Assembly (NCBI RefSeq): GCF_000526315.1 | Contig: NZ_JAFV01000001.1 | Location: forward strand, 4,267,501-4,331,500 | Source: Methylopila sp. 73B | GTDB taxonomy: Bacteria; Pseudomonadota; Alphaproteobacteria; Rhizobiales; Methylopilaceae | Direction: 5' to 3' | DNA: 64,000 nt | In this document: positions 1 through 64,000 of the stretch, in pieces | Layout: each line of letters begins with the position of its first letter | How positions within the stretch are numbered: position 1 is the first letter of the stretch | Notes under the pieces: model-generated | What the model saw: only the letters and a program-made list of their open reading frames with translations | Told to the model about the DNA's origin: nothing | The model's database searches: none | Program-made: the position numbers and the translations under genes

Positions 1-1
1 A

Positions 2-943
2 GCCGAGGCGGAGTCCCCGGGCGCCGTGTCGGCGGGGCCGTCGCCGGTCAGGGCCGACATGGACGTCGCGACGGCGGCGGTCGCGGTGCTCGCCGAGTGC
101 GTCCGGCAGTTCCGGCGCAACGAAGACGCGCTGCTCGCCGGCGGCGACGACAAGGCGGTGCACCAGGCGCGGGTCGGGCTGCGGCGGCTGCGCTCGGCGC
201 TGAAGATTTTCCGGCCGGCGCTGTCCGACGCGCGGCTTCCTGTGGTTGCGGGCGAGATCAAATGGCTCGGGCAGGCGCTGGGCGCCGCGCGGGATCTCGA
301 CGTGTTCGCCGAAAGCGCGCTCGACGGCGCCGGACGGCATGTCGACGTAGGCCCGCTCGCGGCCGAGGTCGAAACTGCGCGAACGGAGGCCTACGCGGTC
401 GCGCTCGAGGCGCTGCGGTCGCCGCGCGCGCGCGCGGCCCTGTTCGATCTCGCGGAGTGGATGGCGATCGGCGCTTGGCGGACGGCGCCCGAGACCGCGG
501 CGGTCCGCGGGACGGCGATCGAGGCCTTCGCGGCGGAGGTGCTCGCGGCCCGTTTCGCGAAGTTCGAGAAGAAGGCCAAGGGGTTGGTGCGGTTGAGCCC
601 GGAAAAACGCCACGACGCCCGCATCGAGGCCAAGGCCCTGCGCTACGCCGCCGGCTTCTTCGCGCCGCTCTACCAGCGGAACGCCCGGACCGAGCGCCGG
701 TTCGAGCGCTTCGACCGGCGTCTGAAGAAGCTGCTGGATACGCTCGGGGCGCTGAACGACATCGCGACCGCGGGCCCTCTTGCGCTCCGCATCGGACACG
801 ACGCGGTGAACCGCGGGGAGGCCGCGCTCGGGCTCGCCGCCGGAGTGATCGCGGGATCGACCGACGGCCGCGCGCACGCGCCGTTGGCGGATGCCGACCG
901 GCGCCTACGGAAACTGCGGGACGCGAAGATCTTCTGGGAGTGA
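2..943 (+). CDS. CHAD domain protein, 5' end probably outside window
   Basis: The reading frame is open from the first bases of the window; the first possible start is a GTG at 26. The protein carries the CHAD signature: an early His in a VHQARVGLRRLRS segment followed by alternating basic helices with further His/Arg/Lys residues (SPEKRHDARIEAKALRYAAGFF). CHAD domains bind polyphosphate and often follow an N-terminal CYTH triphosphatase domain. The Pro/Ala/Val stretch just before the domain resembles the linker of CYTH-CHAD fusions, so this is probably the C-terminal two thirds of such a fusion, although a stand-alone CHAD protein of 305 residues from GTG 26 is possible. It ends 37 bp before the convergent molybdoenzyme gene. 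Confidence 0.8.
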   Translation, partial: AEAESPGAVSAGPSPVRADMDVATAAVAVLAECVRQFRRNEDALLAGGDDKAVHQARVGLRRLRSALKIFRPALSDARLPVVAGEIKWLGQALGAARDLDVFAESALDGAGRHVDVGPLAAEVETARTEAYAVALEALRSPRARAALFDLAEWMAIGAWRTAPETAAVRGTAIEAFAAEVLAARFAKFEKKAKGLVRLSPEKRHDARIEAKALRYAAGFFAPLYQRNARTERRFERFDRRLKKLLDTLGALNDIATAGPLALRIGHDAVNRGEAALGLAAGVIAGSTDGRAHAPLADADRRLRKLRDAKIFWE

Positions 944-980
944 CGGAGCGCGACGATCCAGCCGCGCTCCGCGTCGACGA

Positions 981-3212
981 TCAGAGCAACTTGTCGATCG
1001 TGATCGGCAGTTCGCGCACGCGCTTGCCGGTGGCGTGGAAGATGGCGTTCGCGACCGCGGCCGCCGTTCCCACGATCCCGATTTCGCCCAGTCCCTTGAC
1101 CCCAAGCGGGTTGCTGCCGTCCTCCTCGTCGACGAAGACCACGTCGATGTCGGGAATGTCGGCGTGCGCCGGCACGTGATATTCGCCCAAGTTGGCGTTC
1201 ATCACGCGGCCGAGGGCCTTGTCCCACAGCGTCTCCTCGTGAAGCGCCATGCCACAGCCCATCACCACGCCGCCGAGGATCTGGCTCCGGGCGGTGAGCG
1301 GGTTCAGGATCTTGCCCGCGGCCACCGCGCTGACCACGCGGGCGAGGCGCACAACGCCTAGGTCTTCGTCGACGCGCACTTCGACGAAACACGCGGCGTG
1401 GGTGTAGCCGGCGTAGGTCTTGGCGAAATCCTTATCCGGCTCGAAGCCGCCGTCGGCGTCCAGCGTCTCGAGACCGGCGCCCTTCAGGATTTCGGCGAGC
1501 GACACCGCCTTCGAGGGGTCGGAAGCGAGCGCGATGCGCCCGTTGCCGAAGACGACGTGGCCCAGCGCCGCGTTGGCGAGGGGAGAACCGTCGATCCCGC
1601 GCGCGTGCTTGAGCAACTCTTCCTTCAGCGTGTCGCAGGCGCTCTTGACCGCGGAGCCGGCCGACGCTGCGGCCCAGGAGCCGCCTTCGACCGGCGCCAT
1701 CGGCAGCGCGGTGTCGCCCACCTTGGACGTCACGTCCGCGATGTCGAGGCCGAGCGCGTCGGCGCCGATCTGCGCGAGGATGGTGTAGGTCCCGGTGCCG
1801 ATGTCGGCGGTCGCGCAGGCGACCTCGAGCTTGCCGTCCGCGGTGAGCGTGGCGCGCGCCTTGTGCGGCATCGTCATCGCTTCCCAACAGCCGGTCGCCA
1901 TGCCGTAGCCGATCAGCTCGCGGCCTTCCCGCATCGAGCGCGGCTCGGGCGAGCGCTTCGACCAGCCGAAGCGCTCGGCGCCCAGTCGGTAGGCCTCGCG
2001 CAGTTCCTTGGATGAAAACGGCTTGTCGTCGTTCTTGTCGCGGTCGGAGTAGTTCATCAGCCTGAGCTCGACCGGGTCGACCTTCGCCGCATAGGCCAGT
2101 TCGTCCATCGCGCACTCCAGCGCGAAAACGCCTGTGGTGGCGCCCGGCGCGCGCATGTCGGACGGGGTCGGGGTGTCGATCTTCCCGAGTTCGTACTTCA
2201 GCGCGACGTTGTCGCAGTCGTAGAGGAAGCCCGACCAGTTCACGATCGCTTCCTGGTAGTCCTCGTAGTGCGAGGTCGCCTGGATCGCGTGGTGCTGGAT
2301 CGACGTCAGCCGCCCCTCGCCGTCCGCGCCGAACGACACCGTCTGCAGGCAGTCCGGCCGCCAGCCCATCGTGAACATCTGGCAGCGCGTCAGCACCAGT
2401 CGGACCGAGCGCTCGAGCTTCAGGCTGGCCATCACGGCAAGGAAGACATCGTAGTGTGGGCGGAGCGCCATGCCGAAGGCGCCGCCGACGAACGGCGAGA
2501 CGACGCGCACCTTCTCCTCATCGAGCCCGAACACGGAGCAGATGTAGTTCTTCGGGTTCGCGACGCCCTGCGTCTTGTTGTGCACAAGCAGGCCGCCGTC
2601 GCCCTCCCAGACCACCGTCGTCGCCTGCAGCTCCATCGGGTTGTGGTGTTCCGCCACGACCCGGTAGTGCGCGCTCACCTGGATCGGCGCCGCGGCGAAG
2701 GCTCCGGCGGCGTCGCCGCGCGGCTCCGGCGTGGGCGGAATGCCGTCGCGGGGCTCCGGCGGATGGTAGTGGTTCGCCGCCGCCGCCACGTCGACGTTTG
2801 GCGTTTCGGCGGCGTAGGTCGCCTTGACCAGAGTCGCCGCATGGCGGGCTTTCTCATGGGTGTCCGCCACCACGAGCGCGATCGCCTGGCCGCTGTAGTG
2901 GACGCGGTCGTCCCGGAAGGGACGGAACGGGCTTCCCGGCACGGCCGCCATGTCGTTCTTGAACGGCTCGTCGTCCTCGGGGAAGGCGAGCTTGTTGTCG
3001 TGGCTCAGCACCTCGATCACGCCCGGCGCGGCGAGCGCCGCGGAGACGTCGAGCGACGTGACGCGACCTTTGGCGATCGCGCTCGGAACGGCGGCGGCGT
3101 AGGCGAGGTCGGGGGCCGTGAACTCAGCCACGTAACGCGCGAGACCGGAGACCTTGAGGGGGCCGTCGACGCGCGACTTCGCGCGGCCGACATAGGGATG
3201 GACGTTGGACAT
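981..3212 (-). CDS. paoC: Aldehyde/xanthine oxidoreductase molybdopterin-binding large subunit (PaoC-like)
   Basis: A 743-residue molybdenum hydroxylase large subunit of the xanthine dehydrogenase family. It has the N-terminal a/b hammerhead (YVGRAKSRVDGPLKVSGLARYVAEF) and molybdopterin-contact segments such as GGAFGMALRPHYD and EGGSWAAASAGSA. The C-terminal GLGEIGIVG segment carries the catalytic Glu of the family. It is the last gene of a three-gene operon with the FAD subunit (14 bp upstream) and the 2Fe-2S subunit, in the order A-B-C of E. coli paoABC (yagTSR). Family knowledge predicts oxidation of aldehydes or aromatic aldehydes; the actual substrate cannot be read from sequence. No XdhC/PaoD-type cofactor-insertion chaperone is seen next to it. 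Confidence 0.88.
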   Translation of the reverse strand: MSNVHPYVGRAKSRVDGPLKVSGLARYVAEFTAPDLAYAAAVPSAIAKGRVTSLDVSAALAAPGVIEVLSHDNKLAFPEDDEPFKNDMAAVPGSPFRPFRDDRVHYSGQAIALVVADTHEKARHAATLVKATYAAETPNVDVAAAANHYHPPEPRDGIPPTPEPRGDAAGAFAAAPIQVSAHYRVVAEHHNPMELQATTVVWEGDGGLLVHNKTQGVANPKNYICSVFGLDEEKVRVVSPFVGGAFGMALRPHYDVFLAVMASLKLERSVRLVLTRCQMFTMGWRPDCLQTVSFGADGEGRLTSIQHHAIQATSHYEDYQEAIVNWSGFLYDCDNVALKYELGKIDTPTPSDMRAPGATTGVFALECAMDELAYAAKVDPVELRLMNYSDRDKNDDKPFSSKELREAYRLGAERFGWSKRSPEPRSMREGRELIGYGMATGCWEAMTMPHKARATLTADGKLEVACATADIGTGTYTILAQIGADALGLDIADVTSKVGDTALPMAPVEGGSWAAASAGSAVKSACDTLKEELLKHARGIDGSPLANAALGHVVFGNGRIALASDPSKAVSLAEILKGAGLETLDADGGFEPDKDFAKTYAGYTHAACFVEVRVDEDLGVVRLARVVSAVAAGKILNPLTARSQILGGVVMGCGMALHEETLWDKALGRVMNANLGEYHVPAHADIPDIDVVFVDEEDGSNPLGVKGLGEIGIVGTAAAVANAIFHATGKRVRELPITIDKLL

Positions 3213-3226
3213 GAGCTGATCTTCCC

Positions 3227-4243
3227 TCAGTTCACGGTCTTGTCTGACTGAACCTGCGGTTCGCCCGACGCGGCTTGCGCGAGAGCGCGAACGACGGCCC
3301 GGCGCGCAAGCTCGATCTTGAAGTCGTTGCCGCCATACCCCTTCGCGCCGGCCAGGATCGCGTCCGCCGCCGCGCCGAAGCTGTCCGGCGTCGCCGGTTT
3401 CCCCTTCAGCAGGATTTCCGCGTCGGTCACGCGCCAGGGCTTATGCGCGACGCCGCCGAGGGCGATGCGGGCGTCGACGATCACGTCGCCGTCCATTTCC
3501 AGAGCGGCGGCGACCGACACCAGGGCGAAGGCGTAGGACAGCCTGTCGCGGAGCTTCAGATAGGTGTGGTTCCGCCCGAACCGGGGCCTCGGCAGTTCGA
3601 CGGCGACGACCATCTCGCCGTGGGCCAGGGTGTTGTCGTTCTGCGGGGCGTCGCCGGGCAAGCGATGAAACGCGGCGAAGGGGACGACGCGGGAGCCGTT
3701 CGGACCTTCGACGTGGACGCTCGCCTCCAGTGCCGCCAGCGCGACGCACATGTCGGAGGGATGGGTCGCGATGCACGCCTCGCTCGTCCCGAGGATCGCG
3801 TTCACGCGGTTCACTCCAGTCTTCGCGGCGCAGCCGGAGCCGGGCTCGCGCTTGTTGCAGGGCGTCGCGACGTCGTAAAAGTAGTAACACCGGGTGCGCT
3901 GAAGCAGGTTGCCGCCGGTTGTCGCCGCATTGCGCAATTGGGCGGACGCGCCGGCCAGGATCGCGCTGGCGAGCAACGGATAGTCGCGCTGGATGCGCGC
4001 GTCATAGGCGAGGTCGGAGTTCGGAACCAGCGCGCCGATCCGCAGGCCGCCGGCGTTCGTCGCCTCGATCTCCCGCAGCGGCAGACGCGTGATGTCCACC
4101 AGCTTCTCAGGCTTCATCACGTCGTACTTCATCAGGTCGACGAGATTGGTGCCGCCTGCGATGAAGCGGGCCGCAGGGTCGCGGGCGACGGCCGCGATGG
4201 CGTCGGCCACGGTCTCGGCGCGGGTGTAGCTGAAGTTCATCAT
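3227..4243 (-). CDS. paoB: Aldehyde oxidoreductase FAD-binding subunit (PaoB-like)
   Basis: A 338-residue FAD-binding medium subunit of a xanthine dehydrogenase-type complex. The FAD loop [16 protein letters not shown] lies near residue 28, and a second flavin segment, [15 protein letters not shown], is near 110. Four Cys in the segment from RTRCYYF through [11 protein letters not shown] and [12 protein letters not shown] match the extra 4Fe-4S cluster known from PaoB and 4-hydroxybenzoyl-CoA reductase beta subunits. Its ATG overlaps the stop of the 2Fe-2S subunit gene (ATGA), indicating translational coupling. It would pass electrons from the 2Fe-2S clusters to FAD and on to an acceptor. Confidence 0.88.
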
Positions 4244-4758
4244 TCCGCGGCCTCCTTGAAGGCGCTTCGGCCCATCACGTCCTCAATCGCGTCGACGATG
4301 TTCCCGTAGGCGCCGCAGCGACAGAGGTTGCCGCTCATCAGCTCCCGGATCTCCGCCTCGGTCTTCGCGTGGCCTTCGCTCATCATGCCGATGGCCGAGC
4401 AAATCTGGCCCGGAGTGCAGTAGCCGCACTGGAAGGCGTCGTGGGCGATGAAGGCTTCCTGCAGCGGATGCAGGGCATCCGGCTGGCCGACGCCTTCGAT
4501 CGTGGTGATCTCGGCGCCGTCGTTCATCACCGCGAGCTGGAGGCAGGCGTTCACGCGTCGCCCGTTAACGAGCACCGTGCAGGCCCCGCACTGGCCCTGG
4601 TCGCAGCCCTTCTTCGACCCTGTGAGGTCGAGCCTTTCCCTCAGGAGATCGAGAAGGGTCACCGAGGGCGGAACATCCAGCCTGCGTTCGACGCCGTTGA
4701 CGGTGAGCGCGATGGACACAGCGTGAGGTTCAGCGGCTGTCGGCCGTTCAGTTCCCAT
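4240..4758 (-). CDS. paoA: Aldehyde oxidoreductase 2Fe-2S subunit (PaoA-like)
   Basis: A 172-residue small subunit with two 2Fe-2S clusters: a plant-ferredoxin type cluster ([10 protein letters not shown] plus a later Cys in RRVNAC) and the C-terminal four-helix cluster (QCGYCTPGQ and [10 protein letters not shown]). I start it at the ATG at 4758 because AGGAG lies about 7 bases upstream; a longer in-frame reading to 4839 has no comparable ribosome binding site. Neither version contains a twin-arginine signal, unlike E. coli PaoA, so this complex is probably cytoplasmic. It is the first gene of the operon, facing away from the sensor kinase at 4962. Confidence 0.88.
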
Positions 4759-4961
4759 CGGAGGCTCCTGGCAAAGCGGCGCTGCGGCGCTCGGATTTGG
4801 AACTGAAACAATTCGAAGCGCGGCGCGGTTCCCGAGCAACCGTAATCGGCGTAGGTCCGCGGACGCGGCAAATGCTGTTTGCGGCTCACCGACGGTCGGC
4901 TATCGTGCGGCGACCGGTTTCGCGCGAAGCCCGGCGCCCTCCGACGAGTTCTCCAGGACCT
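4759..4961. promoter_or_regulatory. Divergent intergenic region paoABC / HWE kinase
   Basis: This stretch of about 200 bp lies between the starts of two divergent genes and must hold both promoters. No strong promoter consensus or palindrome was recognised by eye. Confidence 0.4.
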
Positions 4962-7310
4962 ATGCCCGACCGCGTTCCTGACCCAGCGGACGTCGCCGAT
5001 CCCGACCGGCTGGCCGCGCTGGCGAGCTACGCCATTCTCGACACGCCGCCCGAGAAGGGATTCGACGACCTCGTCGCCATCGCCGCCGAAGCGCTGGGCG
5101 CGCCGATGGCGCTCGTGAGCTTCGTCGGCGGCGACCGGCAGTGGTTCAAAGCCCGGATCGGTCTGGACGCGGCGGAGACCCCGATCGACCGGTCGGTCTG
5201 CGCGCACGCCCTGAGCGAGCGCGAGACGCTGGTGATCCCCGATCTTACGCAGGACCCGCGCACGCGCGCGAACCGCCTGGTCGTCGACGATCCCCGCCTG
5301 CGGTTCTACGCCGGCGCGGTGCTGCGCAGCCCCGAGGGGCATGCGCTCGGAACGCTGTGCGTTCTCGACGTCAAGCCGAGGCCCGAGGGCGTGACGCCGG
5401 GGCAGGAAAGGATCCTGAAGGCGCTGGGTCGCCAGGTCGAAGCTCAACTCGCTCTGCGACGCGCGATCGCAAGCGGAGACGAGGCCTTCCGCCGCTATCA
5501 CCTCGTGGGCCACGTCACTCACGATGCGATCTGGGACTGGGATCTGCTCGCCGATCAGGTGATCTGGAACGAGGCCCTGACCTCGGCCTACGGCCACCGG
5601 CTGGAGGACGTCGAGCCGACGGGCGCGTGGTGGATGAACCACATCCATCCCGACGACCGGGACCGCGTCAGCGCGGACTTTCAGGCCTTTCTCGGCCCCA
5701 AGGGCGCGGAATGGCGCAGCGAGTACCGTTTTCGCCGCGCGGACGGCACCTACGCGATGGTGCTCGACCGGGGCACGGCGGTGCGCGACGCGCACGGCGC
5801 GGCCGTCCGGGCGATCGGCGCGATGCTCGACCTCACCGAGCGGGCCGAGGCGGAGGAGCAGTTCCGCGCCGTGTTTGAGGGCGCGAACGTCGGCATCGTG
5901 CAGCTCGACCCGGTGTCCGCCCGGGCGCTTCGGGTGAACGACAAGCTCTGCGAGATCTGGGGCGCGAGCAAGGAGGAGATTCTTGGCCAGTCTGTGGCCC
6001 GCTGGACGCCCGACGAGGACGACGGCGCGCGCAGGGACCTGCATGGACGGCTGGCGCGCGGCGAACTGATGACCGTGCTGCTCGAGAAGCGCTATCGTCG
6101 CGGCGACGGCCGGATCATCTGGGCGCGGGTGAACCTCGTTTCCCGCCGGCTCGCGGGCGGAAGCATCCAGACCACGGCGATGATCGAGGACGTGACCGCC
6201 GAGCGCGAGGAGAAGGCCTGCAAGGCCGCGCTGGCCGAACTCGGCGTCCGCATGCGCGACCAACGCGACGAGCGCGTGATCGCCGGCGTCGCCTGCGAGG
6301 TCGTCGGGCGCACGCTCGGTCTGTCGCGGGTGAGCTTCGGCGCGGTCGATCCCCGCCGGGCGGAGGTCGAAATCAAGGCGGACTGGCGGGCGGACGATCT
6401 CGAAAGCGGCGTGGGCGTGCACGCGCTCGATCGGTTCGGCGATCTCGCAGACGCGCTCGACCATGACGACGCCTTCGCGGTCTCGGACGTCGCCGCTGAT
6501 CCACGCACCGCGGACCATGCCGCGGCCTATGCCGCGATCGGCATCCGCGCGATGCTGCACGTCCCGATCCGCGAGCGCGGCAGTCTCGTCTCGGTGTTCT
6601 TCCTCCACGCCGCCGATCCGCGCGACTGGACCGCGGGAGCGGTGGCTTTCGTGCGGATGGCCGCCGACCAAGCCGCGGCGGCGGCCGCGCGCGCCTTGTC
6701 GGAAGAGCGGCAGAGGATCCTGAACCAGGAGCTCAGCCACCGCATGAAGAACCTGCTGGCGTTGGTCCAGGCAATCGCGTCGCAGACCATGCGGGGCGCG
6801 AGCACGCTCGAAGGCGCGAGCCGGGTTCTCGAGGGCCGGCTGGTTGCGCTCGGGCGCGCCCACGACGTGCTGCTTGGCGGGGCGGTGTCGGCCGCGCCTC
6901 TGGAGGCGGTGGTCGTCGAGGCTCTCAAGAATCATCTCGACGGCCCGGAACGCCTTACGGTCGACGGGCCCGCGGTGCTGGTGGGCCAGAAGGCCGCTCT
7001 GCCGCTTGTGCTGATGATGCACGAACTCGGCACCAACGCGGCGAAGTACGGAGCGCTGTCCGCGCCCGAGGGCGTGGTCTCGATCAAGTGGGCGCTCGCC
7101 GGCGCTCCAGGGCGCCAGAGCGTCCGCCTCGTGTGGGAGGAAAGCGGCGGGCCCGAAGTCGGGCCGCCGACCCGAAAGGGGTTCGGCGTCCGGCTTCTGG
7201 AGCGCGGTCTGGCGAGCCAGCTCGACGGCGCCGTGCGGCTGGACTACGCGCCGACCGGCGTGGTGTGCACGCTCGACGTGCCGCTGGAGCGCCTGCAGGA
7301 CCAGAGCTGA
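4962..7310 (+). CDS. GAF-PAS-PAS-GAF HWE-family sensor histidine kinase
   Basis: A 782-residue soluble sensor kinase without membrane segments. Domains in order: an N-terminal GAF (about 15-165, RLAALASYAILDTPPEKGFDD), a PAS fold (about 185-300), a second PAS (about 305-420), a second GAF (about 430-580) and an HWE histidine kinase core. The phospho-acceptor is His593 in the ELSHRMKNLLALVQAI motif, the N box is in MMHELGTNAAKYGALS, and the WEESGG segment supplies the Trp-x-Glu of the HWE class. The start is the ATG at 4962, preceded by AGGA at 7 bases; a reading extended to 4797 has no ribosome binding site and an Arg-rich leader typical of non-coding high-GC DNA. HWE kinases often feed general-stress or light/redox circuits; no response regulator is adjacent. 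Confidence 0.88.
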   Translation: MPDRVPDPADVADPDRLAALASYAILDTPPEKGFDDLVAIAAEALGAPMALVSFVGGDRQWFKARIGLDAAETPIDRSVCAHALSERETLVIPDLTQDPRTRANRLVVDDPRLRFYAGAVLRSPEGHALGTLCVLDVKPRPEGVTPGQERILKALGRQVEAQLALRRAIASGDEAFRRYHLVGHVTHDAIWDWDLLADQVIWNEALTSAYGHRLEDVEPTGAWWMNHIHPDDRDRVSADFQAFLGPKGAEWRSEYRFRRADGTYAMVLDRGTAVRDAHGAAVRAIGAMLDLTERAEAEEQFRAVFEGANVGIVQLDPVSARALRVNDKLCEIWGASKEEILGQSVARWTPDEDDGARRDLHGRLARGELMTVLLEKRYRRGDGRIIWARVNLVSRRLAGGSIQTTAMIEDVTAEREEKACKAALAELGVRMRDQRDERVIAGVACEVVGRTLGLSRVSFGAVDPRRAEVEIKADWRADDLESGVGVHALDRFGDLADALDHDDAFAVSDVAADPRTADHAAAYAAIGIRAMLHVPIRERGSLVSVFFLHAADPRDWTAGAVAFVRMAADQAAAAAARALSEERQRILNQELSHRMKNLLALVQAIASQTMRGASTLEGASRVLEGRLVALGRAHDVLLGGAVSAAPLEAVVVEALKNHLDGPERLTVDGPAVLVGQKAALPLVLMMHELGTNAAKYGALSAPEGVVSIKWALAGAPGRQSVRLVWEESGGPEVGPPTRKGFGVRLLERGLASQLDGAVRLDYAPTGVVCTLDVPLERLQDQS

Positions 7311-7399
7311 CCTTCGAGGCCGGCGCGTGACCGCACGTCGGCGGCCGCGGAGCAGAGGTCGTCGCCGTCAACGCTATGTCTCCAACGCGCCAAACGAAA

Positions 7400-7426
7400 A
7401 CGCCGCGCTCCTGGGGAGCGCGGCGT
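7400..7426 (-). terminator. Intrinsic terminator of the TorF porin gene
   Basis: A perfect 12-bp stem (ACGCCGCGCTCC / GGAGCGCGGCGT) with a 3-base loop is followed, on the minus strand, by TTTCG. It sits about 35 bp after the stop of the porin gene. It also lies downstream of the convergent kinase gene and may serve both. Confidence 0.75.
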
Positions 7427-7462
7427 GGTCGCTTCGAAAGGGCCGCCGTCAGGCGGCGCCGA

Positions 7463-8296
7463 TCACTTCAGCTTGCTGAAGGCGGTGTCGAACGAGAGGC
7501 TGACCATGTAACGGTCGCCGCAAACCCAGCGGGCGCCGTTGTTATTGGCGCACTCGTTGCGAGACAGATCGCTGTCGGAATAGCGGAACTCGATGGTCGC
7601 GGCCTTGTAGGTCGCGCCGACGCCGAGGTTCCACGTCAGGTAGTCTTCCGCAAGAGCGAAGCCGCGCGAGCGGTCGATCCACTGCTTGCCAAATTCGCCA
7701 GACACGTAGAAACCGACGTCCGGAATGGTGTCGAGCGGGATATTGACCTTGCCGATGGCCGACAGATACAGCGCGTCGGAACCGGTGTTCACGAAATCGC
7801 TGGTCCAGTAGACGTTGCCGGTAATCGAGCCGAAGTTGCCAAAAGCGTAGCTCGGCTTGGCGTAGATCTCCCAGTAGTCCAGCTGCTTGAGCGGGCCGGG
7901 GGTGTCTTCGCCGGGGTAGTAATAGTACAGGCCGCCGACGTCGAGGGTAAAGGCGTCCCAGGTGTGGCGCAGGCCGCCGTAGATGTCGACCTCAGCGGCC
8001 GGGTCGGTCGCGAAGCCGTTGACGCTCGACGACCAGATGCCGGCGTAGACCCAATCAAAGGCCTGCAGCTCGGCGTAGCCCTGGACCGCCGGGTCGCCCT
8101 TGCTCTGCGTCACGCCGCGGAACACGTAGTCCGTGGTGAACTTGACGCCGAAGGCGACGTCGATCGGCGACGGGGCCGACTCGATCACCATCGCCTCGGG
8201 AGCGGCGAGGTCGGCCGCCGACGCGACGGACATCGCCGACAGGCCGGCCGTGGCCGAAAGCAGCGTCGTGAGAGCAAACCCCGTGACAGTCTTCAT
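7463..8296 (-). CDS. TorF family putative outer-membrane porin
   Basis: A 277-residue protein with a Sec signal peptide (MKTVTGFALTTLLSATAGLS, cleavage probably after ASAAD), then amphipathic beta-strand segments rich in Tyr, Trp and Gly (FGVKFTTDYVFRGVTQSKGDPAVQGY, WSSSVNGF, DIYGGLRHTWDAF). This is the pattern of the TorF/TIGR02001 family of proteobacterial putative porins. The ATG at 8296 is chosen because GGGGAAGAG stands directly upstream; a longer reading begins 7 codons earlier. The gene has its own terminator. It is co-directional with the methylamine island but about 150 bp separates them. The solute is unknown. Confidence 0.82.
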   Translation of the reverse strand: MKTVTGFALTTLLSATAGLSAMSVASAADLAAPEAMVIESAPSPIDVAFGVKFTTDYVFRGVTQSKGDPAVQGYAELQAFDWVYAGIWSSSVNGFATDPAAEVDIYGGLRHTWDAFTLDVGGLYYYYPGEDTPGPLKQLDYWEIYAKPSYAFGNFGSITGNVYWTSDFVNTGSDALYLSAIGKVNIPLDTIPDVGFYVSGEFGKQWIDRSRGFALAEDYLTWNLGVGATYKAATIEFRYSDSDLSRNECANNNGARWVCGDRYMVSLSFDTAFSKLK

Positions 8297-8446
8297 AACT
8301 CTTCCCCAGAACCGCAAGGAACCTCAGTTCGTTGCAGTCAAAATCGGGGAGGCCCGACGTTAAGTCGAGCCCCATTTTTGTGCTTTGGCGCGACGGTCAC
8401 CCGGTAGATGCTTTTCCGCCACAGCTATGGCGACGGTAAGACGTCG

Positions 8447-9586
8447 TCACGCAACCCGCTCGTCGAGCGGGTGGGTGCGCAGCCGATGAGGGTCGTAGAA
8501 CGGCGTCCGGACCACGTGGGCCGGGAATTCGCCAAGCGACGACTTCACAGTCAGAAGCGTTCCAAGCGCCTTCAGTTCTGGTGCGACGTGGCCGAGCGCG
8601 ATCGATTTCATCAGATGCTTACTGTAAGTGGTGCTGTTAACGATGCCTACTTCCGCGCCATCTTTGCAGATCTTAGCTCCTGGTTCGATCGCTTCATGGG
8701 CGTCGATCTCCAGTCCGACCTGTGCGACCCGCTCCGTGCCTTTTTTTGCGGCAAGAGCGGCTTTGCCATGGAAGTCCGCCTTGCTCAGGTCGACGGTCCA
8801 GTCCGCGCCGACCTCCCACGGGGTCGTGTCGCCCTGCGGCATGTCGAACGGGAAGAACAGCAACCCGCCCTCGACCCGCACGATGTCGAGGCATGACCAC
8901 GACGCCGCGCACACGCCGTGGGGCTTGCCGGCCTCCATGATCGCGTCCCAAAGAATCGGGGCGTCGGCGGCGGAGCAGAACACCTCGTAGCCGCGCTCAG
9001 CCGAGTAGCCGCCGCGGGCGAGCGACACGCGCTTGCCGAACAGTTCAGTCCTGGCGTGCTCGAAATACTTGAGCGTCTTGAGATCGAACGGCGTGTGCGG
9101 GTCGAGGATCTCGAGCGCGAGCGGGCCCTGCAGCGACAGGATGTGGACGTCGTCGTCCTTCTCCCAGCTCGCGTCCGAGCCCTCGAAGAACCCGTCGATG
9201 ACCTCTTCCAGCGCGCCGCCGCCGTGGCTCAGCCGGTAGGCGTCCGGCCCGTCGCGGTAGACCAGCACGTCGTCGATCAGCGCTCCGTCCGCATTGACGA
9301 TGTTGGAGATCGCCGACTGGCCCGGCGCCAGCGCGTCGATGTCCGACGTGAGCATGTGATTCAGGACCTTCACGGCGTCGGGTCCCGAGACGTTGATCAT
9401 CCGCAGACCGGAGACGTCGAACAGCCCGGCCTTGGAGCGCACGATCGTGACCTCCTCGTAGGGGTCGGTCGCGTAGTTCTGAGGGATCGGCATGCCGTTC
9501 CAGTCGCTGTCGAGCGGCGAGCCCAGGTCGCGATGGCGGGAGAACAGCGCGTTCTTGCGCGGGAAGTCTTCAGCGGTGGTGGCCAT
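8447..9586 (-). CDS. GcvT-like aminomethyltransferase family protein of the dimethylamine cluster
   Basis: A 379-residue tetrahydrofolate-binding protein of the glycine-cleavage T-protein family. It has an N-terminal GcvT fold (EVTIVRSKAGLFDVSGLRMINVSG), the SAERGYEVFC segment and a C-terminal barrel. It starts at ATG 9586 with GGAAGGAA upstream. It follows the heme N-demethylase gene by 116 bp and is the last gene of the dimethylamine cluster. A natural role, by inference, is to capture the formaldehyde released by N-demethylation as methylene-tetrahydrofolate. The published dmmDABC cluster of Ruegeria contains an accessory gene required for growth but not for enzyme activity; whether this is its counterpart needs an alignment. 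Confidence 0.75.
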   Translation of the reverse strand: MATTAEDFPRKNALFSRHRDLGSPLDSDWNGMPIPQNYATDPYEEVTIVRSKAGLFDVSGLRMINVSGPDAVKVLNHMLTSDIDALAPGQSAISNIVNADGALIDDVLVYRDGPDAYRLSHGGGALEEVIDGFFEGSDASWEKDDDVHILSLQGPLALEILDPHTPFDLKTLKYFEHARTELFGKRVSLARGGYSAERGYEVFCSAADAPILWDAIMEAGKPHGVCAASWSCLDIVRVEGGLLFFPFDMPQGDTTPWEVGADWTVDLSKADFHGKAALAAKKGTERVAQVGLEIDAHEAIEPGAKICKDGAEVGIVNSTTYSKHLMKSIALGHVAPELKALGTLLTVKSSLGEFPAHVVRTPFYDPHRLRTHPLDERVA

Positions 9587-9631
9587 GGCGGCGGTTCCTT
9601 CCGGTGGATGACGAGGCTCGAGCGGCCCCTG

Positions 9632-9652
9632 GGGCGACCGGGCGGGTCGCCC
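9632..9652. repeat. Intergenic hairpin between heme demethylase and GcvT-like gene
   Basis: GGGCGACC and GGTCGCCC form a perfect 8-bp stem around GGGCG. There is no T-run, so it is more likely an mRNA-processing or stabilising hairpin within the operon than a full terminator. Confidence 0.45.
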
Positions 9653-9702
9653 GGGTCGAGAAAGCCGGGATGTGATGGGCGCCGCGCGCGGCGCGGGGCG
9701 GG

Positions 9703-10743
9703 TCAGTCCGGGAAGAAGCCCGGCGAGGTCGGAGCGCCGTCGTCGTGGCGCGCGAGGTAGTCGACCGTCATGTCGCGGAAGCGGGTCAGGCCCTTGTAGT
9801 CGGCGAGTTCGGGGCGAAGATCGCGCAGCACGCGGTGCAGGCGCCGGCCCCACTTCGGGACGGTCACCAGCTCCTCCATCTTGATCATGTAGGCGCGGAT
9901 CGAGAACACGATCGCGTTCGAGCGGGGCAGGCGCCACAGCGCCTGAAGCTCGACCCGTAGATGAACCTTGTCGCCCACGTTCTCGGGCGTCACCGTCGTC
10001 CGGTCGATGCCCCACTTGTGGTAATTCTCGGGGCTGGTGTCGAGCCGCGGATTGATGGTCATCGTCCAGTTCAGGCGGCGCACCGGCCGTCCCTGCTGAA
10101 GGTTCAGCATGAACTTCAGCGCCCGGTCCATGACGCCCATCTCGTGGGCGAGCGGCACCGGCCCGTGCCATTCCGTCCAGCTCATGCCGATGTCAAAATC
10201 GAGCGACCAGTCGGCCTGGGTGGTGATCATGCCCGCGTCCATCCAGAGCATGTCGTTACGCTGGTCGATCAGGGCGAAGTCGCCCTGGCACTGGCGGGTG
10301 ACGTACTCCATCGGCGGGTAGGGCAGGGTCGCGGTGTCGCCGAAGGTGAAGTGCTGGTCGATCCCGAGCGGGCGGTTGACCCAACGCCATTTGTCGCCGT
10401 CCCGGGTCAGCGAGAAATGCTCGGGATAGTGCTTCGACATCTGCTCCATCAGCAGCTCGACGAGGTCCCATTCCGCCGTCAGCATGTGCGGCAGCGCCTG
10501 GCAGCGCAGCGGATCCTCCTTCAGCACCAGCGCCCGGTCGCGCATCTCCGAGACGTAATGCTCGTCGATGTCGATCGGGAACTCGGTGGTCGACTTCGCC
10601 GGCCCCGGCATGTGCTGCTCGATGTTGACGGCGTACATGTACTCGTCCTTGTCGAACGGGAACGGAAAGCGCTGGATCGCCTCCGGGCTGTTCGAGAAGG
10701 TGAAGTCGTCGCGGAAGGTCTCGTTCTTGAACTGGATGGTCAT
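9703..10743 (-). CDS. Heme-dependent oxidative N-demethylase (DUF3445), dimethylamine monooxygenase subunit
   Basis: A 346-residue protein of the DUF3445/heme-dependent oxidative N-demethylase family. Recognised family stretches include FPFPFDKDEYMYAVNIEQH near the N-terminus, LTRDGDKWRWVNRPLG and RPVRRLNWTMTINPRLD. The start is the ATG at 10743 with GGAGG six bases upstream; a longer in-frame reading consists of dispersed-repeat sequence. Family members hydroxylate secondary amines at a heme centre, using electrons from a flavin/Fe-S reductase, to give formaldehyde and the primary amine. With the neighbouring reductase and DmmA this forms the likely dimethylamine monooxygenase. Confidence 0.85.
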   Translation of the reverse strand: MTIQFKNETFRDDFTFSNSPEAIQRFPFPFDKDEYMYAVNIEQHMPGPAKSTTEFPIDIDEHYVSEMRDRALVLKEDPLRCQALPHMLTAEWDLVELLMEQMSKHYPEHFSLTRDGDKWRWVNRPLGIDQHFTFGDTATLPYPPMEYVTRQCQGDFALIDQRNDMLWMDAGMITTQADWSLDFDIGMSWTEWHGPVPLAHEMGVMDRALKFMLNLQQGRPVRRLNWTMTINPRLDTSPENYHKWGIDRTTVTPENVGDKVHLRVELQALWRLPRSNAIVFSIRAYMIKMEELVTVPKWGRRLHRVLRDLRPELADYKGLTRFRDMTVDYLARHDDGAPTSPGFFPD

Positions 10744-10800
10744 CGGCGGCCTCCGGCCTTCAGGTCTTCGGATGACAAGCGAAACGCCGCGCTTTCCACG

Positions 10801-10924
10801 TCTCCCCACAGGGGAGAGGTGGCGACGCGAAGCCGAGCGTGTGAGGGGGAGAGTCCGTTCCATAGAAGCGCAGCGCCCCCTCACCCGGCGCTCGCGCGCC
10901 GACCTCTCCCCACAGGGGAGAGGT
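10801..10924. repeat. Nested-palindrome intergenic element (copy 1)
   Basis: This element contains TCTCCCC-ACA-GGGGAGA (10801-10817), GTGAGGGGG (10841-10849) paired with CCCCCTCAC (10876-10884), and ACCTCTCCCC-ACA-GGGGAGAGGT (10902-10924). The same components recur at 27097-27225, so it is a dispersed non-coding repeat of the genome. Here it separates the reductase and heme demethylase genes. Confidence 0.8.
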
Positions 10925-10950
10925 GAAGGCCTGCGCTTGCTGAAAGGCGC

Positions 10951-11913
10951 TCACAGGTCCAGCACCAGCTCGCGGCCCTTCAGCCGCGACACGCAGGTCA
11001 TGATCTTCGTCCCCGACGCCTTCTCCTCGTCCGAGAGGAAGTGGTCGTTGTGGACGAGCTCGCCGTCGCAGGAGACGACGGTCGTTTCGCACTGTCCGCA
11101 AGCGCCGCCGCGGCACAGGAAGGGCGCGTCGACGCCAGCCGCCTCGATCGCCTCGAGCAGGCTCTGATCGCTGCGCACCTCGGTGGTGATGCCGGCCTTC
11201 GCGAGCGTGAGCGCGAAAGGCGACCCGCCGGGAGGGGCGAGGAAGCGCTCGGCGTGAAGGTTCTCCTCCGGCCAGCCGGCCGCGCGGCCGCCCTTGAGGA
11301 TCGCGTCGATCATGCCCTCGGGCCCGCAGACGTAGAGATGCGTGCCGAGCGGCTGGTGGGGGAGGATGCGGTCGACCGCGATCACTTCCTGGCAGTCGTC
11401 GCGGTAGAGCCGAACCTTGTCGCCGTGGCGCGCGACCAGCTCGTCGGCGAAGGCGCCATGGGCGGCGTCGCGCATGGCGTAGTGGATCTCGTAAGCGAAG
11501 CTCTGGCGCGCGAGCTCCTCCGCCATGGCGTAGATCGGCGTGACGCCGATGCCGCCTGCGATCAGCAGGTGCTTCCGGCCGGTGCGGTTCAGCGGGAACA
11601 GGTTGACCGGCATGGTGATCGTCAGCTCGGAGCCGACCTCCACCCGGTCGTGCATGAAGACCGAGCCGCCGCGCGACTGCGGGGTGCGCAGCACGCCGAT
11701 GCGGTAGGTCGAGCCGTCGGCCGAGCGGTCGATCAGCGAGTAGGGGTTCTTGATGCGCCGGTCGTCCGCGTCCATCGCGACGACCACATGGGAGCCGGCG
11801 GAGAAGACCGGCAGGGGCGACCTGTCGCGCGCGGCGAGGCTGAAGCGCTTCACCGTCGGCGTCGCCTGCTCGATCGAGACCACGCGGACGCCGATTTCCA
11901 CCCCGCCGCTCAT
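10951..11913 (-). CDS. PDR/VanB-type ferredoxin reductase, electron donor of the N-demethylase
   Basis: A 320-residue reductase with an N-terminal flavin-binding barrel (RIKNPYSLID), a central NAD(P)-binding fold (HLLIAGGIGVTPIYAMAEEL and LYVCGPEGMIDAIL) and a C-terminal plant-type 2Fe-2S domain. The cluster ligands are visible as C-x4-C-x2-C in FLCRGGACGQCE plus the later MTCVS Cys. The ATG overlaps the stop of the dmmA gene as ATGA. It would transfer electrons from NAD(P)H to the heme N-demethylase downstream. Confidence 0.85.
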   Translation of the reverse strand: MSGGVEIGVRVVSIEQATPTVKRFSLAARDRSPLPVFSAGSHVVVAMDADDRRIKNPYSLIDRSADGSTYRIGVLRTPQSRGGSVFMHDRVEVGSELTITMPVNLFPLNRTGRKHLLIAGGIGVTPIYAMAEELARQSFAYEIHYAMRDAAHGAFADELVARHGDKVRLYRDDCQEVIAVDRILPHQPLGTHLYVCGPEGMIDAILKGGRAAGWPEENLHAERFLAPPGGSPFALTLAKAGITTEVRSDQSLLEAIEAAGVDAPFLCRGGACGQCETTVVSCDGELVHNDHFLSDEEKASGTKIMTCVSRLKGRELVLDL

Positions 11914-12512
11914 GCGTAGAGCTCCTCGGCCGGGGGCACGTCGCCCGGCGTCTCCGCGTCGATCGAGACGCCCTGGAAGGCCCCGAGCCGGCGCGAATAG
12001 TGGTCGCGGACGAGCAGCGGAATGCCGCAATGGCTGCAGGTGACGGGCGACACGGTCACGTTCTCGGTCATTCCCTTGCAGTGGACGCACTGCACCCGGC
12101 GGGCGAGCGAGCCGCGGTGTTCGGTGCGGATCGACGCCTGGTCGACGCCGTGCGCCATGCCGGCCGCGACGACCGAGCCGATGAAGCCCTCGACGCCGGC
12201 GGCGTAGAGGCGCGTGCCCATGGTCGCGGTGTTCAGGATTACGTTCAGGCGGGTAATCAGCGTGGGCTGCGATGGCATGACGAAAAGGTCGTCGGGCCTG
12301 AACGCCGCGAGCCGTGCGGCGTGGTCTTCGCCGGCCGATCCGCCAGCTGCGTAAAGCAGCGTGGTGCGGGCGAGCGCCTCGGGGTGGGCCCCGAAGGCGT
12401 CGATCACCGCAAGCGCGCCTTCGCCCTCCGCGGCGACCAGATGGCGGCGCGCCGCAACGTCCACCTTCAGGCCTCCATAGACCGGACGGCTCTTGATGTT
12501 GGAAACCAGCAT
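11910..12512 (-). CDS. dmmA: Dimethylamine monooxygenase subunit DmmA family protein
   Basis: A 200-residue protein with an N-terminal region resembling a reductase/NAD-binding half (GALAVIDAFG, TTLLYAAGG, GTRLYAAGVEGFIGSVVAAG) and a C-terminal Cys4 knuckle (VQCVHCKGMTEN through VTCSHCGIPLLVRDHYSRRLGAFQGV) that probably binds zinc or iron. This architecture matches the DmmA subunit of dimethylamine monooxygenase. It is the first gene of the demethylase cluster, translationally coupled to the reductase, and follows the APC permease after a long hairpin. Confidence 0.82.
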   Translation of the reverse strand: MLVSNIKSRPVYGGLKVDVAARRHLVAAEGEGALAVIDAFGAHPEALARTTLLYAAGGSAGEDHAARLAAFRPDDLFVMPSQPTLITRLNVILNTATMGTRLYAAGVEGFIGSVVAAGMAHGVDQASIRTEHRGSLARRVQCVHCKGMTENVTVSPVTCSHCGIPLLVRDHYSRRLGAFQGVSIDAETPGDVPPAEELYA

Positions 12513-12577
12513 GTCTTCGGAACCAGCGTCGAGAGATCTTCAGGACGGTCCGCGGAAACGTCCGCGGTCCGGCGAGG

Positions 12578-12611
12578 CCCGAGCCCGGAGCGATGTCGCT
12601 CCGGGCTCGGG
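12578..12611 (-). terminator. Long hairpin between APC permease and dmmA
   Basis: CCCGAGCCCGGAGCGA and TCGCTCCGGGCTCGGG form a perfect 16-bp inverted repeat with only two bases between, starting 9 bp after the permease stop. No T-run follows, so it may be a weak terminator, an attenuating hairpin or an mRNA 3' stabiliser that sets the ratio of permease to demethylase transcripts. Confidence 0.55.
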
Positions 12612-12619
12612 CGAGCGCG

Positions 12620-14245
12620 TCAGAACTGGAACACCGCGTTCGCGATCAGCACCGTCGCGACGCCCGCCAGCAGCGTGAGATACGGCAGCATGCCCGCCTT
12701 CTTGGGCATCTTGGCGCCGATCTCGCCGCCGACCTGCAGGTCCTCGAGCATCTTCGCCGGGAACTTGCCCTTGTCCTGCACGTAGTGCCGGAAGAAGAAC
12801 ACCGGGATGATGAAGGCCGCCGTGATCAGGCCGGCCCACAGCGCGTTGGGGTTCCAGACCTTGGCGCCCGCGCCCATGAAGACGGCGTTGACGAAGGCGA
12901 ACACGGCGCCGAGGGCGATGATGAAGGTCGGCGCCTTGTAGGGCCGCGGGATGTGGCCGCTGTCGATGCGGTGGATCCAGCCGGAGTTCAGGTTCAGGAA
13001 GTTAAAGATGATGTAGCCGCAGTTCGACACCGCCAGGATGAAGAAGAACGAGGTGGCGTCGGCGCAGGCGATCGCGAGCAGGACCAGGTTGAAGGCGAGG
13101 TCGGTCCACATGGCGTTGGTCGGGGCGCCGTGGTGGTTCACGTAGGAGAGGTACTTCGGCAGCCAGCCGTCGACCGAGCCCTGGTAGAGCGTGCGCGACG
13201 AGCCCGCCATCGCGGTCATCAGGCAGAGCATCAGCGCGAGGATCATGAGCATGACCAGCGCGTTCTCGATGATCGGCCCGCCGCCGACCATGTGCGCGAG
13301 CGCCGACGCGACGCCCGAGCCGTCGACGATCGGGGTCTCGAGCATGCCGGTGAGGCCGAGCTCGCTCTGGAAGGTGAAGGGCACGATCACGAACACGGCG
13401 ATGCAGAGCAGGCCGGAGAAGAAGATCGCCTTGAACGTGTCGCGGGCGGGATCCTTGAACTCGCTCGTGTAGCAGATCGCAGTCTCGAAGCCGTAGGTCG
13501 ACCAGGCCGCGATGAACATGCCGCCCAGCACCAGCGTCCAGCCCGGGATGTTCCACGCGCCGGGCTCCGGCTTGTAGGCCTCCGCCAGCGGCACGAAGGG
13601 CTGGAAGTTCGACCAGTTCACCCCGTGCTGCAGCAGCGGCGCGACGCCGACGATGACGAGCGGCACGATCACCAGAACGCCGACCACCTTCTGCACCCGG
13701 GCGGTGCCCAGGATGCCGCGGTGCTGCACGGCGAAGGTGCCGAGCATCAGGGCCGCGCCGATGAAGAACGCGGAGTTCAGCGAGAACGAGACCGGGCCGA
13801 GCGTGCCGGAGACGAGCGTCCAGGTGCGGATCGCGGAGGTCGCGTCAGGCGCGACGGCGGTGAGGATGTAGCCCGCGGCGATCGAGCAGCCGAGCGACAG
13901 CACCGGCGACCATGCGAACCAGTTGCACCACACCGAAAGCGGCGCGATCGGCTTGGCGTACCGCACCCAGGCCGCCGCGCCGTAGATCGAGGCGCCGCCG
14001 GACTTGTTCGGGAACAGGCCCGCGATCTCCGCGTACACGAAGGACTGCAGGAAGCCCATCATCATGGACGCCGCCCAGATGGCGAAGGCGGGCGTGCCGG
14101 TGGTGCCGGCGATGCCGCCGATCGAGAACAGGACCAGCGGCGGCACGCCGCTCGCCACCCAGAAGGCGCCTGTCCATGAAATGTTGCGTCTAAGCTGGTG
14201 CGTGTCGTTGGCCGAGACCGGCGTATCCGCCGCTGCGATGCTCAT
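12620..14245 (-). CDS. APC family amino acid/amine permease
   Basis: A 541-residue permease with about 12 hydrophobic membrane segments and the APC-type first helix motif (FWVASGVPPLVLFSIGGIAGTTG), FVYAEIAGLFPNKSGGASIYGAAAWVR in helices 2-3 and STYGFETAICYTSEFKDPARDT in the middle. It stands immediately upstream of the dimethylamine demethylase genes, which suggests uptake of an amine or amino-acid-like substrate of this pathway; the exact substrate is not readable. A TTGACA-type promoter and an adjacent palindrome about 270 bp upstream are annotated separately. Confidence 0.85.
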   Translation of the reverse strand: MSIAAADTPVSANDTHQLRRNISWTGAFWVASGVPPLVLFSIGGIAGTTGTPAFAIWAASMMMGFLQSFVYAEIAGLFPNKSGGASIYGAAAWVRYAKPIAPLSVWCNWFAWSPVLSLGCSIAAGYILTAVAPDATSAIRTWTLVSGTLGPVSFSLNSAFFIGAALMLGTFAVQHRGILGTARVQKVVGVLVIVPLVIVGVAPLLQHGVNWSNFQPFVPLAEAYKPEPGAWNIPGWTLVLGGMFIAAWSTYGFETAICYTSEFKDPARDTFKAIFFSGLLCIAVFVIVPFTFQSELGLTGMLETPIVDGSGVASALAHMVGGGPIIENALVMLMILALMLCLMTAMAGSSRTLYQGSVDGWLPKYLSYVNHHGAPTNAMWTDLAFNLVLLAIACADATSFFFILAVSNCGYIIFNFLNLNSGWIHRIDSGHIPRPYKAPTFIIALGAVFAFVNAVFMGAGAKVWNPNALWAGLITAAFIIPVFFFRHYVQDKGKFPAKMLEDLQVGGEIGAKMPKKAGMLPYLTLLAGVATVLIANAVFQF

Positions 14246-14524
14246 TGCTCTTCCCCGTTCCAGAAACCGTGCGGCCGGTCGGCCGGACGTTCAGGCGCGC
14301 TCCGCGGCGGCCGTCGGCGGGAGCGTTCCCGGCGCGGCGATGCGTTCTCGCGGAGCAGGCCGATGAGGTCGCGGGGCGGGCGCCGGCGCTGTGCGCTCCG
14401 GCGTCGTGCAGCATGCGGCTGGCGGGCCAGGCAGCAAACATCGAAGGTCCCTTCGTCCTCGCGGACGTCCTTCGCGCAAACGTCGCGCGACCTCGGTGGG
14501 GGATCATGCAGGTCTGCAGATTGT
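14246..14524. other. Leader region of the APC permease
   Basis: About 280 bp between the predicted promoter and the permease ATG. I see no convincing short gene, riboswitch fold or further palindrome in it; it is GC-rich and would form a long 5' leader. Confidence 0.4.
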
Positions 14525-14530
14525 TGTCAA
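14503..14530 (-). promoter_or_regulatory. Predicted sigma-70 promoter of the APC permease
   Basis: On the minus strand a perfect -35 box TTGACA (14530-14525) is followed, 16 bases later, by CATGAT (14508-14503, four of six matches to the -10 consensus). It points toward the permease. The palindrome at 14532-14554 abuts the -35 box on its upstream side. Confidence 0.5.
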
Positions 14531-14531
14531 A

Positions 14532-14554
14532 AGTTTTTCCCATGAGGAAAAACT
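14532..14554. promoter_or_regulatory. Palindromic operator candidate AGTTTTTCC-N5-GGAAAAACT
   Basis: A perfect 9-bp inverted repeat with a 5-base spacer, AT-rich in a 70 % GC background, next to the predicted -35 box of the permease. A near-identical palindrome with the same N5 spacing overlaps the start region of the XRE-cupin regulator (23432-23452). This suggests it is a binding site of that regulator. It overlaps the last codon of the small membrane protein gene at 14553. Confidence 0.55.
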
Positions 14555-14891
14555 AGGCGGGCGCGTCTCGGCCGGCGCCGGCGTCGGAAACGCCCCGTCG
14601 GGAGCGCTCGAAATCCAGGCGGGCGGCGCGGTAGACGTCCGGAAGCGACAGCGCCCAGACGAAGAATCCGCCTGCGTGGCGGCCGATGATCGAGGCGTCG
14701 GGACTTGCGAACCGCGCCGTCAGCCAGCCCAGCAGGATCGTGAACAGCGCGAATCCGAGCCCGCGCGCCGCGCGCCCGATCAGGACATGCCCGAAGCCGG
14801 GCAGCAGCGCCCCGACGAGCAGGACGAGGCGTGGATCACGCGGCGCGGACGGCGTCGACCGGAGCGCGGACGTCGAGTGGATCGCGGTCAT
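14553..14891 (-). CDS. Small membrane protein of the six-gene operon
   Basis: A 112-residue protein with two hydrophobic segments (LVLLVGALLPGFGHVLIG and LGFALFTILLGWLTARF), a basic turn RAAR between them and a hydrophilic tail (YRAARLDFERSRRGV). The reading from ATG 14891 overlaps the preceding gene by 56 bp; a GTG inside the first segment is an alternative start. No family recognised. It is the last gene of the operon that starts at 17895. Confidence 0.55.
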   Translation of the reverse strand: MTAIHSTSALRSTPSAPRDPRLVLLVGALLPGFGHVLIGRAARGLGFALFTILLGWLTARFASPDASIIGRHAGGFFVWALSLPDVYRAARLDFERSRRGVSDAGAGRDAPA

Positions 14892-15561
14892 GAGGGTCTC
14901 TCGTGGCTGGCGCCGGGGCGGCGGCGATCTGTCGGGCGAGGTCGAGGGCGGCGGCCGCGTCGTGTCGCGTGACGCTCGCCACGGGAAAGCGCATGTCGCG
15001 GAACAGCAGGTAGGCGCCCCGGCTCCCCTGCGCCGCCTGCCGGACCACCCGCACGCCGCGGGGCGTGATGAGGATGGATTTCAGCCGTGGGTCCGCAAGC
15101 GGCGCCGCGAGGCGCTCGGACAGCGCGGCGAGCAGGAGGCCGGCGTCGGCCGAGCCGCAGACCCGGGTGTCCTGGGGCCAGCCGGCGGGCGGCGCATGGC
15201 GATGGGGCAGGGCCAAGCCGCCCGAGAAAAACTCGGCGCCGGTCGGCCGGCGGACGAGGTCGAGCGTCGCGGAGGTGGAGAGGTCCGCGCGCACCGTCGC
15301 CGCGAGCCAGAGCTGCGGCAAGCGGCGGAAGGCGAGTTGCTCGGCGAAGACCCGCAGGGCGGCCTCCGCGCCGCCGTAGCGGCCTCTCAGCACGGGGTCG
15401 CCCGCGGCGTCGAGGGAGCGGACGCCGCCGTCGAGCAGATCGGCGCAGGCGTCCAGCCGCCCTGCGCGCCGAAGCGCCTCGGCGCGGCCCGCACGCCGCA
15501 GGGAGAGCGCGGCCAGGGCGACGACGCTCAGCGCCAGGGCGAGGAGCGCGGCGCTCGCCAT
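14836..15561 (-). CDS. Membrane-anchored hypothetical protein of the six-gene operon
   Basis: A 241-residue protein with one N-terminal hydrophobic anchor (ALLALALSVVALAALSL) followed by a soluble domain. That domain contains predicted beta-strand segments (LPQLWLAATVRADLSTSATLDLVRR, RGAYLLFRDMRFPVASV) and an RLAAPLADPRLKSILITPRGVRVV stretch. It starts at ATG 15561, five bases after the permease stop; a longer version would lie inside the permease gene. The topology suggests a single-pass protein with the domain on the cytoplasmic or periplasmic face. I do not recognise the family. Confidence 0.6.
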   Translation of the reverse strand: MASAALLALALSVVALAALSLRRAGRAEALRRAGRLDACADLLDGGVRSLDAAGDPVLRGRYGGAEAALRVFAEQLAFRRLPQLWLAATVRADLSTSATLDLVRRPTGAEFFSGGLALPHRHAPPAGWPQDTRVCGSADAGLLLAALSERLAAPLADPRLKSILITPRGVRVVRQAAQGSRGAYLLFRDMRFPVASVTRHDAAAALDLARQIAAAPAPATRDPHDRDPLDVRAPVDAVRAA

Positions 15562-15565
15562 GGGC

Positions 15566-16993
15566 TCAATACCCCCTCGGCTTGGGCCAGGCCATGGTGA
15601 ACTGGTCGCCCCGCCGGACATACTTGTAGCGGTGCAGGACGAACCAGGCCGAGGCCGCGATGTAGAACGCCATCATCGCCAGCAGCTGCGTGCCGTAGCC
15701 GAGGAAGACCGCGGCGTAGGTGACGGAGCACAGCAACAGAAGCAGCACGGCGGGCAGCGGATGCAGCGGGTGCACGAAGCCGCGGGGGATGGAGCCCAGC
15801 GGCCACTTGCGGCGGAACATCACGATGCTGAGCGCCATGGTGGTGTAGCCGAGCAGGCCGGACAGGATCGAGAAGGTGATCGTCTGGTCGAGCGGCGTGG
15901 AGATCGCGAACAGGATCGCGATCGGGGCGAAGAACACGATCGCGCGGTAGGGGGTGCGGTAGGTGGGATGCACCGCCCCGAACCACACCGGCATGTAGCG
16001 GTCGCGGCCCATGGCGAACCACGCGCGGGAGGCGTCGTTCACGCAACCGTTGGCGGAGGCGACGGTCGCGAACAGCGTGCCGAAGAACAGGAAGATCTCG
16101 AGCGGCGCGCTACCGGTGAGGCGGGCCGCGTCGTAAAGCGGCGTTACCGCCTGGCCGAGGTACTCCCAGGGCATCAAGCCCGTACCGACGTACCAGGTCA
16201 GCGTCGCCGCGATCAGCAGCGTCATGATGCCGGTGAGCGTGCCGAGCGGCAGGGCGCGGGCGGGCGAGCGCACCTCTTCCGCCGCCTGCGTGGTGCCCTC
16301 GATGCCGAGGTAGAACCACAGCCCGAAGTGCATCGCCGCGAGAATGCCGAGGCCGCCGTAGGGCAGTCCGGTGAGCAACTCGTCGTGCTTCAGCGTCTCG
16401 CCGGGCGCCCAGGGCTGGGCGTAGACGAACAGCGTCACGATGGCGGCGAAGGCGACGGCGGTGATGACGAGGTTCAGCGTCAGCGTCGCCAGCACGCCGC
16501 GGTAGTTCAGCCACGACAGGAAGACGATCGTCAGCACCATGAAGGCGCGTTTGTCGACGTCGCCCACGAGGCCCATGTTGTGGGAGAAGGCCTCGATCAG
16601 GTCGCCGGTGACGATGGCGTTCGAGACCTCCAGCATGGTGTAGGCCATGACGAGGTAAAGCCCGACGTTGAAGGCGGCGAGCGGGCCGATGATGTGCTTG
16701 GCCTGGGCGTACTGGCCGCCGGCGGCGGCGACCGTCGAGGTGATCTCGCTGTCGATCATCGCGACGCAGGTGTAGAGGATTCCGGCGAGCCAGCAGGCGG
16801 TGAGCGCCGCGATCGCGCCGCCTTTGCCGACCGCGAAGTTCCAGCCCATGAACTCGCCGACGAGCACGATGCCGACGCCGAGCCCCCAGACGTGAGCGGG
16901 GCCGAGCACGCGTTTCAGGGCGACGCGGCGGGGGGCGGGCGCGGCGGACGTCGCGCCGGCGACGCCGGCGATCGGGTGGCTGATGTCGGTCAT
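15566..16993 (-). CDS. APC family permease (ethanolamine-permease-like) of the six-gene operon
   Basis: A 475-residue permease with about 12 membrane segments, the first-helix motif HVWGLGVGIVLVGEFMGWNF, an AAAGGQYAQAKHIIGPLAAF segment and GIEGTTQAAEEVRSPARALPLG. The pattern is that of ethanolamine/amine permeases in the APC superfamily. Its ATG overlaps the stop of the 56-residue protein upstream as TGATG. The position between gmaS and the dimethylamine genes suggests uptake of an amine. The flanking small membrane proteins may be accessory subunits. Confidence 0.83.
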   Translation of the reverse strand: MTDISHPIAGVAGATSAAPAPRRVALKRVLGPAHVWGLGVGIVLVGEFMGWNFAVGKGGAIAALTACWLAGILYTCVAMIDSEITSTVAAAGGQYAQAKHIIGPLAAFNVGLYLVMAYTMLEVSNAIVTGDLIEAFSHNMGLVGDVDKRAFMVLTIVFLSWLNYRGVLATLTLNLVITAVAFAAIVTLFVYAQPWAPGETLKHDELLTGLPYGGLGILAAMHFGLWFYLGIEGTTQAAEEVRSPARALPLGTLTGIMTLLIAATLTWYVGTGLMPWEYLGQAVTPLYDAARLTGSAPLEIFLFFGTLFATVASANGCVNDASRAWFAMGRDRYMPVWFGAVHPTYRTPYRAIVFFAPIAILFAISTPLDQTITFSILSGLLGYTTMALSIVMFRRKWPLGSIPRGFVHPLHPLPAVLLLLLCSVTYAAVFLGYGTQLLAMMAFYIAASAWFVLHRYKYVRRGDQFTMAWPKPRGY

Positions 16994-17163
16994 CAGGTCC
17001 TCGCCGCCGTTTCCGCCATCTCGGCGTCGATGATGTCGCCCTCCGCGGAGGAGGTGAGGTAGTCCTCGCCGTAGGATCGGTTCGTCTTGAACATGTCCCA
17101 GGCCATCCAGAGCGCGAGGACGGCCGAGACCGCCCAGGCGCCGAGGTTCAGGATCGTCAGCAT
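16993..17163 (-). CDS. Single-pass 56-residue membrane protein
   Basis: One membrane segment (LNLGAWAVSAVLALWMAWDMF) is followed by a hydrophilic acidic tail (NRSYGEDYLTSSAEGDIIDAEM). The start at 17163 is preferred over 17175 because GGAG lies seven bases before it, while the upstream ATG has no ribosome binding site. It overlaps the permease start as TGATG, so the two are translationally coupled. Small single-pass proteins fused translationally to a permease are often regulatory or stabilising subunits. Confidence 0.65.
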   Translation of the reverse strand: MLTILNLGAWAVSAVLALWMAWDMFKTNRSYGEDYLTSSAEGDIIDAEMAETAART

Positions 17164-17203
17164 CCGGCGCTCCATCGATAGGGGGATAAAAGGCGGGTCG
17201 GCT

Positions 17204-17602
17204 TTAGGAGGACGGACGCTCTCCGTCGTCGAAGCGCTCCGCGATGACCTCGCGGTATTCCTTGTCGGACCAGCGGAGCATCGCGACGAAGTAGACGACG
17301 ATCACCAGCGCGGTGACGGCGAAGGCCATCCAGGAGACGCTGTAGTCGAACCGGGCGCCGATGATCGCGGCGGCGCTGTCCGGCGTGAAGCCGAGCTTTT
17401 CCCACTGCGCCGCCATGGTCGGGTTCTGCCCGAGCGTCTCCCAGCTTGGATTGTCGTAGGCCTTGGTGGTCGCGCCGCTTCCGGCGAGGCCGAGCAGCAG
17501 CGGCAGGTAGAGCGTGACGACCACCAGGCCGAGCATCAGCACCGCGTCGACGATCTGGCCGAACACCGACTGGGCCGGCGGCTCGTAGGGAGGGCGGCTC
17601 AT
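17204..17602 (-). CDS. Two-pass 132-residue membrane protein
   Basis: Hydrophobic segments at about 16-40 (QIVDAVLMLGLVVVTLYLPLLLGLAG region) and 88-112 (WMAFAVTALVIVVYFVAML) flank a loop of about 50 residues containing NPTMAAQWEKLGF. The tail is charged (SDKEYREVIAERFDDGE). The ATG overlaps the stop of the 98-residue gene as ATGA and has GGAGGG upstream. Family not recognised; analogous two-pass small subunits (DUF485/DUF4212) accompany sodium:solute symporters. Confidence 0.65.
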   Translation of the reverse strand: MSRPPYEPPAQSVFGQIVDAVLMLGLVVVTLYLPLLLGLAGSGATTKAYDNPSWETLGQNPTMAAQWEKLGFTPDSAAAIIGARFDYSVSWMAFAVTALVIVVYFVAMLRWSDKEYREVIAERFDDGERPSS

Positions 17603-17895
17603 CGGGCGGCCCTCCGCTCGGCGGCGATCCGGTCGAGGTAGTAGATGTCGGCGCCGTAGATCGCCGCCTTGTCCTCCTCGTAGTGCCGCAGCAGCGCCAG
17701 CACGGCCGCGGTGTTGAGGAACAGGACGACGCCGGCCAGCGCCGCCATGACCGCCGTGAGGCCAGTGTCGGCGAAGGCGTCGGTCATGCGCCAGAACACG
17801 AAGGCGTAGGTGGCCCAGACAAAAGCGACGGCGATCCACGCAGCCGCTCGGTCGCGCCCGAACATGGTTCGGACGCGGGGGTCTTGCTCCGTCAT
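17599..17895 (-). CDS. Two-pass 98-residue membrane protein, first gene of the six-gene operon
   Basis: Two hydrophobic segments (AAAWIAVAFVWATYAFVFW and LTAVMAALAGVVLFLNTAAVLALL) are followed by a charged C-terminal tail (RHYEEDKAAIYGADIYYLDRIAAERR). The ATG at 17895 has GGGGAG eight bases upstream. No family recognised. The gene opens an uninterrupted run of six genes (98, 132 and 56 residues, permease, 241 and 112 residues), all membrane associated. Confidence 0.65.
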   Translation of the reverse strand: MTEQDPRVRTMFGRDRAAAWIAVAFVWATYAFVFWRMTDAFADTGLTAVMAALAGVVLFLNTAAVLALLRHYEEDKAAIYGADIYYLDRIAAERRAAR

Positions 17896-17910
17896 AGACG
17901 TTCTCCCCAA

Positions 17911-17929
17911 CCGCAGTTTTTTCCTGCGG
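17911..17929 (-). promoter_or_regulatory. Leader hairpin upstream of the six-gene membrane operon
   Basis: CCGCAG and CTGCGG pair around a TTTTTTC loop, about 16 bp before the ATG at 17895. TTTTTTCC within it resembles one arm of the palindrome seen at 14532 and 23432, so it may be a half-site or a translational control hairpin. Confidence 0.35.
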
Positions 17930-18043
17930 AGATATTTTTAGTCTTAAAGAGAAACGTACTGACTAAATCCGCGCCGTCAATCGCCTAACTGTTGTGCATC
18001 GCGTCAATTCGGACCGCGGCCGCCCTCTGCTTTCGCCGCAACG

Positions 18044-18078
18044 AAAAAAGCGCCGGAACCTTGCGGCTCCAGCGCTTT
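18044..18078 (-). terminator. Intrinsic terminator of gmaS
   Basis: An imperfect hairpin with outer arms AAAGCGC/GCGCTTT and inner GGA/TCC and CC/GG pairs is followed on the minus strand by a run of six T. It lies 25 bp after the gmaS stop and ends the N-methylglutamate transcript. Confidence 0.8.
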
Positions 18079-18102
18079 CTCAGGCTCTCCGGGGGAAGGA
18101 GC

Positions 18103-19443
18103 TCAGCAATCCAGCGTGTTGTCCCGCTCCCACTGCGTCAGGTGGCGCGTGTAGTTGTTCCACTCCTGATTCTTCAGCTTGGCGTAGGCGGTGACGAACT
18201 CCTCGCCGAACATCGCCTTCGTGGCGGGCGAGGACTCGAACGTCCGGATTGCGTCGAGCAGATTGAGCGGCAGCTTCTTGCAGTCCGTGACCGTGTGGCC
18301 GTCCGTGTACATGTTGATGTCGAGGCGCTTGCCCGGGTCGCGCTTGTTCTCGATGCCGTCGAGACCGGCCGCCAGGATCGCGGCCTGCAGGAGGTAGGGG
18401 TTGGCCGCGCCGTCGCCCAGACGAAACTCGAACCGGCCCGCATCCGGGATTCGGATCATGTGGGTGCGGTTGTTGCCCGTGTAGGTGATCGAGTTCGGCG
18501 CCCAGGTCGCGCCCGACGTCGTCCGGGGAGCGTTGATGCGCTTGTACGAGTTCACGGTCGGGTTGGTCAGCGCGCAGATCGCGTCGGTGTTGTGCATCAG
18601 GCCGCCGATGAAGTGGTAGCCGAGCTGGCTGACGCCGAGCTCCCCCGCCGGGTCCGCGAACAGGTTCTTCCCGCCGTCCCACAGCGACACGTGGGCGTGG
18701 CAGCCCGAGCCGGTGAGGTTCAGGAACGGCTTCGGCATGAAGGTGGCGCGCAGGCCGTGCTTCTCGGCGATCGACTTCGCCATGAACTTGTAGAACGCGT
18801 GCTGGTCGGCGGTCTGCAGCGCCGGACCGTAATTCCAGTTCATCTCGAACTGGCCGTTCGCGTCCTCGTGGTCGTTCTGGTAGGGGGCCCAGCCGAGCTG
18901 GAGCATCGCGTCGCAGATTTCCGTGATCACGTCGTAACGCCGCATCAGGGCCTGCTGGTCGTAGCAGGGCTTTTCGGCGGTGTCGGCAGGGTCCGAGATC
19001 CGGGTGCCGTCTGCGTTGACCAGGAACATCTCGGGCTCGATGCCCGATTTCATCTGGTAACCAGACCGGGCGATCAGGCGCTTCAGGAGGTTGCGCGGAG
19101 CTTGATCGACTTCCTTGCCGTCCATCCACAGATCGGCGGCGAGCCAGCCGACCTCCGGCTTCCACGGCAGCTGGATCAAGCTGTCCGGATCGGGCTTCGC
19201 GAACAGATCGGAATCCGACGGGCTCATGTCGAGCCAGGTGGCGAAGCCCGCGAAGCCGGCGCCCGCCTTCTGCATGTCGCCGATCGCGGCGGCGGGGACC
19301 AGCTTGGCGCGCTGCGCGCCGAACAGGTCGGTGTAGGAAATGAGGAAGTATTTGATGCCGCGTTCGCGCGCGGTTTCGGAAAGATCCATCGCCACTGCAG
19401 TCCCCTCGATCGCCCCTTTTTGGGGTCTAACCTCAATGTTCAC
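18103..19443 (-). CDS. gmaS: Gamma-glutamylmethylamide synthetase (GlnA-like)
   Basis: A 446-residue glutamine-synthetase-fold enzyme. Motifs: SGIEPEMFLV and DANGQFEMNWNY (metal/glutamate), GSGCHAHVSLW, TNPTVNSYKRI (ATP), and RFEFRLGDGAANPYLLQAA. GmaS joins methylamine to glutamate with ATP to give gamma-glutamylmethylamide, the first step of the N-methylglutamate pathway. The assignment rests on type-III GS similarity and on the adjacent mgsABC and mgdABCD genes. The start is a GTG at 19443 with AAGGAG seven bases upstream. It is the last gene of the run and is followed by a terminator. Confidence 0.9.
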   Translation of the reverse strand: MNIEVRPQKGAIEGTAVAMDLSETARERGIKYFLISYTDLFGAQRAKLVPAAAIGDMQKAGAGFAGFATWLDMSPSDSDLFAKPDPDSLIQLPWKPEVGWLAADLWMDGKEVDQAPRNLLKRLIARSGYQMKSGIEPEMFLVNADGTRISDPADTAEKPCYDQQALMRRYDVITEICDAMLQLGWAPYQNDHEDANGQFEMNWNYGPALQTADQHAFYKFMAKSIAEKHGLRATFMPKPFLNLTGSGCHAHVSLWDGGKNLFADPAGELGVSQLGYHFIGGLMHNTDAICALTNPTVNSYKRINAPRTTSGATWAPNSITYTGNNRTHMIRIPDAGRFEFRLGDGAANPYLLQAAILAAGLDGIENKRDPGKRLDINMYTDGHTVTDCKKLPLNLLDAIRTFESSPATKAMFGEEFVTAYAKLKNQEWNNYTRHLTQWERDNTLDC

Positions 19444-19547
19444 GGCTCTCTCCTTCGGCGTTCCAACCCATTGGCGAGGCGCCGGCCGCGTTCCGGAGGA
19501 AGGAAGGCCCTCCGGGGGACGTCGGCGGACCTTCTGTTCTTCGTCGT

Positions 19548-20891
19548 TCAGAACCCGGTCTTGCCGGGGATCCAGTTCGTGCCGGCGAGCGGGACGTTCG
19601 CCATGGCGGCCGCCTCGATCGTCAGCGCCACGAGATCTTCGGGCTCGAGGTTGTGGACGTGGCTCTTGCCGCAGGCGCGGGCGATGGTCTGCGCCTCGAG
19701 CGTCATGACCGAGAGGTAGTTCGCGAGCCGGCGGCCCGCGATCTCCGGATCGAGACGCTTCATCAGCTCCGGGTCCTGGGTAGTGATGCCCGCGGGGTCC
19801 CGGCCCTCGTGCCAGTCGTCGTAGGCGCCGGCCTTGGTCCCGAGCGCCTCGTACTCGCTCTCCCAGCGCGGATCGTTGTCGCCGAGCGCGACCAGAGCCG
19901 CGGTGCCGATCGCGACCGCGTCGGCGCCCAGCGCCAGCGCCTTCGCGACGTCGGCGCCGTTGCGGATGCCGCCGGAAACGATCAGCTGCACCTTCCGATG
20001 CATACCGAGATCCTGCAGCGCCTTCACGGCCTGATGGACTGCGGCGAGCGTCGGGATGCCGACGTTCTCGATGAAGACCTCCTGCGTGGCGGCGGTGCCG
20101 CCCTGCATGCCGTCGACGACCACGACGTCGGCGCCGGACTTCACCGCGAGCGCGGTGTCGTAGTAGGGCCGCGCCGCGCCGACCTTCACGTAGATCGGCT
20201 TCTCCCAGTCGGTGATCTCGCGCAGCTCCTCGATCTTGATCTCAAGGTCGTCCGGGCCGGTCCAGTCGGGGTGACGGCAGGCCGAGCGCTGGTCGATGCC
20301 TTCCGGCAGGGTGCGCATCTTGGCGACCCGCGGGGAAATCTTCTGGCCGAGCAGCATGCCGCCGCCGCCGGGCTTCGCGCCCTGGCCGACCACGACCTCG
20401 ATCGCGTCCGCCTTGCGCAGGTCGTCCGGGTTCATGCCATAGCGCGAGGGCAGGTACTGGTAGACCAGCTTGGTCGAGTGCCCGCGCTCCTCGGGCGTCA
20501 TGCCGCCGTCGCCGGTGGTGGTGGAGGTGCCCATCGCGGAGGCGCCGCGGCCAAGCGCTTCCTTGGCCGGACCCGACAGCGAGCCAAAGCTCATGCCGGC
20601 GATGGTGATCGGGATCTTGAGCTCGATCGGCTTCTTGGCGAAGCGGTCGCCCAGCACGACGCCGGTGCCGCACTTCTCGCGGTAGCCCTCGAGCGGGTAG
20701 CGCGACATCGACGCGCCGAGGAACAGCAGGTCGTCGAAGTGGGGCAGCTTGCGCTTCGCGCCGGCGCCGCGGATGTCGTAGATGCCGGTCGCCGCGGCGC
20801 GGCGGATCTCGGAGAGGGTGTAGGCGTCGAAGGTCGCGCTCTCGCGGGGGAGGGTGCGCGGGGCGCCGGGGCCCTTGACGTGCTCGTTCAT
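19548..20891 (-). CDS. mgsC: N-methylglutamate synthase subunit C (FMN-binding glutamate-synthase domain)
   Basis: A 447-residue FMN-binding barrel corresponding to the synthase domain of glutamate synthase. Segments: PITIAGMSFGSLSGPAKEALGRGASAMGT, STTTGDGGM, IEVVVGQGAKPGGGGMLLGQKI, VVVDGMQGGTAATQE and VSGGIRNGADVAKALALGADAVAIGT. With MgsA and MgsB it forms N-methylglutamate synthase, which moves the methylamine moiety to make N-methylglutamate. It lies 13 bp after mgsB and about 100 bp before gmaS. Confidence 0.9.
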   Translation of the reverse strand: MNEHVKGPGAPRTLPRESATFDAYTLSEIRRAAATGIYDIRGAGAKRKLPHFDDLLFLGASMSRYPLEGYREKCGTGVVLGDRFAKKPIELKIPITIAGMSFGSLSGPAKEALGRGASAMGTSTTTGDGGMTPEERGHSTKLVYQYLPSRYGMNPDDLRKADAIEVVVGQGAKPGGGGMLLGQKISPRVAKMRTLPEGIDQRSACRHPDWTGPDDLEIKIEELREITDWEKPIYVKVGAARPYYDTALAVKSGADVVVVDGMQGGTAATQEVFIENVGIPTLAAVHQAVKALQDLGMHRKVQLIVSGGIRNGADVAKALALGADAVAIGTAALVALGDNDPRWESEYEALGTKAGAYDDWHEGRDPAGITTQDPELMKRLDPEIAGRRLANYLSVMTLEAQTIARACGKSHVHNLEPEDLVALTIEAAAMANVPLAGTNWIPGKTGF

Positions 20892-20904
20892 CGTCGTCTG
20901 TCCC

Positions 20905-21648
20905 TCAGTACGCGGACGCGTTGTCGACGTGGAAGTGGTAGAGCGTGCGGGCCGAGCCGTAGCGCTTGAACTCCGAGGGATCGACCTGGCCTTCGAGGCC
21001 CGCCGCCTTCAGCTTCTCAAACACCTGCGCCTTGTGCTCGTCGCGCATCTCCTTCTCGACGCAGTCGGCGCCGAGGCTCTTCACGGACCCACGCACGTAG
21101 AGCCGCGCCTCGTAGATCGAGTCGCCGAGCGCTTCGCCGGCGTCGCCGAGCACGGTGAGCGTGCCCGCCTGCGCCATGAAGGCCGACATGTGGCCGACGG
21201 AGCCGCCGACGACGATGTCGACGCCCTTCATCGAGATGCCGCAGCGGGCGCCGGCCTGGCCGCGGATGAACAGCAGCCCGCCGTGGGCGGTCGCGCCCGC
21301 CGCCTGGCTCGCGTCGCCCTCGACCTCGATGCGGCCCGACATCATGTTCTCGCCGATGCCGACGCCCGCGTTGCCGCGGACGATCACGGTCGCCTGCTTG
21401 TTCATGCCGGCGCAGTAGTAGCCGACCGGCCCGTCGATCTCGACGGTGACCGGCGCGTCGAGGCCGGCCGCCAGCGCGTGCAGGCCGCGCGGGTTCGACA
21501 CCCGCCACAGCGAGGCGTTGGACCCCTCTTTCAGCGCGTGCAGCGCGGCGTTGAGGTCGCGGACCTTGGCGGTGGCGAGGTCGAAGGAATGGCTCTGCGT
21601 GCTCGCGTTCATGAGCGGCGCCCCCTGGTTGGGTGTTGTCGTCGTCAT
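20905..21648 (-). CDS. mgsB: N-methylglutamate synthase subunit B (GXGXG domain)
   Basis: A 247-residue protein with the right-handed beta-helix GXGXG domain of glutamate synthase: repeated GNAGVGIGENMMSGRIEVEGDAS, ATAHGGLLFIRGQAGARCGISMKG and VVGGSVGHMSAFMAQAG strands. It serves as the structural subunit between the amidotransferase and FMN subunits. The ATG at 21648 shares its A with the mgsA stop (TGATG); an ATG 12 codons downstream is an alternative start. Confidence 0.88.
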   Translation of the reverse strand: MTTTTPNQGAPLMNASTQSHSFDLATAKVRDLNAALHALKEGSNASLWRVSNPRGLHALAAGLDAPVTVEIDGPVGYYCAGMNKQATVIVRGNAGVGIGENMMSGRIEVEGDASQAAGATAHGGLLFIRGQAGARCGISMKGVDIVVGGSVGHMSAFMAQAGTLTVLGDAGEALGDSIYEARLYVRGSVKSLGADCVEKEMRDEHKAQVFEKLKAAGLEGQVDPSEFKRYGSARTLYHFHVDNASAY

Positions 21649-22538
21649 CAGGCCGCGGCGCGGTCCCAGAAGTAGACCTTGGCGGGTTCAGGCTCGAAGA
21701 TCTTGGCGTTCTCGATGCCGGGCAGGCCGGCGAGCGCGCGGTACTCGGAACCGAACGCCACGTACTGGTCGGTCTCGGCCATCACCGCGGGCTTGCAGGC
21801 GATGGGGTCGCGCAGAACGCCGAAGCCGGACTCCGTGCCGACCACGAGGGTGTAGAAGCCGTCGAGGTCGTCGAGGCTGTCCTCGAGCGCCTCGCCGAGC
21901 GAACGACCCTCCTTCATGCGCCAGGTCAGGTAGCCGGCGGCCACTTCGCTGTCGTTCTCGGTCTGGATCGTCACGCCCGCGCGCTCGAGGTTGCGGCGCA
22001 CGGTGCGGAAGTTCGACAGCGAGCCGTTGTGCACCAGGCACTGGTCGAGCCCCGTGGAGAAGGGGTGCGCGCCGTTGGTCGTGACCGCGCTTTCGGTCGC
22101 CATGCGGGTGTGCGCGATGCCGTGGGTGCCGGCCATCTTCGCGAGGTCGAAGCGCACCGCGACGTCGGTCGGCATGCCGACCTCCTTGTAGAGCTCCATG
22201 CGGGACCCGGCGCCGACCACGGTCACCTCGGGGGCGAGCGCCGCGATCTTGGCGCGGACCTCGGCTTCGTCGGCGGAGGGAACGGTCAGGACCGCATGGG
22301 TCGCGCGCTGGAGGACGTCGGCGCCGTCGCCGAGCTTTGCGGCGAGGCCTGAAAAATCATAGCCCTCGGCGGCGCGGAGGGTGAGCTTCACCTCGTCGCT
22401 TTCGCCCGCGCCGTAGACCGCGAAGCCGGCCGAATCCGGCCCGCGGCCGCACATGGTGCCGAGCATCCCGCTCAGCATCTCGCCGAGCTTCGGCTCGAGC
22501 GCCTTGTCCTTCAGAAACAGACCGACGATGCCGCACAT
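21648..22538 (-). CDS. mgsA: N-methylglutamate synthase subunit A (class II glutamine amidotransferase)
   Basis: A 296-residue class II (Ntn) amidotransferase. The mature N-terminus is Cys2 (MCGIVGLF), the catalytic nucleophile. Further motifs are GRGPDSAGFAVYG, THGIAHTRMATES, QCLVHNGSLSNF and TENDSEVAAGYL. It releases the amino or methylamino group from the glutamyl amide for the FMN subunit. First gene of the mgs-gmaS part of the island; the 160-bp gap upstream contains a 13-bp palindrome annotated separately. Confidence 0.9.
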   Translation of the reverse strand: MCGIVGLFLKDKALEPKLGEMLSGMLGTMCGRGPDSAGFAVYGAGESDEVKLTLRAAEGYDFSGLAAKLGDGADVLQRATHAVLTVPSADEAEVRAKIAALAPEVTVVGAGSRMELYKEVGMPTDVAVRFDLAKMAGTHGIAHTRMATESAVTTNGAHPFSTGLDQCLVHNGSLSNFRTVRRNLERAGVTIQTENDSEVAAGYLTWRMKEGRSLGEALEDSLDDLDGFYTLVVGTESGFGVLRDPIACKPAVMAETDQYVAFGSEYRALAGLPGIENAKIFEPEPAKVYFWDRAAA

Positions 22539-22633
22539 GAAGGGGCTCCCTGTCTCGCGTGCTGTGGCCCGGGGGCCTTGAGACCGGAAGCTATCCGCAG
22601 CGCGTCAACGCGTCAATGAACCGGAAAAAATAA

Positions 22634-22646
22634 TTCTTCAGAAGAA
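22634..22646. promoter_or_regulatory. 13-bp palindrome upstream of mgsA
   Basis: TTCTTC-A-GAAGAA is a perfect palindrome inside an AT-rich stretch. GGAAAAAA at 22623-22630 and two TTGACG boxes on the minus strand (22616-22611 and 22608-22603) follow toward mgsA. This is the plausible promoter/operator of mgsABC-gmaS; the -10 box is not clear. Confidence 0.4.
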
Positions 22647-22698
22647 ACTCAACCTCTCAATTCCCAACGCTGCGAGCGTCCCGCGGAGGGACAGAGCG

Positions 22699-23427
22699 TC
22701 ATTCCTTCTCGTACATGATGACGGAGAGATAGGTCATCGGCTTCACCACCAGCCGCTCGGGCCCATGGGGCGCGCCGGAATCGAACAGCAGCGAATCGCC
22801 GGGCCTGAGGTGGTAGCTGTTGCCGGCGTGCGCGTAGACCACCTCGCCGGTCAGCATGTAGATCAGTTCGGTGCCCTCGTGCTGGAACGCGGTGTAGGGG
22901 GCGGCGTCCTCGGTGAGCGTGATCAGGTAGGGCTCGACCGCGATCGCCCCGCCCAGCATGTGCCCGAGCAGTTCGTAGTTGTGGCCGACCTTGGTGCCGC
23001 GCCGCTGGATCACGACGCCTTGGCCAGCGGGCACATAGGAGCAGTCTCGCCGCTCCTCGAAGCCGGCGAACAGCAGGCTGATCGGCATGTTTAGCGCCGC
23101 CGCGAGCGTCTGCAGCGAGGTCAGCGACGGCGAGATCTGACCGTTTTCGATCTTCGACAGCATGCCTGTGGACACGCTCGCCGCGGCGGCGAGTTCGGCG
23201 ACCGTCAGTCCCATGAGCTTGCGGTGGTGGCGGATCTGCAGGCCGATCGCCTGCTCGAGCGTGCGGCGCTCGGGCGCGGCCGGAGCGCCGGAGCCCGTGA
23301 CGTAGTCCTCGTCGTCCCCGGGCTCGACGACCGCAAGCTGCGGAGCGACCGGCTCCGCCGCGGCCTGCGCGGCGATGGGTTTGGGCGCGGCCGCCTTGGC
23401 GGCGACGTTGGCGGACTTGCTGGCCAT
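22699..23427 (-). CDS. XRE-cupin transcriptional regulator
   Basis: A 242-residue regulator. An Ala/Pro-rich leader of about 55 residues precedes an XRE helix-turn-helix (IGLQIRHHRKLMGLTVAELAAAASVSTGMLSKIENGQISPSLTSLQTLA, about 62-112). A C-terminal cupin_2 domain (FQHEGTELIYMLTGEVVYAHAGNSYHLRPGDSLLFDSGAPHGPERL) should sense a small ligand. Regulators of this class commonly control amine and amino-acid catabolism. It sits between mgdD and mgsA, and a palindrome overlaps its own ribosome binding site, suggesting autoregulation. Confidence 0.87.
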   Translation of the reverse strand: MASKSANVAAKAAAPKPIAAQAAAEPVAPQLAVVEPGDDEDYVTGSGAPAAPERRTLEQAIGLQIRHHRKLMGLTVAELAAAASVSTGMLSKIENGQISPSLTSLQTLAAALNMPISLLFAGFEERRDCSYVPAGQGVVIQRRGTKVGHNYELLGHMLGGAIAVEPYLITLTEDAAPYTAFQHEGTELIYMLTGEVVYAHAGNSYHLRPGDSLLFDSGAPHGPERLVVKPMTYLSVIMYEKE

Positions 23428-23431
23428 ACGG

Positions 23432-23452
23432 ACTTTTCCTCGCAGGAAACGT
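23432..23452. promoter_or_regulatory. Palindrome overlapping the XRE-cupin ribosome binding site
   Basis: ACTTTTCC-N5-GGAAACGT is a near-perfect inverted repeat (one mismatch) four bases before the ATG. It has the same arm core and N5 spacing as the site at 14532-14554. Part of the match (AGGAAAAG on the minus strand) doubles as the ribosome binding site, so some resemblance may be incidental. Confidence 0.45.
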
Positions 23453-23505
23453 CTCGCAGGCTAGCCAACCTTTGGCCGATCCCCAAGCCTTGCGTTCGTC
23501 GGTTC

Positions 23506-24084
23506 CTAACCGCCGTGGCGCGCGTCGACGCCGCGGGACCGCGCCGCTTCCGCCATCCAGCGCCAGAACGTGGCGGCGAAGGTGCGGAACACCGCGATCT
23601 CATAGGTCGGGGCGTCGTCCACCTGCCAGAGGTGGATCGAGATCGAGGCCGCGTGGGTAAGCGCCGCGTCGCCCACGCCGAACACCCGCGGGTGCAGGTC
23701 GACGGCGGTCAGCGTCGCGAGCGTCTCGCGGGCGCGGGATCCCGAGACCCGGACGACCGTGCGGCCGTCGGACTGGTCCGCGATCGCCGCCGGGAGGCCG
23801 GCGAAGTCCGAGGCCCCGGACGAGACCGCGAGCCATTTGCCGGGCCCGGCGCCGACGAAGGCGACGTCGCCCGATGCGACGCGCTTCGGGCCGGCCGGAA
23901 GCTCGATCCCGTAGGCCGCGCGCACGGCGTCGGCGAGTTCGGCCTCGCGCCCCCGGAAGGCCGCGACCGAGGCGAGGGTCAGGCCCTCCGCTTCGCGCAA
24001 GGCGACACCGGCGGCGCCTGACGGCGAGGCGAGGGGAGCGACGTGTGGCCGGAAGGCCGAGCGGGCGACGAGAGGCTCAGCCAC
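23506..24084 (-). CDS. mgdD: N-methylglutamate dehydrogenase subunit D (sarcosine-oxidase gamma-like)
   Basis: A 192-residue protein of the sarcosine oxidase gamma family (GPGKWLAVS, RTVVRVSGSRARETLATLTAVDLHPRVF, HAASISIHLWQVDDAPTYEIAVFRTFAATFWRWM). I place the start at a GTG at 24084, with GAAGGAG nine bases upstream, overlapping the end of mgdC by 8 bp; the longer in-frame reading to 24183 has a Ser/Arg-rich leader that is not family-like. It is the small structural subunit of N-methylglutamate dehydrogenase. Confidence 0.85.
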   Translation of the reverse strand: MAEPLVARSAFRPHVAPLASPSGAAGVALREAEGLTLASVAAFRGREAELADAVRAAYGIELPAGPKRVASGDVAFVGAGPGKWLAVSSGASDFAGLPAAIADQSDGRTVVRVSGSRARETLATLTAVDLHPRVFGVGDAALTHAASISIHLWQVDDAPTYEIAVFRTFAATFWRWMAEAARSRGVDARHGG

Positions 24085-27055
24085 GGACGCGAACTCCTTC
24101 GGGATCGACGAAGACGGGAGCGACGACCTCGACCTCGACGTCGCCATCGCGCACCGGATCGACGGCGCGGACGATCTCGCCAATGCGCTCGGGACCGTTC
24201 GCGAGGAAGCCGAGCCCGATCCAGCAGCCGTTGGACGGCGAGTAGGCGACCGAGGTCATGTAGCCCTGGTCGTTGTCGGCGGTCGGCGTCGCGTCGCGCG
24301 GGATGAAGTGGGCGCCGCCGCGGAGCCGCGCGGAGCGATCGACCGGCCTGAAGCCGACGAGCCGCGGACGCGCGGGGTCGGTCAGCGCGGCGCGCTCCGC
24401 CATGACGCGGCCGACATAGTCCTTTTTCTTGGACATCATGCCGCCGAGACCGAGGTCGAACGCCGTGGTCGTGCCGTTGAGTTCGGCCGCCGCCGCATGG
24501 CCCTTCTCGATGCGCATCACCGAGAGCGCCTCCGCGCCATAGGGGCAGATGCCGAACGGCTCGCCGGCCGCGATGATCGCGCGGATGGTCGCGTCGCCGT
24601 AGCGGGCGGGGACCGCGAGTTCGTAGGCCATCTCGCCGGAGAACGAGAGGCGGAACAGCCGCGCCTTCACGCCGCCGCCGACGGTGACCTCCTTGACGCC
24701 GAGATAGGGCAGGCCGGCGTCCGACACGTCGGCGTCGTCCACCAGCGCCGCCACCACGTCGCGCGAGCGGGGACCGGCGATGGCGTACTTCGCCCACTGG
24801 TCGGTGATCGAGGCGAGGTGGACGTCAAGCTCCGGCCAGAGCCACTGCCGGCAGTACTCGAGATGCCGCATGGCCTGCGCCGCGTGCGCTGTCGAGGTCG
24901 TCACGTAGTAATGCGTCGGACTGAACCGTGCGACGGTGCCGTCGTCCATCGCGAAGCCGTCTTCGCGCAGCATGACGCCGTAGCGCGCCTTGCCCACCGG
25001 CATGGTCGAGAAGCCGTTGATGTAGACGCGGTCCAGGAAGACGCCGGCGTCGGCGCCCTGCACGTCGATCTTGCCGAGCGTCGAGGCGTCGTAGACGCCG
25101 ACGGCGGTGCGGACGGTGTTGACCTCGCGGATGGTGGTCTCGAGCCAGTCGGCCTCTCCGGCGCGCGGAAAGTAGGCCGCGCGCATCCACAGCCCGGTCT
25201 CCACGAAGACCGCGCCCTGCTCCTCGGCCCAGAAGTGCGAGGGCGGCAGGCGGGTGGGACGGAACTCCTTGTGGCGGTGCGCGCCGCCAAGCGCGCCGAT
25301 CGCGACCGGCGTGAAGGGCGGCCGCGTCAGCGTCGTCCCGGTGTCCGGGATCGAGCGGCCGGTGATCTCCGCCATCAATGCGAGGCCGACGACGTTCGCG
25401 GTCTTGCCCTGGTCGGTCGCCATGCCGAGCGTGGTGTAGCGCTTGAGGTGCTCCACCGACTTGAAGCCCTCGCGCGCCGCGAGCTCCACGTCCTTCACGG
25501 TCACGTCGTTCTGGAAGTCGACGAACGCCTTGCCGCGCGACGTCTTGGGCTTCCAGGGGCCCCGACCATGGACGGCGTCGGTCTCGGGCTCGACCTGCGG
25601 AGCCTCGAACCTGGAGGGCGTGTAGCCGCACTCTTCGGCGGCTTCGGAGCCGAGGCGGCCGCCTTCGGCGAAGGCCTCCGCCAGTTCGAACGCACCGGAC
25701 GCTGCACCCGCGACGTCCATGCCGGGCGGGGTCGCGCCGGGCAGAAAGGCGGCGCGCGTCGCGTCCCATGCCGGCCGGCCGCCGAGGTGGGTGGAGATCT
25801 GGATGGACGGGTTCCAGCCGCCGGAGACCGCGACGAGGTCGCAGGCGACGTTGAAGCTGCGGCCGCGGGAGTCCGCGATCTCGCAGCCCTTCACCGACTG
25901 GCCGCCGTAGGCGCGCACGACGGCGCCGCCGAAGATCAACGGCGCGCCGGCGGAGCGGGCGGCGGCGGCGAGCGCCGGAGCGTCTCCGCTGGCGTCGACC
26001 ACGGCGGCGATCTCGCAGCCCGCGGCCGCGAGATCCGACACGGTCTTCGCAGCGTCGTCGTTGTTGGCGTAGACGACCGCCCGCTTGCCCGGCGCGACGC
26101 CGAACCGGTTGAGGTAGCTGCGCACGGCGCCGGCCAGCATCACGCCGGGCGCGTCGTTGTTGCTGAAGGCGATCGGCCGCTCCAGCGCGCCGGCCGCGAG
26201 AACGCAGCGCTTGGCGACGATGCGCCAGAACCGCTGGCGCGGCTGGTGCGGCAGGGGCGTCGCGCGGTGGTCGGACACCCGCTCCAGGGCGCCGTAAACG
26301 CCGCCGTCATAGGCGCCGATCACGGAGGTGCGCGTCAGCACGGTGACGTCGGGCAGGCTCGCAAGCTCGGATGCGGCGGCGGCCGCCCACTGGACGCCGC
26401 CCGCATCGCCGACCGTGCGGCGGTCGGACAGCAGGCGGCCGCCGAGCACGCTGTCGTCGTCGGCGAGGATCACCCGCGCCCCGGCGCGGCCGGCGGCGAG
26501 GGCCGCTGCGAGACCGGCGGGGCCGCCGCCGATCACCAGCACGTCGCAATGCGCGGTGGTCTTCTCGTAGGCGTCGGGATCGGCGGCCTCCGCCGCGCGG
26601 CCGAGGCCCGCCGCACGGCGGATCAGCGGCTCGTAAAGCGTCTCCCAAAGCTTCGCCGGCCACATGAAGGTCTTGTAGTAGAAGCCCGCCACGAACACCG
26701 GCGCGGCGAGCTGGTTCACCGCCAGCAGATCGAACGCCAACGACGGAAACCGGTTCTGGCTGCGCGCCTCCAGCCCGTCGTAGAGCTCGGCGACCGTCGC
26801 CTTGACGTTCGGCTCGCGGCGCGCGCCGGTCCTGAGCTCCACCAGCGCGTTCGGCTCCTCGGAGCCGGCGGTCAGGACGCCGCGCGGGCGGTGGTACTTG
26901 AACGAGCGCCCGACGAGGGTCACGCCGTTCGCGAGCAGCGCGGAGGCGAGCGTGTCGCCGGGATGGCCGGCGTAGCCCTTGCCGTCGAAGGTGAAGGCGA
27001 GCGGGGTCGCGCGGTCGATCAGGCCGCCGGAGGCGAGGCGGTTCGACTGGCTCAT
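24077..27055 (-). CDS. mgdC: N-methylglutamate dehydrogenase subunit C (sarcosine-oxidase alpha-like)
   Basis: A 992-residue subunit. The N-terminal ferredoxin-like fold (FDGKGYAGHPGDTLASALLANG, FKYHRPRGVL) is followed by an NAD/FAD dinucleotide fold (VLVIGGGPAGLAAALAAGRAGARVILADDD, about 172-200). A helical connector follows (GMATDQGKTANVVGLALM). The C-terminal third is a GcvT-like tetrahydrofolate domain (VYDASTLGKIDVQGADAGVFLDRVYIN, LSFSGEMAYELAVP). Family knowledge: the complex oxidises N-methylglutamate to glutamate and loads the methyl carbon on tetrahydrofolate. Length matches SoxA-type subunits (about 970-1000). Confidence 0.9.
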   Translation of the reverse strand: MSQSNRLASGGLIDRATPLAFTFDGKGYAGHPGDTLASALLANGVTLVGRSFKYHRPRGVLTAGSEEPNALVELRTGARREPNVKATVAELYDGLEARSQNRFPSLAFDLLAVNQLAAPVFVAGFYYKTFMWPAKLWETLYEPLIRRAAGLGRAAEAADPDAYEKTTAHCDVLVIGGGPAGLAAALAAGRAGARVILADDDSVLGGRLLSDRRTVGDAGGVQWAAAAASELASLPDVTVLTRTSVIGAYDGGVYGALERVSDHRATPLPHQPRQRFWRIVAKRCVLAAGALERPIAFSNNDAPGVMLAGAVRSYLNRFGVAPGKRAVVYANNDDAAKTVSDLAAAGCEIAAVVDASGDAPALAAAARSAGAPLIFGGAVVRAYGGQSVKGCEIADSRGRSFNVACDLVAVSGGWNPSIQISTHLGGRPAWDATRAAFLPGATPPGMDVAGAASGAFELAEAFAEGGRLGSEAAEECGYTPSRFEAPQVEPETDAVHGRGPWKPKTSRGKAFVDFQNDVTVKDVELAAREGFKSVEHLKRYTTLGMATDQGKTANVVGLALMAEITGRSIPDTGTTLTRPPFTPVAIGALGGAHRHKEFRPTRLPPSHFWAEEQGAVFVETGLWMRAAYFPRAGEADWLETTIREVNTVRTAVGVYDASTLGKIDVQGADAGVFLDRVYINGFSTMPVGKARYGVMLREDGFAMDDGTVARFSPTHYYVTTSTAHAAQAMRHLEYCRQWLWPELDVHLASITDQWAKYAIAGPRSRDVVAALVDDADVSDAGLPYLGVKEVTVGGGVKARLFRLSFSGEMAYELAVPARYGDATIRAIIAAGEPFGICPYGAEALSVMRIEKGHAAAAELNGTTTAFDLGLGGMMSKKKDYVGRVMAERAALTDPARPRLVGFRPVDRSARLRGGAHFIPRDATPTADNDQGYMTSVAYSPSNGCWIGLGFLANGPERIGEIVRAVDPVRDGDVEVEVVAPVFVDPEGVRVRG

Positions 27056-27096
27056 GGCTGCGCCTCTGCAAGGGTGCGGGACGGTGGGACGTTCTC

Positions 27097-27225
27097 ACCT
27101 CTCCCCGGCGGGGAGAGGTCGGCGCGCAGCGCCGGGTGAGGGGGGCGGACGTTATCTGGACAGGTCTGAAGTCCCTCACCCGCCGCGGCTTTCGCCGCGT
27201 CGACCTCTCCCCGCCGGGGAGAGGT
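27097..27225. repeat. Nested-palindrome intergenic element (copy 2)
   Basis: ACCTCTCCCC-GGC-GGGGAGAGGT (27097-27119) and ACCTCTCCCC-GCC-GGGGAGAGGT (27203-27225) bracket GTGAGGGG (27136) and CCCTCAC (27173-27179), the same parts as in 10801-10924. It is placed between mgdB and mgdC inside the operon. Confidence 0.82.
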
Positions 27226-27245
27226 GAAGGCTCGCGCTTCGACTC

Positions 27246-27536
27246 TCATCGCGCCGCCTCGGGCCCGCGCGCCGCCGCGACGTCGCGGGCGGCTTCGACC
27301 TGCTCGATCGCATGGGTGCGGGTGTCGCGGGTCACCACCAGCCAGGACTGGCACCCGGCCGCATGCTGCCACAGCTCGCGGTGCGGGCCGGCGGGGTTGT
27401 CGCGCAGGTAGACGTAGTCGGCGAAGGCGGCCTCCGCGTCCGGCGCGGAGGCGTCGGGCCGGGCCAGCGTGGCGTCGCCGAGATAGGAGAACTCGTCCAC
27501 GCCGCGGACGCCGCAGTAGGGGCAGGGGATGCGCAT
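27246..27536 (-). CDS. mgdB: N-methylglutamate dehydrogenase subunit B (sarcosine-oxidase delta-like)
   Basis: A 96-residue zinc-binding subunit. Cys5 and Cys8 (IPCPYCGVR), His58 and Cys62 (LWQHAAGCQSW) match the zinc ligands of SoxD proteins, and VYLRDNPAGPHRELW is the family core. It links the catalytic and FAD/folate subunits. It is flanked on both sides by palindromic repeat elements (27097-27225 and 27553-27663). Confidence 0.88.
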   Translation of the reverse strand: MRIPCPYCGVRGVDEFSYLGDATLARPDASAPDAEAAFADYVYLRDNPAGPHRELWQHAAGCQSWLVVTRDTRTHAIEQVEAARDVAAARGPEAAR

Positions 27537-27552
27537 GGGATCAGGGCTCCAG

Positions 27553-27663
27553 CGTCATCCCGGCCGCAGCGAAGCGGAGAGCCGGGATCGTTTTCAGGAG
27601 GGGCGTCTTGCGCGCCTGACGATCCCGGCTCTGCGCGGCTGCGCCGCTCCGGCCGGGGTGACG
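27553..27663. repeat. Nested-palindrome intergenic element of a second type
   Basis: Outer arms CGTCATCCCGGCCG (27553-27566) and CGGCCGGGGTGACG (27650-27663, one mismatch) enclose inner arms AGAGCCGGGATCGT (27578-27591) and ACGATCCCGGCTCT (27619-27632, perfect). The 111-bp element fills the gap between mgdA and mgdB. Confidence 0.8.
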
Positions 27664-27688
27664 GGTGATCGTCTTCATCGCTTCGGCC

Positions 27689-28948
27689 TCAGTGCAGGTT
27701 CGGCTGGGCGCCGACGCCCTTTTCGTCGATGACGCGGCCGGTCGCGAAGCGGTCAAGCCGGTAGGCGGTCGCGGTCTCGTGCGGCATGTCGGTCGCGATC
27801 AGATGCGCGAAGCTCCAGCCCGAGGCCGGCGTCGCCTTGAAGCCGCCGTAGCACCAGCCGGCGTTGAGGTAGAGGCCCTCGATCGGCGTGCGGTCGATGA
27901 TCGGCGAGCCGTCCATCGACATGTCCATGATCCCGCCCCAGTGCCGCAGAAGCTTCACGCGACCGATCGCCGGCATCAGCGCCATGCCGCCCTCGGCCAC
28001 GTCCTCGATCGTCGGCAGGTTTCCGCGGCTGGCGTAGGAGTTGTAGCCGTCGATGTCGCCGCCGAAGACCAGGCCGCCCTTGTCGGACTGCGAGATGTAG
28101 AAGTGCCCGGCCCCGAAGGTGCAGACCGTGTCGATGAAGGGCTTGATCCCTTCCGACACGAAAGCCTGCAGCACGTGGCTCTCGATCGGCAGGCGCAGGC
28201 CCGCCATCCCCGCGACGCGCGAAGAGTTGCCGGCGCAGGCGAGGCCGACCTTCTTCGCGCCGATGAAGCCGCGCGACGTCTCGAGCCCGACCACGCGGCC
28301 GGCCTCGATGCGGAAGCCGGTGACCTCGCAGTTCTGGATGATGTCGACGCCGCGTCCGTCCGCGGCCCGGGCGTAGCCCCAGGCCACCGCGTCGTGGCGC
28401 ACCGTGCCGCCGCGCTTCTGGCGAAGGGCGCCCTTCACGGGGAAGCGGGCGTTGTCGTAGTCCAGCATCGGCAGGATGCGCTTGAGCTGGGCCACGTCGA
28501 GCAGCTCGGAATCGACGCCGTGCAGGCGCATGGCGTTGCCGCGGCGGGCGTAGGCGTCGCGCTGGCCGTCGGAGTGGAACAGGTTCACCACGCCGCGCTG
28601 GCTCACCATGGCGTTGTAGTTCAGGTCCTGCTCCAGCTCCTCCCAGAGCTTCATGGAGTGCTCGTAGAACGGCACGTTGCCCGGCAGCAGGTAGTTCGAG
28701 CGGACGATGGTGGTGTTGCGGCCGACGTTGCCGCCGCCGATCCAGCCCTTCTCGACCACCGCGATGTTGGTCAGGCCGTGGACCTTGGCGAGGTAATGCG
28801 CGGTCGCGAGCCCGTGGCCGCCGCCGCCGACGATGACGACGTCGTAGGCCGCCTTCGGCTCGGGCTCGCGCCAGGCCGGCTTCCAGCCGGTGTGGCCGCG
28901 AAGCGCCTCGCGAAGCACGGAAAAGATCGAGTACCGGTCGGTCGACAT
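27689..28948 (-). CDS. mgdA: N-methylglutamate dehydrogenase subunit A (sarcosine-oxidase beta-like)
   Basis: A 419-residue FAD-dependent amine oxidase subunit. The dinucleotide fold DVVIVGGGGHGLATAHYLAK lies near residue 37, NTTIVRSNYLLPG follows, and the C-terminal flavin segment is LYLNAGWCYGGFKATPASGWSFA. The start is ATG 28948 (MSTDRYSIF), which matches the usual SoxB N-terminus; a reading 13 codons longer is unlikely. It is the first gene of the mgdABCD run and is divergent from the LysR regulator. Confidence 0.9.
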   Translation of the reverse strand: MSTDRYSIFSVLREALRGHTGWKPAWREPEPKAAYDVVIVGGGGHGLATAHYLAKVHGLTNIAVVEKGWIGGGNVGRNTTIVRSNYLLPGNVPFYEHSMKLWEELEQDLNYNAMVSQRGVVNLFHSDGQRDAYARRGNAMRLHGVDSELLDVAQLKRILPMLDYDNARFPVKGALRQKRGGTVRHDAVAWGYARAADGRGVDIIQNCEVTGFRIEAGRVVGLETSRGFIGAKKVGLACAGNSSRVAGMAGLRLPIESHVLQAFVSEGIKPFIDTVCTFGAGHFYISQSDKGGLVFGGDIDGYNSYASRGNLPTIEDVAEGGMALMPAIGRVKLLRHWGGIMDMSMDGSPIIDRTPIEGLYLNAGWCYGGFKATPASGWSFAHLIATDMPHETATAYRLDRFATGRVIDEKGVGAQPNLH

Positions 28949-29014
28949 GAGCGCGCCTGGGTGATGGCGAAGCAGGACGAGCCGCACTATGGCCGACGGC
29001 CGCGCGCTATGAGA

Positions 29015-29031
29015 TATAAATCGGACTTATA
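29015..29031. promoter_or_regulatory. LysR-type operator candidate between mgdA and the LysR gene
   Basis: TATAA-N7-TTATA is an interrupted palindrome that contains the T-N11-A pattern (T29017, A29029) typical of LysR binding sites. It lies in the 97-bp divergent gap, close to the regulator start. Confidence 0.5.
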
Positions 29032-29045
29032 GTGCGAGCTTGGCC

Positions 29046-30005
29046 ATGCAGCCCCGTCCCGACGACCTTCCCTTCGATCTCCGGCAACTCACGATCTTCC
29101 TCGCCGTCTGCGACGCCGGCGCGATGGCGTCGGCGGCGCGGCGTCTGGGCCTCACGCAGCCGGCGGTGTCGCTCGCGGTGGCGGAGCTCGAGACGCGGAT
29201 CGGCGCCGGGCTGTTCGACCGCGCGATCCGGCCGATCGCGCTCACGCCCGCAGGCGTCCTGCTGCGCCAGCGCGCCTCGGCGCTGGTCTCCGAAGCGCGC
29301 CAGATCGCGCCGATGCTGCGGGAGGCGGGGAGGGCGCGGTTCCCGCTGGTGCGGCTCGGCCTCGTCGATTCGCTGTCGCGCACGCTCGGGCCGACGCTCG
29401 CGGACGCGATCGCCGAGCGCGCGGACGAGGTGGCGATCCTGTCCGGCCTGACCGCCTCCCACGCCAGCGCCCTGCTGTCGCGCAATCTCGACGTGATGAT
29501 CGGCGTCGACGATCTCGCGCAGGTCGCAGGGCTCGAGCGCCGGCCGATCCTGACCGAGTCCTACGTGCTGATGCTGCCGCCCGGCGTCCCGCCGGTGGAG
29601 AGCGTGGAGGATCTGCGCCGGCTCACGGAGCGCTTCGAGTTGGTGCGGTTCAGCGCGCGGTCGAGCACCGGCGTGGAGATCGAGCGGCACCTCAGGCGCA
29701 TCGGACTGGAGCCGCCGCGGCGGCTGTCGTTCGATACGCCCCAGGGCGTGGCGTCGATGGTGGCGGAGGGCGGCCGGTTCGCCATCGTCACGCCGCTCTG
29801 CGTGGTGGAAGCCGCGCCGCCGTCGCGGGCGGTGGTCTGCGCGCCACTGCCGGGCCCGGAGTTCGCCCGCAGCCTGACGCTGGTCGCCTATGCGCACGAG
29901 CTCGGCCGGTTGCCGGCGGAGCTGGCGGAGACGAGCCGCGCGGGAGTGCGCGCGCGGCTCGCCGAGGTCGCGCCCGAAATGGCGCGCTTCGTCCAGATCT
30001 CCTGA
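29046..30005 (+). CDS. LysR family transcriptional regulator, divergent from mgdA
   Basis: A 319-residue LysR-type regulator: an N-terminal winged helix (DLRQLTIFLAVCDAGAMASAARRLGLTQPAVSLAVAELETRIGAGLFDR, about 11-60) and a periplasmic-binding-like effector domain. I use ATG 29046; a TTG at 29040 would add two residues. Position and the T-N11-A palindrome in the shared gap suggest control of the mgd genes and of itself. The inducer is unknown, possibly methylamine, N-methylglutamate or a C1 intermediate. Confidence 0.87.
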   Translation: MQPRPDDLPFDLRQLTIFLAVCDAGAMASAARRLGLTQPAVSLAVAELETRIGAGLFDRAIRPIALTPAGVLLRQRASALVSEARQIAPMLREAGRARFPLVRLGLVDSLSRTLGPTLADAIAERADEVAILSGLTASHASALLSRNLDVMIGVDDLAQVAGLERRPILTESYVLMLPPGVPPVESVEDLRRLTERFELVRFSARSSTGVEIERHLRRIGLEPPRRLSFDTPQGVASMVAEGGRFAIVTPLCVVEAAPPSRAVVCAPLPGPEFARSLTLVAYAHELGRLPAELAETSRAGVRARLAEVAPEMARFVQIS

Positions 30006-30011
30006 GCGACC

Positions 30012-30704
30012 TCAGTCGAAGATGAAGTCGTTCGCGCCGAGGCTCGCGACCGACACGTCGTCGAGCGTGATCGAGGAGCCGGTGTTGCCGGCCCAGGTGA
30101 TCACGGCGTCGCCCGCCGCGTTTGAGCGGATGATCAGGTCGTTGAAGCCGAGTCCGTCGACGTCGAGCTCGATCTTGTCGGTCCCGTCCTGGAAGTCGGT
30201 GATGCGGTCCCTGCCGTCGCCGGTCTCGAACACGAAGATGTCGGCGCCCGCGCCGCCGCTCAGCACGTCCACGCCCTTGCCGCCGTCAAGCTCGTCGTTG
30301 CCGACGCCGCCGAACAGCACGTCGCGGCCGTTTCCGCCGTCCAGTTCGTCGTTGCCCGCGTCGCCGATCAGCCGGTCGTCGCCGTCGCCGCCGTCGATCT
30401 CGTCGTTGCCGGCGCCGCCATAGAGGGTGTCGTTCCCCAGCCCGCCTTCGAGATCGTCATTGCCGGCGCCGCCCACGAGCCGGTCGTTGCCCGCGCCGCC
30501 CTCGAGATCGTCGTCGCCGTTCTCGCCGTAGAGCAGGTCGGCGCCGTCGCCGCCGAAGAGGTCGTCATTCTGATCGCCGCCGAACAGCGTGTCCGCGCCC
30601 GCCTGGCCGAACAGCTTGTCCTGGCCGGCGTAACCGCGCAGCACGTCCGCCGCGCCGGTTCCCACGAGGCGGTCAGCGCCGGCGGTTCCGTTGATCGTCG
30701 CCAT
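30012..30704 (-). CDS. RTX calcium-binding repeat protein
   Basis: A 230-residue protein built mostly of GGxGxDxLx nonapeptide repeats from about residue 10 to 155 (for example GGDQNDDLF, GGAGNDRLV, GGLGNDTLY, GGNGRDVLF). A C-terminal FVFETGDGRDRITDFQDGTDKIEL segment of the peptidase-M10 serralysin type follows. Such proteins bind Ca2+ and are exported by type I secretion through an uncleaved C-terminal signal. No type I exporter lies in this window. The protein carries no enzymatic domain and may be a surface or secreted scaffold. Confidence 0.85.
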   Translation of the reverse strand: MATINGTAGADRLVGTGAADVLRGYAGQDKLFGQAGADTLFGGDQNDDLFGGDGADLLYGENGDDDLEGGAGNDRLVGGAGNDDLEGGLGNDTLYGGAGNDEIDGGDGDDRLIGDAGNDELDGGNGRDVLFGGVGNDELDGGKGVDVLSGGAGADIFVFETGDGRDRITDFQDGTDKIELDVDGLGFNDLIIRSNAAGDAVITWAGNTGSSITLDDVSVASLGANDFIFD

Positions 30705-30839
30705 CTCATCAGCTCCACATGATGCGGGCGGGCGCGCCGCCCGGCCTTCTGGAGCTGAACTTAAGCGAGCTCAGTTAGACCACGTTGAGCGGTCGGTTAG
30801 AATTTGGAGAGAGCGCGGCGGCCAAAACAAGGCGAAGCA

Positions 30840-31526
30840 TCACGTGGCGACGTCGCGGCCGGAGATCTTGTAGCCGACGCCCCGAACCGTCTGGATGATG
30901 AACGGAGGACCATCATCCTCGAGTTTTTTCCTGAGATAGCGGATGTAGACGTCGACCACCTTGGTGCCGGGGTCGAAGGTGTAGTCCCAGACGTTGTTCA
31001 GCAGCCGCTGCCGGCTGACGACGCGCTCGGCGTTCGCCATCAGGAAGCGCAGCAGCTCGAACTCGCGCACGGTCAGCGAGATCTCCCGGCCGCGGCAGGT
31101 CACGCGACGGGACTCGGGGTCTAGGGTGAGGGGCCCGACCGCGAGCGTCGCCTGGGTGTCCTCCGCCGGCCGGCGGCGCTTCAGCGCCTCGAGCCGCGCC
31201 AGCAGCTCGTCGAACGAGAACGGCTTGGTGAGATAATCGTCCGCGCCGCCCTTGAGGCCCTCGATCTTGTCCTGCAGCCCGTCCTTCGCCGTGAGCATCA
31301 GGATCAGCGCCGTCAGCCGCTCCCGCCGCGCCAGCCGGCAGACCTCGAGCCCGTCGACGTAAGGCAGCATGCGGTCGAGGATCACGAGCTCGAACTCGCC
31401 CGAGCGCATGCGCTCCAGCCCGTCGCGGCCGTCCGGGGCGACGGTCACCTGATAGCCTTCCGAGGTCAGGCCGCGGCTCAGAAAGTCGGCGATCCGGCGG
31501 TCGTCCTCCACCACCAGGATCTTCAC
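30840..31526 (-). CDS. OmpR-family response regulator
   Basis: A 228-residue two-domain regulator. The receiver (1-120) has the acidic pair in VVEDDR, the phosphoacceptor Asp51 in VILDRMLP and the Lys in DDYLTKPFSF. The winged-helix output domain (about 130-225) shows LTVREFELLRFLMANAERVVSRQRLLNNVW and VDVYIRYLRKKLE. Its ATG overlaps the stop... of no other gene upstream except the partner kinase, whose reading starts at 33109 and ends 4 bp into it in the coupled order regulator-kinase (minus strand, regulator downstream). Signal and targets are unknown. Confidence 0.87.
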   Translation of the reverse strand: MKILVVEDDRRIADFLSRGLTSEGYQVTVAPDGRDGLERMRSGEFELVILDRMLPYVDGLEVCRLARRERLTALILMLTAKDGLQDKIEGLKGGADDYLTKPFSFDELLARLEALKRRRPAEDTQATLAVGPLTLDPESRRVTCRGREISLTVREFELLRFLMANAERVVSRQRLLNNVWDYTFDPGTKVVDVYIRYLRKKLEDDGPPFIIQTVRGVGYKISGRDVAT

Positions 31527-33109
31527 GACGTCGCCTCCGCCAGCGGCAGCGAGACGGTCAGCGCCGCGCCGCCCAAGGGCCGGTTGTCGAGCGTGATCAC
31601 GCCGTCGTGCCGCTCGACAATGAGCTTGGCGATGGCGAGACCGATGCCGAGCCCGCCGGTGGAGCCGCTGTCGGCCGCGCGGCCCCGATAGAAACGGCTG
31701 AACACGTGCGCGCGATCCTCCTCCGACAGGCCCGGCCCCTCGTCCGAGACCTCGACCACGAACCGTCCGCCGGCGACGAGCGTCGCGACGCGGACGCGTC
31801 CGCCGGCCGGCGAGTGCTTTATCGCGTTGTCGAGGCCGATCAGGAAGACCTGCTTCAGCCGTCGCGCGTCGGCCGCGATCAGCGCGCCGCCGTCGTTCCA
31901 GGCGGTCTCGATCAGGACGTCGCGCGGGGCGGCGAGCGCTTCGCCCTCGGCGGCGGCGGCGGCCGCCACGTCGCGGCCGCGCGTGACAGTGATCTCGAAG
32001 CTCTGGTCTTCCGCGTCGGACCGGGCGAAGGCCAGCAGGTCGTCGAGCAGCGAGCCGAGGCTCTCGGCCTGCTCCTGGATGCGGAACAGCGCCTCCGCCT
32101 GGTCGCCCGGGTCGCCACGCCCGCGCAGCGCGACGTCCGCCTCGCCGCGCAGGATCGTCAGCGGGGTCCGAAGTTCATGGCTGACGTCCGCCAGGAACTG
32201 CGCCCGCCGCGCGTCCACGTCCCTCAGGCGGTCGTTGGCGTGGCGCAGTTCGGCGGTGCGGGCCTCGACCTCGGAGTGCAGGCGCTGCTGCGCGGTGACG
32301 AGCTCCGCCCGCTGCGCCTCGATCGCGTGCGCCATGTCGTTGAAGGTGCGGGCGAGCGCCGCGAACTCGTCGCGGCCGCGCACGGGGATGCGGGCGTCGA
32401 GCGCGCCGTCCGCGATCGCCCTCGCGCCTTCGGCGAGATCCTGCACCGGGCGCACGATCGAGCGCTTCAGCATCAGGCCGAAGCCGGCGCTGAACAGGAC
32501 GGCGAGCAACGTCAGCGCGATCGCGCCGAAGAGCAGCCACTGCTGGCGCCGCCGCACCTCGGCGAGCTCGCTCGCGACCTCGCCGCGCTCGTCCTTCAGC
32601 GCGTTCTCGAGCAGCGTCTCGAAGTCGTTCGACAGCCGGTACTCGACCTCGCGCCGGAAATGGCCGACCGCTTCGGCCTGCTTGCCGTCGCGCTGGAGGG
32701 CGAAGACGTGCTCGGCCGCGCGGTCGATGGCGCGGTAGAGCTCGTTCATGCGGCTCGTCATCTCGACGTCCGAGATCTCGCGCCGCACCTCCTCGATCCC
32801 CTCGAGCGTCAGCACCTCGGCCCGCGTGACGCGGGCGAGGCGCTCGAACGCCTCCTCCATCTTGCGGCGCGCGGCCTCGAAGTCCGGCATCTGCTCCGGC
32901 CCGAGCAGCAGCACCTCGGCGATCTGTTCGGCGTAGTTGTTGGCGTGGCCGTCCAGCTCGGCGATCACCTCGAAGCGGTGATGGACGCCGTCGATGCGGC
33001 GCACGAAATCGTCCGCCACCCTGAGCGACAGCGCGGTCACCCCGACCATCAGCGCCACGAAGGCGAGGGTCACGATCTCGAAGATGAAGATGCGCCAACG
33101 CACGGTCAT
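31523..33109 (-). CDS. Membrane sensor histidine kinase (HAMP-HisKA-HATPase)
   Basis: A 528-residue kinase with two membrane segments (about 8-30 and 191-213), a helical periplasmic sensor between them, HAMP (about 214-267), and a coiled coil rich in Arg/Glu/Leu (about 262-305). The HisKA domain carries His311 in FLADVSHELRTPLTIL, and the HATPase_c domain carries DNAIKHSP (N box), DEGPGLSEED (G1) and GGLGIGLAIAK (G2). The stop of this gene overlaps the start of the response regulator by 4 bp, so both are made from one minus-strand transcript with the kinase first. Confidence 0.87.
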   Translation of the reverse strand: MTVRWRIFIFEIVTLAFVALMVGVTALSLRVADDFVRRIDGVHHRFEVIAELDGHANNYAEQIAEVLLLGPEQMPDFEAARRKMEEAFERLARVTRAEVLTLEGIEEVRREISDVEMTSRMNELYRAIDRAAEHVFALQRDGKQAEAVGHFRREVEYRLSNDFETLLENALKDERGEVASELAEVRRRQQWLLFGAIALTLLAVLFSAGFGLMLKRSIVRPVQDLAEGARAIADGALDARIPVRGRDEFAALARTFNDMAHAIEAQRAELVTAQQRLHSEVEARTAELRHANDRLRDVDARRAQFLADVSHELRTPLTILRGEADVALRGRGDPGDQAEALFRIQEQAESLGSLLDDLLAFARSDAEDQSFEITVTRGRDVAAAAAAEGEALAAPRDVLIETAWNDGGALIAADARRLKQVFLIGLDNAIKHSPAGGRVRVATLVAGGRFVVEVSDEGPGLSEEDRAHVFSRFYRGRAADSGSTGGLGIGLAIAKLIVERHDGVITLDNRPLGGAALTVSLPLAEATS

Positions 33110-33264
33110 CGGCCGGTCAGGCTCCAGGCGAGGGGAGTCGGGCGGCGGACCGCGCGCGCATCATGACGGGCGGCCGGGAGCGCGTCGACCGGGCGAGCCC
33201 CGATTGACGCCGGCGTCCTGCTCGGCTTGCATCGCGCCAAGATCACAACACGAGGAGCGCCGCC

Positions 33265-33498
33265 ATGACCCAAACGCCTGAGCCCGCCGCCGGTTGGAAA
33301 CTGACGATCCCCGTCGTCAACCTGAAGGGCGACCAGCGCGTCGCGGGCTCCTACGTGGCGGCGATCGCCGACCGCGAGGCTGCCCGGAAAGCGATTCCCT
33401 ATGGCCGCGCAGTGCCGAGCGCGCCGCTCCAGCCGCTCTCCGCCGACGACCTCGTGAGCTTCGGCGTCGACGCCGGAGCGGTCAAGAAGATCGCCTGA
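33265..33498 (+). CDS. Hypothetical 77-residue protein
   Basis: A small soluble protein (MTQTPEPAAGWKLTIPVVNLKGDQRVAG...) preceded by GAGGAG eight bases before the ATG. Codon use has the strong third-position GC of the genome. It has no cysteine, membrane segment or recognised domain. The hydrophobic GWKLTIPVVNL segment followed by a basic/acidic helix (AIADREAARKAI) suggests a small folded domain. Confidence 0.6.
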   Translation: MTQTPEPAAGWKLTIPVVNLKGDQRVAGSYVAAIADREAARKAIPYGRAVPSAPLQPLSADDLVSFGVDAGAVKKIA

Positions 33499-33646
33499 CG
33501 CCCTTGTGGTCCATGCCGGCGTCTCGTGCTTTCGTCGGCTAAGCGGAACATGATGCGCGAGACGCACGTTTTTCCAGCGAAGGCCGGTGGAACGGGCCTC
33601 GCGTAGCGCGGGGCCGGCGCCGCCGGCGGCAACAGGAGTGCGTACC

Positions 33647-33724
33647 ATGCATCCTCTCGCAGGAACCCCGATCGCGTTCTGGATGACCGCCATGTCCTAC
33701 TGGATGGCGGCCCTCAACAGGTAA
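33647..33724 (+). CDS. Candidate 25-residue Trp/Met-rich micropeptide
   Basis: A short reading frame (MHPLAGTPIAFWMTAMSYWMAALNR) with AGGAG about seven bases before its ATG. Most of it is one amphipathic or membrane helix. It is too short for statistical support and is called on the ribosome binding site and the non-random Trp/Met/Ala pattern. It lies alone between the 77-residue gene and a palindromic element. Confidence 0.35.
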   Translation: MHPLAGTPIAFWMTAMSYWMAALNR

Positions 33725-33750
33725 GCGCCGGATTACACGCGCTTTCTTCT

Positions 33751-33863
33751 TGTTCCGGCCTCGAGCCGGGAACCAGACGCCCGACGCTATCCAGGGAAGC
33801 CCAAAGAGCGAGCGTTCTTCCGTTCACGCGCAGCGGCTCTGGGTCCCGGCTGAGGGCGGGACA
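33751..33863. repeat. Nested-palindrome intergenic element (third type or divergent copy)
   Basis: AGCCGGGAACCAGA (33764-33777) pairs with TCTGGGTCCCGGCT (33838-33851, one mismatch). Outer arms TGTTCCGGCCTC (33751-33762) and GAGGGCGGGACA (33852-33863) match with two mismatches. Size and design resemble 27553-27663. Confidence 0.65.
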
Positions 33864-33905
33864 ACCGAGCCCTGTTTGCGCGCCTTGCTCGAAAACCTTG
33901 GATAT

Positions 33906-35381
33906 TCAGTGCCCCGACGCGCTTTCGAGCGCGCCGGGCGCGGTCTGCCAGCCGAGGTCGGGCAGCATGACGATGCGGTTGCCGCGCAGATCCGAGGCGC
34001 AACTGATGAAGCCGCGCTCCTCCATGTAGGTCAGCAGGCGGCGCGCCCGTCCGGTGGAGCGGGTGCCATAGGCCTTCGCGATCTCGGCGTCGCTGGGGCA
34101 GGGCCCCTTCATCAGCGCGGCCTTCGCGACGAGCAGAAACACGCCCCGCACGTCCTCCGGCAGCGACGCCGCGATCAACGTCGCCTGGTCCCAGTCCGAA
34201 CTCGCCACCTCCCCGTCGTCGACGCCGGCCTTCGCGATTGCGAGTTCGCGCCGGAACCGCGGAAGGTCCGGCGCGTCGCCCGGCAGCCGCGCGATGCGGC
34301 AGCGGACGAGAAAATCCTGATAGAGCAGCGACACCGGCTGAAAGCTGGCCTCGGGCTCCGCCATCATCGCCGTCATGATCTCTGCGATCTTGCCCTCCCG
34401 CTCGGCGTCGGCGAACAGGTCGGCGGGCAGCGGCTGGGCGGCGGTCGCGTCGCTGCGCGACTGCGCGAGCTGCGCCAGGACCTCCGCCGTGTTCGCCGTC
34501 GCCGCCGCCGCGCGCGGACGGGCTTCGTCGGCGCCGCGGCGGAAGATCAGCCCTGCGGCGTCTTCGGCGAGCGTCTCCGGCAGGGGCATCAGCTTCGGGC
34601 TGCCGCCGCGTCCCTGCGTCTCAACCGGCGCGATCTTGACGGTCTCGGGTCGACGTCCGATTGCGGGGCCGAGCCCCACGAACTGGCCGCGGTCGAGGTT
34701 GCGGAAGGCCTCCGCCTGCCGCCGCTCCATTCCGAGCAGGTCGGCGGCGCGCGCCATGTCGATGTCGAGGAAGGTGCGCCCCATCAGGAAGTTCGAGGCT
34801 TCGGCCGCGACGTTCTTCGCGAGCTTCGCGAGCCGCTGGGTCGCGATGACGCCGGCCAACCCCCGCTTCCGCCCGCGGCACATGAGATTCGTCATCGCCG
34901 CGAGCGCCTGCCGGCGGGACTCCTCGTCCGCTTCGCTCGCGGCCGCGGGCGCGAACAGCTGCGCCTCGTCCACCACCACCAGCATCGGGTACCAGCAGTC
35001 GCGCTCGACCTCGAACAGCGCGTTGAGGAACACGGCCGCCGCGCGCATCTGGCGGTCGACGTCCAGGCGCTCGAGGTTGAGGATCACCGAGACCCGGTGC
35101 CGGCGCGCCCGCTCGGCGATCATCGCGAGATCGCGCTCCACGCCGGCGGCCTCCACGACCACATGGCCATGGGCGTCCGCGAGCGTGACGAAGTCGCCCT
35201 CCGGGTCGATCACGCACTGCTGGACCCAGGGCGCGCTCTGCTCCAGCAGCCGGCGGAGCAGATGCGACTTGCCCGAGCCGGAGTTGCCCTGAACGAGAAG
35301 ACGGGTCGCGAGCAACTCCTCGAGGTCGACCGTCGAGCGCTGTCCGTTCGACTTCGCGCCGATGTCGATGCTGACCGTCAT
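33906..35381 (-). CDS. HerA/DUF87-type ATP-binding protein
   Basis: A 491-residue ATPase. Walker A is GNSGSGKS at residues 32-39, Walker B is MLVVVDEAQLF and the arginine-finger/sensor region is GLAGVIATQRLAKLAKNVAAEASNFLMGRTF. These are typical of HerA-FtsK-like DUF87 proteins that pump or bind DNA. The C-terminal 200 residues carry a winged-helix-like segment (PSDAEIAKAYGTRSTGRARRLLTYMEERGFISCASDLRGNR). The start is ATG 35381 with AAGG upstream. No NurA-like nuclease or defence partner lies beside it, so its job is open. Confidence 0.75.
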   Translation of the reverse strand: MTVSIDIGAKSNGQRSTVDLEELLATRLLVQGNSGSGKSHLLRRLLEQSAPWVQQCVIDPEGDFVTLADAHGHVVVEAAGVERDLAMIAERARRHRVSVILNLERLDVDRQMRAAAVFLNALFEVERDCWYPMLVVVDEAQLFAPAAASEADEESRRQALAAMTNLMCRGRKRGLAGVIATQRLAKLAKNVAAEASNFLMGRTFLDIDMARAADLLGMERRQAEAFRNLDRGQFVGLGPAIGRRPETVKIAPVETQGRGGSPKLMPLPETLAEDAAGLIFRRGADEARPRAAAATANTAEVLAQLAQSRSDATAAQPLPADLFADAEREGKIAEIMTAMMAEPEASFQPVSLLYQDFLVRCRIARLPGDAPDLPRFRRELAIAKAGVDDGEVASSDWDQATLIAASLPEDVRGVFLLVAKAALMKGPCPSDAEIAKAYGTRSTGRARRLLTYMEERGFISCASDLRGNRIVMLPDLGWQTAPGALESASGH

Positions 35382-35703
35382 GATGCCTTGTCGTCGCCGT
35401 CCCTTGCGCGTGTCGCGCGCCGAACCGTGGTCGATCGCGGCCCGAGAGTCCAAGCCGCAGCCGGCTTTTCCCCAGAAAGGCGCGTGGCGGCTTCAAGCCA
35501 GAGATCAGGCCATCGTAAAGCATGGTGCGCCGCACACGTGGAGTGAACCTAAGGTTTCGAATCCTCGGTCAATTCCAAGAGCCGTGTGAGCGTCAAAATC
35601 AGGGTCCTCGATGTGCAGATGACTTTCCAGGTTCGCAGAAATAGAACAATCTACGTCGGATGCCGCATGTTGCGGCGCTCCATGCGCGATCGGGGGAGCG
35701 TGA
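35382..35703. other. Gene-free stretch with lower GC
   Basis: About 320 bp between divergent genes. Its right half (from about 35520) is visibly poorer in GC than the rest of the window. No convincing promoter, RNA gene or repeat was found, apart from a strong ribosome binding site (GGGGGAG) just before 35704. Confidence 0.4.
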
Positions 35704-36045
35704 ATGGATATCATTGTTCGGCTTGTTAAGCCCATCGTGATGGGTGCGGTGATGTTCGGCTCAATCCACTATCTCACCGGAAGCGCCTTCACAGCAGGCA
35801 TGCTCGCGTTGATTCCGCTGTTGCTCGGCTGGTTGGGCATATTCATGGGTCCGGCCTTCGGTTTGACAGGCCTCGCATTCATCTCGGCGATCGGCTGGGC
35901 GGTGAGTCCGCCGGACCTCAGGGCCGCGGTGGCCGGCCAGACCGCCGGCGCCGCCGCGACCGTCAAGGCGACTGTCGAAGGCGAGCGCTCCAAGGCGACT
36001 GAACCGTCCGTAAACGTCGCGCCTTCCGACACGCGGAAGCCTTGA
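35704..36045 (+). CDS. Hypothetical 113-residue membrane protein
   Basis: Three hydrophobic segments (VRLVKPIVMGAVMFGSIHYL, FTAGMLALIPLLLGWLGIFM, FGLTGLAFISAIGWAV) are followed by an Ala/Thr-rich hydrophilic tail of about 45 residues. GGGGGAG precedes the ATG by five bases. Codon use is less GC-biased than that of its neighbours, compatible with recent transfer. Family not recognised. Confidence 0.55.
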   Translation: MDIIVRLVKPIVMGAVMFGSIHYLTGSAFTAGMLALIPLLLGWLGIFMGPAFGLTGLAFISAIGWAVSPPDLRAAVAGQTAGAAATVKATVEGERSKATEPSVNVAPSDTRKP

Positions 36046-36106
36046 CGATCGGTTCGGAATTTCGGCGTTAAGGCAAGGCGGCTTCGGACTGGTCCCATGA
36101 CGTCAT

Positions 36107-36124
36107 GCCCGCGTCTCCGCGGGC
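36107..36124. repeat. GC-rich hairpin
   Basis: GCCCGCG-TCTC-CGCGGGC is a perfect 7-bp stem between the 113-residue gene and dctD. It may terminate or stabilise transcripts from either side; there is no T-run. Confidence 0.4.
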
Positions 36125-36222
36125 GTCGGCGTACTGACCGTAGAACTTTGCGCCATGAGAAGTCGTGGACGCCCAGCTTCGCTGAGATAGCGGAGCATCG
36201 CGGCATAGGCCTCGGGCAGCGA

Positions 36223-37563
36223 TCACCGCCTCGGCCGGAACGCGCTCTGGTCGATCCCGTGCCGCTTCAGCTTGTCGTACAGCGTCTTGCGCGGAACGCC
36301 GAGGGCCGCGAGCGTCGCCTGGATGTCGCCCTGCGTCGCGGCGAGCGCCTGGCGGATCTGCTCCGCCTCGAAGGCCTCGACCCTGTCTGGCAGGGCGCCA
36401 CCGGGCGGGGCGGGGGGAGCGGGGGTGGCAGGCGGGCCGTCGTCGAGGCCGAGCGCCACCCGTTCCGCGTAATGCGCGAGCTCGCGCACGTTGCCGGGCC
36501 AGTTGTGCTCGTCGAGCTTCCGCCGGACCGTCGCGGTCATCGGCGGCGGTTCGCGGCGGAATCGCCGGGCGGCGCGATCGAGGAAGTGCGCGAACAGCAG
36601 CGGCACGTCATCCCGCCGGTCGCGCAGCGCCGGGATGCGGATCGTCGCTACGTGCAACCTGTAGTAGAGGTCCTCGCGGAAGGCGTTGGTCCGCACGAGA
36701 TCCAGCAGGTCGACCTTGGACGCCGCGGCCACCCGGATGTCGACCTTCCGCGTCTCGTTCATGCCCAGCGGCGTGACCTCGCGAGCCTCCAGCACGCGCA
36801 GGAACTTGATCTGCAGGGCGGGCGGCATGGCCTCGATCTCGTCGAGGAACAGCGTGCCGCCATGAGCGTGCTCGATCCGGCCCACGCGCTTCTTCACCGC
36901 TCCGGTGAAGGCGCCGGCCTCGTGGCCGAAAAGCTCGCTCTCGATGACGCTCTCCGGCAGGGCGCCGCAGTTCACGGCGACGAAGGGCCGGGCCGCCCGG
37001 GGGCTCCAGCGGTGGAGCGCGGTCGCGACCACCTCCTTGCCGGCGCCGGTCTCGCCCTCGATCAGCACGTCGACGTCGGCGTCGGCGATCTGGCGCAGCG
37101 TGGCGCGCAGCCGCTCCATCGCCGGCGTCCCGCCCAGCAGAGGCATGTCGGAGGCGCTGGTCTCCTCGGCGGCGCGCCGGAGGGCGCGGTTCTCCAGCAC
37201 CAGGCGGCGCTTCTCCAGCGCGTGGCGGATCGGCCCAAGCAGCCGGTCGGCGGGGTAGGGCTTGGCCACGAAATCGTAGGCGCCCTCGCGCATCGCCTCG
37301 ACGGCCATCGCGACGTCGCCATGGCCGGTGATGAGGATGACCGGAAGGTCGGGATCGATCGCCCGCAGGCGACGGAACAGCTCCAGCCCGTCGATCCCCG
37401 GCATGCGCACGTCGGTGACCACCACGCCGGGGAAGCTCGCGTCGAGCGCGCCGAGCGCCGCGGTCGCGGAGGGGAAGGGCGCGACCGCGAAGCCCGCCAG
37501 CGTCAGCGCCTGCGCGTTCGCCGCGCGCAGCGTCTCGTCGTCGTCGATGAAGGCGACATCCAT
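36223..37563 (-). CDS. dctD: C4-dicarboxylate response regulator, sigma-54 activator
   Basis: A 446-residue NtrC-family regulator. The receiver has IDDDE and the phosphoacceptor Asp51 in [10 protein letters not shown]. The central AAA+ domain has GETGAGKE (Walker A), the sigma-54 contact loop [12 protein letters not shown] and [13 protein letters not shown] (Walker B). The C-terminal Fis-type helix-turn-helix contains [33 protein letters not shown]. It is coupled to dctB (ATG shares the last base region of the dctB stop) and both are divergent from dctA, whose promoter carries two matching palindromes. Confidence 0.9.
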
Positions 37564-39338
37564 CAGGCGAGCCTCGGCAGGGTGACGGTGAAAACCGCGC
37601 CGCCGCGGTTCTCGGCGGCGAGGCGGCCGCCGAACTCGGCGACGATGTCGTGCGAGATGACGAGGCCGAGGCCGAGGCCCGCCGGCTTCGTCGTGGTGAA
37701 GGGCATGAACAGCGCGCCCATCACCGCGTCCGGCAGGCCGGGGCCGTTGTCGGCGACGGTTACGACGACGCTGTCCTCGGTCACGGCCGCGGAGAGCGCG
37801 ATGCGGCCGCCTGGCCGATGCGCCAGCGCGTCGAGGGCGTTCTGCAGCAGGTTGACGAAGACCTGCTCGAGCCGGACGCGCTCGCCCGCCACCGTCACGT
37901 CGTCGGCGAGGTCGAGATCGAGCGTTACGTTCTGCTCGCGCAGGCGATGGCCGACCAGCAGCAGCGCGCCGTCGACGGCGGCGCGGAGCGAAACCGGCTC
38001 CGTCGCTCCCTTGGTCTTGCGCGCGAAGGCGCGCAGCTCGCCGGTGATCGCGCCGATCCGCTCGGTGAGGGCGGCGATGGTCGCGAGGTTGTCCGCCGCG
38101 GCGCCGGGCTGGGCGCGGTCTAGGAAGGTCCGGGCGTTGTCGGCGAAGGTGCGGATGGCCGCGACCGGCTGGTTGATCTCATGCGCGACGCTCGCGGCGA
38201 TCTGGCCGAGCACGGCGAGCTTGCTCGCCTGCACCAGCTCGTCCTGGAGGTCCTGCAGCGCCGCCTCCGCGCGGCGGCGTTCGTCGATCTCGGCGCGGAG
38301 CTCCAGGGTGCGCGCCTCGACCCGCTCCTCGAGCTCGCGCCGGGCCGCGCCTTGCGCCGCGCGCTCGTCGGCGAGCCTCCGGCGTCGGGACAGCGCGATC
38401 CCGATCGCGCCGAGCGCGAGCACGCCGGCGAGCAGCGCGGAGGCGCGCGCGGCCGTCCGCGCCAGCGCGACCGAGGGCGCGGTCGGCGCCAGAACGTGCA
38501 GCGTCCAGGAGGTCGTGGGCGCAGGCGCCGCGGCCTCGACGAAGCTGCGGGCGCTCGCGCCCTCGCTCGCCGTCGCCCGCACGAGGCCGTCGCCGGCTGG
38601 GCTGATCGGCAGGAGGTCCAGCGGCGCGGCGCCGAACTGAAGGCTCGCCCTGAGCTCCGCGCGCCGCTCCTCCGGGATCGGCGCGGTCGCCCGGAAGCGC
38701 CAGTCAGGCTCGCTCGCGATCAGCACGATCGAACGGTCGTCGGTGACGAAAGTCGGTTCGGCGAAGCGCCGCCACTCCGTCTCCAGCGCCTCGAACTCGG
38801 CCTTCACCACGATCACGCCGAGCGGTCCGCGGGCGCCGTCGATGCGGCGGGTGAGATAGAGGCCGGCCTTGCCGCTGACGGTGCCGAGCGCGAAATGCTC
38901 CGCGGCGCCGTCCGCCATCGCGCGGCTGTAGTAGGGCCGGAACGCGTAATCGGACCCGACGAAGCTCGTCGGCGTGCCGGCGTTGCTGGCGGCGAGGGTC
39001 AGTCCCTTGGCGTCGAGCAAATAGATCGCGCCGGCGCGAGTCGCCTCCGCCAGCGTCCAGAACTTGGCGTCGAGGGCGGCGAGCCGGCCGGCGTCGCGGC
39101 TTTCGAGCGCGAGGCGCACGTCCGGGTCCTGCGCCAGCACCACGGGAAGGATGCGCTGCTTCTCGATCTCGCTGCGGAGGGCCGAAATCCGCAGGTCCGC
39201 GGCCGCCTGCGCCGCGGCGACCAGGTTGGACCGCGCCCAGCGCTCGCCGGCGTAATCCGCGCCGCGGTCGAGCGCGATGAGCGTAGCGGCGGCGAGCAGG
39301 GCCAGCGTCCAACCCAACCATCGGCGTTCTGCGATCAC
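37563..39338 (-). CDS. dctB: C4-dicarboxylate sensor histidine kinase
   Basis: A 591-residue kinase. Membrane segments lie near residues 6-24 and about 290-312; between them is a periplasmic double-PAS/Cache sensor ([37 protein letters not shown]) typical of DctB. The cytoplasmic part has a coiled-coil linker, HisKA ([25 protein letters not shown]) and HATPase ([30 protein letters not shown]). I place the start at a GTG at 39338, giving the usual DctB length; a longer in-frame reading to 39665 would run across the dctA promoter and is rejected. Confidence 0.87.
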
Positions 39339-39362
39339 GGCAGCCCGGCCCTCGCTCCCATC

Positions 39363-39380
39363 TGTGCGGATTCTCGCACG
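39363..39380 (+). promoter_or_regulatory. DctD binding site 1 (upstream activator sequence)
   Basis: TGTGCGG-ATTC-TCGCACG is an interrupted palindrome about 150 bp before the predicted dctA start of transcription. It pairs with a second site 34 bp (about three helical turns) downstream, as expected for tandem DctD sites. Confidence 0.65.
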
Positions 39381-39396
39381 ATCTAAGCCGACGAGT

Positions 39397-39414
39397 TGTG
39401 TGGTGTTCCGCACA
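39397..39414 (+). promoter_or_regulatory. DctD binding site 2 (upstream activator sequence)
   Basis: TGTGTGG-TGTT-CCGCACA has the same 7-4-7 geometry and sequence as site 1, with one arm mismatch. Its centre is 34 bp from that of site 1. Confidence 0.65.
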
Positions 39415-39496
39415 TCGTGTCGAGGCGGATTTTTAGGCGCTGACAAGATCAAAGGAATTTCAACTGCTTGAAGGCGTCTCTGCGTTTTGGCGCGGC

Positions 39497-39512
39497 TGGC
39501 ATGCGGTTTGCG
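39497..39512 (+). promoter_or_regulatory. Sigma-54 promoter of dctA
   Basis: TGGCATG-CGGT-TTGCG matches the -24/-12 consensus (TGGCAC-N5-TTGC) with one mismatch; GG is at 39498-39499 and GC at 39510-39511, the required 10-base spacing. It lies about 107 bp before the dctA ATG and downstream of the two DctD-type sites. Confidence 0.8.
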
Positions 39513-39618
39513 CATGGAATGGCGCGACGTCGGCTTGACGCCGCCCCGCAACGCCACATCCGACCGCAACGGCGCCGGCCCCCACAAGGCGACGACGGTC
39601 GACCAAGGAGGACAGATC

Positions 39619-40959
39619 ATGGCGATCGCCATCCCAGCCGCGGCTCCCGCCGCCGCGCCCCGCAAGTTCTACCAGCACCTCTACGTCCAGGTTCTCGTCG
39701 CGATCGCGGCGGGCGTGGCGCTCGGGCATTTCTACCCGAGCGTCGGCGCCGACCTGAAGCCTCTCGGCGACGCCTTCATCAAGCTGGTGAAGATGGTCAT
39801 CGCCCCCGTGATCTTCCTCACCGTGGTGACCGGCATCGCGGGCATGCGGGACATGGGCAAGGTCGGCCGCGTCGCCGGCAAGGCCATGCTCTACTTCCTC
39901 ACCTTCTCCACGCTGGCGCTGATCATCGGGCTGGTCGTCGGCAACGTGGTGCAGCCGGGCGCCGGCCTCAACATCAACCCGGCCTCGCTCGACCCGAAGG
40001 CGGTCGCCGACTACGCCGCCAAGGCCCACGACACGACGATCGTCGGCTTCCTCACCAACATCATCCCCAACACGCCGGTCAGCGCGCTCGCCTCGGGCGA
40101 CATCCTGCAGGTGCTGTTCTTCGCGGTTCTGTTCGGCGTCGCGCTGGGCGCGGTCGGCGACAAGGGCGAGCCGGTGATGACCGTCCTCGTCTCGCTGTCG
40201 CAGGCGATGTTCAAGCTGGTCTCGATCCTGATGAAGGCCGCTCCGATCGGCGCCTTCGGCGCGATGGCCTTCACCATCGGCAAGTACGGCATCGGTTCGG
40301 TCGCGAACCTCGCGATGCTCGTCGGCACCTTCTACCTGACGTCGCTGCTGTTCGTGTTCATCGTCCTGGGCGCGGTCGCCCGCTACAACGGCTTCTCGAT
40401 CCTCGCGCTGCTCCGCTACATCAAGGAGGAGCTGCTGCTGGTGCTTGGCACCTCGTCGTCGGAAGCGGCGCTGCCGTCGCTGATGGAGAAGATGGAGAAG
40501 GCCGGCGCCGCCAAGTCGGTGGTCGGCCTGGTCATCCCCACGGGTTATTCGTTTAACCTCGACGGCACCAACATCTACATGACGCTCGCGGCGCTGTTCA
40601 TCGCGCAGGCGACCGGCATCGAGCTCAGCCTCGCCGATCAGGTGCTGCTGCTGCTCGTCGCCATGCTGAGCTCCAAGGGCGCAGCCGGCATCACCGGCGC
40701 AGGCTTCATCACCCTGGCCGCCACGCTGTCGGTGGTGCCCTCCGTGCCGGTCGCCGGCATGGCGCTGATCCTCGGCATCGACCGCTTCATGTCCGAGTGC
40801 CGCGCGCTGACGAACCTCGTCGGCAACGCGGTCGCGACGATCGTGGTCGCCCGCTGGGAGGGCGAGCTCGACGCGGACAAGCTGCGCGCCGCGCTCGCCG
40901 GCGAGCCGACCGCGCTCGAAGCCCCGTCTCCCGCTCCGGCGCTCGTTCCGGCGGAGTGA
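39619..40959 (+). CDS. dctA: C4-dicarboxylate/proton symporter
   Basis: A 446-residue transporter of the dicarboxylate/amino acid:cation symporter family. The N-terminus is [24 protein letters not shown]. The serine-rich re-entrant hairpin is [23 protein letters not shown] and the substrate/cation motif [23 protein letters not shown]; a second hairpin follows ([21 protein letters not shown]). The start is ATG 39619 with GGAGG upstream, downstream of the sigma-54 promoter. It imports succinate, fumarate and malate. Confidence 0.93.
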
Positions 40960-41012
40960 CCGGCTATGCGGACGCGGGGGGTGGACCCCCGCGCCGCGCC
41001 GTGACAGATCCT

Positions 41013-41044
41013 CGAACGCCCCGGCTCCCGAGCCGGGGCGTTCG
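41013..41044 (+). terminator. Intrinsic terminator of dctA
   Basis: A perfect 14-bp stem (CGAACGCCCCGGCT / AGCCGGGGCGTTCG) with a CCCG loop, followed by TCGTTTC. A smaller hairpin, GCGGGGG-N5-CCCCCGC, lies just upstream (40975-40993). Confidence 0.8.
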
Positions 41045-41128
41045 TCGTTTCGGGCTGCGCGCCAATGTCGCTCGGACCGGGCCCAAGAAACCCGCGCCGC
41101 CGCCTGTGAAATCGTCCAAGCTTCCGCC

Positions 41129-42067
41129 ATGAGCCTACGCCCCGACCTTGACCTGATCGTGCAGGAGCTCGCCGACGAGATGCGCCGGCGGCCGGACCGC
41201 GGCGAGGTCGCGACCTACATTCCCGAACTTGCGCGGGTCGATCCGTCGGCCTTCGGCATGGTCGTCATCGACGGCGACGGCCGCGTCAGCGCGGGCGGCG
41301 ACAGCGACATGCCGTTCTCGATCCAGAGCGTCTCGAAGGTCTTCACCCTGACGCTGGCGCTCGGCAAGGCGGGCGACCGGCTGTGGCGGCGCGTCGGGCG
41401 GGAGCCCTCGGGCAGCCCGTTCAACTCGATCGTCCAGCTGGAGCGCGAGCACGGCGTGCCGCGCAATCCCTTCATCAACGCCGGCGCGATCGCCGTCACC
41501 GACGCGATCGTCTCGGGCCACCAGCCGCGCGAGGCGCTGGGCGAGATCCTGCGCTTCATGCAGTTCCTGGCCGACGACGACACCATCACGATCGACGAGG
41601 CGGTGGCGGCGTCGGAGCAGCGCACCGGCTTCCGCAACGCCGCGCTCGCGAACTACATGAAGTCGTTCGGCGTGATCGAGAACCCGGTCGACTACACGCT
41701 GGGGGTCTACTTCCACCACTGCGCCATCGCCATGTCGTGCCGGCAGCTCGCGATGGCCGGGCGATTCCTCGCCCACTCCGGGGTGCAGCCCTCGACCGGG
41801 CGCTCGGTGGTGACGCCGGAACGCGCCCGCCGCATCAACGCGATCATGCTGACCTGCGGGCACTACGACGGCTCGGGCGAATTCGCCTACCGCGTCGGCC
41901 TGCCGGGCAAGAGCGGGGTCGGCGGCGGCATTCTGGCGGTCGCGCCGGGCAAGGCCTCGATCGCCGTCTGGTCGCCGGGCCTCGACGCCTCCGGAAACTC
42001 GCATCTCGGACGCATCGCGCTTGAAGCGCTTGTGAAGCGCACGGGCTGGTCGATTTTCGGCGTCTAG
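41129..42067 (+). CDS. glsA: Glutaminase A
   Basis: A 312-residue serine-dependent beta-lactamase-fold glutaminase. The catalytic SxxK is in [16 protein letters not shown]. Further family motifs are [22 protein letters not shown] and [26 protein letters not shown]. It converts glutamine to glutamate and ammonia. It stands alone after the dctA terminator; no strong ribosome binding site precedes the ATG. A supply of glutamate would feed gmaS, but no direct link is visible. Confidence 0.9.
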
Positions 42068-42169
42068 CTACATAGCGGGGGCCTTCCGCGCGTGGCGCGG
42101 GCCCTCCCATCCGCTGACCGCGCGCCGCGGTCTCAGGACCACACCCGACGGCGCCGACAGAAGGGCCCG

Positions 42170-42676
42170 ATGGCCGACGCCTCCGCTCGAATCGCCGCCC
42201 TTCGGGCTTACGGGGTCCTGGACACCCCGCCGGAGCCGCGGTTCGACGACATCGCGCGGCTGGCCGGCGTGATCTGCCACGCGGCTCAGGCCGTGGTCAG
42301 CTTCGCGGACGCCGAGCGGCATTGGTACAAGGCGCATGTCGGCGTCGACGTCGAAGAGGTCGCATGGAGCGACGCCATCTGCTCGTATGTGGTCGAAAAC
42401 GACCTCGACGAGCTCGTGGTCGACAATCTCGCGGCCGACGACCGGTTCCGCCACAAGGGCGTGGTGACCAGGGCTCCGTTCTTCCGTTTCTATGCGGGCG
42501 TCGCCATGCGCACGCCCTCCGGCCAGATGATCGGAACGGTCTGCGTCGGCGACGGCGTTCCGCGGAAGGGCGGCCTGACGCCGGCGCAGCTCGGCGGCCT
42601 GCACGCGCTCGCCCGGCACGCCATGGCGCTCGTCTGGGCGCGCACGATGATCATCGGCCCCGTCGCGGCGACCTGA
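42170..42676 (+). CDS. Stand-alone GAF domain protein
   Basis: A 168-residue single GAF domain: RIAALRAYGVLDTPPEPRFDDIARLAG, VSFADAERHWYKAHVGVDVEE, APFFRFYAGVAMRTPSGQMIGTVCVGD. It is clearly paralogous to the first GAF of the HWE kinase at 4962 (shared YGVLDTPPE/YAILDTPPE and RFYAGAVLR/RFYAGVAMR). The start is ATG 42170. It may act as a sensory or inhibitory partner of such a kinase, by inference only. Confidence 0.75.
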   Translation: MADASARIAALRAYGVLDTPPEPRFDDIARLAGVICHAAQAVVSFADAERHWYKAHVGVDVEEVAWSDAICSYVVENDLDELVVDNLAADDRFRHKGVVTRAPFFRFYAGVAMRTPSGQMIGTVCVGDGVPRKGGLTPAQLGGLHALARHAMALVWARTMIIGPVAAT

Positions 42677-42758
42677 GGCCTGCGGGCGACAAACCGAAGG
42701 CGACGGCGAACGAACCGCCGCCGAGGTCGTTTGGCTCCCGACGACAGGAGCAGACACC

Positions 42759-43616
42759 ATGACTTACCCCACCCCGCCGTTCCCGCGGCAGTCTCAGTCC
42801 TTTCCGGGCAAGACCTCCGGCATGGACCCCAAGCCGGACCACGGCGAGACCAGCTACCGCGGCTCCGGACGTCTCTCGGGCAAGAAGGCGATCATCACCG
42901 GCGGCGACAGCGGCATCGGCCTCGCCGTCGCGATCGCCTTCGCGCGCGAGGGCGCCGACCTCGTCATCGTCCACCTTCCCGCCGAAACCGAAGACGCCGC
43001 CGCTTGCCGGGCGCTGATCGAGGACGCGGGGCGCAAGGCCGTGATGCTGCCGGGCGACGTCAGCGACGCGGGCTTCCGCAAGGCGGTCGTGGAGCGCGCC
43101 GTCGCCGAGCTTGGCGGCGTCGATGTGCTGGTGAACAACGCCGCCTACCAGAAGCCCTACCAGTCGATCGAGGAGATCACGCTGGAGGAGTGGGAGAAGA
43201 CCTTCGCGGTCAACGTCCACGCCTATTTCCACCTGACCCAGCTCGCGGTGGCGCACATGGGCCAGGGCGGCTCGATCATCAACACCGCGTCGATCAACTC
43301 CAAGGATCCGACGCCGATGCTGCTGCCCTACGCCGCGACCAAGGGCGCGATCGCCAACATGACGCTCGGTCTCGCCGGGCTCCTGGGAGAGCGCGGGATC
43401 CGCGTCAACGCGGTGCTGCCCGGCCCGATCTGGACGCCGTTCATTCCCGCCGGCATGCCGCCCGAGGCCGTCGAGACCTTCGGCGCGAAGACGCCGATGG
43501 GACGCCCCGGCCAGCCGGCGGAGCTCGCCTCGGCCTACGTCATGCTCGCCTCCGACGAGTCGAGCTACACCTCCGGCGCGCTGCTCACGGTCGCGGGCGG
43601 CCAGGCGGTGCTTTGA
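42759..43616 (+). CDS. SDR family oxidoreductase (YhxC/YdaD-type)
   Basis: A 285-residue short-chain dehydrogenase with the N-terminal extension found in the stress-related YhxC/YdaD group (PFPRQSQSFPGKTSGMDPKPDHGE). The cofactor motif is TGGDSGIG, then NNAAYQ, and the catalytic Ser-Tyr-Lys set is in NTASINS and YAATKGA. It probably reduces or oxidises small carbonyls with NAD(P). It is followed by the YdeP-type gene after 90 bp. Confidence 0.85.
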   Translation: MTYPTPPFPRQSQSFPGKTSGMDPKPDHGETSYRGSGRLSGKKAIITGGDSGIGLAVAIAFAREGADLVIVHLPAETEDAAACRALIEDAGRKAVMLPGDVSDAGFRKAVVERAVAELGGVDVLVNNAAYQKPYQSIEEITLEEWEKTFAVNVHAYFHLTQLAVAHMGQGGSIINTASINSKDPTPMLLPYAATKGAIANMTLGLAGLLGERGIRVNAVLPGPIWTPFIPAGMPPEAVETFGAKTPMGRPGQPAELASAYVMLASDESSYTSGALLTVAGGQAVL

Positions 43617-43706
43617 CCCGCCGCCGGCCGGAACGGCCGCCGTCGCGGACCGTTCACCCTGCGGGACGCGCGCGGCGCGCCCCGCAGTGAGCGGAGAGGC
43701 GGCCCC

Positions 43707-45992
43707 ATGGCGCGCGAGACCCATATCGAAGCCTATGACGGTCCCGCCGGCGGATGGGGTTCGGCGAAATCCGTCGGGCGCTACGTGCTGGGCGAGGGCT
43801 CGCCGCTGCGGACCACCGCCGCGCTCGCCAAGCAGAACAAGGTCGGCGGCTTCGCCTGCGTCAGCTGCGCCTGGTCGAAGCCCCGCGATCCCAACGTGTT
43901 CGAGTTCTGCGAGAACGGCGCCAAGGCGACCGCCTGGGAGCTGACGTCGAAGGCGATCGACGCCAGCTTCTTCGCGCGCCACACCCTGCGCGAGCTGGAG
44001 CACTGGTCCGACTTCGCGCTGGAGGATCAGGGCCGCCTGACCGAGCCGCTGAAGTACGACGCGGCGAGCGACCGCTACCTCCCCATCGCCTGGAAGCAGG
44101 CCTTCGCCGAGATCGGCGCCGAGCTGAACGCGATCGATCCGAAGGCCGCGGTGTTCTACGCCTCGGGCCGGGCGTCGCTGGAGACGTCCTACCTCTACCA
44201 GCTGTTCGCGCGGATCTACGGCACCAACAACCTGCCGGACTCCTCCAACATGTGCCACGAGAGCACGTCCGTCGCGCTGCCGGAGAGCATCGGCGTGCCG
44301 GTCGGCACCGTCTTCCTCGAGGATTTCGAGACCACCGACTTCATCTTCTTCTTCGGCCAGAACGTCGGCTCCAACGCGCCGCGGATGCTGCATCCGCTGC
44401 AGGAGGCGCGGAAGCGCGGCGTGCCGATCATCACCTTCAACCCCTTGCGGGAGCGCGGGCTGGAGCGCTTCACCAACCCGCAGGCACCGACCGAGATGCT
44501 GACGGGGGCCGAGACGACGATTTCGACTCAGTACTGCCAGGTCAAGGCCGGCGGCGACCTCGCCGCCCTGTTCGGTCTCGCCAAGGCCCTGATCGCGCTC
44601 GACGACGCGGCGGCCGAGGCGAGCGGGCCGGCGGTGCTCGACCACGGCTTCATCGCCGAGCACACCCACGGCTTCGAGGCCTTCGCCGCCGCCTGCCGCG
44701 CGCGCGGCTGGGGGGAGATCGAGCGGGGCTCGGGGCTCTCCCGCGCCGAGCTGGAGCAGGCCGCCGGAACTTACGCCCGCTCGACCGCGGCGATCGCCGT
44801 CTACGGCATGGGCCTCACCCAGCACCGCACCGGCGTCGAGAACGTCCAGATGCTGGCGAACCTTCTGCTGTTGAAGGGCAACATCGGCCGCCCCGGCGCG
44901 GGCATCTGCCCCGTGCGCGGGCACTCCAACGTGCAGGGCCAGCGCACGGTCGGGATCACCGAGAAGACCAAGCTCGCGCCGCTCGACCGGCTGAAGGAGC
45001 TCTACGATTTCGAACCGCCGCGCGAGGACGGCATGGCGACGGTCGACGCCTGCGAGGGCATGGTCGCGGGGACGGTCGAGGCCTTCGTCGCCCTCGGCGG
45101 CAACTTCCTGCGCGCGATCCCCGAGACCGAGGCGATGGAGACGGCATGGCGAAAGCTCCGGCTCTCCGTCCAGATCGCCACCAAGCTGAACCGTAGCCAC
45201 GTCGTCCACGGCCGCGCGGCCTATCTGCTGCCGTGCCTTGGCCGGATCGAGATCGACCGGCAGGCGAGCGGCCCGCAGATGCTGTCGGTCGAAGATTCGA
45301 GCTCGCACTTCCATGGGTCGCGCGGCCTCGTCGACCCGGTCGCGGCGACGCTCAAGTCGGAGCTTGCGATCGTCGCGGGGATCGCGGAGGCGACGCTGCC
45401 CCCGAACCCCAAGGTCAACTGGAAGGGCTGGACCGCCGACTACGCAAAGGTGCGCGACGCGATCGAGGCGACCTATCCGAAGGTGTTCCCGGGGTTTAAC
45501 GCGCGCCTCGACACGCCCGGCGGCTTCCCCAAGCCGATCGCCGCGCGCGAGCGGGAGTGGAGCACCTCGACGGGAAAGGCGAACTTCATCTTCCCCGAGA
45601 GCCTCGACGAGAACCCGGACATGCCGGCGCCGAACCCGGACGTGCTGCGCCTCATCACGCTGCGGTCGAACGACCAGTTCAACACGACGATCTACGGCTT
45701 CGACGACCGGTTCCGCGGCGTCGACGGCACCCGCATGGTGGTGTTCATGAACGCGGCCGACATCGCGCGACTGGGCTTCGCCGACGCCGGGACGGTCACG
45801 ATGACGACGGCGGCCGACGACGCGCTGCGCGAGGTCGCGGGCTTCCGCATCGTCGCCTACGACATCCCCGAGGGCTGCTGCGCGGCTTATTACCCCGAGT
45901 GCAACCCGTTGATCCCGCTGTGGCATCACGCCAAGGGCTCGAAGGTGCCGGCCGCGAAGTCGATCCCGGTGACGCTCCGCGCGGCCGGATGA
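43707..45992 (+). CDS. FdhF/YdeP family molybdopterin oxidoreductase
   Basis: A 761-residue member of the formate-dehydrogenase-like molybdoprotein family. The N-terminal segment GGFACVSCAWSKPRDPNVFEFCENGAKA has Cys residues suited to an Fe-S cluster. Molybdopterin-binding signatures include CHESTSVALPESIG, GQNVGSNAPRMLHPL and GNIGRPGAGICPVRGHSNVQGQRTVGI, and the C-terminal dinucleotide-binding domain shows RSNDQFNTTIYGFDDRFRG. YdeP of E. coli is associated with acid resistance; the reaction remains unknown. It has no partner subunits here. Confidence 0.85.
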   Translation: MARETHIEAYDGPAGGWGSAKSVGRYVLGEGSPLRTTAALAKQNKVGGFACVSCAWSKPRDPNVFEFCENGAKATAWELTSKAIDASFFARHTLRELEHWSDFALEDQGRLTEPLKYDAASDRYLPIAWKQAFAEIGAELNAIDPKAAVFYASGRASLETSYLYQLFARIYGTNNLPDSSNMCHESTSVALPESIGVPVGTVFLEDFETTDFIFFFGQNVGSNAPRMLHPLQEARKRGVPIITFNPLRERGLERFTNPQAPTEMLTGAETTISTQYCQVKAGGDLAALFGLAKALIALDDAAAEASGPAVLDHGFIAEHTHGFEAFAAACRARGWGEIERGSGLSRAELEQAAGTYARSTAAIAVYGMGLTQHRTGVENVQMLANLLLLKGNIGRPGAGICPVRGHSNVQGQRTVGITEKTKLAPLDRLKELYDFEPPREDGMATVDACEGMVAGTVEAFVALGGNFLRAIPETEAMETAWRKLRLSVQIATKLNRSHVVHGRAAYLLPCLGRIEIDRQASGPQMLSVEDSSSHFHGSRGLVDPVAATLKSELAIVAGIAEATLPPNPKVNWKGWTADYAKVRDAIEATYPKVFPGFNARLDTPGGFPKPIAAREREWSTSTGKANFIFPESLDENPDMPAPNPDVLRLITLRSNDQFNTTIYGFDDRFRGVDGTRMVVFMNAADIARLGFADAGTVTMTTAADDALREVAGFRIVAYDIPEGCCAAYYPECNPLIPLWHHAKGSKVPAAKSIPVTLRAAG

Positions 45993-46025
45993 GCGCTGCG
46001 CGATCGTCCGATCCGGACAGTTCGC

Positions 46026-46979
46026 TCACCCGCGGTTGTGCAGGATGCGCCCGATCAGGTTCAGCAGCACCTGCGCCGCGAGGATCGAAGTGACGCCCGC
46101 GGGATCGTATTCGCGGGCGACCTCGACGAGGTCAACGCCGACCACCGTCCCGCGCTTGGTGATCCCGTCGAGCAGCTCCAGCACCTCGTAATAGGTGAAG
46201 CCGCCATGGCTCGGCGTGCCGGTGCCGGGCGCGATCGAAGGGTCGAAGCCGTCGATGTCGATCGTCAGGTAGTAGCGCTTGCCCGCCGGAATGCACTCCA
46301 GAACCGCGTCCACGCCGAGCTTGCGGATCTGGCGCACCGACAGGATGTCGGAGCCCATCGCCCGCGCGTCGTCGTAGCCCTCGCGGGCGGTGGAGGAAAC
46401 GTTGCGGATGCCGAGCTGGGTGAGGCCGGTGACGTAAGGCCGCTCCGCCGCGCGCCGCATCGGATTGCCGTGGCCGTAGCGCACGCCGTGGCGCTCGTCG
46501 ACGAAGTCGAGATGGGCGTCGAACTGGATGAGGTGGATCGGCTCTTCGTCCGAGAACGCGGCGATGCAGGGGATGTTGACGGAGTGGTCGCCGCCGAGCG
46601 TCACCGGCAGCGCGCCGCGTTTAAGGATCTTGCGCACCGCCGCCTCGATGTTGGCGTGGCTCTGCAGCGTGTCGGTGTGGATCATGTCGGCGTCGCCGAC
46701 GTCGACGATGCGCGCCTGGCCCGCGGGCAGGTAGACGACGTCGTCCTCGTGGTCGTAGGCGCCGGCGTGGCCGAAGGCGAACAGCGTCGAGGCCTCGCGG
46801 ATCGCGCGTGGGCCCGACCGCGCCCCCGAGCGCCACTGCGTGCCGAGGTCGAACGGCGCGCCGAGGATGGCGACGTCCGCGTCCAGCCGGTCCCAGTCGA
46901 GACAGAGCGGATATTTGCCGAAGGTCGCGACGCCCACGAAGGGCAGGTCGAGCCGTCCGGCGTCGTAGCCGTGAGCCAT
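46026..46979 (-). CDS. Ureohydrolase A (agmatinase/guanidino-compound hydrolase family)
   Basis: A 317-residue ureohydrolase. All binuclear metal ligands are present: His132 (LGGDHSVN), Asp154, His156 and Asp158 (QFDAHLDF), Asp241 and Asp243 (TIDIDGFDPSIAPGTGTPSHGG). The substrate-loop segment HGVRYGHGNPMRRAAE differs from that of its neighbour. The family hydrolyses guanidino groups to urea plus amine (agmatine, guanidinobutyrate, guanidine and others). It is the last gene of the operon, 3 bp after the second ureohydrolase, which suggests a joint or sequential function. Confidence 0.85.
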   Translation of the reverse strand: MAHGYDAGRLDLPFVGVATFGKYPLCLDWDRLDADVAILGAPFDLGTQWRSGARSGPRAIREASTLFAFGHAGAYDHEDDVVYLPAGQARIVDVGDADMIHTDTLQSHANIEAAVRKILKRGALPVTLGGDHSVNIPCIAAFSDEEPIHLIQFDAHLDFVDERHGVRYGHGNPMRRAAERPYVTGLTQLGIRNVSSTAREGYDDARAMGSDILSVRQIRKLGVDAVLECIPAGKRYYLTIDIDGFDPSIAPGTGTPSHGGFTYYEVLELLDGITKRGTVVGVDLVEVAREYDPAGVTSILAAQVLLNLIGRILHNRG

Positions 46980-46982
46980 GAG

Positions 46983-47966
46983 CTAGTGTCCTTCAGACCG
47001 CTTCTTCGCCGCGAGGCTGTCCGCCACCACGCAGAGCAGCTCGAACATCATCGTCGCGCCGGTCATGGCGGTGAGGCCGGAGGGGTCGAACGGCGGCGCG
47101 ACCTCGACAAGGTCCGCGCCGACCACGTCGAGTCCGCCGAGACGCCGCACCAGGGCTTGGGCCTCGCGCGTCGAGAGGCCGCCGATCTCCGGCGTGCCGG
47201 TGCCGGGCGCCTGCGAGGGGTCGATCGCGTCGATGTCGAAGCTGACGTAGGTCGGCCCGTCGCCGAGGATCGCGCGGGCCTCGTCCATCACGTCGTCGAC
47301 GCCGCGCGCGAGAAACTCCTCGATGAAGATCATCCGGACGCCCGCGGCTTTGGCGAAGTCGAAGCTCGCGGGATCGGCCACCGAGCCGCGCAGGCCGATC
47401 TGCACCATGCGCCGGGGGTCGACGAGGCCTTCCTCGATCGCCCGGCGGAACGGCGTGCCGTGGTTGTACTTCTGGCCGAAGAAGCTGTCGTAGGTGTCGG
47501 AGTGGGCGTCGAACTGGATCAGGCCCACGGCCGCGCCCTTGGACAGTCCGCGCAGGATCGGCAGCGTGATGAGGTGGTCGCCGCCGCCGGTGATCGGGAT
47601 CGCGCCGGCTTCCGACACGCCGGCGTAGTGCGCCTCGATCAGGCGCAGGCTCTCCATCAGGTCGAGCGGATGGGTCGGGCAGTCGCCGCAGTCGCCGACG
47701 CGGACGAGGTCGTAGGGCGAACGGCCCGTGACATGGTGGTGCCGTCGCACCAGGCTCGACTGGTTGCGCAACTCGCGCGGGCCGTGGCGCGTGCCCGCCC
47801 GGTTGGTCACGCCGCCGTCGAACGGCGCGCCGATCAGCGCGACGTCGACGTCGGCCGGGTCCGTCACCGGCAGGCGCATGAAGGTCGGCAGGCCGGCGAA
47901 GCGCGGCGTCACGCTGGTGTCAAGCGGCTGCGGCCAAGGGGCGCCGGCGGCGGTCGGATCGGTCAT
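46983..47966 (-). CDS. Ureohydrolase B (agmatinase/guanidinobutyrase-like)
   Basis: A 327-residue ureohydrolase, clearly different in sequence from the adjacent one. Metal ligands are His131 (TGGGDHLITLP), Asp153, His155 and Asp157 (QFDAHSDTYDS), Asp244 and Asp246 (SFDIDAIDPSQAPGTGTPEIGG). The KYNHGTPFRRAIEEGLVDPRRMVQIGLRG segment resembles guanidinobutyrase/guanidinopropionase-type enzymes. It follows the creatininase homologue by 19 bp. Substrate not determined. Confidence 0.85.
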   Translation of the reverse strand: MTDPTAAGAPWPQPLDTSVTPRFAGLPTFMRLPVTDPADVDVALIGAPFDGGVTNRAGTRHGPRELRNQSSLVRRHHHVTGRSPYDLVRVGDCGDCPTHPLDLMESLRLIEAHYAGVSEAGAIPITGGGDHLITLPILRGLSKGAAVGLIQFDAHSDTYDSFFGQKYNHGTPFRRAIEEGLVDPRRMVQIGLRGSVADPASFDFAKAAGVRMIFIEEFLARGVDDVMDEARAILGDGPTYVSFDIDAIDPSQAPGTGTPEIGGLSTREAQALVRRLGGLDVVGADLVEVAPPFDPSGLTAMTGATMMFELLCVVADSLAAKKRSEGH

Positions 47967-47985
47967 CTCTGAAGCTCCGGGCCGC

Positions 47986-48759
47986 TCAGAGGCCGAACTC
48001 TTTGCGGACGGCGGCGGTGATCAGGGCGACGTGGTCGTCCATCAGCCACTGGCCCTTCTCGGCCGTGGACCCCTGCGCGATCGCGAGCACGCCGGAGGCC
48101 GGCACGAAGCCCTCCGGCACGGGAAAGCGGTCGTAGGTCGGGAATTTCGCCGGGCCGTCGGTCGGCGCCTTGTCGATCTCCACCAGCTCCGGGCGCAGCA
48201 GCATCATCAGCGAGGTCTCGAGCAGGCTGGCGTGCTCCAGCTCGGTGCCGGGGAAGCCGTCCGGGAACAGCCGGTCGAGCGTCTCGCGCCGCACGAAATC
48301 CCAGTATTCGAAGCGCATCGCCTGCATGTCGGCGATCCCGTCGCGGCGAAGCTCGCGCAGGCCGAGGTCGAGGCCCTCGACCGAGGGCCAGGCGTTCTCG
48401 AAGTGGCCGACCACCAGCACGATGCGGCGGACGCCGTGATGGCCGAGGCCGCGGATGACGTCGCGCACCACGAGGGAGAAGGTGTTGGCGTCGAGGCTCA
48501 CCGTGCCGGGAAACAGCTCGCCGCCGCCCGAGCGCGGCATCGATTTGTAGCCGTAGGGAATGGTCGGGGCGACGAGACCGCCGACCGCGCGCGCGACCCG
48601 CTCGCAGACGCCGGTCGGCAGCACCACGTCGACGCCGAGCGGCAGGTGCGGCCCGTGCTGCTCGGTCGCGCCGAGCGGCAGGAACACGGGGGCGCCCCCG
48701 GCGATCTTGGCCTCGAACTCCGGCCAGCTCAGCTCGGACATGAAAACGCTGTCGACCAT
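47986..48759 (-). CDS. Creatininase family amidohydrolase with altered active-site lid
   Basis: A 257-residue enzyme that follows Pseudomonas creatininase over its whole length. Metal ligands Glu33, His35, Asp44, His119 and Glu121 are intact (GATEQHGPHLPLGVD, GHFEN), as are YGYKS, SGGGELFPGT and the YWDFV Trp153. At the second active-site tryptophan of creatininase (GWDIEH) this protein has GTELEH, with Thr172. It would open creatinine or a related cyclic amide. Pairing with two ureohydrolases suggests the product is a guanidino acid. No pita-bread creatinase gene is present. Confidence 0.83.
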   Translation of the reverse strand: MVDSVFMSELSWPEFEAKIAGGAPVFLPLGATEQHGPHLPLGVDVVLPTGVCERVARAVGGLVAPTIPYGYKSMPRSGGGELFPGTVSLDANTFSLVVRDVIRGLGHHGVRRIVLVVGHFENAWPSVEGLDLGLRELRRDGIADMQAMRFEYWDFVRRETLDRLFPDGFPGTELEHASLLETSLMMLLRPELVEIDKAPTDGPAKFPTYDRFPVPEGFVPASGVLAIAQGSTAEKGQWLMDDHVALITAAVRKEFGL

Positions 48760-48772
48760 GCGGGGCGGCCCT

Positions 48773-49483
48773 TCAATGCATCGCGGCGCCGCCGTCGACG
48801 CTGACGCATTGGCCCGTCATGAACGTCGTGTGGCGGCTGGTGAGGAACAGGATCGCCTCGGTCAGCTCGTGCGGCTGGCCGATGCGGTTGAGCGGGTTGC
48901 GCGTCTCGACCGCGAGCTCCTCCGGCGACATCGCGCCGGCGTCGAGCAGCGGGGTGTCGACCGGGCCGGGCGCGATGGCGTTGACCAGCACGCGGGGGCC
49001 GAGCTCGCGCGCCCAGGAGCGCGTCAGCGCCAGCACCGCGCCCTTGGTCGCGCAGTAGCCCGAGGCGCCGGCGCGGCCGAGGTAGCCGAGTTCGGAGGCC
49101 ACGTTGACGATCTTGCCGCCCTCGGGGCCGAAATGCTTCACCGCCTCCCGCGCGGCCAGGATCAGGCCCTTGAGGTTCACGGCGACCATCAGGTCGAAGG
49201 CGGCGAAGTCGAACGCCGCGAGGGAGGAGCCGCGGTAGACGCCGGCGCAGTTCACCACGGCGTCGATCCCGCCGAGCGACTCCGCCGCCTCGGCCATGGC
49301 GGCGATCATGTCGGCCTCGTCCGAGACGTCGGCGGTGATCGTGAGGAAGGGCGCGTCGGCGGGCGACAGGTCGATCCCGGCGACCTTGGCCCCGGCCTCA
49401 GCCAGCCGCAGGGCGCCCGCGCGGCCGATGCCGCTCGATGCGCCGGTCACCACCACCTTGAGGCCCTTATGCGCGCTCACCAC
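48773..49483 (-). CDS. SDR family oxidoreductase 1 of the guanidino operon
   Basis: A 236-residue short-chain dehydrogenase: VTGASSGIGRAG (cofactor), NCAGVYRG, Ser in VNVASELGYLG, YCATKGA (Tyr-x3-Lys) and the C-terminal TGQCVSVDGGAAMH. The start is a GTG at 49483 with GGGGAG seven bases upstream; a second GTG directly follows and overlaps the preceding stop. The substrate is unknown; it belongs to the same transcript as the ABC importer and the hydrolases. Confidence 0.83.
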   Translation of the reverse strand: MVSAHKGLKVVVTGASSGIGRAGALRLAEAGAKVAGIDLSPADAPFLTITADVSDEADMIAAMAEAAESLGGIDAVVNCAGVYRGSSLAAFDFAAFDLMVAVNLKGLILAAREAVKHFGPEGGKIVNVASELGYLGRAGASGYCATKGAVLALTRSWARELGPRVLVNAIAPGPVDTPLLDAGAMSPEELAVETRNPLNRIGQPHELTEAILFLTSRHTTFMTGQCVSVDGGAAMH

Positions 49484-50235
49484 GGCGCTTCTCCCCGGTC
49501 GACGCCGAGGCTCTGCCCCGTCACGCTCGCCGCGAGGTCGGAGGCGAGGAACAGGTAGGGGCCGGCGACGTCCTCCGGCTCCATGAAGCCGGGCAGCGCC
49601 TGCGCGGCCACGACCGCGTCGAGCAGGGCCTCCTCCGGGGTTCCCGAGCGCTCGGACATGCGCTGGAGCGAGCGCAGCGAAGCCTCGGTCCGCACCCAGC
49701 CCGGGCACACCGCGTTGACCGTGATCCCGCGCGGCCCGAGCTCCTTCGCCCAGGTCTTGGTGAGGCCGATGACCGCATGCTTCGACGCGACGTAGCCGCC
49801 GAACGCCGCTTCCGCGGTGCGCGACCAGACCGAGGCGGTGTTGATGACCCGTCCGCCGGACGAGAGCTTCGGCAGCAGCGCGCGCGTCATCAGGAACATG
49901 CCGGTGACGTTGATCTCGAGGATCCGGCGGAAGGTCGCCTCGTTCTCGGCGCTGGCGTCGTCGAGCGGCGTCAGGCGCTCGTAGCCGGCGTTGTTGACCA
50001 GCACGTCGAGCTTCGGCAGCGCGGCGGCGAAGGCTTCGACATCGGCCGATCGGGTGACGTCGACCTCGTGGCCGCGGGCGCCGAGGCGTTCCGCCTCCTC
50101 ATGGATCGCCGGGTCGTCGGCGAGCATGATCAGCTCGGCGCCGGCGGCGGAGAAGGCGCGGGCGATCCCGAGCCCGATGCCGCGGCTCGAGCCGGTGACG
50201 ACGACCGTGCGCCCGGCGAGCCCCTCGAGGTTCAC
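49477..50235 (-). CDS. SDR family oxidoreductase 2 of the guanidino operon
   Basis: A 252-residue short-chain dehydrogenase with VTGSSRGIGLGIARAF, NNAGYERLTPLDD, the Ser in NTASVWSRT, YVASKHAVIGL and a C-terminal TGQSLGVDRGEAPW. The GTG start overlaps the stop of the ABC ATPase gene (GTGA), so it is translationally coupled to the importer. Two different SDRs in a row suggest two oxidation/reduction steps on the imported compound. Confidence 0.85.
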   Translation of the reverse strand: MNLEGLAGRTVVVTGSSRGIGLGIARAFSAAGAELIMLADDPAIHEEAERLGARGHEVDVTRSADVEAFAAALPKLDVLVNNAGYERLTPLDDASAENEATFRRILEINVTGMFLMTRALLPKLSSGGRVINTASVWSRTAEAAFGGYVASKHAVIGLTKTWAKELGPRGITVNAVCPGWVRTEASLRSLQRMSERSGTPEEALLDAVVAAQALPGFMEPEDVAGPYLFLASDLAASVTGQSLGVDRGEAPW

Positions 50236-51005
50236 AGCTCGTCTCCCGCGGCCGTCCGCACCAGGCCGATGGTCTCGCGGCGAAGAGCGAAGAAGTCCTC
50301 GCCGTCGCGGATCTCCAGCGTCCGCTCCTCCCCGAGCCGGCTGCGGACGTCGATCTCGGCGACGATCCGGGTGGGGCGCTTCGAGAACACCACCACGCGG
50401 TCGGCCAGGAACAGGGCCTCCTCGACGTCATGGGTGACGAACACGATGGTCTTGGCGTCGCGCCGCTGGATGCGCCGCAGCTCGGTCTGCAGCTGTTCGC
50501 GCCGGAGCGCGTCGAGGGCGCCGAAGGGCTCATCCATCAGCAGCACGTCGGCGCCGGCCGCGAGCGTGCGGGCGATCGCGATGCGCTGGCGCATGCCGCC
50601 GGAGACCTGGCTCGGGAAGTGGTCGGAGAACTCGTAGAGGCCGACGAGGTCGAGGTAACGCTCTGCCCGCACCGCCTTCTCGTCCTCGGACAGGTCGTGG
50701 CGGTACTTCAGCCCGAAGGCGACGTTCTGGGCGACGGTGAGCCATGGGAACGACGAGTAGGACTGGAACACCATGCCCCGCCGCCGGTCCGGCGCGCCGA
50801 CGGGCTCTCCCTCCAGCCGGATCTCGCCGGAGGTCGGCTGGTCGAGCCCGCCGATCATCCGCATCAGCGTGGTCTTGCCGCAGCCGGAGGGGCCGAGGAA
50901 CACCACGAACTCGTGCCGGTCGATCGCGAGGTTGAACGGCGTCTCGACCACCGGCACGGCACCGAAGCTCTTGGTGACCTGATCGAACTGGAGATGGGCG
51001 GTCAC
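50232..51005 (-). CDS. NitT/TauT-type ABC transporter ATP-binding protein
   Basis: A 257-residue ATPase: Walker A GPSGCGKTT, Q-loop VFQSYSSFPWLT, signature VSGGMRQRIAIARTL, Walker B VLLMDEPFGALD, and switch His in FVTHDVEEAL. It is of the SsuB/TauB type that serves sulfonate, nitrate, pyrimidine and other small-organic importers. The start is a GTG. It is separated from the permease gene by 238 bp containing a palindromic element, but remains in the same order and strand. Confidence 0.87.
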   Translation of the reverse strand: MTAHLQFDQVTKSFGAVPVVETPFNLAIDRHEFVVFLGPSGCGKTTLMRMIGGLDQPTSGEIRLEGEPVGAPDRRRGMVFQSYSSFPWLTVAQNVAFGLKYRHDLSEDEKAVRAERYLDLVGLYEFSDHFPSQVSGGMRQRIAIARTLAAGADVLLMDEPFGALDALRREQLQTELRRIQRRDAKTIVFVTHDVEEALFLADRVVVFSKRPTRIVAEIDVRSRLGEERTLEIRDGEDFFALRRETIGLVRTAAGDEL

Positions 51006-51053
51006 GACGCGTGCCTCTCGTTTCGCTGTTCGACCTCTGACGCTGGCCCACTG

Positions 51054-51204
51054 GCGTCCCTCCCTCGCAGAGGGGAGGGTGGACGGCCGAAGGCCGGCCG
51101 GGTGGGGTGGTTTCCGCAGACGGCGCGCCCAACGCCCGAGACCCCACCCGACCCTTCGCTGCGCGAAGGGCCACCCTCCCCAAGCTGCGCTTGAGGAGGG
51201 ACGC
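51054..51204. repeat. 151-bp nested-palindrome element inside the ABC operon
   Basis: Terminal inverted repeats GCGTCCCTCC (51054-51063) and GGAGGGACGC (51195-51204) are perfect. Inside are GGGGAGGGTGG (51072-51082) with CCACCCTCCCC (51171-51181) and GGGTGGGGT (51100-51108) with ACCCCACCC (51141-51149). It resembles a MITE-like or BIME-like element inserted between permease and ATPase genes. Confidence 0.8.
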
Positions 51205-51243
51205 CCGCGCCCTGCACAATGCGTGGAGGAGTCGAAGCGGCCA

Positions 51244-52113
51244 TCACAGGTACCGGAAGGCGCGGCGGTGGATGAGCCGCAGCAGCTGGTCGGTGGCGAG
51301 GCCGATGACGCCGATGAGCACGACGCCGGCCATCACCTCGGGCGTCTTCATGTAGCGGCGCGCCGCCCAGATCACGAAGCCGAGGCCGGAGTCCGCCGCG
51401 ACGATCTCGGCGATGATCAGGTAGGTCCAGCACCAGCCGAGGGTGATGCGCAGGTTGTCGACGAGCCCCGGCAGCATGGCGCGGAAGGCGACGTCCTTCA
51501 GCACCTGGCCCTGGTTCGCGCCGACGGTGTAGGCGATCTCGACGTACTCCTGCGGCACGCGGCGCATGTCGTCGGCCACCAGCAGCACCAGTTGGAAGAA
51601 GGTCCCGAGCCACAGCAGAAAGATCTTGGTCTCCTCGCCGACGCCGAACCAGATGATCGCGAGCGGCACCAGCGCCGGGACCGGAAGGTAGCGGATGAAG
51701 TCGATCGCGGGCTCCAGCGCCGCGCCGATCACACGGTAGCCGCTCATCGCGACGCCGATCGGGATGGCGAGCAGCGCCGCCAGCAGGAAGGCGCCCCAGA
51801 CCCGGAGCGTGGAGACCCAGGCGTGCCAGAGCAGGTGCTGGTCCGAGATCATCCGCCCCATGGCGGAGAGGATCGCGCTGGGGGAGGGGAAGAACAGCGG
51901 CGTGGTGAGTCCGAGGCGGGCGACGAACTCCCAGACGAGCACGATCGCGACGCTGGCGCCGACCGCGATCGCCGGGCCCCACCCGCGCGGCAGCGGCGTC
52001 CTGAGCCGCAGAAGCCCGCGGGAGGCGCGCTTCCGGGGGCGCGCGACCGCCGCGGGGGGCGCGGCGGTCGCGGCGGCCTCGGGCCGGGAGATCGTCTCCG
52101 CCACCGCGCTCAC
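51244..52113 (-). CDS. NitT/TauT-type ABC transporter permease
   Basis: A 289-residue permease with about six membrane segments and the EAA-type loop (AYTVGANQGQVLKDVAFRAMLPGLVDNLRITLGWCWTYLIIAEIVAADSGLG). An Ala/Pro/Arg-rich N-terminal tail precedes the first membrane helix. The GTG start overlaps the stop of the binding-protein gene as GTGA. Function: uptake of the operon's substrate, with the ATPase encoded downstream. Confidence 0.87.
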   Translation of the reverse strand: MSAVAETISRPEAAATAAPPAAVARPRKRASRGLLRLRTPLPRGWGPAIAVGASVAIVLVWEFVARLGLTTPLFFPSPSAILSAMGRMISDQHLLWHAWVSTLRVWGAFLLAALLAIPIGVAMSGYRVIGAALEPAIDFIRYLPVPALVPLAIIWFGVGEETKIFLLWLGTFFQLVLLVADDMRRVPQEYVEIAYTVGANQGQVLKDVAFRAMLPGLVDNLRITLGWCWTYLIIAEIVAADSGLGFVIWAARRYMKTPEVMAGVVLIGVIGLATDQLLRLIHRRAFRYL

Positions 52114-53099
52114 TTCGCGCCGGAGATCGCGGCCATGACCGAGGGGTCGATCTGCTGCTTGGCGTCGAGCTTCACGTCCGCCGACTTGTAGTCGAGGTTG
52201 AGCTGCATGACGGTGTCGAAGATCTCGTAGAGCTTGCCCGGCTTCTCGGGCGTCCCGAGCATCGCCGCGGTCGCCGCCTTGTCGGTGAACTCAAGGCTGG
52301 TGTCGAAGATCTCCTTCACCTCCTTGTCGCTCAGGTTGTAGTGCGGCGCCGCCAGCTTGATGAACTCAGCCGGGTCGCTCTTGTAGAGGTCGATCGCCTT
52401 GAAGATGCCCGTCAGGAAGTGCTGGTACTTGACCGGGTTTTTCTTCAGGTCGTCCTGCCGGACGTCGATGATGTCGACAACGATGTCGCTGTCCTTGGAC
52501 GAGATCAGCAGCTTGCCGTTGCGCTGGGTCTGTGAGGAGAGCGCCTGCGACATCACCGGCTCGTAGGTGCCGATCGCGTCGATAGAGCTGTCCGCGAACA
52601 CCGCCACGGTGTCCTGCGTCATGATCTCCTTGATCTTCAGGTCGTCGAGGGTCATGCCCTCCTTCTTCAGCGCGAGCTGCAGCAGCAGGCGGGCCGGAAT
52701 GTTGGGCTCGATCGCGACGGTCTTGCCCTTCAGCTCCTTCACCGAGCCGATCTTGCCGTCGGCGATCACGCCGTCGCCGCCGACCGACATGTCGATGGTG
52801 CCGATGATGACGCCCGGCGTGGAGGCGTCGCGCGGGCGGCCCTGGTGCTCGCCGACGGTGCGCATGTCGACTTCGACGTCGCCCCGCGTCATGGCGGCGA
52901 GCACGTTCGAGCGGTCGTCCTCGAAGCGCATCTCGACCTCGATCCCGAGCTCCTTGAAGTAGCCCTTGTCGATGGCGACGAACACCGGCGCGTAGCCGGT
53001 CCAGGTCGGGGCCAGCACGCGGATCTTGTTGTCCGCGGCGTGGGCCGTCCCGGCGAGGACGGCGAGCGACAAGGCGGCGGCGATCGTGATGCGCGTCAT
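52110..53099 (-). CDS. NitT/TauT-type ABC transporter substrate-binding protein
   Basis: A 329-residue periplasmic binding protein with a Sec signal (MTRITIAAALSLAVLAGTAHA) and the SsuA/TauA-like fold (NKIRVLAPTWTGYAPVFVAIDKGYFKELGIEVEM, GSVKELKGKTVAIEPNIPARLLLQLALKKEGM). It is the first gene of the eight-gene operon that ends with the ureohydrolases, and it is divergent from a LysR gene. Ligand unknown; context points to a creatinine-like or other guanidino compound. Confidence 0.87.
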   Translation of the reverse strand: MTRITIAAALSLAVLAGTAHAADNKIRVLAPTWTGYAPVFVAIDKGYFKELGIEVEMRFEDDRSNVLAAMTRGDVEVDMRTVGEHQGRPRDASTPGVIIGTIDMSVGGDGVIADGKIGSVKELKGKTVAIEPNIPARLLLQLALKKEGMTLDDLKIKEIMTQDTVAVFADSSIDAIGTYEPVMSQALSSQTQRNGKLLISSKDSDIVVDIIDVRQDDLKKNPVKYQHFLTGIFKAIDLYKSDPAEFIKLAAPHYNLSDKEVKEIFDTSLEFTDKAATAAMLGTPEKPGKLYEIFDTVMQLNLDYKSADVKLDAKQQIDPSVMAAISGAK

Positions 53100-53179
53100 G
53101 CGGGCAAGCTCCGGGCGGGGACGATGGCCGGATGCTTGCGCGAATTCATATCGACGGAAATCATGAATGTTGAAATCTT

Positions 53180-53199
53180 ACATCGAGGAATGTCGATGT
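53180..53199. promoter_or_regulatory. Operator candidate between the binding-protein gene and LysR
   Basis: ACATCGA-N6-TCGATGT is a perfect 7-bp inverted repeat in the 138-bp divergent gap. It lies 38 bp before the LysR ATG in an AT-rich patch and is a good candidate for the regulator's binding site. Confidence 0.55.
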
Positions 53200-53237
53200 G
53201 AGATCGGCTTCGGGCGAACCACAGGGAGCGGCATCGC

Positions 53238-54182
53238 ATGCGCCGGCTGGACAACATCGATCTGCGGCTGCTGCGCGTGTTCGTGGCGCTCGCGGAGGCC
53301 GGCAGCTTCGCGGACGCGCAGGTCATCCTCAACCTGTCGCAGTCCACGCTCTCGACGCACCTTGCGGCGCTCGAGCGCAACATGGGCGGGCAGCTCTGCG
53401 AGCGCGGCCGCGCCGGCTTCAGGCTGACGCCGTTCGGGCAGTCGACCTACGCCGCCGCGAAGCGCCTGTTCGAGGACATCGACGCCTTCCAGAACCGCGT
53501 CGGCAGCGACCGCCAGCGCCTCGTCGGGCGCCTGCGCGTCGGGATCATCGACGGCGTGGTGACGAACGCGAAGCTCGGCCTGCAGACGGCCTTCAGCCGC
53601 TACATGGACTACGCCTCGGAGGTGTTCGTCGACCTTGAGCTCGGCACGCCGCTGGAGCTCGAGCAGGCGCTGATGGACGGGCGGCGCGACGTCATCATCG
53701 GCCCGTTCTCCCAGAAGGCGCCGGGCGTCGCCTACACCCCGCTCTGCCGGGAGCCGCATGCGCTCTACTGCGGCGCCGGGCACCCGTTGTTCGGCGTGAA
53801 GGACGTCCGCCACGCCGACATCGAGGCGGCGCTGTTCTCGGTCCGGCGCTACCGGCACCTGGACGACCTCTACCGGGTCAACCACCCGCGGGCGAGCGGC
53901 TCCATCCTCCACATGGAGGCCCAGGCGATGCTGATCCTGTCCGGCCGTTTCATCGGCTACCTGCCCCGCCACATCGGCGACGACTGGGCCTCGCGCGGCC
54001 AGATGAAGGCGATCAAGGCCGAGAGCTACGGCTTCGAATCCCAGCACTTCGTGGCGACGCGCCGGCTGAAGGGCGACGCGCCGCACGTCGACGCTTTCGT
54101 GGAGGAGCTGAAGCGCCAGTCGGCGGAGACCGGCGCTCTCGAAAAGCGCGCCGGCCGCAAGGCCTCGGCCCCTGCCGCCTGA
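53238..54182 (+). CDS. LysR family transcriptional regulator of the guanidino operon
   Basis: A 314-residue LysR-type regulator. Winged helix: NIDLRLLRVFVALAEAGSFADAQVILNLSQSTLSTHLAALERNMGGQLCERGRAGFRLT (about 5-63); the effector domain follows. It is transcribed divergently from the NitT/TauT importer and hydrolase operon, the usual arrangement for a LysR regulator with its target. It ends two bases before the convergent stop of the allophanate hydrolase gene. Confidence 0.87.
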   Translation: MRRLDNIDLRLLRVFVALAEAGSFADAQVILNLSQSTLSTHLAALERNMGGQLCERGRAGFRLTPFGQSTYAAAKRLFEDIDAFQNRVGSDRQRLVGRLRVGIIDGVVTNAKLGLQTAFSRYMDYASEVFVDLELGTPLELEQALMDGRRDVIIGPFSQKAPGVAYTPLCREPHALYCGAGHPLFGVKDVRHADIEAALFSVRRYRHLDDLYRVNHPRASGSILHMEAQAMLILSGRFIGYLPRHIGDDWASRGQMKAIKAESYGFESQHFVATRRLKGDAPHVDAFVEELKRQSAETGALEKRAGRKASAPAA

Positions 54183-54184
54183 GG

Positions 54185-55996
54185 TCAGGCCGCCTTCAGC
54201 GAGCGCGCATAGGCGCGCCAGCCGCCGAACGACGTGATGTCCGGCGCGCCCGCGACGCCGGCCGCCTCCACGAGGAAGCCGAGCGCGCTCGTGCCGTCGC
54301 CGAGCGCGAGCGTCCCGATCCCGAGGGGGGAGGGGATGCCGGCGACGAACGGCCCGAAGCTTTCGGCCGGCAGCGCCCAGACCTCGGTTTCGATCGGGGC
54401 GCCGGAGCCGTCCGCAACGCGCAGCAGGCCGGGACGCGGCGTCGCGCCGTCGAGCAGGTGCAGCCGGTAGAGCGGCGCGGTCGGGACGGCGCGCAGGAAG
54501 CGCGCGCCGCGCTTCAGCAACTCGCCGTTCAGCGCCATGCCGGAAAGGTGCGCGCCGACCACGACGATCTCGATCTCGCCCGCTTCGGCGACAGCTGGAC
54601 GGACGATCGGCTGCGGCGCCGGGCGTCCGAGCGCGCCGATCGCGACGCCGCCCGCCGCGTGGATCGCAGCCCCCAGCGCCGCGAGCCGCCCGTCCGCGCC
54701 GGCGGGTCCGATCAGGGTGACGCCGGCGGGGATTCCGTCGGCGCGCGGCCGGCCGGGCACGGCCAGGGCGCAGTAGTCCAGCAGGTTGACGAAGTTGGTG
54801 TAGGTCCCGAGCTCGCTGTTGAGCGCGATCGGGTCCGCGAGCACCGCCTCGACCGTGTGGGCGCGGGGGAAGGTCGGGACCAGCATGCAGTCGACCGTGT
54901 CCCAGACGCGCCCAAGTTCGCGGCGCAGCTCCAGCAGGCGGTACACGTCGCCATAGGCGTCGGCGGCGGAGAACCTGCGTGCGCCCTCGATGATCTCGCG
55001 GGTGACCGGGTGCAGCGTCTCGGGCGAGGCCTCGATGAAGTCGCGGATCTGATGATAGCGCGAGGCGACCCAGGACCCCTCGTAGAGCATTCGCGCAACC
55101 GCGAAGTAGGGCTCGAAGTCGATCTCCACGGTCTCGCCGCCGAGCGCCCGCACGTCCGCGAGCGTGGCGTCGAAGGCGGCCTCCGCCGCGGCGCTGCCGC
55201 CGAAGCGGCGGCTGGCGGCGTCGGGGATCGCGACGCGCGTCCGGGGCGGAAGCGGCCCAAGCTGCGGCACGGCCATGTCGCGCGAAAACCCGTCCTCCGG
55301 GTCGTAGCCGCCGATGACGCCGAGCACCGCGTAGCCGTCGTCGACGGTCTGCGCGAACACCGTCACGCCGTCGACCAGCCGCACGGAGTAGACCACGCCG
55401 CCGGTGGGCGTCAGGCCGACGGTCGGCTTCAAGCCGACGATGTTGTTGAGCCCCGCCGGCACGCGGCCCGAGCCCGCCGTGTCGGTGCCGAGCGTGAAGG
55501 GCACGAGCCCAGCGGCGACCGCGACCGCCGATCCCGAGCTGGAGCCGCCCGGCACGAGCGTCGGGTCGACCGTGTTGCGCGGGACGGGGTAGGGCGTGCG
55601 CACGCCGACGAGGCCGGTCGCGAACTGGTCGAGGTTGGTCTTGCCGATCGCGATCGCGCCGGCCGCGAGCGTGCGCTCGACTGAAGGCGCGTGCCGCGCC
55701 GGCTCGTAGGCGAACTCCCGGCAGGCGGCGGTGGTGGGGAGACCCGCGAAGTCGATGCTGTCCTTGATGCCGAACGGAACGCCCCAGAGCGGCCGTCCGT
55801 CAGGCTTCGGCCCGAGCGCGCGGGCCGCCGCGCGGGCCGTCTCCCGGTCCACCAGCGCGATGAAGACGCCGGGATCGTTCAGCGCGTCGATCCGGTCGAA
55901 GACCTCGTCGACCACCGCGGCGGGGTCGAGCCCCTCGGCGTAGGCGGTCCTGAGCGAGGCGAGATCGAAGGCGAGCTCGGAAAGTCTGGTGGTCAT
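54185..55996 (-). CDS. atzF: Allophanate hydrolase
   Basis: A 603-residue two-domain amidase. The N-terminal amidase-signature domain has Lys78 (GVPFGIKDS), the cis-Ser in PGGSSSGSAVAVA and the nucleophile Ser176 in GTDTAGSGRVPAGLNNIVGLKPT. The C-terminal domain (from about 490, EIVVVGAHLSGMALNGELLKRGARFL to LGFLVEA) is the one found in allophanate hydrolases and splits off the second product. It makes ammonia and CO2 from allophanate. It is the last gene of the dipeptide-type ABC operon; no urea carboxylase or biuret hydrolase is in the window. The start is ATG 55996 with AGGAG upstream. Confidence 0.85.
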   Translation of the reverse strand: MTTRLSELAFDLASLRTAYAEGLDPAAVVDEVFDRIDALNDPGVFIALVDRETARAAARALGPKPDGRPLWGVPFGIKDSIDFAGLPTTAACREFAYEPARHAPSVERTLAAGAIAIGKTNLDQFATGLVGVRTPYPVPRNTVDPTLVPGGSSSGSAVAVAAGLVPFTLGTDTAGSGRVPAGLNNIVGLKPTVGLTPTGGVVYSVRLVDGVTVFAQTVDDGYAVLGVIGGYDPEDGFSRDMAVPQLGPLPPRTRVAIPDAASRRFGGSAAAEAAFDATLADVRALGGETVEIDFEPYFAVARMLYEGSWVASRYHQIRDFIEASPETLHPVTREIIEGARRFSAADAYGDVYRLLELRRELGRVWDTVDCMLVPTFPRAHTVEAVLADPIALNSELGTYTNFVNLLDYCALAVPGRPRADGIPAGVTLIGPAGADGRLAALGAAIHAAGGVAIGALGRPAPQPIVRPAVAEAGEIEIVVVGAHLSGMALNGELLKRGARFLRAVPTAPLYRLHLLDGATPRPGLLRVADGSGAPIETEVWALPAESFGPFVAGIPSPLGIGTLALGDGTSALGFLVEAAGVAGAPDITSFGGWRAYARSLKAA

Positions 55997-56079
55997 GGCG
56001 CGCTCCTGAAAACGAGGCCGCTGAAGTGATGTGCATGCCGCCGCGCGGCGCGAAGGGGCGTTTCCACGCGACGCGCTCC

Positions 56080-57765
56080 TCAGACCGGCGGGTGCGGGAT
56101 CGCGGCGATCAGCTCGCGCGTGTAGGCGGCCTGCGGGCTCTCGAGCACCGCCTCCGCGGATCCCTGCTCCACGACGGCGCCCTGCCGCATGACGATGACG
56201 CGGTCGCAGAGCAGCCGGACTACGTGGAGGTCGTGGCTCACGAACAGGTAGCTCATGCCGAGCCTCGCCTTGAGATCGTCGAGCAGGTTGAGCACCACCG
56301 CCTGGACCGAAACGTCCAGCGCCGCGGTCGGCTCGTCGAGGATGACCAGCTCCGGGTCGAGCGCGATGGCGCGGGCGATGCCGACGCGCGCCTTCTGGCC
56401 GCCGGACAACTGGTGCGGGAAGCGGTCGAGCAGATCGAGCGGCAACCCGACCAGCGTCGCGAGCTCCTCGCACCGAGCGCGGAGCGCGTCGCGGCCCCTC
56501 AGCGCGCTCATGCGCATCAAGGGATCCGCGATGGCGCGCGCGGCGGTGAAGCGCGGGTTCAGGCTGTCGGTCGGGTCCTGGAACACCATCTGGATGCGCC
56601 GGCGATGGGCGGAGGAGGCGAAGCTCTTCGCCGGGATCGCCCCGATGTCGTCGGTTCCGAGCGTGATCCGGCCCGAGGTCGGGTCGAGCAGCCGCATCAC
56701 CATCATCGAGGTGGTGGACTTCCCGCAGCCGCTCTCGCCCACGAGGCCGAGGCTCTCGCCGCGGCGGATCTCGAACGAAATCCCGTCGACGGCGCGGAAC
56801 GGCGCCTGGTCGCCCGCGGGCGCGCCGCGACCGAACATCTGGGCCCAGGTCTTGGAGGCGCCCTGGCGCGGATACTCCTTCACCAGCCCCTCGACCTTGA
56901 GCAGCACGTCGCCGGTCACGGTCGTGGGCGGGTTCGCCGGCGTCGCGCTCTCTGGCGGCAGCAGGCCGCGCAGCGTCGAGCCCGGCCGCGGCGTCGCCCG
57001 CATCAGCCGCCGCGTGTAGTCGTGGGCGGGCGCGGCGAACACCTGGCGCGCGGGCGCGGTCTCCACCACCTCGCCCTTCTTCATCACCACCACCTTGTCG
57101 CAATAGGCGGCGGCCAGCCCCAGGTCGTGAGTGATCAGGATGGTCGACATGCCGCGCGCCCGCGTCAGCTCCGTCACCAGATCCATCACCGCCTTCTGGG
57201 TGGTGACGTCGAGGCCGGTGGTCGGCTCGTCCGCGATCAGCAGCTGCGGCCGGCAGGCGAGCGCGAGCGCGATCACGATGCGCTGGCACATGCCGCCCGA
57301 CAGCTCGAAGGGATAGGCGTGGTAGCGCTCCTCCGGCCGGGCGATCTTGACCTGCTCCAGCATCTCGATCGCCTTGGCCTTGGCGTCCATCGAGCCCGCC
57401 TGCGCGTGGCGGCGCAGCACGTCCTCGATCTGGCGGCCGACCTTGCGGATCGGGTTCAGCGCCATGCGCGGGTTCTGGAAGATCATCGAGATCTCCCGGC
57501 CGCGCACGTCGGTCATCTGCCGCTCGCTCGCGGCGCGGAGATCGACGCCGGAGAAGGCGACGGAGCCGTCCGCGATCCGGCCGGCGCGGTCGAGGATCCG
57601 CATCACGGCGTAGGAGGTGACGGACTTGCCGGAGCCGGACTCGCCGACGACGCCGACGGTCTCTCCGCGGCCGACCTCCAGGTCGACGCTCCTCACCGCC
57701 TGCACCACGCCGTTGCGGGTGGCGAATTCGACGGTGAGGGCCTTCACGTCCAACAGAGCGGTCAT
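56080..57765 (-). CDS. Dipeptide/glutathione-type ABC transporter, fused dual ATPase
   Basis: A 561-residue protein with two complete ATPase domains. The first (1-270) has GESGSGKS, ELSGGMCQRIVIALAL and LLIADEPTTGLD. The second (about 295-560) has GESGCGKST, QLSGGQKARVGIARAIAL and LVILDEPTAALD. Such DppD-DppF fusions occur in GsiA (glutathione import) and YejF. It powers the two permeases encoded 4 bp and 0.9 kb upstream. The binding protein at 59815 delivers the ligand. Confidence 0.9.
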   Translation of the reverse strand: MTALLDVKALTVEFATRNGVVQAVRSVDLEVGRGETVGVVGESGSGKSVTSYAVMRILDRAGRIADGSVAFSGVDLRAASERQMTDVRGREISMIFQNPRMALNPIRKVGRQIEDVLRRHAQAGSMDAKAKAIEMLEQVKIARPEERYHAYPFELSGGMCQRIVIALALACRPQLLIADEPTTGLDVTTQKAVMDLVTELTRARGMSTILITHDLGLAAAYCDKVVVMKKGEVVETAPARQVFAAPAHDYTRRLMRATPRPGSTLRGLLPPESATPANPPTTVTGDVLLKVEGLVKEYPRQGASKTWAQMFGRGAPAGDQAPFRAVDGISFEIRRGESLGLVGESGCGKSTTSMMVMRLLDPTSGRITLGTDDIGAIPAKSFASSAHRRRIQMVFQDPTDSLNPRFTAARAIADPLMRMSALRGRDALRARCEELATLVGLPLDLLDRFPHQLSGGQKARVGIARAIALDPELVILDEPTAALDVSVQAVVLNLLDDLKARLGMSYLFVSHDLHVVRLLCDRVIVMRQGAVVEQGSAEAVLESPQAAYTRELIAAIPHPPV

Positions 57766-57769
57766 GGGC

Positions 57770-58708
57770 TCACGTCCTCCGCTGCGGGTCGATGATGTCG
57801 CGCAGGCCGTCGCCGAGCAGGTTGAAGCAGAACACGGCGATCATCAGCGCCAGGCCTGGGAACAGCGCGATCCACCACTCGCCGGAGATGATGAAGCCGG
57901 CGCCCTCGGCGACCATGATCCCCCACTCAGGCGTCGGCGGCTTCACGCCGAGGCCGATGAAGGAGAGACCCGCAGCGTTCAGGATCGCGTAGCCCATGGT
58001 CAGCGACATCTGCACCGCCATGATCGGCATGATGTTTGGCAGAATCTGCGTCAGCAGGATGCGCATTTCGGAGTTGCCGGTGAGCCGGGCCGCCTGCACG
58101 AAGCCGGCCTCCCGGCGGACGTTGGCCTCCGCGCGGGCGATGCGCTGGTACAGGGGGAAATTCACGATCGCGGTGGCGATGACGATGTTGGTCACCGTGT
58201 TGCCGAGCGCCGCGACGATGCCCATGGCCAGCACGAACAGCGGGAAGGCCATGATGGTGTCGCTGATGCGGCTCATGATGCGGTCGGTCCAGCCGCCATA
58301 GAAGCCGGCGCAGACGCCGGCGAAGCCGCCGAGCGCGAACACCAGTGCGACCGAGCAGATCGCGATTGTGAGGTCGAGCCGGGTCGCGACCAGCACGCGG
58401 GAGAAGATGTCCCGCCCGATCTGGTCGGTGCCGAACCAGTGCGCCGCGGAGGGCGGCTGCAGCGCCGCGGCGGTGTCGGAGGCGAGCGGGTCGTAGGGCG
58501 CGATCCACGGTCCGAGGACGGCGGCGAGCACGATCACGAAGAACAGCGCGAAGGCGAAGCCGGTGACGGGGTTCGAGGTCGCGACGTAGCGGGCGTGGCC
58601 GAGGCCGGCGGCGAAGCCGGCAGCGGGCCGCACGGGGTGTTCGATCACGGCCGGGGCGGGCTCCGGGAGCGGCTGCGGCAGGGAGGCTGAGACGTCGAGG
58701 TTGCTCAT
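57770..58708 (-). CDS. Dipeptide-type ABC transporter permease 2 (DppC-like)
   Basis: A 312-residue permease with a hydrophilic N-terminal extension, about six membrane segments and the DppC-type segment FGTDQIGRDIFSRVLVATRLDLTIA. The EAA loop is ARLTGNSEMRILLTQILPNIMPIM. The C-terminus is GDGLRDIIDPQ. ATG 58708 overlaps the stop of the first permease gene as ATGA. Confidence 0.9.
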   Translation of the reverse strand: MSNLDVSASLPQPLPEPAPAVIEHPVRPAAGFAAGLGHARYVATSNPVTGFAFALFFVIVLAAVLGPWIAPYDPLASDTAAALQPPSAAHWFGTDQIGRDIFSRVLVATRLDLTIAICSVALVFALGGFAGVCAGFYGGWTDRIMSRISDTIMAFPLFVLAMGIVAALGNTVTNIVIATAIVNFPLYQRIARAEANVRREAGFVQAARLTGNSEMRILLTQILPNIMPIMAVQMSLTMGYAILNAAGLSFIGLGVKPPTPEWGIMVAEGAGFIISGEWWIALFPGLALMIAVFCFNLLGDGLRDIIDPQRRT

Positions 58709-59718
58709 GACTCCAGCCTCACGCGGGGGTCGATCAGCCCGTAGGCGAGGTCGATCAGGAGGTTGAGCGCGACGTAGAGCAGCGCCATGGCGAGCACGAA
58801 GCCCTGCACCGGCGCGTAGTCCGACTGGATCAAAGCCTCGACCGCGAAGGAGCCGACGCCGGGCCAGGCGAACACCTTCTCCACCAGCACGTTCGCGCCA
58901 AGCAGGAAGGAGAACACCATGCCGAGCGTGGTGACGACTGGCAGCATGGCGTTGCGGAAGGCGTAAGCGACGACCACCGTGCCGGGCCTGAGCCCCGAGG
59001 CGCGGGCGGTGCGGATGAACTCCGACGACAGCACCGAGAGCATCGCGGCGCGGGTCATCCGGGCGATCGGCGCCAGCGCGAACAGGGCGAGCGTCGCGGC
59101 CGGCAGCACGAGCTGGGCCGCCGCCGCCCGGAAGGTCTCGAGGTCGCCCGCGATCAGGGCGTCGACCGTGAAGAAGCCGGTGACCTTGTCGGGCTCGGTG
59201 AAAAAGACGTCGAGCCGGCCGACCGGCGCCGGGGCCCAGCCGAGATGGTAGTAGAAGACGTAGACGAACAGCAGGCCGGTGAAGAACACCGGCAGCGAGA
59301 CGCCCGCGGTCGTCACCACCCGGCAAACGTGGTCGATGAGCGAGCCCTCCTTCACCGCGGCCAGGATGCCGAGCGGGATCGCGATCGCCATCGCCAGCAG
59401 CAGCGCGGTCAGGGTGAGCTCCGCGGAGGCCGGCAGCCGGGCGGCGAGCTCGGTCAGCACGGGCTGGCCGGTGGAGAGCGCCGAGCCGAGGTTGCCGGTC
59501 GCAAGGTCCTTCACATAGGCGAGGAACTGAACCGGCAGCGGCCTGTCGAGGCCGAGCGAGGCGCGGATCTGCTCGATCGAGGCCTGGTCGGCCGTTGGCC
59601 CCGCGAAATAGGCCGCCGGGTCGCCCGGCAGCACGCGGGTGAGCAGGAAGGTCACGATCACCACGCCGACGAGCGTCGGCGCGATGGTCGCAAGGCGTCG
59701 CGCGAGCGCGCGGAGCAT
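58705..59718 (-). CDS. Dipeptide-type ABC transporter permease 1 (DppB-like)
   Basis: A 337-residue permease: first helix RRLATIAPTLVGVVIVTFLLTRVLPGDPAAYFAG, the EAA loop ARASGLRPGTVVVAYAFRNAMLPVVT, and a terminal DLAYGLIDPRVRLES. The start is ATG 59718 with AAGGAGG seven bases upstream; a longer reading to 59769 has no comparable site. It is second in the operon, after the binding protein. Confidence 0.9.
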   Translation of the reverse strand: MLRALARRLATIAPTLVGVVIVTFLLTRVLPGDPAAYFAGPTADQASIEQIRASLGLDRPLPVQFLAYVKDLATGNLGSALSTGQPVLTELAARLPASAELTLTALLLAMAIAIPLGILAAVKEGSLIDHVCRVVTTAGVSLPVFFTGLLFVYVFYYHLGWAPAPVGRLDVFFTEPDKVTGFFTVDALIAGDLETFRAAAAQLVLPAATLALFALAPIARMTRAAMLSVLSSEFIRTARASGLRPGTVVVAYAFRNAMLPVVTTLGMVFSFLLGANVLVEKVFAWPGVGSFAVEALIQSDYAPVQGFVLAMALLYVALNLLIDLAYGLIDPRVRLES

Positions 59719-59814
59719 GGCGGCCTCCTTGGCTGGAGCGCACGGGCGGTCATCCGCCGCGCAGGGCATGCGTTACGCTTGGGGTCACTCGAACGTCAGG
59801 CGGGTGAAGGGGCC

Positions 59815-61437
59815 TTACGCACCCTTGGTCAGCGTTCGGTAGTCGAGCTGGCGGTGGAACCAGTAGGCGTAGCCGCCGATCGATTTCTGCATCGCGACGT
59901 TGAGGTGCGGCTGGAACAGCGGGATGCGCGGCGCGTCGTCGTAGGCGATCGCGATCATCTTCTTGACGGAGGCCGCGTAGGTCGCGGCGTCGCCGCTCGC
60001 GGCGGCGGCGCGGGCCGCGTCCACCTCCGTGTCGAGCGCCGGGTTCTTGTAGGCCATCGTGTTGAACACGGCGTTCTGGCCGTGATAGGCCCAGAAGAAG
60101 AAGTATTCGGGATAGTCCAGCCAGCCCGAGAAGAAGTTGATCATGAACGGCATCGACTTCTTGGCCATCTCGCCGCGCCAGTTCGCGCCGGGCACCTTGT
60201 CGAGCGCGGCCTTGATCCCGATCTGGGCGAGGCTCTCCTGCAGCAGGATGGCGAGCGGCTCGCCGACGATGCCCTGGCCGAGGTCGAACGACAGCCTGGT
60301 CTCGAAGCCCTCGGGGAAGCCCGCCTCCGCGAGCAGCGCCTTCGCCCTGGCGACGTCGGTCGTGTAGGCGGTCGGGCGCGGCCAGGTCAGGTCGTCCGGC
60401 GTGTTGGAGGCGGCGCCGAACAGCGGCGTCGCCTCGCCGAACAGCACCGCGTCCATGATCTTCTGGTAGGGCACGGCGTAGGCGATCGCCTGCCGCACCT
60501 TCGGGTTGTCGAACGGCGGCTTGGTGACGTTCATCTCGATCGACCACATGCCGTTCGAGATCGGGGTCGAGGCGACCGCGACCTTGCCGGCCTTCTTCAT
60601 CTCCGCGAAGTCCTTCGCCGGCAGGTCGAAGGAGACGTCGGCGTCGCCGCGCTCCACCAGCGCCCGGCGGTTGCCGGAGGAGGGGATGGTGCGCCAGATC
60701 ACGCGCTTCAGCGCGGGCAGGGGGCCGCACTTCCAGTCGTCGTTGCGGGCGTAGACGACCTCCGTGCCCGGCGTCCACTTCGCCACCTTGAAGGCGCCGC
60801 CGCCGGCGACGTTGTTCTTGGTGAATTCGAGGCCCCAGGGGTCCTTCTCGGTCGCATTTTTCTTCACCAGCGCCGAATTGAACACCGCCGGCACGATCAC
60901 CGCGAGGTCCGGGATCGTCAGCGCGTCGGGCCGGGCGAACGCCACCCGGAAGGTGTGGTCGTCAACGGCCTGAAACTGTTCGGGCTTCAGCAGGCTGCCG
61001 GCCGCCATCTGCACGGTCGGGAAGCCGCCGACGCTGACGGCGCGGTCGAACGACCATTTGACGTCCGCCGCGGTGACGGGCGTCCCGTCGTGGAAGGTCG
61101 CGTCCTTGCGCAGCTTGAAGGTCACGCCCGTGGCGTCCACGGTCCAGCTCTCGGCGAGCTCCGGCGCGATCACGCCCTTGTCGTAGGAGCGGGAGCCGTC
61201 CGGCAGCGTTTTGACGCCGTAGGTGACCAGCCGGTCGTAGCAGTTCCAGGAGGCCTCGTAGCCCGGCCGGTTGGTCCCGACGCCGTGGATGTCGAGGTTG
61301 TTCGGGCCGTTCTCGGAGATCAGCAGGAGGGTGTCCTGCCTGGACTGCGCGAAGGCCCGAGCCCAGGGCAGTCCCGAGCCGACGACGCCGGCGCCAAGCA
61401 TGGCCGATGCCGATGAAAGGAACGCGCGACGGTTCAT
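59815..61437 (-). CDS. Dipeptide-type ABC transporter substrate-binding protein (Tat signal)
   Basis: A 540-residue SBP_bac_5 (DppA/GsiB-type) binding protein. The signal peptide begins MNRRAFLSSASAMLGAGVVG, a twin-arginine motif, so it is probably exported folded by Tat. Family segments include LAESWTVDATGVTFKLRKDATFHDGTPVTAADVKWSFDRAV and NVAGGGAFKVAKWTPG. The start is ATG 61437 with GGGGAG and GAGG upstream. First gene of the transporter-allophanate hydrolase operon, divergent from the GntR regulator. Likely ligands are peptides, gamma-glutamyl compounds or other amides. Confidence 0.88.
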   Translation of the reverse strand: MNRRAFLSSASAMLGAGVVGSGLPWARAFAQSRQDTLLLISENGPNNLDIHGVGTNRPGYEASWNCYDRLVTYGVKTLPDGSRSYDKGVIAPELAESWTVDATGVTFKLRKDATFHDGTPVTAADVKWSFDRAVSVGGFPTVQMAAGSLLKPEQFQAVDDHTFRVAFARPDALTIPDLAVIVPAVFNSALVKKNATEKDPWGLEFTKNNVAGGGAFKVAKWTPGTEVVYARNDDWKCGPLPALKRVIWRTIPSSGNRRALVERGDADVSFDLPAKDFAEMKKAGKVAVASTPISNGMWSIEMNVTKPPFDNPKVRQAIAYAVPYQKIMDAVLFGEATPLFGAASNTPDDLTWPRPTAYTTDVARAKALLAEAGFPEGFETRLSFDLGQGIVGEPLAILLQESLAQIGIKAALDKVPGANWRGEMAKKSMPFMINFFSGWLDYPEYFFFWAYHGQNAVFNTMAYKNPALDTEVDAARAAAASGDAATYAASVKKMIAIAYDDAPRIPLFQPHLNVAMQKSIGGYAYWFHRQLDYRTLTKGA

Positions 61438-61474
61438 GCCTCGTCTCCCCAAGCGATGTCTTCGCTGGCGAAAT

Positions 61475-61524
61475 ATTGTATGCAATTCATCAATATTGCA
61501 TGCTTAAATAGGCATCATTGATGC
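61475..61524. promoter_or_regulatory. GntR operator candidates in the divergent promoter
   Basis: Three short palindromes cluster in an AT-rich patch: ATTG-TATG-CAAT (61475-61486), GCATGC (61498-61503) and GCATCA-T-TGATGC (61512-61524, perfect). GntR/FadR-type regulators bind short palindromes of this kind. The patch lies between the binding-protein gene and the regulator. Confidence 0.5.
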
Positions 61525-61606
61525 ACAAAGATTAGGATGCATGCGGTTTAGGCTTGTGCATTGGCGCTCGGCCGGGCGACTCTGGCGCGGCAGGTGGAGT
61601 TCGTTA

Positions 61607-62272
61607 ATGGACATCGTCGACGACCGCACGCGCGCCGACCGCCTCGTCAGCGACGTCTCGGAAGACATTCTCAACGGGGCTTTCGCGCCCGGCGACCGGC
61701 TGGACGAGCTTTCGCTCGCCGAGCGCTACGGCGTCTCGCGCACGCCGGTCCGCGAGGCGCTGCGCCGGCTCGCCTCCAGCGGCCTCGTGGAGGTGCGCCC
61801 GCGGCGCGGGGCGATCGTGGCGCGCATCACGGCGGAGAAGCTCGCCGAGCTGTTCGGCGCCATGGCCGAGCTGGAGGCGACCTGCGCGCGGCTGTCGGCG
61901 ATCGGCATGACGCCGATGGAGCGCCGCCGCCTCGAGGAGTTCTACGCCTCGATGGAGCCGCTGGTCTCGGCGGCGGACGCCGAGGGCTTCGCGGCCGCGA
62001 ACCTTGTGTTCCACACCCAGATCTACGCCGGCGCGCACAACGGCCATCTGGCCGAGATCACCGCCGGCCTGCGCTCCCGGCTGCTCCCCTACCGGCGCGC
62101 GCAGTTCCGCACTCCGGGCCGGCTGCCGCGCTCCCACGCCGAGCACGGCGCCGTGGTGGCGGCGATCCTCGACGCCGACGCCGCGGCCGCCCACGCCGCC
62201 ATGCTGCGCCACGTCAGCCTGGTGGAGGACTCGTTCGAGCGGCTTGCCGCCGCAAGGGCCGTGCGGGGCTGA
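61607..62272 (+). CDS. GntR family transcriptional regulator (FCD/VanR type)
   Basis: A 221-residue regulator. The winged helix is ADRLVSDVSEDILNGAFAPGDRLDELSLAERYGVSRTPVREALRRLASSGLVEVRPRRGAIVA (about 10-72). The C-terminal FCD helical domain (about 80-215) has the His/Asp ligands for a metal-bound carboxylate (NLVFHTQIYAGAHNGHL, HAEHGAVVAAI). The start is ATG 61607 with GGAG upstream. It probably represses the divergent transporter operon. Confidence 0.87.
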   Translation: MDIVDDRTRADRLVSDVSEDILNGAFAPGDRLDELSLAERYGVSRTPVREALRRLASSGLVEVRPRRGAIVARITAEKLAELFGAMAELEATCARLSAIGMTPMERRRLEEFYASMEPLVSAADAEGFAAANLVFHTQIYAGAHNGHLAEITAGLRSRLLPYRRAQFRTPGRLPRSHAEHGAVVAAILDADAAAAHAAMLRHVSLVEDSFERLAAARAVRG

Positions 62273-62312
62273 GGCGGGAGAACGAGCGAGCCCTCGCAGG
62301 CTTGGCTGCGCC

Positions 62313-63935
62313 TCAGCTCACAGCGGCGTAGCCGTCCCGCCTCGGGTCGCTGGCGGCGGCGTAGCCCTCGACGCCGGGATCGCCCATGCGCCAGATGAAC
62401 TGGCCCGCGCCGAAGTCCTGGTAGCTGTCCTCGATCACGCTCATCTCGTGGCCGCGCGCCGCAAGCCCGGCGATCGTCTCCGCCCGCATGGTCGCCTCGA
62501 CGTTGATGTCGAGCCCGGCGTTGAAGCGCCAGCGCGGCGCGTCGCAGGCGGCCTGCGGGTTTTGCGCGTAGTCGATCATCCGCACCAGCGTCTGCATGTG
62601 CCCCTGCGGCTGCATGTTGCCGCCCATCACGCCGAAGCTCATCACGGGCTGGCCGTCACGCGTGAGGAAGCCGGGGATGATGGTCTGGAACGGGCGCTTG
62701 CCCGGCGCCACGACGTTCGGGCTCGCGGGGTCCAGCACGAAGCCGTGGCCGCGGTTCTGCAGCGACAGGCCCCACTCGGGCAGGCAGACGCCGGAGCCGA
62801 AGCCCATGAAGTTCGACTGGATGAAGCTCACCATCATGCCGCTCTCGTCGGCCGCGGTGAGGTAGATGGTGCCGCCCTTCACCGGATTGCGCGGCGCGAA
62901 GACCTGCGCGCGGCGCGGGTCGATCAGCTTCGCGGCCTCCGCCAGATGCGCGTCGTCGAGCAGTTGCGCCGGCGTCACCCGCATGTGGGCGAGGTCGGCG
63001 ACATGGGCGTAGGTGTCGGCGAAGGCGAGCTTCATCGCCTCGATCTGCAGGTGGTTCGCGTCCACCCCGTCCGCCTCCAGCTCCGCCAGATCGAAGTGCG
63101 AGAGAATCCCGAGCGCTATCAGGGCCGCGATGCCCTGTCCGTTCGGGGGGATCTCGTGGACCGTGTAGCCACGGTAGGTCTTGGCGATCGGCTCCACCCA
63201 TTCCGGGCGGAAGGCCGCGAGGTCGGCCACCGTAATCGCGCCGCTGTGCGCCGCGGCGTGGGCCGCCATGGCCTCGGCGATCTCGCCCCGATAGAACGCG
63301 TCGCCCTTGGTCGCGCCGATGGCCCGCAGCGTGCGCGCCGCCCCCGGCAGCGTCACCAGTTCGCCGACCTCAGGCGCGCAGCCGCGCGGCAGAAACAGCT
63401 CGGAGAAGCCCGGCGCGCTGACGAGGTCCTTCACCCTGGCGGCCGCCGCCCACTTCTGCTGCACCACGGTCGGCGCGAGATAGCCGCGCTCCGCGATCTC
63501 GATCGCGGGCTCCAGCGTCTCCTCGAGCGGCAGCGAGCCGAAGCGCTCGCTGAGCGCGACCCAGGAGCCGACCGCGCCCGGCACGGTCACGCTGTCCCAG
63601 CCGCGCATCGGCGGCCGCGCGCAGCCCTCGCCGTATTTCGCCGCGAAGTACTCGGGGGTCCACGCGGCCGGCGCGCCGCCCGAGGCGTTGAGGCCGTGCA
63701 GTTCTTTCCCGTCCCACAGGATGCAGTAGGCGTCGGAGCCGAGGCCGTTGCTGCAGGGCTCCACGAGCGTCATCACCGCCGCCGCGGCGATCGCCGCGTC
63801 CACGGCGTTGCCGCCCTGGTGCAGCATCTTGAGCCCCGCCTGCGCCCCGAGCGGATGCGAGGTGGAGACGACGTTCCTCCCGAATACGGGCATGCGGCGC
63901 GACGGGTAGCCCGCGGTCCAGTCGAAGTGGGTCAT
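62313..63935 (-). CDS. Gamma-glutamyltransferase family protein without signal peptide
   Basis: A 540-residue Ntn hydrolase of the gamma-glutamyltransferase family. The N-terminal core has STSHPLGAQAGLKMLHQGGNAVDAAIAAAAVM. The autoprocessing site is before Thr356 in NPVKGGTIYLTAAD, and the substrate region follows with GFGSGVCLPEWGLSLQNRG and SFGVMGGNMQPQGHMQTLVRMID. No signal peptide precedes the domain, so unlike classical GGT it is probably cytoplasmic. It is convergent with the GntR gene. It could split gamma-glutamyl compounds brought in by the neighbouring importer. Confidence 0.87.
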   Translation of the reverse strand: MTHFDWTAGYPSRRMPVFGRNVVSTSHPLGAQAGLKMLHQGGNAVDAAIAAAAVMTLVEPCSNGLGSDAYCILWDGKELHGLNASGGAPAAWTPEYFAAKYGEGCARPPMRGWDSVTVPGAVGSWVALSERFGSLPLEETLEPAIEIAERGYLAPTVVQQKWAAAARVKDLVSAPGFSELFLPRGCAPEVGELVTLPGAARTLRAIGATKGDAFYRGEIAEAMAAHAAAHSGAITVADLAAFRPEWVEPIAKTYRGYTVHEIPPNGQGIAALIALGILSHFDLAELEADGVDANHLQIEAMKLAFADTYAHVADLAHMRVTPAQLLDDAHLAEAAKLIDPRRAQVFAPRNPVKGGTIYLTAADESGMMVSFIQSNFMGFGSGVCLPEWGLSLQNRGHGFVLDPASPNVVAPGKRPFQTIIPGFLTRDGQPVMSFGVMGGNMQPQGHMQTLVRMIDYAQNPQAACDAPRWRFNAGLDINVEATMRAETIAGLAARGHEMSVIEDSYQDFGAGQFIWRMGDPGVEGYAAASDPRRDGYAAVS

Positions 63936-63975
63936 GGGGTCCTCGTTCCGGTCTGCGTCATCACACCTTCCGCCC

Positions 63976-64000
63976 TCAGCCGTCCCGCCCGAACACCGCG
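63976..64000 (-). CDS. Possible 3' end of a further minus-strand gene
   Basis: The last 25 bases read, on the minus strand, VFGRDG followed by TGA, consistent with the end of a gene whose body lies beyond the window. It is 40 bp upstream of the gamma-glutamyltransferase start and may share its transcript. Too short to identify. Confidence 0.25.

Follow-up and report, generated by a model that had tools for sequence, protein, structure and literature searches.

We consider it an even chance that the eight genes at positions 46026-53099 on the minus strand of the window, the 64,000-nucleotide stretch of Methylopila sp. 73B analysed here, serve the breakdown of a guanidino compound, a route that would pass through a creatinine-like cyclic acyl-guanidine and then yield a 3-guanidinopropionate-like acid and urea. 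The mechanism, the substrate and every activity are what we infer from the sequence. The first-pass annotation had described a minus-strand operon with a NitT/TauT-type importer, two short-chain dehydrogenases (SDR1 and SDR2), a creatininase homologue (crn) and two ureohydrolases (ureoA and ureoB). All eight reading frames are indeed open and uninterrupted and belong to these families. The gaps from the binding protein gene to ureoB are -4, 238, -4, -7, 13, 19 and 3 bp.

The importer is formed by a periplasmic binding protein (52110-53099; Pfam NMT1, 70.7 bits) with a signal-like N-terminus, an ABC permease (51244-52113; BPD_transp_1, 82 bits) and an ABC ATPase (50232-51005; ABC_tran, 109 bits). 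Every NCBIfam match of the binding protein stays under its cut-off, as do the 25 best of the ATPase among the matches listed. The 238-bp gap between the permease and ATPase genes contains a dispersed repeat element (51010-51243, minus strand) with 58 matches in its own genome, itself included. Only about 20 bp separate these two genes in the related loci L035 and L036, and the repeat is outside the conserved operon. SDR1 (49477-50235; Pfam) and SDR2 (48773-49483; Pfam and NCBIfam) follow, both with the catalytic S-Y-K residues. SDR2 is taken from a GTG start because a longer reading frame would overrun SDR1. No Rfam element, including the guanidine riboswitch, reaches its gathering threshold in the 64-kb window.

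A divergent LysR-type regulator (53238-54182, plus strand; NCBIfam and Pfam) and a palindrome in the shared gap were also correctly noticed before. The palindrome lies at 53175-53204 (ATCTTACATCGAGGAATGTCGATGTGAGAT) and is imperfect, 18 of its 26 central positions being self-complementary. A LysR gene adjoins most related operons. The palindrome of L035 and L036 (20/26) equals or exceeds that of the window; it is fair in L038 (16/26) and weaker in L037 and L040 (14/26), and the corresponding stretch of L039, L041 and L045 shows no evident one (10-12 of 26). It is possibly the LysR operator.

The creatininase homologue (47986-48759) passes the creatininase model TIGR04448 with 120 bits to spare (355.3 against 235) and matches P. 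putida creatininase with 267 bits and 49.6% identity. The six positions that we take to be metal or catalytic ones (E34, H36, D45, H120, E122 and H178) read EHDHEH in both proteins. Trp174 of the P. putida enzyme, presumably a substrate-cap residue, is replaced by Thr in the window. This Trp is absent from 47 of 48 SDR-linked copies and present in 37 of 43 other copies, where part of the loci had been gathered by means of a peptide pattern biased towards residues other than Trp at 174; restricted to genome searches, the counts are 24/25 and 14/15. To be noted, loss of Trp174 and SDR linkage change four and five times on the tree (independent-pairs test, p = 1), and the two are phylogenetically confounded. 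The best clade of SDR-linked copies holds 34 of the 48 with a support of 0.62. These copies were better grouped in a first, smaller tree, and one origin of the kind was not recovered in the larger tree of 48 SDR-linked copies. We propose that the protein is a cyclic acyl-guanidine amidohydrolase of a W174-less kind, and its creatininase label is probably wrong.

Creatinine is an unlikely substrate of the operon, since Trp174 is lost and a creatinase is not seen. The pita-bread (M24) creatinase, whose absence the first-pass annotation had already noted, is not among the eight genes, and no match was found in the genome at E<=1e-10 with a query run without a control genome. True creatinine catabolism would mean that creatininase forms creatine and that a ureohydrolase, instead of the creatinase, releases sarcosine and urea. 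The TIGR04448 score, the match to the P. putida enzyme and the complete metal ligands agree with it, but we hold it to be very improbable. No gene for handling sarcosine is present among the eight and the SDRs would stay unexplained. The human guanidino acid hydrolase is reported to be inactive on creatine and guanidinoacetate (PMC9772407). The canonical creatinine operon, built on creatininase and the M24 creatinase, shares with the window the creatininase family, its metal ligands and, in some cases, an adjoining LysR gene. However, the window has neither the creatinase nor Trp174, and has an SDR pair and ureohydrolases instead. An M24 creatinase is annotated in 6/8 canonical plasmid loci. 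The query used on the genome finds one near 0/54 loci with the SDR pair and at 13 of the 47 remaining crn loci, which lack this pair. A polyamine-type importer is annotated in 5/8 canonical loci, in contrast to the NitT/TauT type of the window.

The two ureohydrolases differ from each other. UreoA (46983-47966) finds its best match among solved ureohydrolases in the 3-guanidinopropionase GpuA of P. aeruginosa (3nip, 431.7 bits, 62.7% identity), followed by GbuA (3nio, 306.8 bits, 47.2%). Its metal-ligand motifs GGDH, DAHSD and DIDAID are kept. At the position of Tyr157 (GbuA numbering), which we assume to have a role in the 3-guanidinopropionase pocket, 15 of 28 operon copies carry Tyr and 13 carry Phe; the window differs from GpuA in having Phe here, and also in the neighbours of ureoA, which include SDRs and a ring hydrolase. 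Arg72 of the acid clamp (GbuA numbering) is common to GpuA and all 28 aligned operon copies. In GbuA this Arg could reportedly contact the acid group (PMC9772407). UreoB (46026-46979) scores 192 bits to 1wog, is 37.5% identical to ureoA and keeps the motifs GGDH, DAHLD and DIDGFD, with residues other than Arg at the acid-clamp position. It is present in 54/297 genomes of the order, and 16 of 20 ureoB loci, sampled outside the close kin of the window, lack the SDR pair. It is an added, independent module. The metformin/dimethylguanidine hydrolase also has two adjacent ureohydrolase genes; there, metal ligands are reportedly confined to one subunit and the operon includes genes for nickel chaperones (PMC11399263). 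Such a heteromer with one dead subunit is ruled out here, as ureoA and ureoB both hold GGDH, DAHxD and DxDxxD; none of the eight genes encodes such a chaperone.

The same SDR1-SDR2 pair occurs in 54 loci, one per genome (56 entries, two genomes having been entered twice), of Alpha-, Beta- and Gammaproteobacteria. They were collected by homology and so are not a random sample. The gene order recurs across many genera, in agreement with the conservation check suggested earlier, and this repetition is not explained by chance; the operon is real yet patchily distributed. The ring-opener gene is crn in 42 loci, PuuE-like in nine, both in one and neither in two. The next hydrolase is a ureohydrolase in 40 loci and a biuret hydrolase (BiuH)/RutB-like protein in eight, where it follows crn with no ureohydrolase nearby. 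No urea or ureido hydrolase was found near the pair in the other six (L052, L054, L156, L165, L258 and L265), where the pairs of L156 and L258 sit at contig ends. Three PuuE-like proteins that were scanned score best to allantoinase PuuE, with 69-80 bits against a cut-off of 425. In the Pseudomonas-type loci, the hydrolase after crn in L077 resembles biuret hydrolase (6xjm, 236.8 bits) and RutB (8bkd, 134.6 bits), but stays under both family cut-offs (272.7 vs 370 for BiuH, 141.5 vs 378 for RutB) and lies in a different context, its neighbours being a desaturase-type oxygenase, SDRs and crn. L049 speaks against our reading, since a W174-bearing crn homologue and a GpuA-like gene occur there without SDRs. 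An argininosuccinate-lyase-like gene precedes SDR1 in L156, on one short contig.

The first-pass annotation had proposed one set of steps: import, opening of the ring by the creatininase homologue and removal of urea by a ureohydrolase. Their recurrence as a unit is supported by these gene neighbourhoods; creatinine itself is an unlikely substrate. Hydrolases occurring independently in relatives had been named as evidence against this set. We find this for ureoB only, ureoA being near the SDR pair in 38/54 loci. The genes might also serve no single pathway: the importer would feed guanidino acids such as 3-guanidinopropionate directly to ureoA and ureoB, with the SDRs and crn acting on a different co-regulated substrate. 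The solitary travel of ureoB and the four loci that have SDR1-SDR2-crn without a ureohydrolase (L052, L054, L156 and L165) speak for it. The linkage of ureoA, replaced by a BiuH/RutB-like protein in eight further loci, makes it rather unlikely in our judgement.

An oxygenase gene is added in 12 of the 54 loci. The order is Rieske-HRI1-like-SDR2-crn in L062 and SDR2-crn-Rieske in L043 and L154, and the solved structure nearest to the Rieske protein is carnitine monooxygenase. These arrangements fit a reading in which crn opens no ring. It would be a formamidase, after oxidation of N-methyl to N-formyl by oxygenase and SDR, or a C-C hydrolase, and N-methylguanidines or guanidinocyclitols would be degraded. 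The models are the S. meliloti riboflavin enzyme as formamidase and IolN acting on a cyclitol diketone; a formamidase of the creatininase family is known (PMC9478397). We doubt this reading, as crn is replaced by the PuuE-like family in some loci and an oxygenase is missing from 42/54 loci and from the window operon. The cyclitol version was set aside except as part of this alternative, crn scoring 69 bits to IolN (NF041098) against a cut-off of 245. The HRI1-like protein travels with the oxygenases; it reaches 28 bits in Pfam HRI1 in L077 (cut-off 27), has no Pfam family in L037 and L062, and a search of solved structures gave no relative (best E 1.4). EutBC is seen behind the SDR2-crn-Rieske module of L043, a single case that is perhaps a neighbouring operon.

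In the pathway that we prefer, with crn as ring opener, the NitT/TauT importer would take in a guanidino compound that bears either an alcohol open to oxidation or an aldehyde masked as a cyclic hemiaminal. SDR1 and SDR2 would carry out NAD oxidation and finally convert the hemiaminal carbon to the C=O of the cyclic acyl-guanidine. SDR1 has acidic residues after beta-2, suggestive of the NAD type, and its best NCBIfam subfamily is 3-hydroxybutyrate dehydrogenase (183 bits, cut-off 258); no PDB entry matched in two SDR searches with strict limits (1e-40 and 1e-38). The W174-less creatininase homologue would open the ring to a linear guanidino acid, and ureoA would split this into an amino acid and urea. 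From the GpuA-like pocket of ureoA the best single guess is 3-guanidinopropionate, which would give beta-alanine and urea and make the ring dihydroisocytosine. Urea would pass to one of three ureases, whose alpha genes are found over cut-off in the genome, and ureoB would add a second specificity. The aldehyde or hemiaminal is probably made by a Rieske, membrane desaturase-type or FMN-type oxygenase in some relatives and by an aldolase-like gene in single ones. An HpcH/HpaI aldolase-like gene is seen in L262 only. SDR1-SDR2 of Rhizobium CIAT894 adjoin HpcH/HpaI aldolase genes and genes resembling a cysteine desulfurase, a single case. An SHMT-like gene was rejected as a general aldolase front end: it is linked in L260 only, and its plasmid homologues L266 and L267 have no adjoining SDR, crn, PuuE-like or ureohydrolase match.

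This places the SDRs upstream, making the ring, which we think more likely than the earlier view that they handle the remaining alcohol or carbonyl. The order of SDR and ring opener follows published chemistry of fungal nicotinate catabolism, where the SDR HxnW is reported to oxidise the 6-hydroxy carbon next to the ring nitrogen to a cyclic imide, which the imidase HxnM opens (PMC9304392). HxnM is related to PuuE, and the PuuE-like operon variant has both families; PuuE and the cyclic imidases akin to it hydrolyse ring amides and descend from polysaccharide deacetylases (PMC9863593, PMC9304392). Unlike in the nicotinate system, the operon ring is expected to hold a guanidine, the window opener is of the creatininase family and the next step should release urea. 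Against our scheme, it could do minimally with fewer than two SDRs, and the window operon has no oxygenase.

More tentatively, the loci may represent an undescribed and widespread pathway for cyclic guanidines, and for urea analogues in the Pseudomonas-type operons, with a constant SDR1-SDR2 and exchangeable ends. Rieske, desaturase-like and FMN oxygenases, perhaps also aldolase-like proteins, would supply aldehydes, from which SDR1-SDR2 would build a cyclic acyl-guanidine or acyl-urea. Ring opening and the release of urea or carbamate would fall to the back ends. Our literature search, covering titles and abstract openings among the matches listed and few subscription journals, returned no published description of the operon and no pairing of a guanidinopropionase with a creatininase.

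A set of proteins named creatininase by the current NCBI model probably acts on something else, and residue 174 together with the SDR-pair context offers a means of recognising such mislabelled creatininases, along with a short list of testable substrates. If our reading is right, bacteria associated with plants and soil would have a new route to guanidine nitrogen, in addition to the metformin and guanidino acid hydrolases reported in recent years. If the wider pathway is true, a large branch of the creatininase family would never meet creatinine, and the true substrates, perhaps hydroxylated relatives of arginine or homoarginine from plants, would be common unrecognised nitrogen sources in the environment.

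A comparison of the operon with related loci from other genomes shows that its gene order is conserved. On the minus strand, from 53099 to 46026, the operon is intact and encodes the binding protein, permease and ATPase of a NitT/TauT-type importer, the short-chain dehydrogenases SDR1 (49477-50235) and SDR2 (48773-49483), the creatininase homologue Crn (47986-48759) and the ureohydrolases UreoA (46983-47966) and UreoB (46026-46979). A LysR gene is divergent from it. That these genes belong together, as the first-pass annotation proposed, holds elsewhere, as the order from divergent lysR to ureoA, with ureoB optional, reappears with minor variations in Methylopila/Hansschlegelia, Jiella, Acetobacter, Mesorhizobium and further taxa, and persists down to 56-59% Crn identity. 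The distribution of the operon within the genus is patchy, with crn in this genome and in 5 of the 9 further genomes sampled. At E≤1e-40, a threshold that also admits canonical creatininases, Crn has matches in 27 of the order's 297 genomes; at 1e-70 it has matches in 10 of 385 genomes from the class and 10 of 398 from the phylum. SDR1 matches at 1e-68 occur in 27/297 genomes of the order.

Gaps in the window operon are at most 19 bp, with the sole exception of 238 bp between the permease and ATPase genes. This gap is occupied by a dispersed repeat (51010-51243) with 58 matches in the genome counting itself (69-100% identity), which is lacking at this position in the related loci L035 and L036. 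The repeat could affect expression of the downstream operon genes. The palindrome at 53175-53204 has a clear counterpart in the corresponding gap between lysR and the operon in L035, L036 and L038 and a weaker one in L037 and L040, and it is not evident in that gap of L039, L041 and L045.

The window Crn exceeds the creatininase model cut-off and retains all six ligand positions, and Trp174 (P. putida creatininase numbering), which presumably closes over creatinine in creatininase, is replaced by Thr. Among 91 aligned copies of known context, Trp174 is absent in 47 of 48 SDR-linked copies and present in 37 of 43 unlinked ones. The same is seen in the loci from the genome searches alone, whose selection was independent of residue 174 (absent in 24/25 linked, present in 14/15 unlinked). 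On the tree Trp174 state and SDR linkage change just 4 and 5 times, which provides no independent test, and a single origin of the SDR-linked copies is not established. None of the 54 SDR-pair loci has a pita-bread (M24) creatinase nearby, and 13 of the 47 remaining loci with crn have one; in control plasmid loci the enzyme is annotated close to the creatininase in 6 of 8, with Trp174 in all eight. In L049 (8880-10643), a locus without the SDR pair, a Trp174-bearing homologue is directly followed by a gene of the 3-guanidinopropionase (GpuA) kind, at 62% identity.

Scanning of the large loci (L035-L102, L116, L153-L172, L203-L222 and L250-L265) with reference proteins found the SDR pair in 56, or 54 with two duplicated genomes counted once each. 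The ring opener in these 54 is Crn (42), a PuuE-like protein (9), both (1) or neither (2); the urea/ureido hydrolase is UreoA with UreoB (20), UreoA (18), BiuH-like (8), UreoB (2) or none (6); and the oxygenase is desaturase-type (8), Rieske (3), FMN-type (1) or none (42), proportions that are not population frequencies because the loci were collected by Crn, UreoB and SDR1 searches. L213, L216 and L260 combine the importer, SDR1, SDR2 and UreoA with a PuuE-like protein of the polysaccharide-deacetylase family and are without crn. The Pseudomonas-type order is binding protein, desaturase-type oxygenase, SDR1, SDR2, EamA, Crn, biuret/RutB-like hydrolase, lactonase-like protein (some loci only), HRI1-like protein, permease and ATPase, and urea carboxylase and allophanate hydrolase genes adjoin it in 3 of 8 loci (L072, L075, L116). 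The HRI1-like gene is also found in L037, which has a Rieske protein and both ureohydrolases, and in L062, and therefore the Pseudomonas-type and L037-type operons are linked.

HRI1-like proteins (L077:12194-12961, L037:4927-5694, L062:8478-9278) occur in oxygenase-bearing operons of both Alpha- and Gammaproteobacteria, and a solved-structure search found no relative. In L062 (6251-10774), from a proteobacterial MAG, LysR, Rieske, HRI1-like, SDR2 and crn genes are consecutive, with no SDR1 or ureohydrolase gene between. In L260 an SHMT-like gene (10897-12216) lies immediately 3' of the PuuE-like gene; it scores 177 bits with the fluorothreonine transaldolase model, below the cut-off of 650, and is a possible candidate for an aldehyde-making step. 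On a plasmid of Rhizobium sp. CIAT894 (L262, 6708-10367), SDR1-SDR2 lie between a cysteine-desulfurase-like PLP enzyme and an HpcH/HpaI-type aldolase, divergent from crn-ureoA; these two enzymes are a possible front end.

UreoA is closest to 3-guanidinopropionase (62.7% identity). According to PMC9772407, Arg72 of GbuA could contact the acid group. This residue is retained in 28 of 28 aligned operon UreoA copies, and at the Tyr157 position 15 copies have Tyr and 13, that of the window among them, have Phe. Counted among the 28 are L055 and L057, which duplicate L036 and L040. The alignment leaves out L049 and L170, where the SDR pair is missing, the homologues of 36% identity from L049 and L053, and the ureoA genes that accompany a PuuE-like protein. 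UreoB has other residues at the Arg72 position, and the metal motifs are kept in both proteins. Since 54 of the 297 genomes from the order carry ureoB and the SDR pair is absent in 16 of the 20 ureoB loci examined outside the window's close kin, ureoB is an added module.

The operon is adjoined at 54185-61485 by a peptide-type ABC importer, then an allophanate hydrolase (TIGR02713, 725.8 bits against a cut-off of 511). The genome has three urease alpha genes and no urea carboxylase over cut-off. An FdhF/YdeP-family oxidoreductase (43707-45992; TIGR01701, 977.7 bits against a cut-off of 582) is convergent with the operon end.

The swap between Crn and the PuuE-like protein next to an unchanged SDR pair favours a cyclic amide as the substrate shared by both. 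In our best reading, with all activities inferred, the SDRs would oxidise a hemiaminal to a cyclic acyl-guanidine, whose ring would be opened before urea is released. Our best guess for the Crn substrate is the six-membered ring of 3-guanidinopropionate, which would yield 3-guanidinopropionate. A precedent for an SDR with an imidase, HxnW and HxnM of nicotinate breakdown, is found in a passage of PMC9304392. A description of the operon is not apparent in the titles and abstract openings among the literature matches listed. The enzyme families are known; the pathway itself would be a new form of guanidino-compound catabolism.
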